Source of the DNA: a virus
Virus record (IMG/VR): IMGVR_UViG_3300008120_006071
Span: 1 to 53,541 of that record
Strand: one strand, 5' to 3'
Length of the DNA: 53,541 nucleotides
The notes under the pieces were generated by a model. That model searched no databases and was not told the origin of the DNA. It saw nothing but the letters and a program-made list of their open reading frames with translations. This document shows, piece by piece, positions 1 to 53,541 of the stretch. Within the stretch, counting starts at the first letter, position 1. Each line of letters starts with the position of its first letter. The position numbers and the translations under genes are program-made.

Positions 1-63
1 AGTGGTATTCCGTGTTCGCCGTTTCTCTCCCAACCGAACTAAGGGAGACCTCATATATGCTTT

Positions 64-130
64 TGGTGGACCGGCCGGGTACCGCCCCCGGGTCTTGTCC
101 GATCTTTCTTCTTAGGCGTTATACTACAAT
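64..130 (-). ncRNA. ssrA: acceptor half of a two-piece (permuted) tmRNA
   Basis: Read on the minus strand, the RNA ends in ACCA at 67-64. Before it lies a 7-nt acceptor strand CCGGTCC (74-68), then a perfect 5-bp T-arm: CCGGG (91-87), 7-nt loop GGCGGTA (86-80), CCCGG (79-75). This 7/5/7/5 geometry is that of a tRNA-like end. The GGCGGTA loop followed by CCCGG and a CCACCA end is, from memory, typical of the acceptor RNA of alphaproteobacterial permuted tmRNAs. In such genes the acceptor half is transcribed first and the half with the tag follows. The following half would lie to the left of base 1, so it is not visible; its 5' end should start near GGACCGG to close the acceptor stem. Bases 1-63 would be the intervening segment and contain a TCTCCC/GGGAGA hairpin. 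The 5' end near 130 is a guess; only 64-100 is well supported. Confidence 0.75.
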
Positions 131-159
131 TTTAAATCTAATATGTTATGTGTGACCGA

Positions 160-297
160 TCAATCAAATAGATCATCTTTGGGATCAGATTTTTTAATCC
201 ATTCATGATATAATAACAACAATGCCAATGTTATACATCCCATTAACATGACACCTAATAAAAATCCGATAATAAAATATAATTGTTCTGGACCCAT
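160..297 (-). CDS. small single-span membrane protein, 45 aa
   Basis: Reading frame of 45 codons from ATG at 297 to TGA at 160. The N-terminus (MGPEQ) is followed by an uninterrupted hydrophobic stretch at about residues 7-30, rich in Leu, Ile, Val, Phe and Gly. A charged tail follows (HEWIKKSDPKDDLFD). This is the layout of a small one-pass membrane protein with a charged C-terminal tail, probably N-out/C-in by the positive residues after the helix. A late-type box ACTAAATAT lies 21 bases upstream. No family is recognised. It could be a holin-like or membrane-anchored accessory peptide, but nothing in the sequence decides this. It sits between the tmRNA half and the large repeat-protein gene, on the same strand as both. 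Confidence 0.6.
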   Translation of the reverse strand: MGPEQLYFIIGFLLGVMLMGCITLALLLLYHEWIKKSDPKDDLFD

Positions 298-317
298 AAC
301 TTACACACTATAAACTA

Positions 318-326
318 ATATTTAGT
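318..326 (-). promoter_or_regulatory. T4-type late promoter box
   Basis: The minus strand reads ACTAAATAT, a match to the NATAAATA-like boxes seen before other late genes here. It lies just downstream of the end of the repeat-protein gene and 21 bases before the ATG of the small membrane protein. Confidence 0.5.
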
Positions 327-339
327 TAAAATCAAGTGT

Positions 340-2514
340 TTAGGGTCTATAACTATCAAATTTGGTTCTTAACCACTCCCAATCGTAGCTTAATTTAAGT
401 TTTTCAAACTCACCATCTACTGAATTATAATAGTCTACTGCATCAGTTGCGCCTTTTATTGACCATTCTGCATAGTCTCCGTTAGCTACAGTCAACCATG
501 TTTCTAGTCTTTCTTTGCTGGCTTTATCATTAATTGTTTCTACATTATGTTTCAATTTAATAACTTCACGGAATGTTGTTCTCCAAGTATCCCATTCGCT
601 AGTATTGAATACGCCGATCCCAGAATTAACATTCACGATAGCATGCGGACTATCTAATGTAAAATCTAATCCTTTACCTGTAGTGTTTAATGTTAATCGT
701 TTATTGTTAGCTACCACTGCCATATGACCATATTCAAGACCATTAACAGGATTAGTTGCTCTGAATATATAATGTCTAGCAGTACACATACGATCAGGTT
801 GCCAACTAAAATCAAAGTCAGGATTTACCTTGCATTTACCGTTAATTAAAAAATACCAAGGCGTTGATGCAATGTTGGCTGCTTCATGTTGACTTGTCAC
901 CCGTCCTTTAATATCTTTCAATCCTATTATATTATTTGGTAAACCTTTTACTAATGATAATAGATGTTCATAATTTTCTTCTGATCCCTTTTCGCCATTA
1001 CTTAAGAAAATAATATCAAGTGGTTTATTTTGATACCCATCATTATGATATTTTATATACGGATAATCTTGTAGCTTATCATACAAATAAGGTATAGCCC
1101 CTTTAGGTACAATCGCATATGAATTATCTATGATATGAATATTGGTATCTGGTTTAGGCATGTATTTTACGTGATCAATTACACCAGATCCAACTTGAAT
1201 ATAGTCTGTTTCAGTGGTTGAATTAACTAATGCATCAAAAATACTATCAGTGCATGAAACTTCGTCAATTCTAAATTTTACTATTTGCATGTCCATAAAT
1301 TTATAGTTAGTCGCTCCGTTGACTCTATATTGAGCAGTAGGCATTTCTTTACTGGTAAACCATTGGTTACCAAATACGTAAATGTATGGTGGATCAAAGG
1401 GGTCAGGAACCCAACTATAATCAATAACTAATTTTGACTTTAGTGGTCTCCAAGCTCTATTTTCTGTATCAGGTAATAATTTAGCTTTAGCATTATTAAT
1501 GTATTTTTTCTCTGTAGCACCCTTTACTCTATACATTAAAGTCGGCATCGTTTCTGCATCATACCATTGATTGCCAAATACGTATATGAAAGGAGGTTCT
1601 GTTTCATCTGGGTGCCAACTAAAATCAAAATCAATATTTGGTTTGATCGATCTCCAGCATCTATTACTTTTGTCACTTAATTTTATAATTTTTTGAAAAT
1701 CAACAAATTTTGTAGCTAACGCATTTTCTACTTTATATTTAGGACCTCCCGTTTTTTGCCATTGTGTACCAAATTGCCAATCCATAGGAGGTTCAAAAGG
1801 ATTAGGACACCAGCTGTAATCAAAACCATTATCATCTATGTTTTCTGGTATGATCCAATTATCTTTATTTGGCAATAATGTAGCCTTAATACTATTAATA
1901 TATTTTTTATCAGTTGCACCTTTTACTCTGTACTGAAACGTTGGCATGACCTCTGCATCATGCCATTGATTACCAAATACGTAAATGTACGGTGGGTCGA
2001 AGGGATGTGGCACCCAACTTTTATCTATGGTTGCATTAGGAACAAGTTGTCTCCAGCATCTATTATCTTCTAAAGGTAATAATGTTGATTTAAAGTCAGT
2101 AACATATTTTTTTTCTGTAGCGCCCTTTACTTTATATTGATATGATGGCATAGTCTCTGCATCATGCCATTGATTACCAAACACATATATGAAAGGAGGT
2201 TCTGTTTCGTCAGGATGCCAACTTGAATCTATAGTAACATTAGGTAATAAAGGTCTCCAACACCTATTATCTGTGTTAGGTAATTTTATTGCATGTTGAA
2301 AGTCTTGATATTTTATACCTTCACTATTTGGTATGACGAATCTAGGTCCGCCTGTTTTTTGATGTTGCGTTCCGAACTGGTGTATATAGGGTCTATCGTG
2401 TTTGTATGGTCGCCATTTAAAATTAAAATTAGTTGTATCAAGTCCATCAGGAATTTCCCAATATCCTTGTGTCCATAACTCTTCCCTTTTGGTTAAATCT
2501 TCTATGCTTATCAT
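340..2514 (-). CDS. six-repeat protein with a C-terminal glycosyltransferase-like domain
   Basis: The N-terminal ~400 residues are six repeats of roughly 65-70 residues. Most open NRCWRPL, continue through a (F/I)D(F/Y)SWxP(D/N) motif and DPPYIYVFGNQW, and end in a YRVKGAT..KY motif. Repeats 1 and 4 are a variant type with FGTQ and KTGGP. After a Rossmann-like stretch, the last ~220 residues match the 309-residue glycosyltransferase-like protein encoded at 6911-7840. Shared features are an LS..E start, H..A..A.T..F.LI, PDFDF, NGL.YG and a W..FRE..K ending. The metal-binding IDGD of that protein is INGK here, so the domain may be inactive. Start choice: the frame is open to a TTG at 2529, but the late box at 2531-2539 predicts transcription starting near 2525, so ATG at 2514 is preferred (724 aa). 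The gene is divergent from the radical SAM operon. Function is unknown; a cell-surface or fibre-modifying role is a guess. Confidence 0.7.
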   Translation of the reverse strand: MISIEDLTKREELWTQGYWEIPDGLDTTNFNFKWRPYKHDRPYIHQFGTQHQKTGGPRFVIPNSEGIKYQDFQHAIKLPNTDNRCWRPLLPNVTIDSSWHPDETEPPFIYVFGNQWHDAETMPSYQYKVKGATEKKYVTDFKSTLLPLEDNRCWRQLVPNATIDKSWVPHPFDPPYIYVFGNQWHDAEVMPTFQYRVKGATDKKYINSIKATLLPNKDNWIIPENIDDNGFDYSWCPNPFEPPMDWQFGTQWQKTGGPKYKVENALATKFVDFQKIIKLSDKSNRCWRSIKPNIDFDFSWHPDETEPPFIYVFGNQWYDAETMPTLMYRVKGATEKKYINNAKAKLLPDTENRAWRPLKSKLVIDYSWVPDPFDPPYIYVFGNQWFTSKEMPTAQYRVNGATNYKFMDMQIVKFRIDEVSCTDSIFDALVNSTTETDYIQVGSGVIDHVKYMPKPDTNIHIIDNSYAIVPKGAIPYLYDKLQDYPYIKYHNDGYQNKPLDIIFLSNGEKGSEENYEHLLSLVKGLPNNIIGLKDIKGRVTSQHEAANIASTPWYFLINGKCKVNPDFDFSWQPDRMCTARHYIFRATNPVNGLEYGHMAVVANNKRLTLNTTGKGLDFTLDSPHAIVNVNSGIGVFNTSEWDTWRTTFREVIKLKHNVETINDKASKERLETWLTVANGDYAEWSIKGATDAVDYYNSVDGEFEKLKLSYDWEWLRTKFDSYRP

Positions 2515-2530
2515 GTTTTTTACGTTCAAC

Positions 2531-2539
2531 GTATTTAGA
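2531..2539 (-). promoter_or_regulatory. T4-type late promoter box for the repeat-protein gene
   Basis: The minus strand reads TCTAAATAC within the 40-base divergent gap before the plus-strand ATG at 2555. Its position argues for the ATG at 2514 rather than the TTG at 2529 as start of the minus-strand gene. Confidence 0.55.
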
Positions 2540-2554
2540 AAGATATATACTACT

Positions 2555-3778
2555 ATGAAAAATACTGTATGCGCTATACCTTGGGTTCATTTAAATATTA
2601 TACCCAGAGGAAAAGTTTATCCTTGTTGCATGACTTCAGAACATCGCACTTACGCCGGTGATTTAACAACACAAACAATAGAAGAAATTTGGAATAGCGA
2701 TTACTTAAAAGGTATCCGTGTTCAAATGTTGAACGGTGAAGAACCAAATATGTGTCGTAGGTGCTTTGAAAGTGAAGAATCTTCTAATTTTAGTACTAGG
2801 ATTAATCATAATAGATATTTTGAGGGAAAGTTAAAAGAAATTCCTGAAATCACAAAAGAAGATGGGCACGTAGACAACGTGGATCTACGATATTGGGACT
2901 TTAGATTTAGTAATTTATGTAATTACAAATGTCGTACTTGTGGCCCTGAATTTTCTAGTGCATGGTTACCAGATGCTAAAGAAATGGGTTGGACTAGCCA
3001 TGAAACTGATAAAAAAGTATTCAATATTCAATCAGTTGACGAATCTACTAATATTGATTTTTTAAAAAAATATGTTGATGTAGTAGAAAAAATTTACTTT
3101 GCAGGTGGAGAGCCATTATTAATGGATGAACATTGGCAAATTCTTGACATGTTGGATGAGAAAAAACGTTATGATGTAATAATTACATACAATACAAACT
3201 TGAGCGTGTTAAAATACAAAAACAAGAATGTATTAGATTACTGGAAAAAATGGGGCAAACGTGTTTGGCTATGGCCTAGTATTGATGAAATTGATGAAAG
3301 AGCAGAGTTGATCAGAAGCGGAACTAATTGGAAAAATGTTGAAGAAAACTTAAAAGCAGTTAGTGAAATAGGAATTCATTGTAAACCTGGCATCACAGTC
3401 AGTAACATGAATGTTCATCGTATACCAGAAATAATTTGGAGATTAGTTGACATTGGAGCAGTGAATGGACACGACGAAAATTATCAAAACTTTTCTTTTA
3501 ATATAGTAGAATACAATCCGCAATTTCATGTAAGTAGTTTGCCTGATAGTACAAGAGAAAAAATAAAAGAAAAACTAGAAAAATTTATTTCTGATTATAA
3601 TTCAAAATTTAATGTAGATATAAAACATAAGTTTTTACATTTATTTTGGCATCTTGATAAGCCTTTTAATCAGCAAAATCTTGACAACTTTAAAAAGTAC
3701 ACGAAAAAACTTGATTTTATAAGAAATGAAAAACTAACTGACGTAGTTCCAGAACTAAGAGATTTAATTAATGCCTGA
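2555..3778 (+). CDS. radical SAM protein with N-terminal SPASM-like motif
   Basis: Canonical radical SAM motif CNYKCRTC, with Cys122, Cys126 and Cys129 binding the [4Fe-4S]-SAM cluster. A GGEPLL motif follows about 65 residues later, as in the SAM amino-group contact of the family. The first 70 residues carry a SPASM-like set (C6, PCC at 24-25, IEEIWNS, CRRC at 67-70), expected to hold an auxiliary iron-sulfur cluster. Here this set is N-terminal, whereas in SPASM enzymes it is usually C-terminal. The frame is open upstream to 2402, but that part overlaps the divergent gene. ATG at 2555 begins with MKNTVCAIPW, where the conserved Cys motif starts, so it is chosen (407 aa). It overlaps the next gene by 8 bases. 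Such enzymes often modify peptides; the substrate is unknown. Confidence 0.85.
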   Translation: MKNTVCAIPWVHLNIIPRGKVYPCCMTSEHRTYAGDLTTQTIEEIWNSDYLKGIRVQMLNGEEPNMCRRCFESEESSNFSTRINHNRYFEGKLKEIPEITKEDGHVDNVDLRYWDFRFSNLCNYKCRTCGPEFSSAWLPDAKEMGWTSHETDKKVFNIQSVDESTNIDFLKKYVDVVEKIYFAGGEPLLMDEHWQILDMLDEKKRYDVIITYNTNLSVLKYKNKNVLDYWKKWGKRVWLWPSIDEIDERAELIRSGTNWKNVEENLKAVSEIGIHCKPGITVSNMNVHRIPEIIWRLVDIGAVNGHDENYQNFSFNIVEYNPQFHVSSLPDSTREKIKEKLEKFISDYNSKFNVDIKHKFLHLFWHLDKPFNQQNLDNFKKYTKKLDFIRNEKLTDVVPELRDLINA

Positions 3779-4880
3779 ATATAAAATACATCCAAAATCT
3801 TTTTATCTAGATCCTGATGAAAGATTAAGCAAAAAGTCTTGTACTGTCCCATTCAAACATATTGAAATTCATACATCTGGGCTTGTTAGCGCATGTTGTC
3901 ATTCATGGTTACCAAAATGGGTAGGTAATATATTAGTAGAATCTGCAGAAGATATTATATCAAATGTCACTAGACTTGAAATTCAAGAAGGAATGAAGCA
4001 GGGAAAATTTGATCATTGCAACGATCAATGCCCGCAGTTGAGTTCATTTCTGATGGGAGAGAACAATCATTGGGATCTAGTCGATAAGAATGAACTTAGT
4101 ACTAGACTAGCCAAAGCAACAATGCGAGTTGGATTTAGTTACGATCCTAGTTGCAATTTACAATGCCCAAGTTGCAGAGATAATTTAATTTACTATGATC
4201 CGTTTAATGTAGATGATAGTAGAGGTAGACATGTCAAACAAATTCATGAGAAAGTTAAAGAATTAATTGATATACTTTTAACTCAACACCCAAGAGTAAG
4301 TTTAGACATTACAGGAAGCGGTGATGCATTTGCTAGCCCATTATACTGGAATTACTTACTAGAGTTAAGTAAAAATCCTATACCTAACAATTTACGGTTG
4401 ACTCTTAAGACAAACGGAGTTTTAATGACCGAACAACATCTTAGAGAAATTGAACCTCTTTGGCCCTATATAACCTATATTGAAGTCAGTGTAGACGCAT
4501 TTACAGAAGAAACTTATAAGATAGTAAGAAAAAACGGAAACTTTAAAAAATTAAAGAACAATTTATTATTTTTAGATGAAATGATTCATCAAAAACGTTT
4601 TCCCAATTTATATGATTGGCAAACTAATTTTATAGTTCAACGTGACAATTATAAAGAACTCAAAGAATTTGTTGAATGGCAACTACAGTATAAATCTAAA
4701 CCTAAAATATGGACTAATTTATTAGCACAATGGTATCACATGAGTGACGAAAAATTTAAAGGTATGGCAGTTTGGCAAGAAGATCATGTGAATAGAAGTG
4801 AATTGATAGAAATTTTAAAAGATCCTATATTTAAAAATCCTCAATTAAAATTAGGTAACATGACTTCTTTAGTAATATGA
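3771..4880 (+). CDS. second radical SAM protein with N-terminal SPASM-like motif
   Basis: Radical SAM motif CNLQCPSC at residues 128-135 (Cys128, Cys132, Cys135). An N-terminal auxiliary-cluster type set precedes it: CTVPFKH, SACCHSW, WVGN and CNDQCPQ within the first ~85 residues. LDITGSGDAFASP stands where the GGEP motif usually lies. The layout matches the gene just upstream, so the pair are probably paralogues with diverged substrates. The ATG lies inside the last codons of the upstream gene (TAATGCCTGA), and the stop overlaps the next start as ATGA at 4877-4880, so the three genes are almost certainly one translationally coupled operon. The length of 369 aa is normal for the family. The substrate is unknown; a phage or host peptide is an inference. 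Confidence 0.85.
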   Translation: MPEYKIHPKSFYLDPDERLSKKSCTVPFKHIEIHTSGLVSACCHSWLPKWVGNILVESAEDIISNVTRLEIQEGMKQGKFDHCNDQCPQLSSFLMGENNHWDLVDKNELSTRLAKATMRVGFSYDPSCNLQCPSCRDNLIYYDPFNVDDSRGRHVKQIHEKVKELIDILLTQHPRVSLDITGSGDAFASPLYWNYLLELSKNPIPNNLRLTLKTNGVLMTEQHLREIEPLWPYITYIEVSVDAFTEETYKIVRKNGNFKKLKNNLLFLDEMIHQKRFPNLYDWQTNFIVQRDNYKELKEFVEWQLQYKSKPKIWTNLLAQWYHMSDEKFKGMAVWQEDHVNRSELIEILKDPIFKNPQLKLGNMTSLVI

Positions 4881-6910
4881 CAAACTTAAATAAAGACAGA
4901 GATCAAGTAATACTAGAGCATATACTTGAACAAGATACTTTAATAAATCATGCTAATAGTCACTTAGGGCCTCTTGAAAAAAATTCGACTAAAAAAAATT
5001 TTATAAAAAAAATTGAGTGGGACAACACTAAAAAGTATAAAGTAGCTCTTATAATGGCACCTGCTTGGGGAGTTTTATTTCCTCCCTATAATTTAGCTAA
5101 AATAACAGGTTTAATTAGAAGTAATGATTATAGTACCAAAGTCTATGATCTAAACATAGAATCATACCATATTATAAAAAATACTTTAAACGAAGATTAT
5201 TGGCGAGGAGAAAAATATTTTCTTTGGACTGTCAAAGAAAATTTTGAGAACGAAATTTTACCTCACTTAAAAAAAATGTTTGATGAAACAATAAATGAGA
5301 TTGTAACTGCTAATCCTAAAGTAATAGGGTTTAGTGCGTATAATACAAACATTTTTGCAACACAATATCTTCTTACAAAATTAAAGGAAAAAATACCAAA
5401 CGCTTGTTTTGTAGTTGGTGGACCGGAAGTTGTTACTGGTTCCTCAATATTTCAAATGCAATTTAACTACCTTTTTAAAGGTGAAGCAGAAGAATCATTT
5501 TTAAGCTTACTAGAAAATCTTCCCAATCAATATGAGAATAACAAGATAATCGGAACTACAGATAGTAAGTTAAAGTTAGAAAATTTTCCATTTCCAGATT
5601 ATTCTGATTACGATTTGTCAAGTTACCAACATCCAGATGGTGTCAGTATTGAAACGTCACGCGGATGTATAGCTCAATGTAGTTTTTGTGCTGAAACGTA
5701 TTTTTGGAAATTTAGAAGTAACGTTCCAGAAAGAGTAGTTGATGAAATTGAATATCAAGCGAACCGATACGGCGTAAAAAGATTTTGGTTCGTTGATAGT
5801 CTAGTAAACGGAAATCTTAAAGTATTCGAAAAAATAGTTGATTTAATAATTGATAGGAAATTGGATATTAAATGGAATAGTTATGCTAGATGCGATGGTA
5901 GAATGACGAAAGATTTTATAAGAAAAATTCAAGAAAGCGGATGCACCTGTTTAAGTTATGGAGTTGAGTCAGGTAGTCAAAAAGTTTTACATGATATGCG
6001 AAAAAAGGTTGAGGTTTGGGAAATAGAAAATAATTTAAAACATGGCAGTGAAGTTGGATTATTTAATCATGTTAATTGGATGATTGGTTTCCCAACAGAA
6101 GATAGAATAGATTTCCTTCATAGCCTACAACTTTTAGGTAATGCAAGAAAACATATTAATGCTATAAGCCCTGGATTTGGTGCGGGACCATCAACATCGA
6201 GCCACATGGAAACAGATTGGAAAACTTATAAAATAGTGGGAGAAAATTGGTTAGCAGAACAAACATTTTTAAATGCTTGGTATACTGAAGGATATCAAAA
6301 TACAATTCTACATAGATTTATTCGTATAAAATTTTTACACATATGGTTAGAAGTTTTAAAAAATCACGCTGATTCTAAAATTCTTAACAGCCAAAGATAC
6401 TTTAATATTAATGATTTTTACACTTTTAAAGTTAAATCTAACTGGTTTTTTAATAAAAAATGTAAAGAGTATTGCGAATATGATGGTAACATAGATTTAA
6501 ATAAATTCAATGATAACATGGGCATAGCTGGCGAATATTTTACATTAGCCTATGCCATGTACAAATATTTTGGTTCGTTTGAATTAACTGTTCAATTTGA
6601 CCACGAAAAAGATTTGTCTACGTTTGGTGATTGGTTAACTAATGATTATACTGCAAATTTTAAAATTGGAGTTAAGAATAATGGATCTTTTAAAGTTTCT
6701 TTAGAACATACCTTTAATCATCGTTCATTAAATGATTTAAATAAAAATATATACGAAAAAGAATCCAATTACAATGATATGTCATTTTCAGAAAAAATAA
6801 ACATATCTGATAATTTTAAAAATTGGATTTCTGATTTAAAACAGACAAAAGAAACTGTACATGAGCAATACAGAAATAAACCAAAAAAAGTTATTCCTAT
6901 AAAAGTATAG
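4877..6910 (+). CDS. B12-binding-type radical SAM enzyme
   Basis: The first ~230 residues have the look of a cobalamin-binding Rossmann domain: PPYNLAKITGLIR, PKVIGFSAYNTN and CFVVGGPEV. This is followed by the radical SAM motif CIAQCSFC at residues 264-271 (Cys264, Cys268, Cys271), preceded by SIETSRG. That is the architecture of the B12-dependent radical SAM class, whose members methylate unactivated carbons or rearrange rings. The usual DxHxxG histidine motif is not evident, so cobalamin may bind in the base-off form without a His ligand, or the domain may be degenerate. The C-terminal ~250 residues are Phe-, Trp- and Asn-rich and match nothing recognised. It is the third gene of the radical SAM operon, ATGA-overlapped with the gene before it, and its stop abuts the stop of the convergent gene. 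Confidence 0.85.
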   Translation: MTNLNKDRDQVILEHILEQDTLINHANSHLGPLEKNSTKKNFIKKIEWDNTKKYKVALIMAPAWGVLFPPYNLAKITGLIRSNDYSTKVYDLNIESYHIIKNTLNEDYWRGEKYFLWTVKENFENEILPHLKKMFDETINEIVTANPKVIGFSAYNTNIFATQYLLTKLKEKIPNACFVVGGPEVVTGSSIFQMQFNYLFKGEAEESFLSLLENLPNQYENNKIIGTTDSKLKLENFPFPDYSDYDLSSYQHPDGVSIETSRGCIAQCSFCAETYFWKFRSNVPERVVDEIEYQANRYGVKRFWFVDSLVNGNLKVFEKIVDLIIDRKLDIKWNSYARCDGRMTKDFIRKIQESGCTCLSYGVESGSQKVLHDMRKKVEVWEIENNLKHGSEVGLFNHVNWMIGFPTEDRIDFLHSLQLLGNARKHINAISPGFGAGPSTSSHMETDWKTYKIVGENWLAEQTFLNAWYTEGYQNTILHRFIRIKFLHIWLEVLKNHADSKILNSQRYFNINDFYTFKVKSNWFFNKKCKEYCEYDGNIDLNKFNDNMGIAGEYFTLAYAMYKYFGSFELTVQFDHEKDLSTFGDWLTNDYTANFKIGVKNNGSFKVSLEHTFNHRSLNDLNKNIYEKESNYNDMSFSEKINISDNFKNWISDLKQTKETVHEQYRNKPKKVIPIKV

Positions 6911-7840
6911 TTACCAACCTTCTAGTTTTCTTATTACATCCATTTCTTTAACTAAAGGTCCTAAGTTATGTTTATCAGTACTGTAATGACGTTTGAAGAA
7001 TTTACTCTGTTCTGCACTTAGCATACACATAGGCAATCCTAATTTGTCAGACAATAAATCAGATAGTTGCTTTGGTTCATTATGTTCAAATGTATCCCAT
7101 AACTTTACTAGTTCGTCAAAATCTTGAACTTTGTTATAATCCCAGTCAGTTAACATAGTTAAGTAAGTTCCTAATCTTGCACCATATATAGCCCATTCAC
7201 CGTTCTCAACATCCATGCCTACATTATGCCATATAGTAAGATTGTTTAAATTTCTTGTAGCTACACTTTTCTTAAATGAATCTATGTCTGGCTTTTGTCC
7301 ACTAACCAAACACATTTTAACACCTTCACGAAACCCTGCACGCCATGCTTGAAATGACGTAAAATTAGGATATGTAGTTGAATAACAATCGTGCATACTC
7401 CAATAAGCACCATTAAGATAATCTAAACAAAAATCAACAGTTGTTGTTGTGTTACCATCACTAGCTTCATGTGTGCGCATGTTTTCAACATAAGTCTTAG
7501 TCCAACTGCTTATGCCACCATTGCCATATTGTAGCCCATTAATTATGTTTCTAGCTTTCCAACGGTATTGTGCATGTTGATAGCTTTCATCTTTATTAGT
7601 AAAGTCTAATACCAAATTAAAGAAATCAAAGTCAGGAAGATTATCTCCGTCAATTAAAATGAATCGTTCTGTATCACTTTCTTTTGCTGCTGCTTTGTGT
7701 GCAGCATCACTACCTTTAACTCCGTCAACTCTACGTGCCCACGGTATCATGTTTTGAATCTTCACCCAAAATTCTTCTTTTTGTGGTTCATCATAACTTA
7801 GATAAATGCAATCTAAATCTGCTATATCAACTACGTTCAT
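6911..7840 (-). CDS. glycosyltransferase-like protein, 309 aa
   Basis: GT-A-like layout. It begins with a strand ending DLDCIYLSYDEP, followed by WARRVDGVKGSDAAHKAAA and FILIDGDNLPDFDF. The IDGD is the expected metal and nucleotide-sugar binding motif, at about residues 83-86. Downstream are RNIINGLQYGNGG and the FRE..KM segment. The same domain, with the motif decayed, forms the C-terminus of the protein encoded at 340-2514. The C-terminal ~60 residues, including LPMCMLSAEQSKFFKRHY, belong to this copy only. It overlaps the next gene by 14 bases and belongs to a minus-strand run of sugar-transfer-like genes reading away from the tail-fibre genes. The donor and acceptor cannot be told from sequence. 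Confidence 0.65.
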   Translation of the reverse strand: MNVVDIADLDCIYLSYDEPQKEEFWVKIQNMIPWARRVDGVKGSDAAHKAAAKESDTERFILIDGDNLPDFDFFNLVLDFTNKDESYQHAQYRWKARNIINGLQYGNGGISSWTKTYVENMRTHEASDGNTTTTVDFCLDYLNGAYWSMHDCYSTTYPNFTSFQAWRAGFREGVKMCLVSGQKPDIDSFKKSVATRNLNNLTIWHNVGMDVENGEWAIYGARLGTYLTMLTDWDYNKVQDFDELVKLWDTFEHNEPKQLSDLLSDKLGLPMCMLSAEQSKFFKRHYSTDKHNLGPLVKEMDVIRKLEGW

Positions 7841-8117
7841 TTAATGTTAAACTCCATTTTTTTGAATTAGGCCCATCGTATATAATACTAATATCGTTTG
7901 CATAACACCCTGTTCCATTTGTATCTGGCTGTAATTTAGCAATTATTTTTTTATCGTAAATGCTTATAATTTTATTGTCAACTATTTTTATATCAAATCT
8001 TGACTGAAAATACACGTCCGAATCAACTACAATAAAATTACCATCTAGCTTTTCGCAAGTATAAAATAATACCTTTCCAGTATCATCATAGTATAGTCTA
8101 AATTCAGGTGAGTTCAT
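7827..8117 (-). CDS. conserved-looking hypothetical protein, 96 aa
   Basis: A 96-codon frame overlapping its neighbours by 14 bases on each side, so it is probably translated with them. The protein is beta-rich in appearance, with alternating hydrophobic residues (FRLYYDDTGKVLFYTCEKL, YFQSRFDIKIVDNKIISIY), and ends SLTLNERS. There is no signal peptide, membrane span or recognised motif. Its place between two glycosyltransferase-like genes suggests a partner in the same modification process, but that is inference only. Confidence 0.6.
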   Translation of the reverse strand: MNSPEFRLYYDDTGKVLFYTCEKLDGNFIVVDSDVYFQSRFDIKIVDNKIISIYDKKIIAKLQPDTNGTGCYANDISIIYDGPNSKKWSLTLNERS

Positions 8118-8901
8118 CTTCTATTATATTACAAAAGGTTTTTATATGATAGTGAAATGGATATAATTGAGGTAAAGTGTTTACTCTTATAGAATCGCTA
8201 TTTACTTCATACACTAATTCTTTAGTCCAATCTTCAGACTGTAAATCATTTATGAATTGTTTCATGTGAACCATGCTAAAAGAATCAAATTGTGGTAAAG
8301 TAGTATTCTCTACTCCATAAATATGACAAGCTATAGCATATACCCAATCAGTTGTAGCTTTTTCGTTGATGTTGCATTTTAATATGGGCTTTATACTTTC
8401 CCAATTTTCAAAACAATATTTAACCGTTTTAAAAAAGTTTTCAGCAAACTCTCCTTTTTTAAAATACGTTACTGCATTATATACGTTTGGAAGATTGTTG
8501 TTTGTTATGAAACTTCTATAAAATAAGTTATCACTTATTTCTCCCTTAAAGTTTCGTATAGCCGAAGATATAACAACTTCATTCAACTGTAGCGTATCCC
8601 ACCAATAATCTATATTAACTGGTATATACATATCTGCTTCTAATTTAATTGTGTGATCATACGGGCTGGCTTCATATACTTGCCAATCATTGCACAATTT
8701 CCAAGAAGAATTTGGTTCTAAATCTCCGTAAGGTAAGGCTATCACATAATCAAAATACTTACTATGCTCTATATCATCAGTTATAAGTGCGATACTTGCA
8801 TTAGGCATTGCCTTTTTTATACTTAGGGCAAGCATTTCTGCACATTTAACATAATTAGTTGTTTCAGTATTTTGCGCTAAAACAACATAACCTTTACTCA
8901 T
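8104..8901 (-). CDS. glycosyltransferase-like protein, 265 aa
   Basis: The protein opens GYVVLAQNTETTNYVKCAEML and continues ASIALITDD, a Rossmann-type nucleotide-binding start. It then shows DHTIKLEADMYIP, with EAD in the place of the DxD metal motif, and AVTYFKKGEFAENFF. This is the plan of the gene at 8894-9655 (FNNDETDYVKMA, TLITDAE, LVLDVDYV, ATVLFFKKTN), so the two are paralogues. The frame is open to 8931, but ATG at 8901 has a good GGAGA upstream and overlaps the previous stop by 8 bases, so it is preferred. Conserved downstream motifs include TTDWVYAIACHIYG. The protein is probably a cytoplasmic enzyme of a sugar-transfer cassette; the substrate is unknown. Confidence 0.65.
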   Translation of the reverse strand: MSKGYVVLAQNTETTNYVKCAEMLALSIKKAMPNASIALITDDIEHSKYFDYVIALPYGDLEPNSSWKLCNDWQVYEASPYDHTIKLEADMYIPVNIDYWWDTLQLNEVVISSAIRNFKGEISDNLFYRSFITNNNLPNVYNAVTYFKKGEFAENFFKTVKYCFENWESIKPILKCNINEKATTDWVYAIACHIYGVENTTLPQFDSFSMVHMKQFINDLQSEDWTKELVYEVNSDSIRVNTLPQLYPFHYHIKTFCNIIEDELT

Positions 8902-9655
8902 TGAACATCTCCATAAAGTTATTTTTATCAAGCATATGAAAGTCTGTGTTCTTAACTATAATATATTTTGTTTTTTCTTCACGCAAAATGATTTTGTATT
9001 CTGTTTCAGAAAGCTTTTCAACAAACGTATTCTCTCCTATATGTAATAGATTCCAAGGAATGTAGTTTGAAGTTTGTTCTATATGACCATTTACAATTCT
9101 ATTGGCAATGGCAAACGCATGATCATTTCTAAATGTATCAGACCACATACCATGTAAATCAACATAATGTTGATAATTTTTTTGAACCATTTCTACACAA
9201 TCAAAAAGATATTCTACTCTGTTTGTTTTTTTAAAAAACAAAACTGTAGCCCATAGTGTGTTAAAACTTGATTCTCCTAATTTTTCTTGTTCAAAGTCAG
9301 GATACATTAGAAAACTGCTAGAGTTGTGGATGCAAAAATCATCATAAAAATCAAAAACAGTGAGTAGACGGTTTGAGTTTATGACATAATCAACATCTAA
9401 TACAAGTGTTTCATCATAAGGAGAAAGATGATACGCATTATATCTTCCCTTATTATTCCAAACTTTTTGTCTTTTTTTATTGGAACTATCTTTATCCAAA
9501 TAAATTACATTATCAAAATCAAAAGTAGTTTCTGCATCTGTTATTAGAGTGCATGGTAAATTCAAGTAGTCATTAACTTTTTTAGCAGTAATGCTTGCCA
9601 TTTTAACATAGTCTGTTTCATCGTTATTAAAGGCAAATAATAACACACCTTTCAT
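8894..9655 (-). CDS. glycosyltransferase-like protein, 253 aa
   Basis: Nucleotide-sugar-binding type start (GVLLFAFNNDETDYVKMAS), then PCTLITDAETTFDFDNVIYL, then LVLDVDYVINSN, with DVD as a classic DxD metal motif at about residue 88. ATVLFFKKTN and DTFRNDHAFAIANRI follow, the latter being a typical conserved late segment of phage and host GT-A enzymes of this kind. It is clearly related to the gene at 8104-8901. Its start overlaps the upstream stop as ATGA at 9655-9652, and its stop overlaps the next start. It is best read as a member of the glycosyltransferase run beside the tail-fibre genes. Confidence 0.7.
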   Translation of the reverse strand: MKGVLLFAFNNDETDYVKMASITAKKVNDYLNLPCTLITDAETTFDFDNVIYLDKDSSNKKRQKVWNNKGRYNAYHLSPYDETLVLDVDYVINSNRLLTVFDFYDDFCIHNSSSFLMYPDFEQEKLGESSFNTLWATVLFFKKTNRVEYLFDCVEMVQKNYQHYVDLHGMWSDTFRNDHAFAIANRIVNGHIEQTSNYIPWNLLHIGENTFVEKLSETEYKIILREEKTKYIIVKNTDFHMLDKNNFMEMFNE

Positions 9656-9957
9656 CGTTTCTTTCTTAATTCAACCCATTCTTCATGCCACTCAGTCATA
9701 ACATCGTGATATGTAGCATGAGCTTTTATGCTTAACAATTCTTTATCCACTTTAATTGGATTTTCATGTAAATCCAATATTACAGTTTCGTTGAGTGTTA
9801 CAGTAGAAAGAAAACTTAAGAAATCAGGTGTAGCTTTCCAAAGCCCGCCTTGATCTGCAAAAATTAATTTACTTTGGTATTTTTCTTTGAGATAATGTTT
9901 AGCCAAATTATGATCAAATTTGGCTTTCGCTTCACTTACAAGACCGTTTATATTCAT
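9652..9957 (-). CDS. hypothetical protein, 101 aa, next to the tail-fibre genes
   Basis: A 101-codon frame. The protein starts MNINGLVSEAKAKFDHNLAK (helical, charged), continues LIFADQGGLWKATPDFLSFL and TVILDLHENPIKV, and ends in a Glu/Trp/Lys-rich tail (EWHEEWVELRKKR). No family is recognised. Its start codon and first seven codons lie inside one arm of a strong inverted repeat (9940-9985), with a late promoter box in the loop. There is no Shine-Dalgarno, and the box ends 5 bases before ATG, so its mRNA may be leaderless. It is translationally coupled to the glycosyltransferase that follows it. Confidence 0.65.
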   Translation of the reverse strand: MNINGLVSEAKAKFDHNLAKHYLKEKYQSKLIFADQGGLWKATPDFLSFLSTVTLNETVILDLHENPIKVDKELLSIKAHATYHDVMTEWHEEWVELRKKR

Positions 9958-9985
9958 AAAAATATTTAGAATATAAAACGGTCTT
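9940..9985. repeat. inverted repeat enclosing a late promoter and a start codon
   Basis: The left arm is AAGACCGTTTATATTC at 9940-9955. The right arm, 9969-9985, is its reverse complement with one extra base. The 13-base spacer holds the late box of the 101-aa gene, and the ATG of that gene (9957-9955) sits at the edge of the arm. On the minus strand the structure is preceded by a T-run rather than followed by one, so it is not a standard terminator for the tail-fibre transcripts. In a read-through RNA the start codon would be partly paired; in an RNA started at the internal late promoter the upstream arm would be missing. Confidence 0.8.
9962..9970 (-). promoter_or_regulatory. T4-type late promoter box
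   Basis: The minus strand reads TCTAAATAT, with the octamer ending 5 bases (TTTTT) before the ATG of the 101-aa gene. It lies in the loop of the inverted repeat. Confidence 0.5.
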
Positions 9986-9993
9986 AAAAAATT

Positions 9994-10992
9994 TTAACTT
10001 CCTGTTACGCTGCTTGATATGTTGAAGGCTCCCCAAGTTGGAGAAAGATATGAACTACTAGGACTGCGCACTACACAGGTAGTTGTTGAATTTGGACCTG
10101 ATCTGCCAAGATTAGTATTACCACCGTCGGGCATTGAATCCCAAATAGTCGTAATAGTTATAATACTTCCGGCGTCACCGTTTGTACCTTGAGTGCCATT
10201 AGTTTTTACTCGTACTTCTATAAAACTAGAAAGATACCCAGATGGACCAACTGTTGCAGTCATTTTGAATATAGTTTGATCAGTACTTAATAGTCCATAA
10301 TATCCTGTGTTAGTAGATAATGTTGTTGCACTACCAGTTCCTCCGGTTCTAGTGACTCCATTAAATACTGTACCTGCAATTGTTTGCGTACCACTGTTAA
10401 CCGCACTTAATGTAATTGTACCGGCAGCTGAACAAAGAGTATTCCATAAGTTATTCATATTTGTACCAGAAGGATGTGAAAAACTTAGTGCGATTTGACC
10501 GCCAGCATTAAAAAAATACCTTGCTTTGTCACCTGATTCAAATGTTACTGTATGCGTAAAAGTTAATTTATTATTCCATGAAGTAGTATATGGTCTAGTG
10601 TCAGTTGATGTGGATCCTTGTGCTGCTGCATTATTTCTATTTGTAAAGATAGTATTTAAATTATTTGCAAATATTGAAGTCGCAGGTACAGAAGCGGTCA
10701 TGTATGCGCTAATTAATTGTCCATCTGCAGTCGTTGAGATTGGAGTTACAGTGCTACCTTGATGAGATGCTGTGTTTTGAATATTATTAATTAACAAATT
10801 CCACTGTTCATTTGTAACTTTAAAAGTAGAATTATTACCTTGAACCTGTGGTACTGTAGTTTGGCCTAATCCCGATCTACCGTTTCCTATTCCAATTACT
10901 GCATTAAGTGTATTTGCTACGGAAGTGAGACTAGCACCTACATATCCATTGTAGTCTGATGCTTGAATTGATCCATACTGTTGATAGGTCAT
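9994..10992 (-). CDS. virion surface / tail-fibre-like structural protein, 332 aa
   Basis: The N-terminus (YGSIQASDYNGYVGASLTSVANTLNAVIGIGNGRSGLGQ) and VTNEQWNLLINNIQNTASHQG resemble fibre and neck-whisker-like proteins of marine T4-like phages, as far as memory allows. The rest is Ser/Thr/Gly/Asn-rich and beta in character, with TNGTQGTNGDAGSIITITTIW and a TWGAFNISSS end. There is no coiled coil or signal peptide. It lies 10 bases downstream of the next structural gene and is probably transcribed with it. A weak AGGAA precedes the ATG. An appendage role is inferred from composition and position, not from a recognised domain. Confidence 0.6.
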   Translation of the reverse strand: MTYQQYGSIQASDYNGYVGASLTSVANTLNAVIGIGNGRSGLGQTTVPQVQGNNSTFKVTNEQWNLLINNIQNTASHQGSTVTPISTTADGQLISAYMTASVPATSIFANNLNTIFTNRNNAAAQGSTSTDTRPYTTSWNNKLTFTHTVTFESGDKARYFFNAGGQIALSFSHPSGTNMNNLWNTLCSAAGTITLSAVNSGTQTIAGTVFNGVTRTGGTGSATTLSTNTGYYGLLSTDQTIFKMTATVGPSGYLSSFIEVRVKTNGTQGTNGDAGSIITITTIWDSMPDGGNTNLGRSGPNSTTTCVVRSPSSSYLSPTWGAFNISSSVTGS

Positions 10993-11002
10993 ATTAAATT
11001 CC

Positions 11003-12196
11003 TTACTTAATTACAACGACTGCTGTAACTTCACCGATGCCATCTGTTGTTTTTGTCGTAAGGCTTCTTCCTATAACATTAAATGAATCTGCTTCTCCGT
11101 CTTTTGCTGCTCTTGCATAACCTTTTCCAGCACTAACTAGGCGGTCACCTTTTTTAACTTTACCCTTAACCTTAACTGGAACTCTACCGCTAATTGCAAC
11201 TGCAGGGTGTGTGTTATCATCTCCCGCAGCACTGTTCATCATGTATGCTGCACTTGTACTAATTACACCAAAAACGTTATTACTTAATTCATCTACTACT
11301 GCTGTAATTTCAGCGACACCGCCCAATTCAACTACAGTTCCAGCATCATATGGCTGATCTGCTTCAAAACGTTCTGCTAAGTCAGCGTATGTAGCTTGTA
11401 ATCTAGAACTAGGACTGAGTTGCCAAATACCAGTAATATTACCACCGCCCGCAAGTTCAGTTGTTGTCACTTTATTTGGAGCAATATTGCCTGTAAATTG
11501 AGCTACTGCGTTCGCTCCAGTCAAATAATCAGACACGTTTGCATTGGTATATGTACCTGCTGGGTTGAATGGTATACCATTTGCATACATGTATCTGTCG
11601 CATTTTATACCAAAAGAATTAGATGTCCAAGCCAAGTCGCCATTTTGCATTGTCCAGTTACCCTGCGCTGACCATGCACCTTGTATTGTTCCTACTACTG
11701 TAGTACCACCTGTACTGATAGATGTTGTGGTCGCTGATCCTAATGTTGCTACAACAAGATTCGCATTAGCAGCAAACAAGTTGCCTGTGACATTTGCTGT
11801 TGTTACAGTTATAGAATTTCCTATAATTGCATTATTGGATGTAATGCTGTTGGCGATAAGAGTACCAGTAGCATTAACATTTGCTAGGGTAGCATTTCCT
11901 GCAGCGGTTGTCGATGTTAATGTAATCCAGTTGCTTGCTACAAGCGTTCCGTCAGCCGGACAAACACAAAGTGTATTTGTATTTGTGTTATACCATAGTT
12001 GGCCTCGCAACGGATTAGGAGGAGGAGAACTTGCAGCATAACTTTCTAGTTGTCTAACAAAGTTAGTATCTAAAATTTGTCCATAATTGGACTTATTTCG
12101 ACCAGGAAGTCCTAGTGATGTACTTTGTGTATTGATGGTACCGTCTTGAATTGTCGTTAATACTGTACCGTCGCTTCGTATAATTGTATATGCCAT
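11003..12196 (-). CDS. tail-fibre-like structural protein, 397 aa
   Basis: The N-terminal ~80 residues carry a conserved phage-structural look: SLGLPGRNKSNYGQ, QLESYAASSPPPNPLRGQLWY, and NTNTNTLCV. The middle is a Thr/Ala/Asn-rich repeat region (NANVTGNLF type) of the kind that forms trimeric fibres. The C-terminal ~130 residues hold a compact domain starting TYADLAERFEADQPYDAGTV and running through VFGVISTSAAYMMNS, AISGRVPVKVKGKVKKGDRL and GYARAA. This is a domain common at the ends of marine phage structural proteins and similar to self-cleaving chaperone-like ends. A late box (GATAAATAC) lies 30 bases upstream, and TGGAGT gives a Shine-Dalgarno. A tail-fibre or whisker role is likely. Confidence 0.65.
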   Translation of the reverse strand: MAYTIIRSDGTVLTTIQDGTINTQSTSLGLPGRNKSNYGQILDTNFVRQLESYAASSPPPNPLRGQLWYNTNTNTLCVCPADGTLVASNWITLTSTTAAGNATLANVNATGTLIANSITSNNAIIGNSITVTTANVTGNLFAANANLVVATLGSATTTSISTGGTTVVGTIQGAWSAQGNWTMQNGDLAWTSNSFGIKCDRYMYANGIPFNPAGTYTNANVSDYLTGANAVAQFTGNIAPNKVTTTELAGGGNITGIWQLSPSSRLQATYADLAERFEADQPYDAGTVVELGGVAEITAVVDELSNNVFGVISTSAAYMMNSAAGDDNTHPAVAISGRVPVKVKGKVKKGDRLVSAGKGYARAAKDGEADSFNVIGRSLTTKTTDGIGEVTAVVVIK

Positions 12197-12225
12197 GTGT
12201 TTTTTACTCCATTTTTTAAACTTTA

Positions 12226-12234
12226 GTATTTATC
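12226..12234 (-). promoter_or_regulatory. T4-type late promoter box
   Basis: The minus strand reads GATAAATAC, 30 bases before the ATG of the 397-aa fibre-like gene. It is placed directly after the stop codon of the preceding gene, and a GGAG Shine-Dalgarno lies between box and ATG. Confidence 0.65.
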
Positions 12235-12855
12235 TTATATGGTAACAAGGTTTGTTAAACTTTGAATACGCACTGTGTAATCTATTTGAATCTGTCTATT
12301 AAGGCTTTTTTGAACCGGGTGAAAAATAACGTGAGTCAAAAGTCTTGTTTGATCATTTCCTGCGGTATCTGTACCATAGTCAGCTAGTAGTCCTATCTCA
12401 TCAAAAGTGTAAGTAGATTCTAGTTGTGTGCTATTGTCAAATGCTGATTGTCCTGCAGGTTCGCCGTAATCTAGTAAGCATTGCACTACGATATCACTGT
12501 AAACTTTCCCGATTATATGTGATACTACCATCTTATTTCTGGCAGGATCCGTATTTAAAACGCTAGTATCGTCAACAATTTTTTCATATGTTTGATTGTA
12601 CAATGCAGCATTTTGTCCTGTAGTGTTTGGTGGCAGATACGTGATAATACCCGTACTGTCAATACTTGCCCCACCGTTACCAAAGGCCATTTTATAAATT
12701 CCACCGTATCCCCTGCTACTTAATGTGTCAGCAATGGATTCGGACATATTTTCGTAGTGAATCGCATTTTTCTTGTCTACAAAAACTTCTCCTGTTACAG
12801 GGTCAGAAATTTTGACAAATCCTTCTATTTTCAATTGATAATTTATTGTAGACAT
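12235..12855 (-). CDS. probable baseplate/tail structural protein, 206 aa
   Basis: Its N-terminus (LKIEGFVKISDPVTGEVFVDKKNAIHYENMSE) parallels the end of the 48-residue protein encoded immediately upstream (SAIKIFDPKTEEVLVQKRGDD), so the two are related. The middle has YKMAFGNGGASID and YLPPNTTGQNA; the end is rich in beta-type sequence (QIQIDYTVRIQSL). Proteins of this kind occur in the baseplate/fibre region of T4-like marine phages, without an assigned function that can be recalled. The start overlaps the upstream stop (TAATG), so translation is coupled. It lies between the giant baseplate-locus gene and the fibre-like genes. Confidence 0.6.
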   Translation of the reverse strand: MSTINYQLKIEGFVKISDPVTGEVFVDKKNAIHYENMSESIADTLSSRGYGGIYKMAFGNGGASIDSTGIITYLPPNTTGQNAALYNQTYEKIVDDTSVLNTDPARNKMVVSHIIGKVYSDIVVQCLLDYGEPAGQSAFDNSTQLESTYTFDEIGLLADYGTDTAGNDQTRLLTHVIFHPVQKSLNRQIQIDYTVRIQSLTNLVTI

Positions 12856-13001
12856 TAATCATCGCCTCTTTTTTGTACTAATACTTCTTCAGTTTTAGGG
12901 TCAAAAATTTTAATTGCAGAACTAAAGATGAACCCTGCGTGTTCATCCGGTTTTTGTTCTGATTTTTGTTTAACTTCAGTATTTTGGTCTTTTTCAGTCA
13001 T
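12855..13001 (-). CDS. small protein related to the next gene's N-terminus, 48 aa
   Basis: A 48-codon frame from ATG at 13001 to TAA at 12855. The first 20 residues are charged and Gln/Lys/Glu-rich (MTEKDQNTEVKQKSEQKPDE). The remainder (HAGFIFSSAIKIFDPKTEEVLV) matches the pattern IEGFVKISDPVTGEVFVDK of the gene that follows, so it looks like a free-standing copy of that short motif. A late box, GATAAATAC, ends 5-6 bases before its ATG and there is no Shine-Dalgarno, so the message is probably leaderless. Its stop overlaps the next start by one base. Confidence 0.7.
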   Translation of the reverse strand: MTEKDQNTEVKQKSEQKPDEHAGFIFSSAIKIFDPKTEEVLVQKRGDD

Positions 13002-13006
13002 AATAT

Positions 13007-13015
13007 GTATTTATC
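13007..13015 (-). promoter_or_regulatory. T4-type late promoter box
   Basis: The minus strand reads GATAAATAC followed by ATATT and ATG. It is the same nonamer as at 12226-12234 and 52555-52563, and its spacing to the ATG predicts a leaderless transcript. Confidence 0.6.
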
Positions 13016-13023
13016 TTCCAATT

Positions 13024-16000
13024 TTAGTCGCTTTTTAAGAAATTAGCAGGTATAGAATTACTTATTTGCAGTGGATCCCCGCTAGCAGAATAATCATCAG
13101 AATTCCAAACTTTATCATAATAGAATGAATCTAATATGTCTTTCGTAGACAGACTTAAGACATTAGAATATATTTCATGAACCGGAAGAACTGCTGTTCC
13201 TTCAGCACCTCTGACTATGTTAGTAATAGTATTTTCCTCAAGATTAATACCCCTAAATGTGATTTTTTCCCCATTAATTATAACTGTGTCCCCGAATCTT
13301 AGAGTGAACTCAAGTTCATCCCCATCTTCTACTCCAGCTGTAAAAATGACTTCGGTGGTAGAATTTACTGTATTTAAATAATAAGCAGTTTTTGCCAACT
13401 CTACGTCAGTTGTAACATTATATACAGTGAGTAAAACAATGTCTATTATGTTATAATTTAAAAAACAATAAAGTTTTTTAGTTGTGTTATTGTAGGAAGC
13501 TCTAATTATTTCATAAGTTATATCAACCAGTTTTGATACATCATTTACTGATATCGAAATATCAGTAGGATATAAAGGCTCTAATAACCACGTTCTGTTT
13601 TGAATATTACTATTAGCTATAGTCATCTCACCCTTTCTATTTACTGATAACGAATACCAAAGTTCGTTAGGAGTTGGTGAGGGCATGTAACTTGTCACAA
13701 TTATAGTATTACCTAAACTGATTGGGGACATTATACTTAATCTATTATTTGGTTGATTGATCCTTAAATTATCAGGGGTCACTCTTGTTCCGTTGATATG
13801 AACAAACAACCTATTTACATCTACTACATCAAACGTTGGTTGAGTTAATTGTATAGTGTCACTATATTTCCAAATATAACCACCTGATCCTTCACCATTA
13901 ATGTAGTAGCTACCGTATGTATTACCCACTACAGGTATTGATAAATTAACATCTAAGTATAATTCATAACGATAATAAGTTACGGCGTTCTCAACATATG
14001 TTGGTAATACCCTAACGTAAAATATATTATTGTTTATTTCGGGAATATTTTGAGCACCGTCTATTAGAACTTGATCCTGATTTATTAAAACAGCATTAAT
14101 TGCGGTAGTAACTACCACCGGAGTAGCAGGAGTATTTACATAATATATTGGTGTAACTCTAATAGTGGTAGACGTTTGTGTTACAAAAGATTGATTCTGT
14201 GTGTCATTAAATGATGTAACACTAACTATATTAGTTGCTGATAGAGATGCTAATACAGTTAAAGTCGTGCCTACAATTGTATAGTCGGTTGTATTTCTAG
14301 CCCTTATTCCATTTACTTCTACTACCGCATTAGACGGGTTAACCCCACTCATTGAATTAGTCAATGTAAATGTTTTAGGACCGCTTGTATATTGGAATAC
14401 TTGAGTTTCCGGCATACAATACTGATACTGATTAGTTGTCGTTGGTCCAAATATTGCGAAACTTATATAGTTTGTAGCTGGATTCAATACTGTAGTGAAT
14501 ACAATTTTAATAGAATTAGAAACATTTGGTTCAAGCTTATAATTCGTATTTTCTACTTGTTTGACTCCATTTAGATATACTACAGGATACTGATAAAAAA
14601 GTTCTCTGTAGGGGTAATTCGTATCTATATAACTTATATTTTTTTCTGTATCTAATTTTATAGGAGTAGTATCTGATGTTCCCTTAACTTGTTGATTGCC
14701 ACCACCAATGTCATAACATTCAACATAAATGTTTTCAGTTGAATTTAACTGTGATGTAAGTGTAACTGTCTTGTTTACCCAATCAATAGATTGAATTCTA
14801 GTTAGGCTTGTTACTGTGGGCACCTCACTAACACTATAAATCCTAGTTGCACGTGTATTTGAATTTGATACTATATAGACAGCAATTTGTGTTACATAAG
14901 GAGATAAACCAGCAAATGAAAACTCTGTAGCATTACCTGTGTCTATTGTAACTCCCACTATATTAAATCCAAAATTTTCATATACCGTTGGATCCCAAAG
15001 TGAGCCGGGTGTTGTTTTTACTACCATTTGCAAATTATCTGTTATCACTGCTGGAATCATTTCTTCAGGACCGTAACCTGATAGGAAAGTTTCACCTTGT
15101 ACTACGTATTCTGGATCCCCTGTAACTAAAAACGAGATATTTTCCCAGTCGATTACATTCCTACTTCTTAGTATTGTTGAATTTTCACCAACTACAATTA
15201 GATAAGTTCCATCAAATGTAATTTCATTTAAATTATTAGTCGATATTGCTGCAGTCTGATTCCAAACTTCTCCGTCTCCGCTGTAAAGGACTAATCCATT
15301 ATCACCAATTATTATATAAGTATCTAACGCAAAAATACCGTGATTGATTTTATTTGTAATTGCTGGCCCTAAAATAGTTGCAATATTCCAGTTACTAGCA
15401 TTAACTGACCAATAGATTTTTGCTGAATCTCCTGCTGCGACAATTTTTGAATTAGAGCTGAATACTGTGTTGAATACGGCGTCAATAGTTTGATTTGTGT
15501 TAGACCATGTGGTTCCGTCATAACTTAGTAATATTCTTGATTGTTCTGCGAAAACAGGTGATGGACTATTTGCACCATCAATGATAGATGTTCCGCTTCC
15601 TACAGCAACATATCCTTCAAATATTATGCTTGATCCTGCAACGTATGTAACTGCTCTAAGTGTATTAGGTAATTGACTTTGGAAGCTGTATCCTACACCC
15701 CAACTTGTAGCATTGAGACTAGTTAAAACATTGTTACCCACAGCTACATAGTTATTATTATAATACACGATCCCATTTAATTCGTCGTTAGGGGTTTCAA
15801 CTGATAAAGTGTCGAAATCTGTTACATCAAATGGTGCATCATCAAACACGGTGTATGATCCAGCACTTACCCAACTAAATCCGTCGTAACTTATTAATAA
15901 TGGTGCGCTACTATTTTGAGCAGTTATTACAAAAAACGAACCTGAATAAATTAAGCTTGTTACGTTGATAGGTACATCGCTTATTTTTTTAAATGACCAG

Positions 16001-19000
16001 TTTCTACCCTCTACACTGTAAAGTATAGTAGCATAAGTAGGAGTGTTTCCTATTGCAACATACTTGCTTCCATCATATACTATACTTTTTATGTCGATTT
16101 CATTTGGATAAAACGGTTGTCCCTGTAAATTGACATCTATATCAATATTCTGATCAAACTTATTACCTAAATATGTTCCGTTAGGGTATTCTAATCCTGA
16201 TAAGAGTAAAGGTAAATGTTTACCTGGCATATTACTAGTAGGTTCATAATAAGTTACTATTCTATCTAATGCATTTATGTAAGGATAGTCACTTTGTAGA
16301 AGTTCCCACTTCGTAAAATCAAATGTTAGATCAGAGTTTGATTCTATACATTTGTATAACTTATTGTTGTATGCTACCAATGATGCAGATGGGGAGGTGA
16401 AAGGTTCTGGATAGAATCCAAAATCACCAACCGCAAAAATAAACGGTCTAGCAATTGTATTTTTAACTGGATCAGTTAAAATAGAATTGTTATATAGTCT
16501 ACATTGTGTTGTGTTTATTGGCACTGTATAATATTCTGCGTATGCATTTGAGCAAATTCCACTCAGTGAGTAGAAAATTATTTCTCCTAAAAGTGCGAAA
16601 GTGACTGTAATTACTAAATCATTAGCAGGTGTTGTGCCTCCTAATAAGTTTCCTGCTATTGTAATAGTGTCCCCAGTAGAGTATATGTTACCAAAATCCT
16701 TAACATCAACAGAGTATTCATTAAGCACAGTTGTACCATAAATTCTAGGACTTGTAACCCATATGATTGCACCACCTGAACCAGAATCGTCATAAACATA
16801 CGGTGTTGTTAATCTTGCTGTTTTATAGAAATATATTTTAACATTTTTTAAGTACCCAGGAGTTAATGAACTATCATTGTAATTAAAGGTTACAATAACA
16901 TTATTAGTTCCTGATTCAGTAGTAACTGCTGATATCGGTACTGTTGCCCCTTGTAAACTTGACCTAAATACAGTTGACGGTATACCTTCAGTAGTAAATT
17001 CTATAATGCTACCAAAAACTGATATTTGTGTAACTGTTATAGTGCAACTATTAGTTGGTGCAACTCCACCTAACGAAGCACCAGAAATAGTTATTACATC
17101 TCCTATTTGATAATTTAAACCGCCGCTGTTTAAATTAGCTGTGTAAACTCCATATGTATCTCCTGAAGAATAAAAATAAGGCGGCTCATCTTCATTTCCG
17201 TAGATCCATGCAAAAACATCAAATATAGCTCCTGTACCTCCTGCTGGTGCTACAGGTCCAGTAACCGAAGTATAAGGTAATGCTGTAGCTAATTTACTAG
17301 CATAACTTGCATCATTTCCAATACTATTGTAATCTGCTATATAAAACTGATTTGGCTCCCATACCTGCACTGTAGGTCTATAACTAGTCCTATCAAATTT
17401 TAAGAATGGCGTTATCTGTCTTGTTGGTGCATTACTTGATATCGGTGCTAATCTTGCACCAAGTGAAAGAATATGGTTATTGCTGTTGGTTCTAGCTTTG
17501 ACAATACTCAATCTGTGTCTATCAGTTATTGCATTTATTTTAGATCCATAAAAAGCTATTGCAGTTGGCCTATCTTCGTTTGTGATAGTTACCTCAGGTT
17601 TATCCAATCCATATTCAATTAATCTGATGTAATAGTATTCTTTATCAATTAATCCTAAGATAGGAAGAGTGTTTTCTCCCTTTCTATATTGTAATAAATC
17701 ACCAGTTTCAAATAATTTAAATGGTACATTTATTGTATAGTTTGTAAAATTTACATCTGTAGAGTTAAACTTATGTTCAATCGCAGGTTCTACTATTAAT
17801 TCAGGTAATACTTTATACCCTTCACCTGAATTTGATACAGTAATTGCCACTACCTCTCCGCCGGATAATTGAGCTTTTAGTGCTGCTTGTACTTTAGGGG
17901 CAGGGAACACCGAGGTGTCTACATATGTTATAATATTAGGAGGTTCTGTGTAGGCTCTGCCAGAATAAAGCACACTAACAGCAGGAAGGTCTATAAAAAT
18001 TTTAGATCCAGGCATGTGATCAATAACTTCAGTATCAAGTGCGCCTCTTGTTAGACCTGATAATATTCCTGCATCTCTATCGACATTAGTGTAACCAATA
18101 AATTCGTCATCAATTTTGATGACACCAATAACTGGATAACCAAATGCGTTATCAACAACTATAATTTTTGTTGCTACAGGCACATATTCTTTTAATAAGC
18201 CAATAAAGTAATTTGGTCTTCCCTCTAGTTTTACTCCATAGTTATTAAACCATTGGTTGTACTGAGGTTTTTGCCATATTGCATCAGTTGACTGATACTG
18301 AGAAGGCAATAACGAATCATTGAAAACTAATTCAGGTGTTACAAAAGAATTTAAAGTTTCATTCCACTGTGCCGGTAAATCAAAATCTGTGATATCTCCG
18401 TCATATAAGTTAGTTTTAGTATATTTCAAACTAAATTCTTTAAGTTTTACTCTGTACGGCTTAACTTCATTAATGTATCCAAATAGAAAATCTTCGTTAT
18501 CACGTTGGAAATTTTTAGTTTGTTCTAGTTCTCTTAACGTATGGTCTACATCTAAGAATGAAGTTTTATTTAACCAAGGTAAGTAATTTCCGAATTGATC
18601 GCTTTCCGTAATAATATACTGGAATAATAAAATTAATCCTTGATTTCTATAGATTAATAAATCATCAGTAAACACTTCTTCGTTTAGTCCACGGATTATA
18701 TAATAGGTTTCTAGTGACGGGAAACTATCATATACATCATTATCAAAGAAACTATCACCAAATCCAATACCATTAATAGTATAATCCCAAAGAGAATTTT
18801 TTATTTGTATTGTACCTAATTCTAATCCTATTCTATTCCAACCATTATTTCTATAAATGTATACTTCACGTTTGCCATTGCTATTTGAATTAACTCCTGC
18901 TATCATATTTTCGAAAGTAGTTAACTTGTCTAAATCATAATATTTTGGCACATCTATGTCTGTGCGTGTTGCATCAGAATAACCTTGTTCCCACCAATTA

Positions 19001-22000
19001 ACATATTCCCAGTAATCATTAGTGTCAAAATTATCACCTGATAATGTGAAAAATGCCGGAGCATTTGCTCCTGTAAGAGCTACACCACCTAAAGATAAGA
19101 AACTAGGATTTTTTAATTCTGTGATAGGATACTTTAACATAATCCCATTTGCAAATTCACAATAGTTTTGCAATGCTGTTAATCTATTATAGAAAAAGCT
19201 TTGATTAGGTCTAAGGCTCGTGCCTGTTTGTAAAAGTTTAGGTAAGAAAGGATTAGGGACAGCCTGACCTTGAGCATCGACACCAGCAAAGCTATCTAAT
19301 AATTTTTGATATAAGCCATCAGGTCTAACAAGATTATTGTATAATGTAGGTAATCCAGGTAAGAAATCTTCTGCGTATCCGTCTCTGATTAATTTAAATT
19401 CAGTGTGTGCTACATCATCACCTGTACTTGATTTAAAGCCTAAATGTAAACTTGTAAAATTAGAACTTATATATTCATAGACATTATAAAGTCCGAAAAC
19501 GTTTTGTTTTAGCGGAGCTAAGAATGCAATACCTGATGATATTGGGTTAGCAATGTAGGCGGAAACGATATTATCTGAAAGTGTTTTGTTTCTACCTATA
19601 ACTGTACCAACATTTTTTACCCAATAGTAATATCGTGTTACTATAGTGCCACCGTCAACAACTTCATAGAGTGTTGTATAACTATCAATGTCATACACCG
19701 ATCCTATTCCTACATAATTAATAGGTGTTACATCACTTTCAATCCAAGTATATACTGATACTACGCTACCAGGAAATACGGATCCCCAATATTTACTGTT
19801 ATACAATGTATCATTTTGGTGATAATCAATGAACTTTGTCTGAGATGTGTCAAACCATAACTTACCAATATATTCTTGTCCCCAAACTACTTTTCCTGTA
19901 GTGGAATTATTATATCCTGCAGGATCAACACTTGAAATATAATCAAGATTTTCTCTTACTGCTCCTAATAGTTTACCTTGTAATGGATCAATATAATCTA
20001 AATTTACAATAGTTAAATTATTCAAATTGTTGTAAATTGACACAACATGAAGTTTTTCAATGTCTACAGTTTGTTCTGGGCTTCTATAAACAGACCAATT
20101 TGATTTAGTAACATCATTTCTAAAAATGTTTACTCTACCATTCTGACTGCCTGTTAAGTAAGTAGGGGAACCAATAAGCACGTTATAATTATTAAATGCT
20201 ATATTATTTCCATAATATGGTGCATTTCCTAAAGTTGTTGTCGTGTCATTTAAAAGTTGTGCTAATACAAATTTTCCAATGTTATCGATGCTTTCATTAT
20301 ATGCACCTAAATAATCATATAGGTATGCTGATCCTGCATCTACAACGACATCTATAAATGAAGTGAAGTTATTATCAAATATAGTATCATTAGTATAATC
20401 TTCATCATCTGTAAAATCAAAAGTAGTTTGCGTATATCTATTACTTGTAGGCGCGGTTACTACGAATGAATTTAATTCATTAAATTTAATTGCAGTTCCA
20501 TATTGTGTTGCATTTTGTAAATTAGGATCATGCAATTCTTGTGTTTTAGTGTAATACGTTATGCCCAAACTAGCAAAATCTGCTTGAACAAAGACTGTTA
20601 GATTTAATTTGTCACCTGATAAATTTAAATTTTGATTAATTAATTGTATTATTAATTTATTATCATCGGTTTTAGAAGCCTGTACATTTGGAATATTTGC
20701 TTCATTTATTGCGGTAATTGCTGTATCTATACCGGTACTCGGCAAGGTTACCATAAAGCTGTTGATTAAAACATTTATTGAAGTTGATAAGGTGTATACG
20801 CTTGACCCTGTAATTATTCCGAATTTTTTACCAGCGTTTGTATATCTATAAACACTTCCTTCTGTGCCTGTACTATTAACTATGTCGAATGGGGAACCAA
20901 TTAGTAATTCGTTACCTGCATTGTTTGCGTCTAATCCTTGACCGTATAGAATTCCTACTCTAGGACTAGCAACTTCAGTGTGTCCAACCAAAGTTTGAGA
21001 TAGAACAAAGTCATTACCTTCAACTGTTATTAAATCTCCTGCACTAATTTTAACATTTATTGTTAGTACATTAGACGCTACAGAATAACTGCTTGAAGGT
21101 AAAATGTCTCCATTTAAAAATACTGTGATAGAATTAACTGGGGTCCAAGCTAATGTAAAATCAGTTGGTAGTGTTTGAATTGCAGTAAATCTACTTTCAA
21201 ATGTTTGCTTAATTCTGTCGTAAATGTAAACAGCTCCGGTGTCTGTTACCGCACTAAAATCTTGATTAGGTGCGCTTACAAATAGTTGAGTAGCATTGCT
21301 ATTTGTTGCAATATTTTTACCAAAATTTGTAGCTGACCCTGATCCAGTGATAGTAGCTACACTAGTGTAATTGTAGTATGCTCTATAGACTGCAGTGCCT
21401 GCCGCAACACCTGCAAAAAAGTAACCATCAATTGTAAATGTTGTTCTATTAGACGAAACATTATATTCACCGGTTATAACTTTATAAGTTTGAGCAGTAT
21501 CAGCATTAGAAAAACTAACCATTTGTCCTTCTAATAATAACGATCTTCTGTCACCACTTACAGTAAATTGTGTACCATTCTGTTGTATAGCTGTTACTAA
21601 AGAATAACCTATACTTGTGTAGGTTAAATACGTATTTTTTCTATATACAAATACTTGTCTAGTTGAACCCTTTCCAACAAAGAAATAGTTGCAATCATCA
21701 GACATAACAACTTTGTCTGTGACTCCACTTATGCTAAATGAATTCTGTAATGCAACTGCCTCTATTTTATTTGTTTGCACAAGTTCGTAGACATAAACTC
21801 TACTTGTTGATGCAGATTTTAAAACTGTTAGGAAGTTTTGTTGCTTGTCCATACTAGCACCAAACCCAACTGGGCTTGATGATAAGGTTATAGTTTCTTC
21901 AAGATTCCAAAAATTTATATTAGGAACGTACTTGTATCGATACACATTTCCAGCACCAGAATCTGCTAAGAAATATCCTAAATTAGCATCGTAAGCAACA

Positions 22001-25000
22001 CTGCTACCAAACGTAGTAGTTGGTGTTGGTTTACTAAAAGAAGTTGCTCCTACATAATTGATTGCTTTTCTATATACTGCCCATGTACCATCTGTGTTTT
22101 CATCTACCCAAACAGTGCTTTTAACAAATTCTGTATCAAGTAAATTTAAAGTTGATATATCTTTTGGTGAATTTACTCGTTGATTCTGTAGCTTAGCTAC
22201 GATTCCACTAGATTCAACATTTGATATAGAAAGAGGTAAACTTAAATCAATAACTATAGAATTTATACTATTGATTTTAATTACAATATAAAATCCATCG
22301 ACAAAGTTTGAATAATTTAAAATCAGTATTACATCATTTACTGTTAACCCATGTGGCTTGTCAAAAAACACGGTACACGTATTATTTAAATTGTTAACAA
22401 CATTAGTTAATGTTACAAACGAATTCGAATTACCCAATGAAACAGTTGCATATGCTTTCCAGTCTCCCTTAAAATCTGCTATCCATATGTACTCATTTTT
22501 GTAAATGTCATATATGGAAACTGAATTTTGATTTAAGGTAGTGACTTTATATGAATGTGCTTTTACGTCATCAAAATTTACATAACCTGCTGATGGCAAC
22601 TGGTTCATTTTGTAAGACGGTAATAACGGTAATATTCTTACGTCTTGTGGAACTCTACCATAATTTGACAGTCCATATATAGGTATCTCTTGCATTGAAC
22701 CTGGTTCACCTATACCGTTTATAATACTTACGATAGCAGGATTACCATTTAATTTCTGTTCTTCTAACTTAAACTCAATGAAGTTTTGATTTAAAAGACC
22801 GCCATAATTGCCAATATTAATCGCCCAATTTTCATACGTGGTGTAATTTATTCCGCCTGTTTGTAGTGTAATATTCTGTATCGCTGACGTAGCTTGTTTG
22901 CTACCCTTTTCAACGATCATAGTTTTATAAAGATTAACCTGAGAAATGTCATCTAAATTAGCAGCAGCTAAATAATTTCTTGGTCTGTATCCAATTAGAG
23001 AAAAGGCTAATAGGTCTGCATCGTTTTCTAAATTGGCTTTATATGAATCATAATATAATGTACTTTCAAAGGCTCTGCTACTTGCATTAGGCAATAATCC
23101 TTTTTGTATATCTTCATAATCCACTTTAGTCCAAAGCCCTTGTTGGAAAGTATCGGCAGGTTGTATAACTTCATTAGCTGCGTAATAATTATTTTTATAT
23201 TTTACAATAACACCTTTAGTATATTTTACATTTGATTGCCATTCTAAGATATTATCTTGATTTAAAATAAATCCTTTAGTATCAACTGTGCCGTCCCATG
23301 TTGCTGTTTTAGAGCCTTTTAACAATATACGATATTGTCTTAATCCTGTGTTAGGATCATATATTAAATCATTGAATAATGTAGCATTGTCAAATATAAT
23401 AGCATGTTCGATGTTGCTTAAATTTGCATTAAAGTACGAAACGGTATCATCAACTTTTAATGGAACAGCAGAAAATTCAACTCCGTTACGAATTACTGAC
23501 ATATCCTTTATTTGTATTGGTATTAAATTTTGATTCAATACATAGTTTTGATCTTGAATAGTTAACGGTTGTACAATTGCATTTTCTTTAGAAATTACAA
23601 TTTTCTGAGCTAATGGATTTATATTTAATATAGATCCTGATTCCCAACCTGCTTGTACCCAAGCAAGAACTTCTTGAATCATTTGATTCCAATTTAAAAG
23701 TAAATTGTTTTCAACCTGATCAAATAAAAGTCCCTGTGTACCTAAATAATTTCCATAGGCGTTAATAAATTCTGATAGTGCCTGAGGTGTATTAAATTCA
23801 GTGCTGTATGGCACAACAACTACTTTATCACTAAAGTTTTTAGAAAGTTTAACAGAAAGAGATCCAGATGTTATTGTATTGTACTTTCCATTTACTATGG
23901 GGGCTGAGGCTTTAAAATATATCTTATTTTGACTATTACCAAAAACTTGATATCCAGTTTCAGTTTTCTGAATTATAACAGAACTGTATGTTATGGTGTC
24001 AAATGGTTGATTTTCATGTAATATTACTCTGTAACTCTCGTCAGGAATCAACAAACTATTATTTTTACTATTTGGAGATCCTTTATCAACATAAAATTTA
24101 AGTAAATCTTTATCACTAAATCCTGCTACTCTATATACCAATCTAACATCTAAGTTGTTTAGGTAGTCGGTTAAAATGTCATAACCTGAATTACCATTAC
24201 TTTGAACATAATCTACTACCCAATTTAAATAACTATGCTGGGCGTTACCGCTGCCGTAAACAACCGCTCCTATAGTGCTGAATCTGAATTTGTCATTTAG
24301 TAAGTATTGATTAAACTCTGTATTAAACTTATAAGTGTCTAGATTTTCCCCTAATGCGAAGAACTTAGCTGGCTTACACAACGCTAGTAATTTCACTAAA
24401 TCAAATGGCCATGAACTGCTTTTTAAATAGCTGTATTCTGCAGGTCCCCAATCGCCAACTTTCCATTGTGTTTGGAATGTTAGCTGATCATAATTACCAA
24501 TAACAGAATTCATAGGATCAACTAGATTTCCTAAATCATCTACAGGTAAAACTTGTAATAGACCAGGTCTCTTTCTAGATTCGATTATAATAGGATCTCC
24601 GTTATTATAATCGTATCCATTTTCCATATCAGTCCATAGCACCAAGTTATTCTTAGTATAAGGAGCTGCACCATAATAACTATCCCACCAAACTGGCTTG
24701 TTAGTATATCCAATCATTTCCCAAGGAGTACTATTGGGGGTAGTAGTATCAAAGAACCAATTATATAATCCTCTCCAATTACCTCTTTTTACGATTGTAT
24801 TATCTAATCTGTTCGTAGCTTGATAGTAATTGTAGGTGTAAGCATTATTAGTAAGGTAATACTGTGACTTATAGTCTATTCTATTTTGGCCTATCCAGTT
24901 TAAAAATGATAAAGAGTATAGTTGTAAAATTTCATCATAATTGTAATTTGTTGATCTGAATTGTCCAGGTAATACTTCATCACTTGAAATAGGAATCTTG

Positions 25001-28000
25001 CTGCTTACTTTTAAATTGTTATAAATTCTACATTCAAATTCAAATATAACCTGATCTCTGTAGTCATTCAAATATCCATTTGTATAATTTCCATATAATC
25101 TAGTTAACGAACCGTCATGTCCTTTAATAAACCAAGCAGGATTAATATAAGAGGTATCATAAACTATTTCAGGAATAGTTGCAGGATAGAATCCTAATTT
25201 GGTTGGTGTGTTTGGTACGTAGCTTCCATAAGTTTGATTGTACTCGTTGACTATTATTATATCACCTGCAATTAAATCAGTATAAAGAGTAACTAATGGA
25301 GCGTCTGCGCTTACCAAATAATCTACATCTTTAATAAGTTGTCTTTCAAATACTAATCCATTTTCTGTTCTTTGTAGGTATAATAATACCCCATCATAAT
25401 TTGCTGAAGTGAAATCATAAATTTTACTTAATGTGAACTGTGCCTGTAGAACATCCGCATTAAATGTATATCTATTGGTTATGTAGGCTCCGCGACTCGG
25501 TAGCATATCTGACCAAAAGAATGAATTATTTTGAGCCTTGAATGATGTTATTTCATTAATAGCGTTATCTAAAATAACCGAAGCTATTTGATAGCTTTCA
25601 TAAGGAGTTTTATTTACTACATCAATAAGTAAATTTTTAAATTTAATGTATTCGGTTGAACTAAAATTTAAAGAATCAATTAAATTAAAATTCGCATTTT
25701 TTAACAAAGCTCCAGTAAGAGATAACGGAGCACTGTTTTGAATTATCTTACTACCGTATTTTACTAGATTTGGTAAATCTCTGTAATTGTTAGATCCAAA
25801 AATTTGACCTACTATTCGTTTACTGTTTGTACAAATACTTAAGTAATGATTTTTTATATCACCTAAATTTAAATTTGAGATTTGTGCATTAAAAATATTA
25901 TTTTCTAAGTTAGTAGGTATAGTAAAATAAGCAGTTTTGCTTACTGAGTTACTATAAATTAAAACTTCGATTGGTGTTTCTAATATTGGATTTGCATTTA
26001 ACGTCACAATTGTAGAATTGTTTTCAACTGTAAAAGTAAAATCACTGTCGAATAGAAGATTGTCACCTACGTAAACTTTAACCACTGGCCATGCAGTAGA
26101 GTCAGTCGAATTGGCAGGCACATCACAAATAAAAATAGCATTTCCGTTTTGCGGAATATAATTAAAGGTGAATGCTTGATATTGAATACTTTCAGAAATC
26201 GCAGTTTGCCAACCTAGTTGTCTAGTATATTCTTCCCTAGAAGTAAAAATATATGGATAGCCTTGATTAACGTTTTGTACTGTAGGATTTCCATTTAATA
26301 CATATGTAAACTGGTCTGTGTTAAATGATACATTAAATTGGATATCACCTACGTTATCCACAGAGCTATATTTTAACGGGAAACCTAACACTGTATCATT
26401 ATTTCCTGTTCCTGTTGCGTACTGAAATAATGACGATCCTATAAAGCTGCTACTAGCGTAATAGTCTGTATCACCAAAACTTAGTCCATTATTGTCAAAA
26501 ACATCAAATAAAGGTGGCTGATTTACTGTAGTTTTAAGTTGTCCTTGTATCCAATTTATTCCATCAAACCAATAACTGAAGCCTTTTCTATTTTCTCCAA
26601 GCAACACTACGATCTGATCATAATTTTGAATATCACCGTCAGCTATTTTAGTTAATGTAATTATAGGTGGTGATTGAGATAGTAATACATTTCCTGTTCC
26701 GTTATCTAGTTGAATGAAAGAAGATAGATTAGGATCAGTGCTTAACCGTATTGAAGTCGAATTTGGTTTATCGTAAACATAATATTTTGTAAAGGCTGTT
26801 AAATTACCTATATCCTGATTTAACGATACTAAACTACCAACAACAAACTTTGTTGAATCTGTTACTGTCACTCTGTCATTCGATGCAGTAGTAACACTTG
26901 CTATAGTCGATGTTTGATTAGCAATTGAGGTTGAAACAAAATTGACGCGGAATATTTTATTTTTAATATTAGTGTCAGTATCAGCAGAAAAAATTACCTT
27001 ACATCCATCAAAAAGTCCAAAACTTGATCCATCTGGATAATATTGCAATTGATTTGCTACTTGAGTGAATGCGTCGGTAGCGGTTACATCAAAATAATCA
27101 ACCGGACCTTTAGCCTCTGTGCCTAAATTAAATAATTTTAAATTTGGATAAAATTCAATAATTGGTCTTTTTGCTCTTGCCTCTTTACTGTTTATGATAT
27201 TAAGTAAATTAGTACTATTAGTATGCTTTATTGTTTCCTGTATTACTTGAGCGTGAAACCATCTATTACCACGTGACCATGCATTTAAATTAGTTGCTGC
27301 TCTATTAATAGTAATATAATCCGGTGTTATAGGCGATTCAACAATATCAGAATAAGGTGCAGTATCATATGGTGAAGCATCATATGGTTCATACACACTT
27401 TGTGAATAAGATTCGGGTGTTACTAGTAAGGAGCTAGGTATTAATTTTATTCCTGTACCAACACCCTCAACATAATACTGATCGGTCTTATATTTTTCAG
27501 GAATGACATCTCCTGAAAAATTAATTTTTAATCCATTCGTAAATTTAACATTATTCGGTGATGTGTAACTTAGTTTACCTAAAATTTCTGTCTCTACGTT
27601 GATGAAGTTGGCAGTGTTACTGTCAACAATTTTTATCACTCCGAACTTTCTAAGATTAGAGCTATCTTGATAATACAAAACATCTAATGGAGCTGTTAAT
27701 TCAGGTATAAGTTGTATTTCTCCTGTGCTTAAACGAACTAATTTTTTGGATATATACTTATTTCCTGCTAACACAGTGATGTTTGTATTTTGCGGGATGA
27801 CAGTTAAAGGAGAAAGATTAATTATTGGGTCTCCAGGAGTATCAGTTTGAATATAGTTTATTTTGAAAAAATACTGATTAACGTTTACTAAATCAGTAGA
27901 GTCGAATCCAAACGGTGCTATAGTATCATTATCAAATCCATACTCATCAAAGAAGGTGTCCACTGATGCATTTTGTAATGCAGGTGCTCCAAAAAATATT

Positions 28001-28869
28001 AAAGTTTTATCAAGTAAATTTGTTGCACCGTCGATACTACCAATAGTACTTAATCTTTGACCGTGTATACCGCTAAATGGTTGATCACTGACAAGGTCAG
28101 TATTAACATTACCTTGATAGTTTTGATTCTGTTGCGCATCTGAATTAGGAACTTGGAATGTAATTACACCCTCAGAAGTTCCGTTATTTTCAACTCCAAA
28201 AATATCCCTAGTACCAACGTTTGGTCTGTTTGGTACGGTTCCAGATAAACCTGGCTCTGTTTGAATCCAAAACTTAGATGTTTGATCTACGTTAAAATAA
28301 TACGTGCCGCCTCGAAGCAGTGTAATGGTAGGATTAAATTCTTCTATTTCAAAATTATCTTGTACAAATAAAAATTCATTAGTTTGACTCACTACATCAA
28401 AAAATGAAGTTAGGTTAATCGGTAATGGTTCTATGTTAACTACGTCAGGACCAAAAGGTAACCAGTAATACTGGCTGTAGTTAGATATTTTGTCAAGGTT
28501 TGTAAAGCTATCCCAACTATAGAACTGGTTATCAAATAAAAGTGAGTTATTTGTTACTGGTGCTCCTTGTAATTTTAGAGCATCAATCATTTCGGGGTAG
28601 CTAATAAAATCTAAAGCGGTAGTTGTGTCTTTCTTTTTAAATACAACCGCTGGTTCTAATTGATAATCTGTTCTTGTTTTATTAATTTCAGGTATATAAT
28701 ATGAATTAGGAGTAAGACCATATTCAAATCGTCTGCCGATATAACCTTGAAGTTTTTCTAAATCTTGTTGTTGTACAAGTTGATCCAACGTGGCGGATAA
28801 GAAATTTTCATTAGGTGTTGTCTTAAAAATTTCTGGAAGAAAATCAATTGTTCTTACTTTTGCTACCAT
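13024..28869 (-). CDS. giant baseplate-locus structural protein, 5,281 aa
   Basis: One uninterrupted frame of 15.8 kb, directly after gp6 (12 bases), the place that gp7 holds in T4 (about 1,000 aa there). The N-terminus (TIDFLPEIFKTTPNENFLSATLDQL) and NAWSRGNRWFHAQVI near residue 530 resemble very large structural proteins of marine T4-like phages. Residues about 2270-2920 hold FG-GAP-like beta-propeller repeats (FGSSVAYD, FGKNIATNSNATQLFVSAPN, GAVYIYDR, YGNNIAFNNYNVLIGSP). Residues about 4260-4590 hold Asp-box/BNR-like propeller repeats (LISYDGFSWV, LLSYDGTTWS, LYSGDGEVWN). Two LGG..P.N.. ITV units lie near 3930 and 4075, and two GE/DE.I.(Y/F)..GLTRGA.GT units near 3590 and 5205. No signal peptide is seen. 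A baseplate-wedge or peripheral tail role is inferred from position; the gp7 equivalence is only positional. Confidence 0.75.
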   Translation of the reverse strand: MVAKVRTIDFLPEIFKTTPNENFLSATLDQLVQQQDLEKLQGYIGRRFEYGLTPNSYYIPEINKTRTDYQLEPAVVFKKKDTTTALDFISYPEMIDALKLQGAPVTNNSLLFDNQFYSWDSFTNLDKISNYSQYYWLPFGPDVVNIEPLPINLTSFFDVVSQTNEFLFVQDNFEIEEFNPTITLLRGGTYYFNVDQTSKFWIQTEPGLSGTVPNRPNVGTRDIFGVENNGTSEGVITFQVPNSDAQQNQNYQGNVNTDLVSDQPFSGIHGQRLSTIGSIDGATNLLDKTLIFFGAPALQNASVDTFFDEYGFDNDTIAPFGFDSTDLVNVNQYFFKINYIQTDTPGDPIINLSPLTVIPQNTNITVLAGNKYISKKLVRLSTGEIQLIPELTAPLDVLYYQDSSNLRKFGVIKIVDSNTANFINVETEILGKLSYTSPNNVKFTNGLKINFSGDVIPEKYKTDQYYVEGVGTGIKLIPSSLLVTPESYSQSVYEPYDASPYDTAPYSDIVESPITPDYITINRAATNLNAWSRGNRWFHAQVIQETIKHTNSTNLLNIINSKEARAKRPIIEFYPNLKLFNLGTEAKGPVDYFDVTATDAFTQVANQLQYYPDGSSFGLFDGCKVIFSADTDTNIKNKIFRVNFVSTSIANQTSTIASVTTASNDRVTVTDSTKFVVGSLVSLNQDIGNLTAFTKYYVYDKPNSTSIRLSTDPNLSSFIQLDNGTGNVLLSQSPPIITLTKIADGDIQNYDQIVVLLGENRKGFSYWFDGINWIQGQLKTTVNQPPLFDVFDNNGLSFGDTDYYASSSFIGSSLFQYATGTGNNDTVLGFPLKYSSVDNVGDIQFNVSFNTDQFTYVLNGNPTVQNVNQGYPYIFTSREEYTRQLGWQTAISESIQYQAFTFNYIPQNGNAIFICDVPANSTDSTAWPVVKVYVGDNLLFDSDFTFTVENNSTIVTLNANPILETPIEVLIYSNSVSKTAYFTIPTNLENNIFNAQISNLNLGDIKNHYLSICTNSKRIVGQIFGSNNYRDLPNLVKYGSKIIQNSAPLSLTGALLKNANFNLIDSLNFSSTEYIKFKNLLIDVVNKTPYESYQIASVILDNAINEITSFKAQNNSFFWSDMLPSRGAYITNRYTFNADVLQAQFTLSKIYDFTSANYDGVLLYLQRTENGLVFERQLIKDVDYLVSADAPLVTLYTDLIAGDIIIVNEYNQTYGSYVPNTPTKLGFYPATIPEIVYDTSYINPAWFIKGHDGSLTRLYGNYTNGYLNDYRDQVIFEFECRIYNNLKVSSKIPISSDEVLPGQFRSTNYNYDEILQLYSLSFLNWIGQNRIDYKSQYYLTNNAYTYNYYQATNRLDNTIVKRGNWRGLYNWFFDTTTPNSTPWEMIGYTNKPVWWDSYYGAAPYTKNNLVLWTDMENGYDYNNGDPIIIESRKRPGLLQVLPVDDLGNLVDPMNSVIGNYDQLTFQTQWKVGDWGPAEYSYLKSSSWPFDLVKLLALCKPAKFFALGENLDTYKFNTEFNQYLLNDKFRFSTIGAVVYGSGNAQHSYLNWVVDYVQSNGNSGYDILTDYLNNLDVRLVYRVAGFSDKDLLKFYVDKGSPNSKNNSLLIPDESYRVILHENQPFDTITYSSVIIQKTETGYQVFGNSQNKIYFKASAPIVNGKYNTITSGSLSVKLSKNFSDKVVVVPYSTEFNTPQALSEFINAYGNYLGTQGLLFDQVENNLLLNWNQMIQEVLAWVQAGWESGSILNINPLAQKIVISKENAIVQPLTIQDQNYVLNQNLIPIQIKDMSVIRNGVEFSAVPLKVDDTVSYFNANLSNIEHAIIFDNATLFNDLIYDPNTGLRQYRILLKGSKTATWDGTVDTKGFILNQDNILEWQSNVKYTKGVIVKYKNNYYAANEVIQPADTFQQGLWTKVDYEDIQKGLLPNASSRAFESTLYYDSYKANLENDADLLAFSLIGYRPRNYLAAANLDDISQVNLYKTMIVEKGSKQATSAIQNITLQTGGINYTTYENWAINIGNYGGLLNQNFIEFKLEEQKLNGNPAIVSIINGIGEPGSMQEIPIYGLSNYGRVPQDVRILPLLPSYKMNQLPSAGYVNFDDVKAHSYKVTTLNQNSVSIYDIYKNEYIWIADFKGDWKAYATVSLGNSNSFVTLTNVVNNLNNTCTVFFDKPHGLTVNDVILILNYSNFVDGFYIVIKINSINSIVIDLSLPLSISNVESSGIVAKLQNQRVNSPKDISTLNLLDTEFVKSTVWVDENTDGTWAVYRKAINYVGATSFSKPTPTTTFGSSVAYDANLGYFLADSGAGNVYRYKYVPNINFWNLEETITLSSSPVGFGASMDKQQNFLTVLKSASTSRVYVYELVQTNKIEAVALQNSFSISGVTDKVVMSDDCNYFFVGKGSTRQVFVYRKNTYLTYTSIGYSLVTAIQQNGTQFTVSGDRRSLLLEGQMVSFSNADTAQTYKVITGEYNVSSNRTTFTIDGYFFAGVAAGTAVYRAYYNYTSVATITGSGSATNFGKNIATNSNATQLFVSAPNQDFSAVTDTGAVYIYDRIKQTFESRFTAIQTLPTDFTLAWTPVNSITVFLNGDILPSSSYSVASNVLTINVKISAGDLITVEGNDFVLSQTLVGHTEVASPRVGILYGQGLDANNAGNELLIGSPFDIVNSTGTEGSVYRYTNAGKKFGIITGSSVYTLSTSINVLINSFMVTLPSTGIDTAITAINEANIPNVQASKTDDNKLIIQLINQNLNLSGDKLNLTVFVQADFASLGITYYTKTQELHDPNLQNATQYGTAIKFNELNSFVVTAPTSNRYTQTTFDFTDDEDYTNDTIFDNNFTSFIDVVVDAGSAYLYDYLGAYNESIDNIGKFVLAQLLNDTTTTLGNAPYYGNNIAFNNYNVLIGSPTYLTGSQNGRVNIFRNDVTKSNWSVYRSPEQTVDIEKLHVVSIYNNLNNLTIVNLDYIDPLQGKLLGAVRENLDYISSVDPAGYNNSTTGKVVWGQEYIGKLWFDTSQTKFIDYHQNDTLYNSKYWGSVFPGSVVSVYTWIESDVTPINYVGIGSVYDIDSYTTLYEVVDGGTIVTRYYYWVKNVGTVIGRNKTLSDNIVSAYIANPISSGIAFLAPLKQNVFGLYNVYEYISSNFTSLHLGFKSSTGDDVAHTEFKLIRDGYAEDFLPGLPTLYNNLVRPDGLYQKLLDSFAGVDAQGQAVPNPFLPKLLQTGTSLRPNQSFFYNRLTALQNYCEFANGIMLKYPITELKNPSFLSLGGVALTGANAPAFFTLSGDNFDTNDYWEYVNWWEQGYSDATRTDIDVPKYYDLDKLTTFENMIAGVNSNSNGKREVYIYRNNGWNRIGLELGTIQIKNSLWDYTINGIGFGDSFFDNDVYDSFPSLETYYIIRGLNEEVFTDDLLIYRNQGLILLFQYIITESDQFGNYLPWLNKTSFLDVDHTLRELEQTKNFQRDNEDFLFGYINEVKPYRVKLKEFSLKYTKTNLYDGDITDFDLPAQWNETLNSFVTPELVFNDSLLPSQYQSTDAIWQKPQYNQWFNNYGVKLEGRPNYFIGLLKEYVPVATKIIVVDNAFGYPVIGVIKIDDEFIGYTNVDRDAGILSGLTRGALDTEVIDHMPGSKIFIDLPAVSVLYSGRAYTEPPNIITYVDTSVFPAPKVQAALKAQLSGGEVVAITVSNSGEGYKVLPELIVEPAIEHKFNSTDVNFTNYTINVPFKLFETGDLLQYRKGENTLPILGLIDKEYYYIRLIEYGLDKPEVTITNEDRPTAIAFYGSKINAITDRHRLSIVKARTNSNNHILSLGARLAPISSNAPTRQITPFLKFDRTSYRPTVQVWEPNQFYIADYNSIGNDASYASKLATALPYTSVTGPVAPAGGTGAIFDVFAWIYGNEDEPPYFYSSGDTYGVYTANLNSGGLNYQIGDVITISGASLGGVAPTNSCTITVTQISVFGSIIEFTTEGIPSTVFRSSLQGATVPISAVTTESGTNNVIVTFNYNDSSLTPGYLKNVKIYFYKTARLTTPYVYDDSGSGGAIIWVTSPRIYGTTVLNEYSVDVKDFGNIYSTGDTITIAGNLLGGTTPANDLVITVTFALLGEIIFYSLSGICSNAYAEYYTVPINTTQCRLYNNSILTDPVKNTIARPFIFAVGDFGFYPEPFTSPSASLVAYNNKLYKCIESNSDLTFDFTKWELLQSDYPYINALDRIVTYYEPTSNMPGKHLPLLLSGLEYPNGTYLGNKFDQNIDIDVNLQGQPFYPNEIDIKSIVYDGSKYVAIGNTPTYATILYSVEGRNWSFKKISDVPINVTSLIYSGSFFVITAQNSSAPLLISYDGFSWVSAGSYTVFDDAPFDVTDFDTLSVETPNDELNGIVYYNNNYVAVGNNVLTSLNATSWGVGYSFQSQLPNTLRAVTYVAGSSIIFEGYVAVGSGTSIIDGANSPSPVFAEQSRILLSYDGTTWSNTNQTIDAVFNTVFSSNSKIVAAGDSAKIYWSVNASNWNIATILGPAITNKINHGIFALDTYIIIGDNGLVLYSGDGEVWNQTAAISTNNLNEITFDGTYLIVVGENSTILRSRNVIDWENISFLVTGDPEYVVQGETFLSGYGPEEMIPAVITDNLQMVVKTTPGSLWDPTVYENFGFNIVGVTIDTGNATEFSFAGLSPYVTQIAVYIVSNSNTRATRIYSVSEVPTVTSLTRIQSIDWVNKTVTLTSQLNSTENIYVECYDIGGGNQQVKGTSDTTPIKLDTEKNISYIDTNYPYRELFYQYPVVYLNGVKQVENTNYKLEPNVSNSIKIVFTTVLNPATNYISFAIFGPTTTNQYQYCMPETQVFQYTSGPKTFTLTNSMSGVNPSNAVVEVNGIRARNTTDYTIVGTTLTVLASLSATNIVSVTSFNDTQNQSFVTQTSTTIRVTPIYYVNTPATPVVVTTAINAVLINQDQVLIDGAQNIPEINNNIFYVRVLPTYVENAVTYYRYELYLDVNLSIPVVGNTYGSYYINGEGSGGYIWKYSDTIQLTQPTFDVVDVNRLFVHINGTRVTPDNLRINQPNNRLSIMSPISLGNTIIVTSYMPSPTPNELWYSLSVNRKGEMTIANSNIQNRTWLLEPLYPTDISISVNDVSKLVDITYEIIRASYNNTTKKLYCFLNYNIIDIVLLTVYNVTTDVELAKTAYYLNTVNSTTEVIFTAGVEDGDELEFTLRFGDTVIINGEKITFRGINLEENTITNIVRGAEGTAVLPVHEIYSNVLSLSTKDILDSFYYDKVWNSDDYSASGDPLQISNSIPANFLKSD

Positions 28870-28881
28870 ATCTTTTTCTCA

Positions 28882-31800
28882 TTAAGGTTGTAATTGTTCA
28901 GGGGTAATTGCTGAAATTATAATAATATCATTTGATTGTGCGCCGTTTACAAAAATTTCATAAGGCGCACATCTTATCTCGTATAAATCACCAAACGTAA
29001 GTGATGGATCTTTTGGAACTAAAATAGCCGAACTTATTAGACCATTTAAATTTGAATGCAAGTAAGCACTCAATTCGCTAAAGAAGAACGTATCTCCAAA
29101 ATCCCAATTATCAATACTAAAGTAATTATTCATCGCTGTTATCACAGCAGAACGAACCTCACTATCACTTGCTGTAGTTAAACTAGATTTAATCACCTTA
29201 ATAGTAGCTTGAAGTTGCGGAGCTGCTTTATCACCAAAAAGAGGTTTGAAAGTAACGCTATTGAAAACGACAGTATCACTCATCATTTTATAATCGTTGA
29301 CTTTATTATACTCTTGTGTTAATTGTTCTACTGTAGGTTTAGCCGGTTCTGAAATAGTACCAGTTGTATCTTTAATCCAATTTGTGTATGAATTATAATA
29401 GGCTAAAGTAACAACATATAAATCTATAATATTTGTTGTACCTGGATCTATTCGTGTCGTATTATTACTTAGATGATTATATTGGAAGAATAAACTTTGT
29501 CTGCCTGTCAAAGCAATATAATTAGTAACTTGTACCAAATTAACTATGTTCTGAGAAGTAGAATCCTCAAAAGATTTGTAAAATTTGTTTTCACTAAATG
29601 CATAAAAAACCTGACCTACTGGATATTCATACTTCACAACTTCAACATCATTTTTGTTTGCATAACTGTAATTTATTAAATTAGGTTCAGTTAATCCATT
29701 TTTTGTCAAATAATTTATGTCTGTTATTGTTTCAATAAAAACAAAAAATCCAGTATTAGTAGATCCAAAAGTATAACCTGTAATTGTACTGAAAAAGTCC
29801 GGATCTTCTATCAGAGAAGAATTTTTTGCATCTAAACTGCTTATCTCAATCGCATAATCATCGGGATAACCATCAGCTTCAACCGTCTGTCCAACCACAT
29901 TCAATCTAAAATCTTCGCCTAATATAGATAATGAATTTGGTGTAGTATTTGTCTTAAGTACTTTTACAGCATCATATGCTATAGTTCCAGAAAGAGGATC
30001 AAAAATAATTTTTTCAGAATCAAAAGTAAATCTTGTATTCTTTACACTTCCGAAATAATAAGTGATAGCTTTACTTGTAATTCTATAAGAGCCTCCACCT
30101 AAACTTTCGAACTTAACTAGAGCATCCGATCTGTTATAATCACCTACAAACCAACGATCAACATTAATTGGTAAATTATTTACGTAGTATAACGAAAAAC
30201 TTTGTAAATTTTCAAAATAATCTAATACTAATTGTAATATTGGATTAGGTAATATATTATCGAAAACAGGAATAATTGTTTGAAGAATGGCTCCAGTAGC
30301 TACAAATCTACTTAAACTTACTGGTCCTAATCCATTATATAAATTACCTTCACCGCCGTTAAATCCATCATCAACTACATTCAGTACGTTGACCCACATA
30401 AAAGTATTATTTGGAGAAGGAGCTGCTCCGGCAACTAATCTATCATTCAAAAAATAATATCCAGAAGGTGCAACAAATTTTAATAGTGCACCAGCTGTAC
30501 AATATTTCATATTATATGCATTATAAATTCCTGCAGCGACAGGTCCATTAGAATTTTCAAAATAACCAGTAACTAACGTACCGTCATAGCTTGTTTGATT
30601 CCAAGTTGTAATGCCGTCACCAGATGCAACATTAATAGGATATCTATTGCAAGTTATAACATAGTATTGATATAAATTTCTGTTAGAAATAATTTCTAAA
30701 ATTTGATTACTGAATAATCGGTTAGCTGAACCAGATGCTTCATTAGTATTGAAATCATAAAATTTGTCATTGGTGTTAAAATATAATGCACCATCATCTG
30801 CGAAACTTGTTGTGCTTGAATATTTTCCAGTAGGGTCTAGTAAATCAAAATTTCTAGAAATTCCTATAGAACTTCTATTAAGAGCTTTAGTCTTAATAAT
30901 TGAACTGTACAGAGTGTATGGGAAATTATTATAATCTTCCCCGTTCACCATTCTATTCTGTGCATAAAAATGCACAGGTGCTTTTGCCTTAATGTCAGGA
31001 ATTGATTCTCTTGATTGTGCATTGTTAACAGGTTGAGTTAGTTCAACTGTCATTGTTAGCGTTTCAATTCTGTTAAACTTACTCACATAGCTAAACGTTA
31101 ATGTGGTGTTTGTCAACTCAGCAGGGTCAATAGAATATTGTAATCCATTACTTGATCTTACATATGATCTAAATGATCCAACAGGAATTTCACTAAAGAC
31201 ACCATCACCAAATATATAATTCACTTGATCATTAAATCTTGAGGTTACAGAAAATACTGCCTTTCTTGAATTTTCTTCTCTTAAATAGGTGTTCGCATAA
31301 AGATTATCAACCTGTACCCAATTTAGTAATTGGTTAGTAGTAGAATCTATTTTATATAACCAAGTATCAGTGTTATTAATACCCTGTATCTCTCCAATCG
31401 GAATAGATTGATTTGCAATTTGTTGATTCAGTGTAAAATCGTAATTAATAAGTGAACCCTGTTTGAAATACAAGAAGAACCCTGTGTTCAAACTACCATA
31501 CCCTAATTTGTCATTTCTGTATAAAATATTAAAGGTGCCTTTTGGATTAGGTGGAATCTCATAAACATATGTTTCATTCAAACTTGTTGCACTCACACAT
31601 TCAAAATTCATAGTTACCCCACCAACAGTAGCATTAAATGGTATTACGGGTAAAACTGTATTTGGAATACGCAGTGAGTATTCTTCAGTTTTAATATTTG
31701 AAATTTCTTGAATATTTCCTGGTCTTCCAATTCTCTGTGCGTCTACTAACGTGGCATTAATAATTGAATTGAATTGCTCTAACCAATTTGGGTTGGCTGG

Positions 31801-32238
31801 GTCATTCCAAAACACAGGAATTCCTCCTAATCCTAAACCATTGATGTCTGTAACATTTTCTGTTGTGGTTATACTTGTTATTTTTAAAAACCCCTGAGCT
31901 GCATTATTTCGTTTGGGGTTGTAGTTAACTAAATTGGCAAGTTTGATTACGCTATCTCTACGTTCTGCAGTGTCAATAAAATTTTCACGTGTATTTAGGT
32001 CATCCCTAAACGACACTGCTTGACCCATAAATGCAATAACGTCTAATAAAGCTATAAATTCACTACTTTCAACATAATCGTTAAATGTTTCAGGGTAGTA
32101 CAGACGCAAATAATCTATGAAACTTTTTCTTAGAGTTTCATAATCATAGCTTTGAAAATTGGCTTGACTATAGGTTTTATATACTGTTTTCCAGTCGTTT
32201 ACGCCAAAAATTGTTGCTTGTCTTGAACTTGTAGCCAT
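28882..32238 (-). CDS. gp6: baseplate wedge protein gp6
   Basis: The N-terminus (ATIFGVNDWKTVYKTYSQAN, DYETLRKSFIDYLRLYYPE, FNDYVESSEFIALLDVIAFM) is the strongly conserved start of T4 gp6 and its marine-phage relatives. RDDLNTRENFIDTAERRDSV and NLVNYNPKRNNAAQG follow. The C-terminus includes LQATIKVIKSSL and LSFGDLYEIRCAPYE-like sequence, the part related to baseplate J proteins. gp6 forms the ring that holds baseplate wedges together. At 1,118 aa it is nearly twice T4 gp6 (about 660 aa), as is usual in marine phages. A GATAAATAT late box lies 19 bases upstream with a modest AGAGA. It is followed within 12 bases by the giant gene. Confidence 0.9.
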   Translation of the reverse strand: MATSSRQATIFGVNDWKTVYKTYSQANFQSYDYETLRKSFIDYLRLYYPETFNDYVESSEFIALLDVIAFMGQAVSFRDDLNTRENFIDTAERRDSVIKLANLVNYNPKRNNAAQGFLKITSITTTENVTDINGLGLGGIPVFWNDPANPNWLEQFNSIINATLVDAQRIGRPGNIQEISNIKTEEYSLRIPNTVLPVIPFNATVGGVTMNFECVSATSLNETYVYEIPPNPKGTFNILYRNDKLGYGSLNTGFFLYFKQGSLINYDFTLNQQIANQSIPIGEIQGINNTDTWLYKIDSTTNQLLNWVQVDNLYANTYLREENSRKAVFSVTSRFNDQVNYIFGDGVFSEIPVGSFRSYVRSSNGLQYSIDPAELTNTTLTFSYVSKFNRIETLTMTVELTQPVNNAQSRESIPDIKAKAPVHFYAQNRMVNGEDYNNFPYTLYSSIIKTKALNRSSIGISRNFDLLDPTGKYSSTTSFADDGALYFNTNDKFYDFNTNEASGSANRLFSNQILEIISNRNLYQYYVITCNRYPINVASGDGITTWNQTSYDGTLVTGYFENSNGPVAAGIYNAYNMKYCTAGALLKFVAPSGYYFLNDRLVAGAAPSPNNTFMWVNVLNVVDDGFNGGEGNLYNGLGPVSLSRFVATGAILQTIIPVFDNILPNPILQLVLDYFENLQSFSLYYVNNLPINVDRWFVGDYNRSDALVKFESLGGGSYRITSKAITYYFGSVKNTRFTFDSEKIIFDPLSGTIAYDAVKVLKTNTTPNSLSILGEDFRLNVVGQTVEADGYPDDYAIEISSLDAKNSSLIEDPDFFSTITGYTFGSTNTGFFVFIETITDINYLTKNGLTEPNLINYSYANKNDVEVVKYEYPVGQVFYAFSENKFYKSFEDSTSQNIVNLVQVTNYIALTGRQSLFFQYNHLSNNTTRIDPGTTNIIDLYVVTLAYYNSYTNWIKDTTGTISEPAKPTVEQLTQEYNKVNDYKMMSDTVVFNSVTFKPLFGDKAAPQLQATIKVIKSSLTTASDSEVRSAVITAMNNYFSIDNWDFGDTFFFSELSAYLHSNLNGLISSAILVPKDPSLTFGDLYEIRCAPYEIFVNGAQSNDIIIISAITPEQLQP

Positions 32239-32256
32239 ACGTTTTATCTCTTTTTA

Positions 32257-32265
32257 ATATTTATC
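32257..32265 (-). promoter_or_regulatory. T4-type late promoter box for gp6
   Basis: The minus strand reads GATAAATAT in the 48-base gap between gp25 and gp6, about 19 bases before the gp6 ATG. Confidence 0.65.
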
Positions 32266-32286
32266 TTAACTGAAAATGCGCTATTT

Positions 32287-32742
32287 TCAACGGTTATTTG
32301 CTGATACTGTGCCACTACCTCTATCAAAATTCAGTTGTAATAGTTGAACTTTATTCTGAGGAGATATTGCCATCTCAATTTCTGTTAAAAATCCATTTTC
32401 ATACGGGTATGTATTAATCGCATTTAATATGATTCTAGGATCCTGAGATGCGATCCGTCTTATTTCGTTATCAATTTGAATTTGAATCTCAGGAATATTT
32501 GGTTCAAATATGTATGTCCAAATTGAAGTTCCATATGCAGGATTACCTACTTTTTGTCCTTGGGGTGTGTTTAAAGCATTCAAAAAATCAACTATCACAA
32601 GTTGATCGTCATATAGACTGAACTTTTTGTTTGGGAATACTGGAGCCACAATTGAACCAGGTCCTCCGCTTATTCCAGGTGGAATCACAGAAGGTTTCTT
32701 TGCATTTGTGAATAGAGTACTAAATCCTTTGTATATAACCAT
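32287..32742 (-). CDS. gp25: baseplate wedge protein gp25
   Basis: Matches the gp25 / phage W family: DQLVIVDFLNALNTPQGQ, GNPAYGTSIWTYIFEPN, then IQIDNEIRRIASQDPRIIL and TEIEMAISPQNKVQLLQLNFDR. The G.P..G..(I/L)W.y.FEPn motif followed by an (I)..EI.R....DPRI helix is diagnostic. gp25 nucleates sheath assembly at the baseplate, and the lysozyme-like fold of this family is not catalytic. At 151 aa it is a little longer than T4 gp25 (132 aa), mainly through a Pro/Gly-rich N-terminal segment. It sits between gp5 and gp6, an order that makes sense for a baseplate block. Confidence 0.9.
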   Translation of the reverse strand: MVIYKGFSTLFTNAKKPSVIPPGISGGPGSIVAPVFPNKKFSLYDDQLVIVDFLNALNTPQGQKVGNPAYGTSIWTYIFEPNIPEIQIQIDNEIRRIASQDPRIILNAINTYPYENGFLTEIEMAISPQNKVQLLQLNFDRGSGTVSANNR

Positions 32743-32755
32743 AATAATATCTCAC

Positions 32756-35659
32756 TTAACTATATAATTCTGAGTAGGCAGCTTCAACTGCTGTTTCTAA
32801 AGACTCAACCTCTCGCACTGAATCTTTATAATCTCTTAGTGCATTTGTAGCTTGTAACGAATTGCTTCCATAAGTTGCTACTGCCTCTCTATACTTTATC
32901 CTGTTGTCTCTCCTCAAATTCACTTGAACGTCAAGTTCGGCACGTAAATCATTGTACTGCTCTAATACTTCAGCTTTAGGAGGTTTTGAATCTGTGCTAT
33001 CTGAATAAGGTAAAGGAATTCTACTGTCATTGTAAATTTGTGAAGTAGCTTCTTTAATTGGTGCTCTATTAATTGTGTCTGTCGCTGCTGTTGGCATCTT
33101 AGTTGCAGTAGGACCATTTGAAGATATAGCTTTACTTGCGCTTTGTAGGCTTGCTAATTCATCTGATGGCACATTAGACACTGCAGAATTTACTAATCCA
33201 CTAGTTGTCGCTTCTATTGAACTAGTTATTTCAGATGTGTTAACTGTCGTAGGAGGTGTGTAATATGATGAACTGACATTATTGCTAATAGCATTGTCGC
33301 CACCGTACAATCCACCAACAATATCACCTGAGTTTTGAGTGTTTTGACTATTCAACGCAGATAAGTTCTGTGGTTTTCCAGCAGTTAATTTTGTATAACT
33401 ACTCTTTATTGCACCAAACACGGTAGAAGCTGCGCCTACTATTGAGGAACCAATTGCTGCTCCAGTTGATATAATAGAAGAAACCATTGAACCAACTGGA
33501 CTTAATAATTTTTCAGCCATATTTGCAGCGTAATTACCAGCTGAAATTGTTGATGCTATTGCTCCATTATTATTTTGTGCTGTAGGAGTTACATTAGAAC
33601 CTGACGCTCCGTTTACATATGAAGTTACTGATCCTACGCCAAACGCTGCAACACCATTTACTAATCCTGCAATCTGAGTGGGACTTTCATTGCCCCTTAT
33701 AACACCAGTGCTTTGTAATTTGTCAAATCCTTGATCCATCAATGAAACTTGGTTATTAGTTTGAGCATTTGCATTTTTATTATATGCTGCTACAGATGTT
33801 ATTCCATCTTTACCTGTAAAAACATTTGTAGGCATTGCTTTATCAAGTGGTACACCTTTAGCAACTAATGAATTTACTACAGTACTTGATCCCGGTTTTA
33901 TTGAACCTGCTTCTTCCATTTGATTAGGCGAATGCCCTAACTTACCCAACACTGCTTGCTTTGTACCATTTATATCAGTTACTACTCCGCCTCCTGCTAA
34001 AGCAGCAGGCCCCTTAACTGAATCAGTTCCGGCTGAAACCGCAGCCTGAGATACTGCTGCTGAGGTTGTATTCTTGTCAAAATTTCCTTTAACTGATTTG
34101 TTATTGGGAACGGTTGCAGCTACAGAAGGACTTGTAACTTTTACTGGAGTATTTGCTGTTGATGCATTAGCTGATTGAAGTTCAGCGGATGGTTGTGATG
34201 GGAAATTGCCGGCGGCAGTTTCATCTATTTTAACATCTACTCCTTTATTTGCATCTGTCCATGGTGTGTGAGCAGGCACACGTGAATTTATACTAGGTAA
34301 TTTAGATGGCGCAGGTACCCAACCTTGTGTATTATCAAAAAAGGTATCCGAATGTTGTACAACAGAAATAGGTTTCACTTCGGCAGGCACCGTTGATGAA
34401 CTACCTGTGTTCAAATTAATTTTACTACCATTAATGTAAGTTACGGCATCACTTTTAAATGAAGAATTACTTTTAGATAAAAAACTCATCGACTGATCGA
34501 CTTTAACTGTATGATTTTTTACAGTTTGCTGACTATAATTTTCACCAACACGAACATTGGTATTTTTATCACTATTGATGTTTAATTCCTCTGCAAAAAT
34601 GTTTAATTGTTTTTTCGCATTGATGTTTATGTTGTTATCAGCGTGTAAATTTAAATCACCTTTAGTTCTAACATTAAAGCTGTTTGTAGCGTAAATATCA
34701 ACTGTTCCCTCTTTACCTAACTCAACATAACTTTGTCCATTGCTATGAATTATAAAAAGTGTTTGTCCGTCATCACTCATTGTAATTTGATGTCCTGATG
34801 CGCTGCGCAATCTAATCAAATTATTTTGACCAAAAAAATCACCATCATCAAATACAAGTGTGTGTCCACCTCTACGACTAACCAGTTTAGCTTGTTCGGC
34901 AGAACTAGAATCTAAATTCTTTGAAGCTTCTACTTCATTTGTTCCGGTAACTCCTTTATATATGGGTCTACCTGGAGTTGAAATTCCAAACACTTGAGAA
35001 GGACTTTCTCTTGTAGAACTACTAGTGATTGTTCCCCTAATTGGATCACGTATAAGTCCTTGCTGCCAAAATTGTGCAGCCACTATCTTATGTACAGGTT
35101 TAGCTTGATCGTAAAAAGTTGGAGTGTTGTACAACTGATTATTTTGTACATTCATTTCAACTGTAGGCAAGTTACTTGCACCACCAAACTTTTCTGCCTC
35201 AGCTTTTTCCATTATTACATCGTTTGTACTTCCTACAGCAGGAACCATATGAGTTATACCAGGCTGTGGGATACAACCTATATAATAACCAAAATCTTTT
35301 TTACCATATAAGAATAAACATACAACCTCAGATCCTATGTCAGGTGATGTAGCCCAAAAACCATAGCTGGTTGGATTTTCTAAGAAAGTACCATAAGAAG
35401 AATTATTATTGTTATTAGGTGCATAGTCACCTGAGAGAAAACCATAAAAGGGAGATAGATAACTAACTGTTACCCATGAATTAGAATCATTGGGATCTGT
35501 TGGTCCGAAATCTGCGATGTAAACGTCTATCCTTCCTGTACGTATAGTATCAACATTTCGTTTAACTATACCCTTTACTGCAAAAGGATAAGAAATTGAT
35601 CCTCCCGGATTTAACTTGTATTGTTCGGTAGTACCAGATGTTTTTATAATATTATCCAT
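32756..35659 (-). CDS. gp5: baseplate central spike/hub protein gp5-like, without lysozyme domain
   Basis: The N-terminal ~130 residues form an OB-fold-like part (FAVKGIVKRNVDTIRTGRIDVYI, SYLSPFYGFLSGDYAP, GSEVVCLFLYGKKDFGYYIG) as in gp5/VgrG spikes. RRGGHTLVFDDGD and LIRLRSASGHQITMSDD follow, then a run of beta-helix strands at about residues 320-390 (VDIYATNSFNVRTKGDLNLHA and similar) that would make the needle. After this comes a long Ser/Thr/Ala/Asn-rich, low-complexity region and a charged helical end at about residues 900-967. The T4 gp5 lysozyme domain is not present between OB fold and needle. Cell-wall cutting might be supplied instead by the M15 domain of the tape-measure protein at 48202-50763. 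It lies 13 bases before gp25. Confidence 0.8.
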   Translation of the reverse strand: MDNIIKTSGTTEQYKLNPGGSISYPFAVKGIVKRNVDTIRTGRIDVYIADFGPTDPNDSNSWVTVSYLSPFYGFLSGDYAPNNNNNSSYGTFLENPTSYGFWATSPDIGSEVVCLFLYGKKDFGYYIGCIPQPGITHMVPAVGSTNDVIMEKAEAEKFGGASNLPTVEMNVQNNQLYNTPTFYDQAKPVHKIVAAQFWQQGLIRDPIRGTITSSSTRESPSQVFGISTPGRPIYKGVTGTNEVEASKNLDSSSAEQAKLVSRRGGHTLVFDDGDFFGQNNLIRLRSASGHQITMSDDGQTLFIIHSNGQSYVELGKEGTVDIYATNSFNVRTKGDLNLHADNNININAKKQLNIFAEELNINSDKNTNVRVGENYSQQTVKNHTVKVDQSMSFLSKSNSSFKSDAVTYINGSKINLNTGSSSTVPAEVKPISVVQHSDTFFDNTQGWVPAPSKLPSINSRVPAHTPWTDANKGVDVKIDETAAGNFPSQPSAELQSANASTANTPVKVTSPSVAATVPNNKSVKGNFDKNTTSAAVSQAAVSAGTDSVKGPAALAGGGVVTDINGTKQAVLGKLGHSPNQMEEAGSIKPGSSTVVNSLVAKGVPLDKAMPTNVFTGKDGITSVAAYNKNANAQTNNQVSLMDQGFDKLQSTGVIRGNESPTQIAGLVNGVAAFGVGSVTSYVNGASGSNVTPTAQNNNGAIASTISAGNYAANMAEKLLSPVGSMVSSIISTGAAIGSSIVGAASTVFGAIKSSYTKLTAGKPQNLSALNSQNTQNSGDIVGGLYGGDNAISNNVSSSYYTPPTTVNTSEITSSIEATTSGLVNSAVSNVPSDELASLQSASKAISSNGPTATKMPTAATDTINRAPIKEATSQIYNDSRIPLPYSDSTDSKPPKAEVLEQYNDLRAELDVQVNLRRDNRIKYREAVATYGSNSLQATNALRDYKDSVREVESLETAVEAAYSELYS

Positions 35660-35668
35660 TGCGTGCCT

Positions 35669-38041
35669 TTAAACTGCTCTTCCTTCTTGATTGGTGCTAA
35701 TAAACTCATTCACTAAATTAGTTGATTGTATTGAATCGTCATCAACCACTGATGCACTATAAAATGCTGCTTGTTGATTAAATGCAACTGAAACGTTAGC
35801 TCCAACAGTAGATGCTTCGGGAGTAGCTGAGTTATTTGTAAGAGTTGTAACTACCGACTGTTGTGTTTGTTCCCATGTAGGGGCGGCAGTTACTTCTTGT
35901 GTTTGTGCTGACACACTAGTTGGAGAGTCTTGGCTACTAAAACCAGAGATGTTTGTACCTAATTGTTCAGCTTGACTGTTAGTAGTTTCTCTTCCTTGAA
36001 CACCTACTGCACTTTTTGTTTTAACATTAGGATCACTAAATAATACCAAATCCAAATCTTGTGTAAATCTTCCTTTACTTAGTGAACTAGTTGCACTTAA
36101 AACCATATAAACTAAACCGGTAACATTTTGCTCACCATTCAGTGAATTTTGAGGAGTTGAATCAGTATCGTAAAACGTAATATTTTTATTGATGTTCAAC
36201 AAACCAGTATCAATGTTATAATCCAATCCTTCATAGAAATTTATTTCAATAAAAATTTGTCCTCCCAAAGGATTAATTTGTAGATTATCATTGTATGCAG
36301 CTTCTCTAGGTGTGCTTGCATTTTTAGCAGTTCCTATGCTCGTCATGAGATAGTCAGGATCACCCATTATTTGTAGCTTAGCTTTTATTTGATCACCTGG
36401 GCTATATAAATTTGTTTTTATAGAACCAACTGGAATACCGGCTTTACTTTGGTATGTTTCCGATCCAACATTTTTTGTTGCTGGAACTACAGGTGTATTC
36501 CCTACACCGTCATTGGGTTTCTGTTTTTGATCATCTGATGCTCCTGGTAGAAAATATAATGCATTATAGCTAGTTTCAAAATTTAACACCTCGGTGTTGT
36601 TACCTGTAAAATAATAATTGTAAACCTTGTAAGGCCCATAATAATCTGATTTATTTTCCGGTGCTATAAATGTTGATTTTATATATGGAATTTTATAAGG
36701 AGAAACATAGTATGTAATATCAAAAACATAATCATTTCTTTTTGAATCATATGCTAATGGTTTAACAACTGGATTTATTGAAAACCAGTCAAGAATAATA
36801 GAACCGGTATCTCCTTGATTTGGTTTAGTTTCTAGTAGTCCATCTTCTGTGTAAACTGTATTTAGAGATTTTACGACATACTCACTTTGTAAAATTACAT
36901 TGTCAATAAATTTTGTAATAGTCATGCCACCTGATACTGCTAATGTTCTTGTATTTGGATTATAAGTAAGATTTTTTTTAGTGTCTTTACCACTAATTTG
37001 GCTACTATTAGTATTAACGCCCATTCTAGTTTTTTCTTTAAGGTAACGTTCTTCAGTGCTTAACTTTGCAAATTTAATTTTATCATCAATTACAATTTTG
37101 TAGGTATTAGCATACTTTGCGTTTCCGTTTTTAACTAACTTTTGCTCTCTTTCATTCATTATTTGAATAATGCCTTTAGCATTTGGATCATCTGATTCAG
37201 ATTGAGTACCGATTAAAACTTCACCTACAGTAGTACCTGATACTTGTCTATCTTCAGGAATTAGATTTCTTTTTACACCAAATGCTTCTTGAACTGACAA
37301 CACAGTTGCTTTCATTGTATAGACTGTGCTTTTTCCATCAAGTCTAAATGAAAAATCGGTTACTGCGAGCGGAAAGAAACTAGCATTGCTACCAACTTTG
37401 TCTCCTATTGCACCTGAACCTTGTCTAGAAGAAAAACCAGATTCACCTCCGGGTATTACCTCTTTAATTGGATTACCTGCATCATCATATCCTAAGAAAC
37501 TTATAGAAAGGACATAAAATTGTTTTATGCTATCTTTGTTTTCTTGTACTCCAGGTAAACCACTGTTTAAAGAAGCTTCTAATGCTCTTTGTTTCAATAC
37601 ACTTGTAAAACTAAAACCCATTGGCTCATAAATTTTAAATTCAAAATTTATTGAGTTGGTAGCCGACTCAGCTGCCTTTGTGTTACAAACCGTTTTAAAA
37701 CTAAGGTCATCAATAAAGTATTCAGCGTTTTTGTTAATTCTAGGAGCTTCACTTTTATAAGGTGTGCCACCTGATTCGGCGACTGTATAAAATCCTTCAT
37801 TAGTTCCTATGTACGTCATGCCTGATTCAATGAATCTAATATATGCTTCTGCAGTAACCATGTACAAAATAAGTTTATATGTAAAGGTTGCAAATTCACT
37901 TAAAGGATTTTTTGGTCTACCTTTATATAATGCCAGTAAATAATCGGGACCTACGTCGGCGGTTGCTGTTACAGGATTGGCTCCTACTGTTTCTCCTGCG
38001 GTAACATATCCATCATCTTGTACCTGATTTTGTTCTGCCAT
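35669..38041 (-). CDS. probable baseplate hub structural protein, 790 aa
   Basis: Located between gp53 and gp5 with gaps of 1 and 9 bases, so clearly part of the baseplate operon. Conserved-looking parts include GPDYLLALYKGRPKNPLSEF, AEAYIRFIESGMTYIGTN, INFEFKIYEPMGFSF and DRQVSGTTVGEVLIGTQSE. The C-terminal 120 residues are Ser/Thr/Gln-rich and low in complexity. No domain is recognised. A counterpart of T4 gp27, which pairs with gp5 in the hub, is a reasonable positional guess, but the length is about double and no motif proves it. Confidence 0.65.
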   Translation of the reverse strand: MAEQNQVQDDGYVTAGETVGANPVTATADVGPDYLLALYKGRPKNPLSEFATFTYKLILYMVTAEAYIRFIESGMTYIGTNEGFYTVAESGGTPYKSEAPRINKNAEYFIDDLSFKTVCNTKAAESATNSINFEFKIYEPMGFSFTSVLKQRALEASLNSGLPGVQENKDSIKQFYVLSISFLGYDDAGNPIKEVIPGGESGFSSRQGSGAIGDKVGSNASFFPLAVTDFSFRLDGKSTVYTMKATVLSVQEAFGVKRNLIPEDRQVSGTTVGEVLIGTQSESDDPNAKGIIQIMNEREQKLVKNGNAKYANTYKIVIDDKIKFAKLSTEERYLKEKTRMGVNTNSSQISGKDTKKNLTYNPNTRTLAVSGGMTITKFIDNVILQSEYVVKSLNTVYTEDGLLETKPNQGDTGSIILDWFSINPVVKPLAYDSKRNDYVFDITYYVSPYKIPYIKSTFIAPENKSDYYGPYKVYNYYFTGNNTEVLNFETSYNALYFLPGASDDQKQKPNDGVGNTPVVPATKNVGSETYQSKAGIPVGSIKTNLYSPGDQIKAKLQIMGDPDYLMTSIGTAKNASTPREAAYNDNLQINPLGGQIFIEINFYEGLDYNIDTGLLNINKNITFYDTDSTPQNSLNGEQNVTGLVYMVLSATSSLSKGRFTQDLDLVLFSDPNVKTKSAVGVQGRETTNSQAEQLGTNISGFSSQDSPTSVSAQTQEVTAAPTWEQTQQSVVTTLTNNSATPEASTVGANVSVAFNQQAAFYSASVVDDDSIQSTNLVNEFISTNQEGRAV

Positions 38042-38042
38042 A

Positions 38043-38342
38043 TTATATACCGTATGCTGATGTTAGAGTTTCTTGTTGTGGTAAATAAATACCTACTCCA
38101 GTTATAAAATCAAAAAGTGGATCCTGTAATCTATTTGGATTTCGTTGAGCGAAAACCCACCAAAGTGAGGGATTACCATAAAGGTCATACGCTAACAAAT
38201 CAGGACGCAAATTATAAGTTGGTGTGATTTCCCAATATACGTCATCCGCTTTTTTAGGTAACGGTCTATCAATCATTATATCTAAAAATTGATTGTTATA
38301 AATGTCTGTTAAATGATACGGACTTGTTGACGGGTACAGCAT
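38043..38342 (-). CDS. gp53: baseplate wedge protein gp53
   Basis: Conserved core RPDLLAYDLYGNPSLWWVFA followed by QRNPNRLQDPLFDFITG, a clear signature of gp53-like baseplate wedge proteins of T4-like phages. The frame is open to a TTG at 38348, but ATG at 38342 has AGGAGG with 9-base spacing and overlaps the stop of the gene before it as TAATG, so it is chosen (99 aa). T4 gp53 is longer (196 aa), so this is the compact marine form. It is part of the gp48-gp53-(hub)-gp5-gp25-gp6 run. Confidence 0.85.
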   Translation of the reverse strand: MLYPSTSPYHLTDIYNNQFLDIMIDRPLPKKADDVYWEITPTYNLRPDLLAYDLYGNPSLWWVFAQRNPNRLQDPLFDFITGVGIYLPQQETLTSAYGI

Positions 38343-39622
38343 TACCAAATTCCTCCTATATTAGATTTGCCTGCTCCAACTGACAATCTACCCGAAGCGT
38401 ATTCCTTAAGACTAAATGCATTTGCCATAGCGTATCTTGATATAATAGGAATACAGCCTAATTGAATTTGTATTTTGGTTGGCACATATGTTGGATTAGA
38501 AACTGCTGCTATATTAAATTCTGGTCTTGACGATCTTGCTCCGGGTGTGAGTCCTGCATTTTTAAGCCTAAAGAAAGATGATAGTAACGTTCCTATAGAA
38601 GAACCACCTGATATATTTTTAGGTGTATTAGTTTGTTCCTTTATATTTTGTCCTCCCATATTGGCTATAACTCCTGCTTTGATGTAATCAACATCATTTG
38701 GTAAACTATAATTAAAGGAAGTAATTGCAACCGGATGGTAGTTAAATTGATATTGCCCAAAGCCCGAAAGATAGCACAAAGGCGGAGGAGTTCCCCTAAT
38801 AGGGTTTAAATCTCCACCATAAAACATTTTAGTTACTGATTTAAAAAAATGTATTACTGCGAGTAAGTAATTTGCTTCATGTGTATCTTGTGCAGTAAAG
38901 TCTGCTGATATACTAATATCACCTACATTACTATTTTTATATTGGTAAATTCTATAATTAGTGTGCGCCAAATCTGTTGGTTCGTAGTTTGCACTGTATG
39001 ACACAGAAACTTGCGGTACATAAGGAAATACAACTCCCTGAGTTACAAATAAAGGATTTAGTATGTGTCCAACACTTTCTCTCGCTTCAGGATCATTGTA
39101 AAGATACGTTGAACCAGGGGCTAAACTTATTCTGAATCTCCAATCTTGTTGTGCTAAAAATTGCGCTTGCTGCCTTTGTACTGATTGCTCTTGTGTTGTA
39201 CGTAGTCCACCTAAATCTACTCCTGCAGCTGGTTGATCAAGCTGAGCTGGGTTTAGATTTAATGGTCTAGCAAATTCATTAACTGGTTCGTCGGTTACTG
39301 TTCGTTGTGCTTGTGATTGGAAATCATATCCGCTGCTTTCATTATTAACTGGTTCATCACCGACTGTTCTTAAAGGGGCAGGTACGGGAAAGTTTGCAGC
39401 AGTTACTAATGTACCGGATGGAGCAAAAAGTGTGGTATTAACATTTGTTGGGTTAGGATTTTGAATTAAAAATCCAATTGGAGACGGTTGATAATATCCT
39501 TGTTCTAAACTAGATATCCCTGCTTGATTAAAGAGTTGCGCCTGACTTAAATTGGGGCTGGATTGGCGTAATTCGTTATAAGCCTGTGCTTTATCTGGGT
39601 CAAATCCATTTACAAATGCCAT
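38342..39622 (-). CDS. baseplate tail-tube-associated protein, gp48/gp54-like
   Basis: The first ~150 residues are Pro/Gln/Asn-rich with a duplicated RTV(G/T)DEPVNE motif. The rest is a folded domain: DWRFRISLAPGSTYLYND, VTQGVVFPYVPQVSVSYSAN, DLAHTNYRIYQYKNS, DISISADFTAQDTHEANYLL, and FFKSVTKMFYG. This pattern is that of tube-like baseplate proteins in marine T4-like phages, usually annotated as the gp48 tail-tube cap. It is the first gene of the minus-strand baseplate block, behind a GATAAATAT late box and an AGGAAA Shine-Dalgarno. Whether it equals gp48 or gp54 cannot be settled here. Confidence 0.65.
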   Translation of the reverse strand: MAFVNGFDPDKAQAYNELRQSSPNLSQAQLFNQAGISSLEQGYYQPSPIGFLIQNPNPTNVNTTLFAPSGTLVTAANFPVPAPLRTVGDEPVNNESSGYDFQSQAQRTVTDEPVNEFARPLNLNPAQLDQPAAGVDLGGLRTTQEQSVQRQQAQFLAQQDWRFRISLAPGSTYLYNDPEARESVGHILNPLFVTQGVVFPYVPQVSVSYSANYEPTDLAHTNYRIYQYKNSNVGDISISADFTAQDTHEANYLLAVIHFFKSVTKMFYGGDLNPIRGTPPPLCYLSGFGQYQFNYHPVAITSFNYSLPNDVDYIKAGVIANMGGQNIKEQTNTPKNISGGSSIGTLLSSFFRLKNAGLTPGARSSRPEFNIAAVSNPTYVPTKIQIQLGCIPIISRYAMANAFSLKEYASGRLSVGAGKSNIGGIW

Positions 39623-39642
39623 AGTTGTTTCCTGTTATTTAC

Positions 39643-39651
39643 ATATTTATC
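39643..39651 (-). promoter_or_regulatory. T4-type late promoter for the baseplate block
   Basis: The minus strand reads GATAAATAT, 21 bases before the ATG of the first baseplate gene, in the 125-base divergent gap facing gp55. Confidence 0.65.
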
Positions 39652-39710
39652 GCTAAATAATATGACGTTTTTTACCTTTTCTCTCAAAAAAACTTGCATT
39701 TCTATCACTT

Positions 39711-39739
39711 TTGATGTTACTATAGTGATAACTTATTAA
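39711..39739 (+). promoter_or_regulatory. sigma70-like promoter of gp55
   Basis: TTGATG (39711-39716), a 17-base spacer and TATTAA (39734-39739). The -10 ends 8 bases before the ATG at 39748, so the transcript start would fall on or next to the start codon. There is no Shine-Dalgarno. An alternative pair, TTGCAT with TACTAT and an 18-base spacer, lies about 20 bases upstream. Confidence 0.55.
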
Positions 39740-39747
39740 TCTAACTT

Positions 39748-40644
39748 ATGACAATAACACCTAAAAAACCAGTAAATTACCTAAACAATAAAGACATTCT
39801 CAAAGAAATACATGCAAGTAAAAACACATATTGCACTTATCTAGACAAAAATAGTGATCATAGATATGATTTTATAGTAGATATGCCACACGCTAGCATT
39901 GAGGAAAGTCTTAAATATGCTTCAAAACCTAAAATTATAAAAGAAGCAAAAGAAACTAGGGCAGCTAGACTTAGTATAGAAACCGGTGAGACTGTAAATC
40001 CAAAAAAGGTCCCTACTTCTGATTTAGTATTCAGGGTGATGACATGGGATCATATACCCGTAGCACCAAAGCAGCCTAGAAAAGTTGAAAAGAAGAAGTC
40101 AGCAAAAGATATTTTTGAATTTGAAGATACAACAGAAGATGTTTTTGTGGATCTAGACGATCCAACGACAAAAGATGAAGTGGATGATATGGTTCACGTG
40201 CGTGTAAATTTTCCACCGTTCCAGCATTTTCGTATGGATGAGAATAAATCGTTTCATTGCATTGGGAAGAGCCACTGGAGCGGAGACTTGACAACCGGGT
40301 CTTTTGACAAAGACCAAGGAAACATAACTAATAAACTAGCAAGAATGTATATTATGTTGTGTGAAAAATACGCAATGAAGTTTAACTGGCGTGGGTACAC
40401 ATATAATGATGAGATGCGTAACAGCGCAATTTTACAATTGACCTATGTTGGATTACGATTTAACGAAGCCAAAAGTCAAAATCCATTTGCATACTACACC
40501 GCAGCAATAACAAATAGTTTCTGTCGTGTATTGAATTCCGAAAAGAGAAATCAAAATATACGTGACGATATCTTAGAAATAAATGGATTGAATCCAAGTT
40601 GGAGTCGCCAAAGTAGTGAAGGCTTTTCAACATACGAAGAATAA
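39748..40644 (+). CDS. gp55: late-transcription sigma factor gp55
   Basis: The C-terminal ~130 residues carry the conserved gp55 core: FHCIGKSHWSGDLTTGSF, NKLARMYIMLCEKYAMKFNW, RGYTYNDEMRNSAILQLTYV, NEAKSQNPFAYYTAAITNSF, and CRVLNSEKRNQNIRDDILE. These parts correspond to the sigma region-2-like segment that reads the late TATAAATA box. The protein is 298 aa, against 185 aa in T4; the extra ~110 residues are N-terminal, with a Lys-rich and then Asp/Glu-rich linker (KKKSAKDIFEFEDTTEDVFV). It is divergent from the baseplate block it should activate and has its own sigma70-like promoter, fitting expression before the late genes. Confidence 0.9.
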   Translation: MTITPKKPVNYLNNKDILKEIHASKNTYCTYLDKNSDHRYDFIVDMPHASIEESLKYASKPKIIKEAKETRAARLSIETGETVNPKKVPTSDLVFRVMTWDHIPVAPKQPRKVEKKKSAKDIFEFEDTTEDVFVDLDDPTTKDEVDDMVHVRVNFPPFQHFRMDENKSFHCIGKSHWSGDLTTGSFDKDQGNITNKLARMYIMLCEKYAMKFNWRGYTYNDEMRNSAILQLTYVGLRFNEAKSQNPFAYYTAAITNSFCRVLNSEKRNQNIRDDILEINGLNPSWSRQSSEGFSTYEE

Positions 40645-40653
40645 CCATATGCA

Positions 40654-40682
40654 TTGAAAAGTCTTACATAAATTGCTATACT
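40654..40682 (+). promoter_or_regulatory. sigma70-like promoter of gp47
   Basis: TTGAAA (40654-40659), a 17-base spacer and TATACT (40677-40682), one mismatch from consensus in each hexamer or nearly so. Only 6 bases separate the -10 from the ATG at 40689 and no Shine-Dalgarno is present, so the mRNA should start at or beside the start codon. Confidence 0.75.
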
Positions 40683-40688
40683 TAACCT

Positions 40689-41705
40689 ATGACAAATTTA
40701 TTCAAGAAGGCAGCAGTATTCACAGATATACATTTTGGTTTAAAGTCAAATAGTTTACAACACAATCAAGATTGTGAAAAGTTTGTAGATTGGTTTATCT
40801 CTCAAGCAAAGAAAGAAGGGTGTGAGACTTGTTTCTTCTTGGGAGATTATAACCATCATCGTGCTAGTATTAACATTCATACCATGCAATATGGTCTTAG
40901 GGCACTAGAAAAACTAAATGATAACTTTGATAAAGTATATTTTATTCCAGGCAATCATGATCTTTATTATCGTGATCGCAGGGATATTCACAGTGTTGAA
41001 TGGGCTAAGCATTTACCAAATGTTGAAATAATCAACGACTGGTACATAACAAAAGATGTTGTTATTGCTCCTTGGTTAGTCCAAGAAGATTGGAAACGAT
41101 TACAGAAGTTAGGTGGCAAATATTTATTCGGACATTTTGAATTACCTCGTTTCTATATGAATGCTATGGTTGAAATGCCTGATCATGGTGAACTCAACGA
41201 TCAACATATGGTCGGATTTGAAAAAGTTTTTACTGGACATTTTCATAAACGTCAAGCACGTAATAATGTTTGGTATATCGGCAATGCTTTCCCGCATAAC
41301 TATGCAGATGCAGGTGATGATGCACGTGGTATGATGATTCTACCATACGGTGGAGAGCCTGAGTTTCATAGTTGGCCTGATCAACCTAAATATCGTGTCC
41401 ATAAACTAAGTGACATATTAGAAAATCCTGCGGGCTTGCTTATAAAAGACAGTCATGTTAGAGTTCATTTAGATATTGATATCAGTTATGAAGAAGCTAA
41501 TTTTATTCGTGAAACATTGATTCCAGAACATAAACTGCGTGAAATGGCACTCATACCTATGAAATTAGATCAAGTATCAAATGATATCAATGCAGGAGAA
41601 TTAAAATTTGAATCTGTTGATCAAATCGTGCTAGATCAAATTGGTGCGATAGAGAGCGACTTTTACGATAAAAAATTGTTGTTGGAGATTTATAGAAACA
41701 TATGA
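40689..41705 (+). CDS. gp47: recombination endonuclease subunit gp47 (Mre11-like)
   Basis: Calcineurin-type phosphoesterase with the full set of metal motifs: DIHFG (Asp13, His15), GDYNHH, PGNHD, GHFE and TGHFHKR. These coordinate two Mn ions in Mre11/SbcD/gp47. At 338 aa it equals T4 gp47 in length. With gp46 it makes the nuclease that resects ends for phage recombination-dependent replication. Its stop overlaps the gp46 start (ATGA at 41702-41705), so the two are translationally coupled. The start is set by the strong promoter just upstream. No defect is seen in this gene, although its partner gp46 is broken. Confidence 0.9.
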   Translation: MTNLFKKAAVFTDIHFGLKSNSLQHNQDCEKFVDWFISQAKKEGCETCFFLGDYNHHRASINIHTMQYGLRALEKLNDNFDKVYFIPGNHDLYYRDRRDIHSVEWAKHLPNVEIINDWYITKDVVIAPWLVQEDWKRLQKLGGKYLFGHFELPRFYMNAMVEMPDHGELNDQHMVGFEKVFTGHFHKRQARNNVWYIGNAFPHNYADAGDDARGMMILPYGGEPEFHSWPDQPKYRVHKLSDILENPAGLLIKDSHVRVHLDIDISYEEANFIRETLIPEHKLREMALIPMKLDQVSNDINAGELKFESVDQIVLDQIGAIESDFYDKKLLLEIYRNI

Positions 41706-43468
41706 TTCAATTAAAAAATATAACATTACGTAACTTTCTAAGCATAGGTGCTGTAACACAGGCTGTTAATTTTGATCGCACAGACCTCACTCTTATATTG
41801 GGTGAGAATTTAGACTTAGGTGGGGACGGTGCTCGTAACGGCACAGGTAAAACTACACTTATTCAAGGACTTTGTTACGCATTGTTCGGCAGTCCAATCA
41901 ATAACATTCGCAAAGATAATTTAGTAAACAGAACAAACGGTAAGGGTATGTTGGTTACTCTAGAGTTCTCTGTGAATGGTATTGACTATAAAATTGAACG
42001 TGGTCGTAAGCCAAATCTACTACGTTTTTATACAAACAATGAACAAATTTCAAAAGATGACGCACAAGGTGAGAATAAAGAAACACAAATAGCGATTGAA
42101 AAAGTAATTCACATGAGCCTAGATATGTTTAAGCACATTGTTGCCTTAAACACATATAGTGAAAGAAACACAAATAGCGATTGAAAAAGTAATTCACATG
42201 AGCCTAGATATGTTTAAGCACATTGTTGCCTTAAACACATATAGTGAACCTTTTCTTGCTATGAAAGCAAATGATCAACGTAACATTATTGAACAATTGC
42301 TTGGCATTACATTACTCAGTGAAAAAGCAGAATCAATAAAACAGTTAATCAAAGATTCAAAAGATAACATTCAGCAAGAAGAATTTAAAATCAAAGCTAT
42401 TGAAGAGGCAAACAAAAGAGTAAAAGAACAGATTGATGCACTTAAACGTAGACAAACTCTTTGGAAGCAAAAACATGAAGCAGATACAGAATCGCTGATG
42501 AATCAATGGCTAGAGCTTCATAACGTAGACATTGTTGCTGAATTACAGGCACACAAAGACTTAGCGGCATATAATAATAAAGTTAAAGAAAAAACAGAAT
42601 TACAAAAATGGTTAACAAGTGCTGAACTTGACCTTACTAAAGAAACAAAACAATTAGAAAAATTAAAATTAGAAGTTGAAAAATTACAAAAGCACGAATG
42701 TTACGCATGTGGTCAGACTATGCATGATGAAAAACATATAGAAGTTTTAGCAAGTAAAGAAAAAGCACTTCAAGAGGCGGCACTACAGGTTCTTACAACA
42801 TCAGGTGAAATTGAAACACTGAGTAATCAAATAACTGATTTGGGTGAGATAGGTATAATGCCTAAATGTTTTTATGATACAGAACAACTAGCATTTGAAC
42901 ACGCTAATAAGATGACCAGCTTAGAAGAATACATTAGAAAAAAAGCAGAAGAAACTGATCCTTATTTAGAACAAATTACTGATATGGAAAATCAAGCTTT
43001 GCAAACTATTGATTTTAATAATATTAATGTACTTACTAGAATAATGGAACATCAAAAGTTTTTACTTGATTTATTAACTAGTAAAGATAGTTACCACATC
43101 AAGTAATATTTTTAAATGATTTAAGTGTAGAAATAACAGAACTAGGTCGTGAGTTAGACTTTGACAATTTATCACGTGGTGAACGTAATAGATTGATATT
43201 AGGGTTAAGTTTCGCTTTTCGTGATGTTTGGGAAAACTTATATGTCCCAATTAACACATTGTTTATTGACGAATTGATTGATAGTGGACTTGATACTATG
43301 GGAGTTGAGAATAGTATTGCTATTCTTAAAGATATGAGCCGTCGTAGGCAAAAATCTATTTGGCTTGTATCACACAGAGAAGAACTAGCGGGAAGAGTAC
43401 CTAGCGTATTAAAAGTTATTAAAGAAAACGGATTTACAAGTTATAACACAGCAGTGGACGTGGAATGA
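41702..43468 (+). pseudogene. gp46: gp46 (Rad50-like ATPase), interrupted by a duplication and a deletion
   Basis: Three pieces in two frames. Piece 1 (41702-42184) has the N-terminal lobe and Walker A GDGARNGTGKTT (Lys50). Piece 2 (through 43106) has coiled coil and zinc-hook CYACGQ. Piece 3 (from 43091) has LSRGERNRLILGLSFAFRD (signature) and NTLFIDELIDSGLD (Walker B), ending at 43468. Frame 1 is lost through an exact 85-bp tandem duplication (42079-42163 repeated at 42164-42248). At about 43088-43091 the sequence jumps from LLTSKDS to LPHQVIFLNDLS, skipping the ~25-residue helix that normally joins coiled coil and C-lobe, and this returns to the first frame. Each lesion alone breaks the gene. 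Either it is a true pseudogene, or both are assembly errors; the neighbouring genes are intact. Confidence 0.85.
42079..42248 (+). repeat. 85-bp exact tandem duplication inside gp46
   Basis: The 85-base unit starting AGAAACACAAATAGC and ending CATATAGTGAA occurs twice head to tail with no mismatch. Two further A residues on the left also match, giving 87 matching bases at an offset of 85. Since 85 is not a multiple of three, it shifts the gp46 frame, and the first copy runs into a stop at 42182-42184. Confidence 0.95.
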
Positions 43469-43953
43469 AATCAACATTATATATAGACATGGATGGGGTC
43501 GTAGCAGACTTTAACAAATATGCGTATGACGTATTACGTGCGCCTCCCAGTGAAGGTATCTACCCCGATGAGAAATGGGTTAAGTTACGTGACAATGAAA
43601 GATTGTATAGAGATTTAGATAAAACATCCTATGCAGATGAACTTATTGAATTCTGCAGAGAGTTCGCATGGAACAAATATAACTTAATATTTTTAACTGC
43701 AGTACCAAAAAACAACGATGTGCATTGGGCATTTTACGATAAAGTAATGTGGGCACATAAGCATTTTCCCAATATACCTGTACACTTTGGACCATTCAGT
43801 AAAGATAAACATGTTCATTGTGTGATAGGAGATATATTAATTGATGATAGAACTAGTAATATAGAAGAATGGCGTAGTGCTGGTGGTATTGGAATACATC
43901 ATAAGTCATTCAAAGACACTATTGAACAATTAAAAAATCTACAAGACGATTGA
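43465..43953 (+). CDS. 5'(3')-deoxyribonucleotidase-like HAD phosphatase
   Basis: HAD-superfamily motifs are complete. DMDGVVADF has nucleophile Asp8 and acid Asp10, LTAVP is motif II, and the C-terminal motif is GDILIDDRTSNIEEWRSAGG. The layout matches the NT5C family of 5'(3')-deoxyribonucleotidases, which dephosphorylate dNMPs. At 162 aa it is the compact phage form. The start overlaps the gp46 stop as ATGA (43465-43468), so it would be coupled to the last piece of gp46. A role in nucleotide pool balance during replication is likely; the substrate is not readable from sequence. Confidence 0.8.
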   Translation: MKSTLYIDMDGVVADFNKYAYDVLRAPPSEGIYPDEKWVKLRDNERLYRDLDKTSYADELIEFCREFAWNKYNLIFLTAVPKNNDVHWAFYDKVMWAHKHFPNIPVHFGPFSKDKHVHCVIGDILIDDRTSNIEEWRSAGGIGIHHKSFKDTIEQLKNLQDD

Positions 43954-43954
43954 T

Positions 43955-44491
43955 ATGATAAGTAAACACATGCCTTCACCACAAAAAGCAAAAGGATCAG
44001 GATTTGAGCGAGAGATAGCTAAATATCTCAGCGATGTGTACGGAGAAAGTTTTATTCGTGCGCCTGGCTCTGGTGCTTACATAGGAGGCAAGAACCAAAA
44101 TCGCACACAAATTTTGCATGAGGGTCAAATTCGTAGCTTTAAGGGTGATATAGTGCCCGGCGAAAGTTTCCCAAAGTTTAATGCAGAATGTAAATTCTAC
44201 AGCGATTTTTCATTTCATTTGTTACTTAATGGAGAACATAAAGTACTTGATAGTTGGTTAGAACAACTACTTGCTGTTGCAGATCCCGGCATAGGAAGAT
44301 ATGTAGCTGTACAATGCAAATTTACATGGATTACTGATAACTTCTTTTTTTACGGAAGTAAAAGATTTGGTGATTGGTATGTTATGGAGTTTGACACATT
44401 CATGAAGCAAAACAAAGATATCATTAAGGCATATTCAGGCAAATCAACAGACACCACGTCACCAGACTCAATTTTAACAATTTCAATTTAA
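43955..44491 (+). CDS. PD-(D/E)XK nuclease, Holliday-junction-resolvase-like
   Basis: KGSGFEREIAKYLSDVYG supplies an early Glu (18/20). SFKGDIVPG has Asp65, and NAECKFY has Glu78 and Lys80, which is the E...D...ExK core of a PD-(D/E)XK nuclease. APGSGAYIGGKNQNR lies between, as in archaeal-type resolvases. Length is 178 aa. It starts one base after the stop of the nucleotidase and is the last gene of the gp55-side plus-strand run. A recombination or DNA-processing role fits its neighbours gp47 and gp46. A restriction-type or homing nuclease cannot be excluded. Confidence 0.7.
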   Translation: MISKHMPSPQKAKGSGFEREIAKYLSDVYGESFIRAPGSGAYIGGKNQNRTQILHEGQIRSFKGDIVPGESFPKFNAECKFYSDFSFHLLLNGEHKVLDSWLEQLLAVADPGIGRYVAVQCKFTWITDNFFFYGSKRFGDWYVMEFDTFMKQNKDIIKAYSGKSTDTTSPDSILTISI

Positions 44492-44927
44492 TCAAGTAAT
44501 TACAATTTGACGACCGAGTTGTCGGTCCTCCTTGAGGACGTACAGGTAGTGCTGTGCTGACGGATCTGGAGTATGCTTAGGAGTGATCCTAAGGAATACC
44601 GATAGGGCAATCGTGTGGAGCGAACCCTAAATGAGTTCATAGTTTACTTTGTCTTGCGACTATGAAACATGCGTTGCTGATGGCTAAGGCTATCACTACA
44701 GTCCCAATAAACTTTACAGAGCAACCGGTAGCACATAACAGCGAAAGGGCTAGTTATGTGGGGAATAGACAACATGGGTGACGGTCATGGCAAGTACCTT
44801 TACCATTGGTAGTGCTGAATAGCACTACCATGGCTTCTAATCGGCAATATCTAAATAATAATAATCCCGAGTATATGAACGAACGAAGTGAGTGAATAAC
44901 GAAGGGATTAGATGAACGCAGTTCATC
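44492..44927 (+). ncRNA. putative large structured RNA, family not recognised
   Basis: No gene fits this 436-base gap, but it is packed with perfect stems. GACCGA/TCGGTC lies at 44512-44527. CTTAGGA-GTGA-TCCTAAG is closed by GTAT/ATAC (44571-44599). TAGGG/CCCTA spans 44603-44629. A 9-bp stem with one bulge covers 44635-44668, and GATGGC/GCTATC lies at 44679-44694. CACATAAC/GTTATGTG has an inner AGC/GCT (44732-44760). GGTAGTGCT/AGCACTACC is extended by CCAT/ATGG (44803-44833). TAATCCC/GGGATTA spans 44862-44910, and GATGAAC/GTTCATC 44911-44927. The GTGA loop is a GNRA tetraloop only on the plus strand, which favours that strand. The start is about half G+C, against roughly a third around it. 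It is not a tRNA, and the RNase P and tmRNA conserved segments are not seen. Candidates to test are GOLLD/ROOL/HEARO-type RNAs or an intron relic. Confidence 0.6.
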
Positions 44928-45104
44928 TTAAAAGAATGGAATGTTTGTTTTCTTAGTTGTTTCTAAGTTTTCTTCAATAATTTCATTTAATGAAGCCGTT
45001 TCTGCTGGACTCATGTTTAAAACATCTGTATAACTAACGGAGCCACGCATATACCAAGCTATTCTTTGTGCGTTTTTCTTAATAGCTTTGCACTCCTTTT
45101 CCAT
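44928..45104 (-). CDS. gp51: small gp51-like baseplate hub assembly protein, 58 aa
   Basis: A 58-codon frame from ATG at 45104. The core AWYMRGSVSYTDVLNMSPAE, then a helix and ENLETTKKTNIPFF, is the pattern of the short protein that follows gp26 in marine T4-like phages, annotated as gp51, the hub assembly catalyst. The match is from memory. It is shorter than T4 gp51 (249 aa), so functional equivalence is not proven. It lies 47 bases after gp26 on the same strand, with GGGAAG upstream as a weak ribosome site. Its stop is directly against the last hairpin of the structured RNA region. Confidence 0.7.
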   Translation of the reverse strand: MEKECKAIKKNAQRIAWYMRGSVSYTDVLNMSPAETASLNEIIEENLETTKKTNIPFF

Positions 45105-45151
45105 TCCGTCTATCAGCTTCCCAATACCCTCGGAGTCAAGGTATAGAAGCC

Positions 45152-45982
45152 TTAGACGAAAAAATCACTGACATTGAGTGTAAACATCTGGTCATAATCA
45201 TGTCCACAACCAACACATTTAACATTCAATGGTTTCATCTGAGTAGTTTCTCTTAAGCTCAAGCTTTTTTCTTTAATCTTTTCAACTATTCTTTTATCTG
45301 CATTCTGTAGGAAATCTAAAATATAAGCTTTTTCTGTTACAGTAAAATCATTACTTGATATGGAATCAACGGTGCTTGCAATTATGTCCAACGTGCTAAA
45401 TGCAATGGTCTTGAACAAATCGCTTGATTTTTTATCTTTTTCAGGACCATCATCCATTGCAGTTAACATTGCTAGGGCTTTTTGTATTTCAAATTGGCGG
45501 ACTGCATTTTCTGTTAATTCTTTATAATTCAATGGTCTGAATTTAATTTTTAAGTCGCCCATATTGATTGGGTTGGAATAATCACCAGCTACGAAATTAT
45601 TCAATATAAAGGATAAGTTTATTCCATATTTGAAATCTTCATCACATTTTGGACAATGTGTTTCAATCTCCATATCATTTCCATTTGTTGCTATCCTAAT
45701 TGCTACCAAAATCGCATCTAAGTCCGTGCTACTTATCTTCCATGGATCTTTGATCGCAGGCACACAACTTCTGATAATATCCGCTACTGCAGTACCGTTA
45801 TAAAGACTATCCGGAGTTTTACTAGTAATTTCATCAATTGCAGTCATTGGGTAAATTGGGATTTCCTCGTTTTCAGGCATAGAAATAACCTCCGCTGAAT
45901 AATCTAATCCCTTACTTGGCAACTTCAAATATATGCTAGGTCTACGGAAGTACTGCTTTAACGGGTTATTTTCTATTGACAT
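45152..45982 (-). CDS. gp26: baseplate hub subunit gp26
   Basis: The N-terminus (LKQYFRRPSIYLKLPSKGLDY) and PIYPMTAIDEITSKTPDSLYNGTAV match gp26-like baseplate hub proteins. A four-Cys zinc ribbon is split over the protein: HCPKC (Cys110, Cys113) and KCVGCG (Cys256, Cys259). Length is 276 aa against about 208 in T4. It has a GGAG Shine-Dalgarno and lies about 46 bases after a TCTAAATAT late box, divergent from the tape-measure genes. It is expected to act in hub assembly with gp51 and the tape measure. Confidence 0.8.
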   Translation of the reverse strand: MSIENNPLKQYFRRPSIYLKLPSKGLDYSAEVISMPENEEIPIYPMTAIDEITSKTPDSLYNGTAVADIIRSCVPAIKDPWKISSTDLDAILVAIRIATNGNDMEIETHCPKCDEDFKYGINLSFILNNFVAGDYSNPINMGDLKIKFRPLNYKELTENAVRQFEIQKALAMLTAMDDGPEKDKKSSDLFKTIAFSTLDIIASTVDSISSNDFTVTEKAYILDFLQNADKRIVEKIKEKSLSLRETTQMKPLNVKCVGCGHDYDQMFTLNVSDFFV

Positions 45983-46011
45983 ACTATCTCCAAAAAGTGT
46001 GATTTTTTTAA

Positions 46012-46020
46012 ACTAAATAC
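46012..46020 (+). promoter_or_regulatory. T4-type late promoter for the tape-measure genes
   Basis: ACTAAATAC on the plus strand, 43 bases before the TTG start at 46063. It faces the minus-strand box at 46028-46036 in an 80-base divergent gap. Confidence 0.55.
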
Positions 46021-46027
46021 TAACAAG

Positions 46028-46036
46028 ATATTTAGA
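46028..46036 (-). promoter_or_regulatory. T4-type late promoter for gp26
   Basis: The minus strand reads TCTAAATAT, about 46 bases before the gp26 ATG. The two divergent boxes are 7 bases apart, so polymerases would clash or be coordinated. Confidence 0.55.
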
Positions 46037-46062
46037 TCCATAATTTACGGAGGAATAATTCC

Positions 46063-48198
46063 TTGGATGAAGCCGCGCTTAACGCAGAACTAGCCAAATT
46101 AACCGATGCAGCAGACAAATTAGCTTTTCAAAGTAGTGCCTCTGCGGGCATGTTTGAAAAGTTTGGTAAGTCAATGGGGATGACAGCAGAACAAATCTCA
46201 AAGACTACTTTTGGCGTAAAACAAATATATTCAGGGGCAATATCATTTAATAGATCCCTTTCTTCAAGTGAAATTAGTTTTTCAAAGTACAGTTCAACAG
46301 TAACACAAGTTTCAAGTGGATTAAGTTCAATCTTTGGCGCTATGATGCCATTGGGTAAAGTTTTAGGCGGCGTTACCGAAGTATTAGGAGATTTGGTTAC
46401 ATCTGTCTTTAAACAAAATGATCAATATTTAAATGCATATGACACACTAGCAAAGTTTGGATACGCAGGAGAAGGAACCGCTGATAGTCTATTTGACATT
46501 ACTAAAAATACTGGATATTTAGGTGACCGTGTTGGTGATCTTGTGGGAGTTACCGCAGGTTTAGGGAATGATCTAACATTCTTAGGTGACACTGCAGGAA
46601 AAGGTATTAAAGCTTTTTTTGATATAGCAAGTATCTCAAAAGAGCAAAGAGCGGCGCAAATAAGATTAGGTTATTCTCAAAAAGAAATTACACAAAACCA
46701 AGCTGATTACATAAAGCAACAAACTAAATTAGGTGTTGTAAGAACTAATGATTTAAAAACATTAAAAGATAGAAGTTTAAATTACGGTAAACAATTAATG
46801 GAGTTAGCTGCACTTACAGGAGAAACTCCAGAAGCAATTAAGGCTAAGCAAGCAGAAGATTTAAAAGATTATGCATTTAATATTTTCTTGCGAGAAGAAG
46901 GCAAAAAAGCAGGAGCAAAAAGCCAAGAAGTAATTGACAGATTAATGAATGGCGTTACACAGGTAGGCTCCCTATTTGGCGCAGACAAGCAAAAAGCATT
47001 TAGGGAAATTGTAAGCTTAGGTCCAGCAGCACAAAGTGAAGAAGCAAGAGCCATGTTACGTGTAGCAGGCAGTGATATTTATAAATGGGTAAAACAGTTC
47101 AAAGACGGTGAAATTGATATTACTGAATTTAATAAACGTTACGGCGCAGCTTATAACAATTTTGAAAAAAATATGGGTGAAGCTGCTGCAATGAACAAAG
47201 ACGTAGCAGAGCAATTTGGTGCAAATTCAGAAACGGCTAAAGGAGCAGCAAAAGATTTAACCGCAAAACGTGAAGAAATAGTAGACCGTCAAGCAGAAGC
47301 CGCAATGAAACCAAAAGAGGGTGGGTTAAAAGAAACACAGATAAAACTTATTGAATCTCAATTAGAAGTACAAACAGCATTTCAAACATTGGTAAAACTA
47401 GTTGCCGATTACGTTAATCCAGGGTTCACATATTTACTTCAAGGGTTAGATCAATTAACTCAAGGCTTTATGAAAAAGTTGTCTGATTTGGGTGTAGTAG
47501 ATCCGGATTTCCCCTACATGTTTAAAGATGCAGGTGACTTAAACAAGATGCTTATGGAGAAACAAACTAGACTAGGCAATCTTTATAAAGATAGAGAGGA
47601 AACTTCTAAACTGGAAGCATTAGGAGTAGACTTAAGTGGACCGGTTGATGCAGTTAAAAAAGCATATGTTGATGCACAGATAAAACTACAATTAAATGAA
47701 ATTGAAGGAATTAAAAAACAATTAAAAAGATTAACTGGTAAGGACACGCCTACAACCACTACATCACCCGTTTCTAGTTCTGGTTCCTCATCAGGTATGG
47801 GTGGAGGTGATTTTTCAAATACCAATAATTATAATTTTGGTATCTCCTCAGGACCAATGAGTGGTTACAATGAAAAACTTGGTGATAAACTTCAAGCGGT
47901 AGTGCCATTACCAGACGGTAAAAGTATTCCAGTGTCATTTAAAAATTTACCAAGTGAATTATTAAGTAAGAGACAAAATCCATTATTGCAATCTGAAAAT
48001 ATTTCAGGATTACTCAGTGGTTATGCCTCATCTATTGTTAGTAATTTAAATCAAGTTAACAACACAGTAAATGTAAGTCAGGGCGGTGAAGATAGTGGTT
48101 TAATAAATCTAGTTTCAAGTAAAATGGATTCACTTCTTGACAACATATCTAAAAACAATCAACTACAAAATGATATGCTTGTATATTTAAGGCGATAA
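46063..48198 (+). CDS. tail tape-measure-like protein, first copy, 711 aa
   Basis: Start is TTG at 46063 with a strong GGAGGA 8 bases upstream; no in-frame ATG lies near. The protein is largely helical and Ala/Lys/Gln-rich. A hydrophobic segment at about residues 85-125 (FGAMMPLGKVLGGVTEVLGD) is typical of tape measures. FKQNDQYLNAYDTLAKFGY aligns with ESNDAQLNTYDAVAKLGIG of the next gene, as do LGDTAG/LGDTTN and LAALTGETPEAI/LSRLTGENIADL. The two genes are therefore paralogues. The C-terminus has a Ser/Thr/Gly linker (about residues 565-590) and ends in a helical tip. It lies divergent to gp26, which also suits a hub/tape-measure role like T4 gp29. Which copy sets tail length is unknown. Confidence 0.65.
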   Translation: MDEAALNAELAKLTDAADKLAFQSSASAGMFEKFGKSMGMTAEQISKTTFGVKQIYSGAISFNRSLSSSEISFSKYSSTVTQVSSGLSSIFGAMMPLGKVLGGVTEVLGDLVTSVFKQNDQYLNAYDTLAKFGYAGEGTADSLFDITKNTGYLGDRVGDLVGVTAGLGNDLTFLGDTAGKGIKAFFDIASISKEQRAAQIRLGYSQKEITQNQADYIKQQTKLGVVRTNDLKTLKDRSLNYGKQLMELAALTGETPEAIKAKQAEDLKDYAFNIFLREEGKKAGAKSQEVIDRLMNGVTQVGSLFGADKQKAFREIVSLGPAAQSEEARAMLRVAGSDIYKWVKQFKDGEIDITEFNKRYGAAYNNFEKNMGEAAAMNKDVAEQFGANSETAKGAAKDLTAKREEIVDRQAEAAMKPKEGGLKETQIKLIESQLEVQTAFQTLVKLVADYVNPGFTYLLQGLDQLTQGFMKKLSDLGVVDPDFPYMFKDAGDLNKMLMEKQTRLGNLYKDREETSKLEALGVDLSGPVDAVKKAYVDAQIKLQLNEIEGIKKQLKRLTGKDTPTTTTSPVSSSGSSSGMGGGDFSNTNNYNFGISSGPMSGYNEKLGDKLQAVVPLPDGKSIPVSFKNLPSELLSKRQNPLLQSENISGLLSGYASSIVSNLNQVNNTVNVSQGGEDSGLINLVSSKMDSLLDNISKNNQLQNDMLVYLRR

Positions 48199-48201
48199 AA
48201 T

Positions 48202-50763
48202 ATGGCACAAAATGCTTCAGATTCAGTAGTACAAATTACTGCTGCCCTTCAAAGATATAACACTGCAATCAATTCAGTTGGTAATTCCTCACGTGGTTTA
48301 GCAAGTGCAGTAAGCAGTTTTAAAGAAACTGTTGAATCAACAAGTTCGGCTTTAATGTCGAGCGAGGTTAGTTTCACCAAATGGACAAAAACGGTTGATG
48401 ATTCATCAAAGATTTTAAAACTAGGTGCTTTGTTTGCCCTTACTGGATTGCCTAAAACTAGAGCAGTGGTATTTGGTCTTATTGAGGCGGGAAGGCTTTT
48501 AGTCAATGCAGTTCTAGAAAGTAATGATGCACAATTAAACACCTATGATGCAGTAGCAAAATTAGGTATAGGTATCGGAAGCAGTGTTGAAGGTTTTACT
48601 AAAATATCAAATGAAGCAGGATTTTGGACAAAAAACAATATTGGATTACTTAAATCTTATGAGAAATTAGGTACGGGGTTAACAAACTTAGGAGACACTA
48701 CTAATATAGGAGCTCAAGAATTTGGAAAGATTGCAAAAACAGGAGATGGTGTAGTCAGTGAGTTTATGAGATTGGGTGTAAGTCAATCTGATCTAGTAAA
48801 TTTACAAGCAGATTATGTATCAATGACACAAATGTTAGGTACAAAATATCAAAAAAATGATGAAAAATTAAGAGATGAAAGCAGAGCCTACGTTACATCA
48901 TTGGTAGGCTTATCAAGACTTACAGGTGAAAATATTGCTGACCTGTCAGCTAGAATAGCAGAACAAGCAAGAGATGTACAATTTAGTATGCGTTTAAGAA
49001 TGTTGCGTAAAACTGAACAAGGAAAACTTTTAGCAGACAAATATCAAGAAGCAGAAGTAATTGCTCAAAGCTTTTTAGGACCTGACGTTGCTAAAGGAGT
49101 ACGTGACTTTTTAGCGACAGGAACAGCAACCACAAAAGAAGGAGAAGCATTACTTGCTAAGACAAATGGACAAATTGTTCAATGGAAAGCTGATTTAGAT
49201 GCAGGACGTATTACTCAATATGAGTTTATGCAAAAAATAGCAAAATCTTCTTTAACCTACGAAGAAAAAAATAAAAAAGCATTAATGCAAAGTAAAGAGT
49301 TTAGAGAAAAAACAAATACAAGTGTTCAAGCACTGAATGGTGCCGAAAGATTGATTCGGATGCAAAGTATGGAATCAATAAAGGCTGAACTAGAATTATA
49401 TAAAAAGGGTGAAAAGGCTGGGGAAAAAGTAGATGATGCACTGAAAGATGTACAAATAGCCAATTTTGAAGCAGCTCAACAAACCGGCATTGCTAAAGAT
49501 AAATTAATTGGAGTAATTCAAGAACCGGTAAACGGTGCGTTAAGAAAATTAGGTGATTTAGTAAAACAAACAGCAATAGGAACCATAAGATTAGGAGCAT
49601 GGTTGTTGGGTTTAGATAGTAGTAAAATTGATGAGGCACTAGTCGCTTTAGGAGATACATCACAAATCAAAGGTTATCTTGATGTTTTAAACAAATCAAT
49701 AAAAGAAACTGATAATCAAATACAAGCACAAAAGGCTTTTGCAGATATACAAAAAGATAATGAAAAAAAATTACAGGATGCAATTAAACGAAAAAAAGAG
49801 TTAGAAGGTAAAATTTCTCAAGCAGGTACATCACAAGAAAAAACTAGATTGTCAGGTGAATTGGCATCAGTTGATGCAGAAGCTAAAACATATCAAGATA
49901 AAATTAAAGAATCAAAGCAACAAGAAAAAGAAAAATTTGGACAAACATCAGAAGAATTACAACAGAAACGTGAATATTTAATTAAAAGAAAAACAGTAGC
50001 AGAAGGACAAAAAACAGAAAGTCAAATAGCAGAAACACGAAAAGCTGAAACTTATAAAACTTATCTAAGCGGTAAGGGAACTGAGTATGAACGCTGGACT
50101 AAGATAAATCCTAATTTTCAAGAAAAAGTTTTAGCCATGGCTCAAAAATATTTTGAGATGACAGGTAACAAACTTAACATCACAAGTTCATATCGTTCAG
50201 AAGAAGAACAGAAGGATATGTATGACGAATGGCGTAAAGCAGGTGGACGTTATCCTTGGGAAAAGAATCCAAATCCAAAAGTTTGGACAGAAAAATACGG
50301 TTGGCTATATATGCCATCAGCATCACCAGGGGGTCATGGTGCTGGAACAGCAGTTGACATTAATAGAGATCAGTTAGATTGGTTAGAAAAGAATGGATAT
50401 TTGGATGACTTTGGATTACGCAGACATTATCCTATAGAAAATGATCCAGTGCATGTAATGCCAAAAGCTAAAGACGGAGGTGTGTTTGGTCCTGGTTGGT
50501 TAGAAATGCATGGTACAGAAGCTAAAGTCGGAATGAAGGGTAATACGATTCCTATTGAATTAAAACAATCGGGAGGTATGAATGACTTTTCTAATATGCG
50601 AGGATCAATTACTAAACCTAAAATTTATAGTCCAAATGCACCCGTAAAATCAAAATCTGATGAATTTGCAGGGGTGTTATTAGAAAAAATAGACGATTTG
50701 AATCGTAAAATATCCGAAAGCAATAGCATATACAGTGATATTAAACTGTACATAAGCAATTAA
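48202..50763 (+). CDS. tail tape-measure-like protein with C-terminal M15 peptidase domain, 853 aa
   Basis: The N-terminal ~480 residues are paralogous to the preceding gene, including the hydrophobic segment and the YDAVAKLG and LTGENIADL motifs. Residues ~520-630 are Lys/Glu/Gln-rich and probably coiled coil. Residues ~640-755 form an M15 (VanY/endolysin-type) zinc peptidase: SSYRSEEEQKDMYDEW, then GGHGAGTAVDINR with His712 and Asp719, and DPVHVM with His751. This is the H...D...H zinc set of D-Ala-D-Ala carboxypeptidases and L-Ala-D-Glu endopeptidases. A tail-tip enzyme that opens peptidoglycan at entry is the natural reading, since gp5 here has no lysozyme domain. It is followed by 16 bases to the portal gene. 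Confidence 0.75.
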   Translation: MAQNASDSVVQITAALQRYNTAINSVGNSSRGLASAVSSFKETVESTSSALMSSEVSFTKWTKTVDDSSKILKLGALFALTGLPKTRAVVFGLIEAGRLLVNAVLESNDAQLNTYDAVAKLGIGIGSSVEGFTKISNEAGFWTKNNIGLLKSYEKLGTGLTNLGDTTNIGAQEFGKIAKTGDGVVSEFMRLGVSQSDLVNLQADYVSMTQMLGTKYQKNDEKLRDESRAYVTSLVGLSRLTGENIADLSARIAEQARDVQFSMRLRMLRKTEQGKLLADKYQEAEVIAQSFLGPDVAKGVRDFLATGTATTKEGEALLAKTNGQIVQWKADLDAGRITQYEFMQKIAKSSLTYEEKNKKALMQSKEFREKTNTSVQALNGAERLIRMQSMESIKAELELYKKGEKAGEKVDDALKDVQIANFEAAQQTGIAKDKLIGVIQEPVNGALRKLGDLVKQTAIGTIRLGAWLLGLDSSKIDEALVALGDTSQIKGYLDVLNKSIKETDNQIQAQKAFADIQKDNEKKLQDAIKRKKELEGKISQAGTSQEKTRLSGELASVDAEAKTYQDKIKESKQQEKEKFGQTSEELQQKREYLIKRKTVAEGQKTESQIAETRKAETYKTYLSGKGTEYERWTKINPNFQEKVLAMAQKYFEMTGNKLNITSSYRSEEEQKDMYDEWRKAGGRYPWEKNPNPKVWTEKYGWLYMPSASPGGHGAGTAVDINRDQLDWLEKNGYLDDFGLRRHYPIENDPVHVMPKAKDGGVFGPGWLEMHGTEAKVGMKGNTIPIELKQSGGMNDFSNMRGSITKPKIYSPNAPVKSKSDEFAGVLLEKIDDLNRKISESNSIYSDIKLYISN

Positions 50764-50764
50764 T

Positions 50765-50773
50765 AATAAATAG
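50765..50773 (+). promoter_or_regulatory. T4-type late promoter box for the portal gene
   Basis: AATAAATAG lies directly after the upstream stop. The octamer ends 6 bases before the ATG at 50779 and there is no Shine-Dalgarno, so the transcript is probably leaderless. Confidence 0.5.
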
Positions 50774-50778
50774 TAATC

Positions 50779-52554
50779 ATGGCATATAAAAAACGTTTTT
50801 CCACTGTAAACACTACAGGTCAATTAAGTCCTATATCAGGAAACAATAGCAACAGCGGTGCATGGAATGGCCCTGGGTTTAATAACGAACCTACAGGTGG
50901 CTGGAACAATGCAGAGTTTGGCTACAAGAATTACATGAGCCGTTTGCCTGAAGTCTACACAGGTCACCCAAATCGTATTGAACGTTACAACCAGTATGAA
51001 ATGATGGATGTAGATGCTGAAATTAATGCTTGTTTAGACATTATTGCAGAGTTCAGTACACAAAGAAATGAACATAATAACACACCATTTAGCTTAGAAT
51101 TTAAAGACGATCCAACCCCACATGAAGTAGAATTACTAAAGAAACAATTGCAGCAATGGTGTAAACTCAACGATTTTGACAATCGTATATTTAAGATTTT
51201 TAGAAATACTATTAAGTATGGGGATCAGTTTTTTGTACGTGATCCTGAGAATTTTAAATTATACTGGGTAGATGCAACTAAAGTAGGTAAAGTTATTGTC
51301 AATGAAAGTGAAGGTAAGTTGCCCGAACAATATGTAGTTAAAGATATAAACGTTAATTTACAGAATTTAACTGTTGCAGCAAAGACAACGACAGACTTTC
51401 AAGCACAACCACCAACAGCAGGATATAGTGCACCATACAGTTATACAGTACCAAATGAGCCATATGGCACTACAGGAAGTAGATTTAGTTTAGGACAAAA
51501 CGAAGCAGCAGTAGATGCTAAACACGTAGTTCATCTAAGTTTAACTGAAGGATTAGATAGATATTGGCCTTTTGGTCAAAGTATATTAGAGAGTATTTTC
51601 AAAGTTTACAAGCAAAAAGAACTATTAGAAGATGCTATCTTAATCTATCGTGTTTCACGTGCTCCAGAACGCAGAGTATTCAAAATTGATGTAGGTAACA
51701 TGCCAAGTCACATGGCTATGGCGTTTGTTGATAGAGTAAAAAATGAGATTCATCAGCGCAGAATACCAACATCTCAAGGTGGCTCAAGTGTATTAGATGC
51801 TACATATAATCCGTTGAGTATCAACGAAGATTACTTCTTCCCAACAACAGCAGACGGGCGTGGCTCGACAGTTGAAATGCTACAAGGCGGTCAAAACTTA
51901 GGTGAAATTGACGATTTAAAATACTTTAATAATAGATTAGCACGTGGTTTACGTGTTCCTAGCAGTTACTTACCAACAGGACCTGATGATGGTCAAGTGC
52001 CATTAAACGACGGACGTGTTGGTACAGCAATGATACAAGAATTCAGATTTAATCAGTATTGTGAGAGATTACAGAACTATATTGCACAGAAACTAGATGA
52101 CGAATTCAAGCTATTTTTACGTTGGAGAGGCTTTAATATTGATAGTGGATTATTCAATATTAAATTCAATGCTCCACAAAACTTTGCAGCCTACCGTCAA
52201 AGTGAGTTAGACAAAGATAGAGTAGCTACATTCTCAACTATGGAAGCGTTCCCATATATAAGTAAACGTTTTGCACTGCAACGATTCTTAGGTCTTACTG
52301 AAGAAGAAATTACCGAAAATGAACGCATGTGGGAAGAAGAACGTGAGTCTGAAGTTACTGACGATGTTAAGGGCAGTGACTTACGTAGCATTGGTATTAG
52401 CGCAGGTGACATTGATACAGATTTAGAATCTGCTGAGGGAATGGATCAAGGTGAAATGCCTCCGCCACCTGAAGTAGCGCCGGGTGTAGCTGGTCCTCAA
52501 GCAATGCCGGGTGGCGGCGTTCCAGCAGCAGCGGCGCCGGCTCCAGCGATGTAA
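50779..52554 (+). CDS. gp20: portal vertex protein gp20
   Basis: Clear gp20: RIERYNQYEMMDVDAEINAC, PFSLEFKDDPTPHEVELLKK, FKIFRNTIKYGDQFFVRDPE, then AILIYRVSRAPERRVFKIDV, DVGNMPSHMAMAFVDRVKNE, GGSSVLDATYNPLSINEDYF and FFPTTADGRGSTVEMLQGGQ. LARGLRVPSSYLPTG follows. These segments are the most conserved parts of T4-like portals. Length is 591 aa (T4 about 524). The last ~50 residues are Pro/Gly/Ala/Met-rich and acidic before that. It forms the dodecameric ring for packaging and neck attachment. A late box lies just upstream, and it is followed by the prohead-core genes as in T4. Confidence 0.95.
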   Translation: MAYKKRFSTVNTTGQLSPISGNNSNSGAWNGPGFNNEPTGGWNNAEFGYKNYMSRLPEVYTGHPNRIERYNQYEMMDVDAEINACLDIIAEFSTQRNEHNNTPFSLEFKDDPTPHEVELLKKQLQQWCKLNDFDNRIFKIFRNTIKYGDQFFVRDPENFKLYWVDATKVGKVIVNESEGKLPEQYVVKDINVNLQNLTVAAKTTTDFQAQPPTAGYSAPYSYTVPNEPYGTTGSRFSLGQNEAAVDAKHVVHLSLTEGLDRYWPFGQSILESIFKVYKQKELLEDAILIYRVSRAPERRVFKIDVGNMPSHMAMAFVDRVKNEIHQRRIPTSQGGSSVLDATYNPLSINEDYFFPTTADGRGSTVEMLQGGQNLGEIDDLKYFNNRLARGLRVPSSYLPTGPDDGQVPLNDGRVGTAMIQEFRFNQYCERLQNYIAQKLDDEFKLFLRWRGFNIDSGLFNIKFNAPQNFAAYRQSELDKDRVATFSTMEAFPYISKRFALQRFLGLTEEEITENERMWEEERESEVTDDVKGSDLRSIGISAGDIDTDLESAEGMDQGEMPPPPEVAPGVAGPQAMPGGGVPAAAAPAPAM

Positions 52555-52563
52555 GATAAATAC
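52555..52563 (+). promoter_or_regulatory. T4-type late promoter box
   Basis: GATAAATAC starts right after the gp20 stop. The octamer ends 7 bases before the next ATG and no Shine-Dalgarno is present. The context (GATAAATACATAT) is the same as at 13007-13015 on the other strand. Confidence 0.6.
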
Positions 52564-52569
52564 ATATCT

Positions 52570-52791
52570 ATGAAACTTTTTGAGATGTTTAAACCAGCAG
52601 TGCCCGGTTATCAAGATACTAGTGATGATAACAGCAAACCTCGTTGGAAAGAAAGCCGTAAAACAAAGCTAACACTAAGACAAATAAGAAAACTACGCAA
52701 GATGTTTGATGTAAGAAATTTTGAAAAATCTAAAAACTTAAAAAAGATACGTAAACAATATCAACCTCCTGCAGCACCTCCGGCAGCTTAA
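52570..52791 (+). CDS. small basic prohead-region protein, 73 aa
   Basis: The protein starts MKLFEMFKPAVPGYQDTS and continues PRWKESRKTKLTLRQIRKLR, KMFDVRNFEKSKNLKKIRKQ and a PPAAPPAA tail. It is strongly basic and helical in the middle. The RKTKLTL..I.KLR.m.DVRN..E pattern recurs in T4-like marine phages just after gp20, as far as memory goes. In T4 this place is held by gp67 (PIP), which is acidic, so a positional comparison only is offered. Because no Shine-Dalgarno is seen and a late box ends 7 bases upstream, its message may start at the ATG. A terminator follows 29 bases after the stop. Confidence 0.75.
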   Translation: MKLFEMFKPAVPGYQDTSDDNSKPRWKESRKTKLTLRQIRKLRKMFDVRNFEKSKNLKKIRKQYQPPAAPPAA

Positions 52792-52819
52792 ATTTCTATA
52801 TTCTACTAAAAAACGCAAA

Positions 52820-52844
52820 AAAACAGCACATTTTGTGCTGTTTT
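52820..52844. terminator. bidirectional Rho-independent terminator
   Basis: The 11-bp perfect stem AAAACAGCACA (52820-52830) / TGTGCTGTTTT (52834-52844) has a TTT loop. The U-run serves plus-strand transcripts from gp20 and the 73-aa gene; the A-run on the left gives a U-run on the minus strand. It separates gp20 from the next late unit. Confidence 0.9.
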
Positions 52845-52859
52845 CCTATATACCCAATA

Positions 52860-52868
52860 AATAAATAT
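52860..52868 (+). promoter_or_regulatory. T4-type late promoter box for the acidic prohead gene
   Basis: AATAAATAT, overlapping a second CAATAAATA match at 52855-52863, lies 16 bases after the terminator and 32 bases before the ATG at 52900. AAGGAG is a good Shine-Dalgarno at about 52885-52890. Confidence 0.6.
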
Positions 52869-52899
52869 TACAAAGCCATTTCTAAAGGAGATATTAATA

Positions 52900-53541
52900 A
52901 TGGATAATAGAAAATTTGAACAACTTATTGAATTAATAATCAATGAGAATGAAGAACAAGCACGTGCATTATTTCACGATATAGTGGTTGAAAAATCCAG
53001 AGAAATATATGAATCAATAATGGACGAAGAAGCAATGGCTGAAGACATGTCCGGCGGCCTATTAGATGAAATTAGTGCTGACGTAGAATCTGACGAAGAA
53101 GGCATGTCAGAAGATGAAGATGAATTCGCTGACATTGAGATTGATGATGAAGAAGGTTTCGGAGATGAAGAATCTGAAGAAGACCTAGAAGACCTAGAGG
53201 ATCGTGTTGTTGACCTAGAAGATAAACTAGACATGCTAATGGCTGAGTTTGAAGAATTAATGGGTGATGACGACATGGGTGATGACGACATGGGCGACAT
53301 GGATGATGACATGGGTGACATGGATGACGAAGATATGATGGAAGCATCTGATGATGACGAAGAATCTATGGAAGAAAGCCTAGAAGAATCTGTACAATTA
53401 ACTAAAGTGTCTGGTTTGTACGATAGTAAAATTGGTGGTGATGATGGCGCACAAACAAAGAGCCCAGCATTAACAAAGCCAAAAGTAACACAAACAGGTG
53501 CTAAGCCAGTTAACTTCAGTGGCGAAAGCTCAACAGGTGGT
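52900..53541 (+). CDS. acidic prohead core/scaffold-like protein, cut by the window edge
   Basis: Open from ATG at 52900 to the last base with no stop (214 codons seen). The N-terminus MDNRKFEQLIELIINENEEQ, then ARALFHDIVVEKSREIYESI, is a segment recalled from prohead-core proteins of T4-like phages. Residues ~45-165 are extremely acidic (Asp/Glu/Met) with a short tandem motif GDDDMGDDDMGDMDDDMGDM at about 124-143. A likely coiled coil (DLEDRVVDLEDKLDMLMAEF) comes just before it. The last part turns to Lys/Thr/Ser/Gly (TKSPALTKPKVTQTGAKPVN). Position after gp20 and composition suggest a prohead core component like T4 gp67/gp68; the symbol is left open. Good Shine-Dalgarno upstream. Confidence 0.75.
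   Translation, partial: MDNRKFEQLIELIINENEEQARALFHDIVVEKSREIYESIMDEEAMAEDMSGGLLDEISADVESDEEGMSEDEDEFADIEIDDEEGFGDEESEEDLEDLEDRVVDLEDKLDMLMAEFEELMGDDDMGDDDMGDMDDDMGDMDDEDMMEASDDDEESMEESLEESVQLTKVSGLYDSKIGGDDGAQTKSPALTKPKVTQTGAKPVNFSGESSTGG

Follow-up and report, generated by a model that had tools for sequence, protein, structure and literature searches.

Covariation among homologs strongly supports that positions 44508–44927 (plus strand, ends approximate) of the window, by which the whole analyzed stretch of 53,541 nucleotides is meant, encode a folded and highly conserved plus-strand RNA of about 420–430 nt. On the basis of sequence comparison, this noncoding RNA, here called type A (59 distinct homologs; covariance model R1), belongs, as a divergent branch, to a superfamily that also contains an extended form of the Polynucleobacter-1 RNA (RF01718). 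New are the divergent branch itself, the full extent of Polynucleobacter-1, the linkage of these RNAs to nuclease genes and a pair of direct repeats that change in concert.

Genomic Context of the RNA Locus

The portal protein of the record is closest to those of giant cultured myoviruses, namely Sinorhizobium phage Phosso, Xanthomonas XaC1 and Pseudomonas PA5oct (50–54% identity), and the genomes hosting the window RNA are those of uncultured giant T4-related phages. The RNA lies in an intergenic gap of 436 bases (44492–44927), which exactly fills the space from a nuclease gene's stop (44491) to that of a minus-strand gp51-like frame (44928). A previous sequence-only reading had described this gap as free of genes and as richer in G+C at its start, and both statements were confirmed: only short ORFs of 39–46 aa occur in the gap, the longest having 46 aa, and the G+C content is 0.46–0.47 at 44500–44799 vs about 0.31–0.40 in the surroundings. 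The predicted fold of the gap was also more stable than that of shuffled sequences, on either strand (z = -3.5, 0/100 shuffles). The dense array of hairpins on which the same reading had relied could not be upheld, since, counting perfect arms of at least 5 bases with loops of 3–12, the gap contains 4 hairpins, compared to a mean of 2.8 in dinucleotide shuffles (94/300 reach 4) and 4.6 for segments of 436 nt elsewhere on the contig. Hairpin density, being above neither control, was thus rejected as evidence.

The gene directly upstream (43955–44491, plus strand) codes for a PD-(D/E)XK nuclease (PDDEXK_15, RusA-like resolvase group; PF24608, phrog_244), a family assignment made on the intact homolog L001 (Pfam PDDEXK_15; PHROGs RusA-like resolvase). 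The window copy carries an in-frame deletion of 33 bases (11 residues) at 44280–44320, found neither in the near-identical L001 nor in other homologs, which is either natural or an assembly error.

No Rfam 15 family matched the RNA when the window was scanned with cmscan at gathering score and at E ≤ 10, RF01718 included, and ARAGORN found no tRNA within the window. RNase P, tmRNA, tRNA and 6S RNA, none of which the sequence-only reading had been able to fit, were likewise not found by these models, and GOLLD, ROOL, HEARO and group I/II introns, which it had named as further candidates, were part of the same scan. None of them gave a match.

Relatives of the nuclease in IMG/VR share the intergenic sequence, which can be aligned to about 65–72% identity. 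A pattern derived from the most conserved strand retrieved 74 stretches, and pooling these with the earlier loci gave 59 distinct homologs from uncultured phages. Outside of this collection, an exact-pattern search for type A in 84,980 bacterial and archaeal species genomes yielded no match, although an exact pattern can miss divergent copies, and blastn against 50,697 phage records found nothing over the RNA.

Predicted Fold and Covariation

In the core alignment A2 (32 distinct sequences, 57 pairs), 34 of the 57 core pairs changed on both sides, and the covariation score of 0.423 compares to 0.055–0.071 in six slid versions and 0.159 in shuffles. The full-length alignment A6 (33 sequences, 89 pairs) showed compensatory double changes in 53 of 89 pairs, with a score of 0.348 vs 0.043–0.086 in slid controls. 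The paired fractions of 96.7% of cells (A2) and 93.4% (A6) are favored values, because the structure was partly read from the same alignments. A structure-free scan of all column pairs placed helix pairs, PK1 among them, in most of the top ranks. Cells with G-U are more numerous than those with A-C (70 vs 13, and 48 vs 11 in a further count), which points to the plus strand as the RNA strand. The earlier proposal of a structured plus-strand RNA is thereby borne out, and the two checks it had named gave clear outcomes: the stems covary among homologs, with slid controls far lower, and no open frame runs across the region in 33 homologs (median longest open stretch 63 of about 150 codons). Indels and helix-preserving double changes in the homolog alignment disregard reading frames.

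The alignments show a predicted architecture in which a multibranched core is held by two pseudoknots and is followed by a 3′ domain of direct repeats and a hairpin and by a terminal hairpin; all parts lie on the plus strand. The 5′ hairpin is P1 (GACCGA/UCGGUC, 44512–44527), which is 63.6% paired with double changes in 5/6 pairs, the alignment being uncertain here. The 5′ domain is closed by P2 (CUCC/GGAG, 44528–44571; 100% paired) with its inner stem P2a (44540–44543/44554–44557; 85.6% paired), and type B loci, as read from their sequences, appear to have CACC/GGUG and similar at the P2 position. For the hairpin that comes next (CUUAGGA-GUGA-UCCUAAG, 44576–44593), a GTGA tetraloop had been pointed out; the GUGA loop on a 7-bp stem is indeed present, but the stem is variable and the GNRA character is not kept among homologs (GUGA, GCGA, UUAA, GCAA, and others).

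The multibranched core (44597–44730) is closed by P3, formed by UACCG (44597–44601) and CGGUA (44726–44730), which is 98% paired and whose outermost pair is U-A, C-G or U-G among homologs. It comprises P4 (UAGGG/CCCUA) with P4b (UCG/CGA; 44603–44629, 100% paired, outermost pair C-G in 14, G-C in 14 and U-A in 5 sequences), the P5/P5a hairpin (44631–44670; double changes in 9/10 pairs) and P6 (GUUGC/GCAAC, 44673–44725), which is supported by alignment and covariation and encloses a hairpin that varies as well as the conserved strand ACUACAGUCCCANNAAACNUUACAGAG. The loop of P5/P5a contains the 5′ strand of pseudoknot PK1 (UUGUCU, 44649–44654), which pairs with AGACAA at 44767–44772 and covaries between the type A variants UUGUCU/AGACAA, CUGUCU/AGACAG, CUAUCU/AGAUAG and UUAUCU/AGAUAA. 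Pseudoknot PK2 joins CCC (44703–44705) to GGG (44761–44763) and covaries as well, being changed to CUC/GAG in 3/32 sequences (L008, L036, L050). Between the core and the 3′ strands of both pseudoknots lies hairpin P7 (44732–44760; 99% paired, double changes in 9/10 pairs).

In the 3′ domain, the direct repeats GGUCAUGGCAAG (44783–44794) and AAUCGGCAAUA (44839–44849), both recognized by identity covariation, surround hairpin P8 (GGUAGUGC/GCACUACC, 44808–44829), which is nearly invariant in the full-length alignment. A long stem with a bulge had been claimed here, of which 10 perfect pairs (44807–44830) stand, whereas the extension past GGUAGUGC/GCACUACC is not general. P9 (AAUCCC/GGGAUU, 44863–44909) encloses the ACGAACGAAGUGAGUG hairpin and is 83% paired in a sparse alignment, and the 3′-terminal hairpin P10 (GAUGAAC/GUUCAUC, 44911–44927), which lies beside the gp51 stop and has no U-tract, is 100% paired with double changes in 6/7 pairs. 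A stretch of 30 bases around the GAACGAACGAAGTGAGTGAAT hairpin (44868–44897) matches one site per RB43-like enterobacterial phage (n = 59) at 93% (E 0.01); it is perhaps a shared palindromic element, or a chance match.

Concerted Direct Repeats

The strongest covariation of a non-Watson-Crick kind links 44785 with 44841, which carry identical letters (GG 15, UU 8, CC 6). In type C RNAs, the corresponding direct repeats are heptamers on either side of a hairpin, in the same layout as in the window RNA, and the two heptamers are identical to each other in 75/77 distinct RNAs compared to a mean of 18 and a maximum of 32 in shuffles, a contrast that is inflated by shared ancestry. Still, ancestry alone hardly accounts for seven versions (GGAUAAU, AGAUAAU, GGAUGAU, AGAUGAA, GAAUAAU, GGAUGAA, and AGAUGAU) that change in step. 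Pairing between direct repeats is impossible, and a search inside the RNA for a third partner column that follows them found none. Since the repeat heptamers were not enriched in the neighboring DNA either, no target was found there. We infer that an external partner recognizes the same element twice, once in each repeat.

Relation to Polynucleobacter-1

The type labels A, B, C, and D are those of this analysis; R1 is the covariance model of type A and R2 that of type C. R1 matched all 80 of the closest nuclease relatives (L097–L176) with E 5e-25 or better, always downstream of the nuclease and on the same strand. In a second set of nuclease relatives it matched 35/80 loci, and other loci carry diverged RNAs in the same slot. 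At locus L243, the RNA behind the nuclease matches RF01718 with 105.6 bits (E 5e-22). The original description (Weinberg et al., 2010; PMC2864571), the only mention found in the open-access library searched, places Polynucleobacter-1 in Burkholderiales and fresh water/estuary and lists it as probably cis-regulatory. A Polynucleobacter-1 pattern retrieved at least 120 stretches from IMG/VR, and an exact pattern of its core gave no match in the same 84,980 bacterial and archaeal species genomes, a search that divergent copies could escape. The Rfam model covers the first 141 nt only, and the RNAs run on to about 440 nt; judged from these stretches, the RF01718 family ends after the first third of the RNA and is mainly a phage RNA.

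For type C, the alignment A5, which covers the 3′ two thirds of the RNA in 38 sequences, gave a covariation score of 0.434 vs 0.065–0.105 in slid versions, and its fold has a 7-bp PK1, a PK2 and a third long-range helix. Types A and C have in common the order P4, P5 with the loop pseudoknot PK1, P6 with PK2, repeats around a hairpin, and terminal hairpins, and the covariation for this topology is independent in type A (A2, A6) and type C (A5). Type A differs by its extra P7 hairpin and by another repeat sequence. Polynucleobacter-1 shares with the window RNA the slot behind the same PDDEXK_15 nuclease (L222, L232, L236, L243), whereas its 5′ domain, the part covered by the Rfam model, is unlike that of the window RNA, and most of its RNAs stand behind a SegE-like gene.

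The two types are connected by type B. Its 5′ ends are detected, among the 33 loci searched, with a profile of the 5′ domain of type A (best E 7e-13, no off-target), and R2 finds type B in L231 (E 2e-14) and many other loci, including L016 and L017 (as L203 and L181/L182). R1 is marginal on type B (E 0.045 in L203), and R2 does not match the window RNA directly. As a direct match is not detectable, the kinship of A and C rests on the A-B-C chain together with shared topology and synteny. The sequence-only reading had proposed a candidate new RNA; Rfam indeed does not match it, but, being tied to RF01718 via intermediates, the RNA is not wholly new. Loci L185–L196 carry, in the same slot downstream of the nuclease, a type D candidate with the order GGTTAGTGGGCCAGTTT...CACATGATG...TACATGATG and direct repeats around a hairpin; R2 reaches only E 0.03 to 0.7 on these loci, so that type D is no more than a possible further branch.

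Linkage to Nuclease Genes

The upstream gene is co-oriented and close in 43/43 type A loci and in 75/75 usable type C loci (118/118 together). A PDDEXK_15 gene is missing from the locus of 77/80 Polynucleobacter-1 matches. About 66 of the upstream genes at the 75 type C loci are ORFs of 141–146 aa, and 19 of 23 inspected type C upstream proteins are SegE-like and of the GIY-YIG fold (PF19835, E 3.5e-32). The RNAs of type C that follow PDDEXK_15 (L222, L236, L232) reach scores similar to those of the SegE-linked ones, and in L301 the order SegE, RNA, gp51 reproduces the slot of the window. An additional gene lies between nuclease and RNA in L210 and L221, and in L302 and L356 the type C RNA has no adjoining nuclease and stands behind non-nuclease genes. 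Downstream, the neighbors vary between gp51, late structural genes behind TATAAATA, and others; at 35/75 type C loci (within L261–L380) the T4-type late promoter TATAAATA directly follows the terminal hairpin and precedes a structural-looking gene. In L368 and L378, the SegE-like gene has at its 3′ end, just ahead of the RNA, a larger GIY-YIG frame, which by its motif is of homing-endonuclease type.

Copy number was determined in 16 giant-phage records of 180–367 kb, chosen for carrying the RNA or the nuclease. R1 has one match (E 6e-42 or better) in 10/16 records, one of them with an extra fragment (E 0.006), while R2 matches once in each of 5 further records, two of these matches being weaker ones to type B, so that 15/16 records hold a single copy by either model. 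PDDEXK_15 is present in 13/16 records and a strong SegE match in the remaining 3, with weaker SegE-family matches of other frames in G002, G007, and G012; because the records were selected for RNA or nuclease, this exclusivity of the nucleases is suggestive, while the copy number was observed directly. The window RNA occurs in giant T4-related phages, as a single copy per record searched and with a strongly constrained core, and its branch lies wholly outside Rfam.

Among cultured phages, SCTP-2, PA5oct, Phosso, and Los1 have the same nuclease, but genes follow close behind it instead of the RNA, and the RNA was not found in cultured phages with SegE-like genes either. A blastn search of types A, B, and C against cultured phages returned merely short chance pieces, and covariance models gave no convincing match in 12 cultured phage records, the empty R2 result being of limited weight. 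Since either nuclease occurs in cultured relatives that lack the RNA, the latter is not needed for nuclease function generally.

Possible Modes of Action

We favor, at somewhat better than even chances, an independent RNA that is set free from nuclease transcripts, of which it forms the 3′ end, and acts in trans. As neither a promoter of its own nor a U-tract terminator was recognized by a scan of the locus, the RNA would be transcribed together with the nuclease gene and make up the last part of that transcript. It would then be freed by processing, or by transcription ending at its terminal hairpins, and would work in trans as an independent structured RNA, be it alone, as an RNP or as an oligomer, at the stage of infection when DNA is replicated and recombined. 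In this picture the pseudoknotted core, being conserved, would form the rigid working portion, and the two direct repeats would together bind a single external partner. Nearly the same RNA is kept across a change of nuclease fold, so it probably does not recognize the nuclease itself; it might rather serve the same process or transcription program. Large structured RNAs of bacteria and phages have repeatedly proved to be catalysts, regulators or giant RNA assemblies. That a widespread, hitherto unrecognized superfamily of nuclease-linked phage RNAs with multiple pseudoknots acts in trans via its concerted repeats, as a new phage RNA machine (RNP, ribozyme or oligomeric scaffold) for DNA processing or host takeover, is a more tentative proposal, which we hold at slightly less than even chances. 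The association of one RNA with two unrelated nucleases offers a concrete testable link, and the co-evolving direct repeats a concrete testable clue.

The persistence of the RNA through the nuclease swap leaves a role in cis as the main rival. The RNA would then stay attached to the nuclease mRNA as a 3′UTR element that controls its stability or expression by retroregulation and restrains a dangerous nuclease of any fold. Such an element would be just as constantly linked to the upstream gene, and at nearly all loci the RNA does lie immediately 3′ of a nuclease gene, in the same orientation; two unrelated nucleases are compatible with it, and Polynucleobacter-1 was listed as probably cis-regulatory (Weinberg et al., 2010; PMC2864571). 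However, about 430 nt with two or three pseudoknots far exceed what an RNase III hairpin needs, the loci with an intervening gene (L210, L221) or with the RNA behind non-nuclease genes (L302, L356) do not fit well, and the paired repeats suggest an external partner, which is why we consider the cis role rather unlikely, though clearly to be reckoned with.

The remaining explanations are weaker. Both nuclease folds, GIY-YIG and PD-(D/E)XK, occur among homing endonucleases, and it is conceivable that nuclease and RNA form, or stem from, an element of the homing or self-splicing-like kind, the RNA being spread by the nuclease; the SegE family name, the varied downstream genes adjoining the cassette and the homing-type GIY-YIG frame that runs into the end of the SegE gene in L368 and L378 would agree with this. 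We nevertheless regard it as improbable, as there is at most one full-length R1/R2 copy in each of the 16 giant-phage records, no group I/II intron, HEARO or other intron matched in Rfam (distant types included), cultured phages have both nucleases without the RNA, and no host gene is split at the site. Even less credible is a DNA-level element, such as a replication or packaging site or protein-binding repeats between convergent operons, whose inverted repeats merely resemble RNA stems: type A does sit between convergent genes, and the direct repeats could be DNA-binding sites, but the covarying pairs of PK1, PK2, and PK3 are not nested and cannot be cruciforms, G-U prevails over A-C in both counts, and the element always occupies the sense strand of the upstream gene, even when the downstream gene is co-directional. 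That the region is translated into a small or recoded peptide, to which the short ORFs of the gap could be taken to point, has a negligible probability considering the lack of a frame open across homologs and the indels and double changes that ignore frames. An RNA-guided nuclease was rejected, as close relatives (alignment A1) show no guide-like hypervariable segment.

Comparison With Known RNAs

Like GOLLD and ROOL, the window RNA is a large, phage-borne noncoding RNA with multiple pseudoknots and rich in covariation. It is smaller (about 430 nt), matches neither in sequence nor by covariance model, and is tied to nuclease genes instead of tRNA islands, the window being without tRNA; any structural kinship with them would be by analogy only. 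The lambda sib element, a short RNase III hairpin that acts as retroregulator behind int, is comparable in position only, as an RNA element directly 3′ of a gene for a DNA-cutting enzyme, whereas the RNA found here has about 430 nt, is pseudoknotted and is conserved across phages. The manA and wcaG RNAs of T4-like cyanophages, located in the 5′UTRs of metabolic genes, are likewise structured RNAs of T4-like phages found by comparative genomics; the window RNA, in contrast, lies behind a nuclease and matches neither of them in Rfam. As to the possible oligomeric state mentioned above, GOLLD and ROOL RNAs form oligomers (PMC12286853).

Further Observations in the Window

The convergent baseplate hub gene downstream of the RNA (gp51/gp26-like, T4_baseplate; PF12322, phrog_150; 44928–45982, minus strand) consists of two frames; an invariant T TTT TTC marks their junction and lies immediately ahead of the first frame's stop (45104–45160, minus strand). 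This junction was present in 12/12 sequences checked among the homologs L001–L017, including the distant L016 and L017, and a programmed -1 frameshift beside a tape-measure-like gene appears likely; the programmed frameshift of lambda G/GT, next to the tape-measure gene, is a parallel case. The gp46/SbcC-like gene (41702–43468) is broken into several frames in the window, compared to one frame of about 590 codons in L002, L004, L006, and L010, owing to indels, which are possibly sequencing errors in this contig. Finally, the minus strand carries an unusually large ORF of 5281 aa at 13024–28869.
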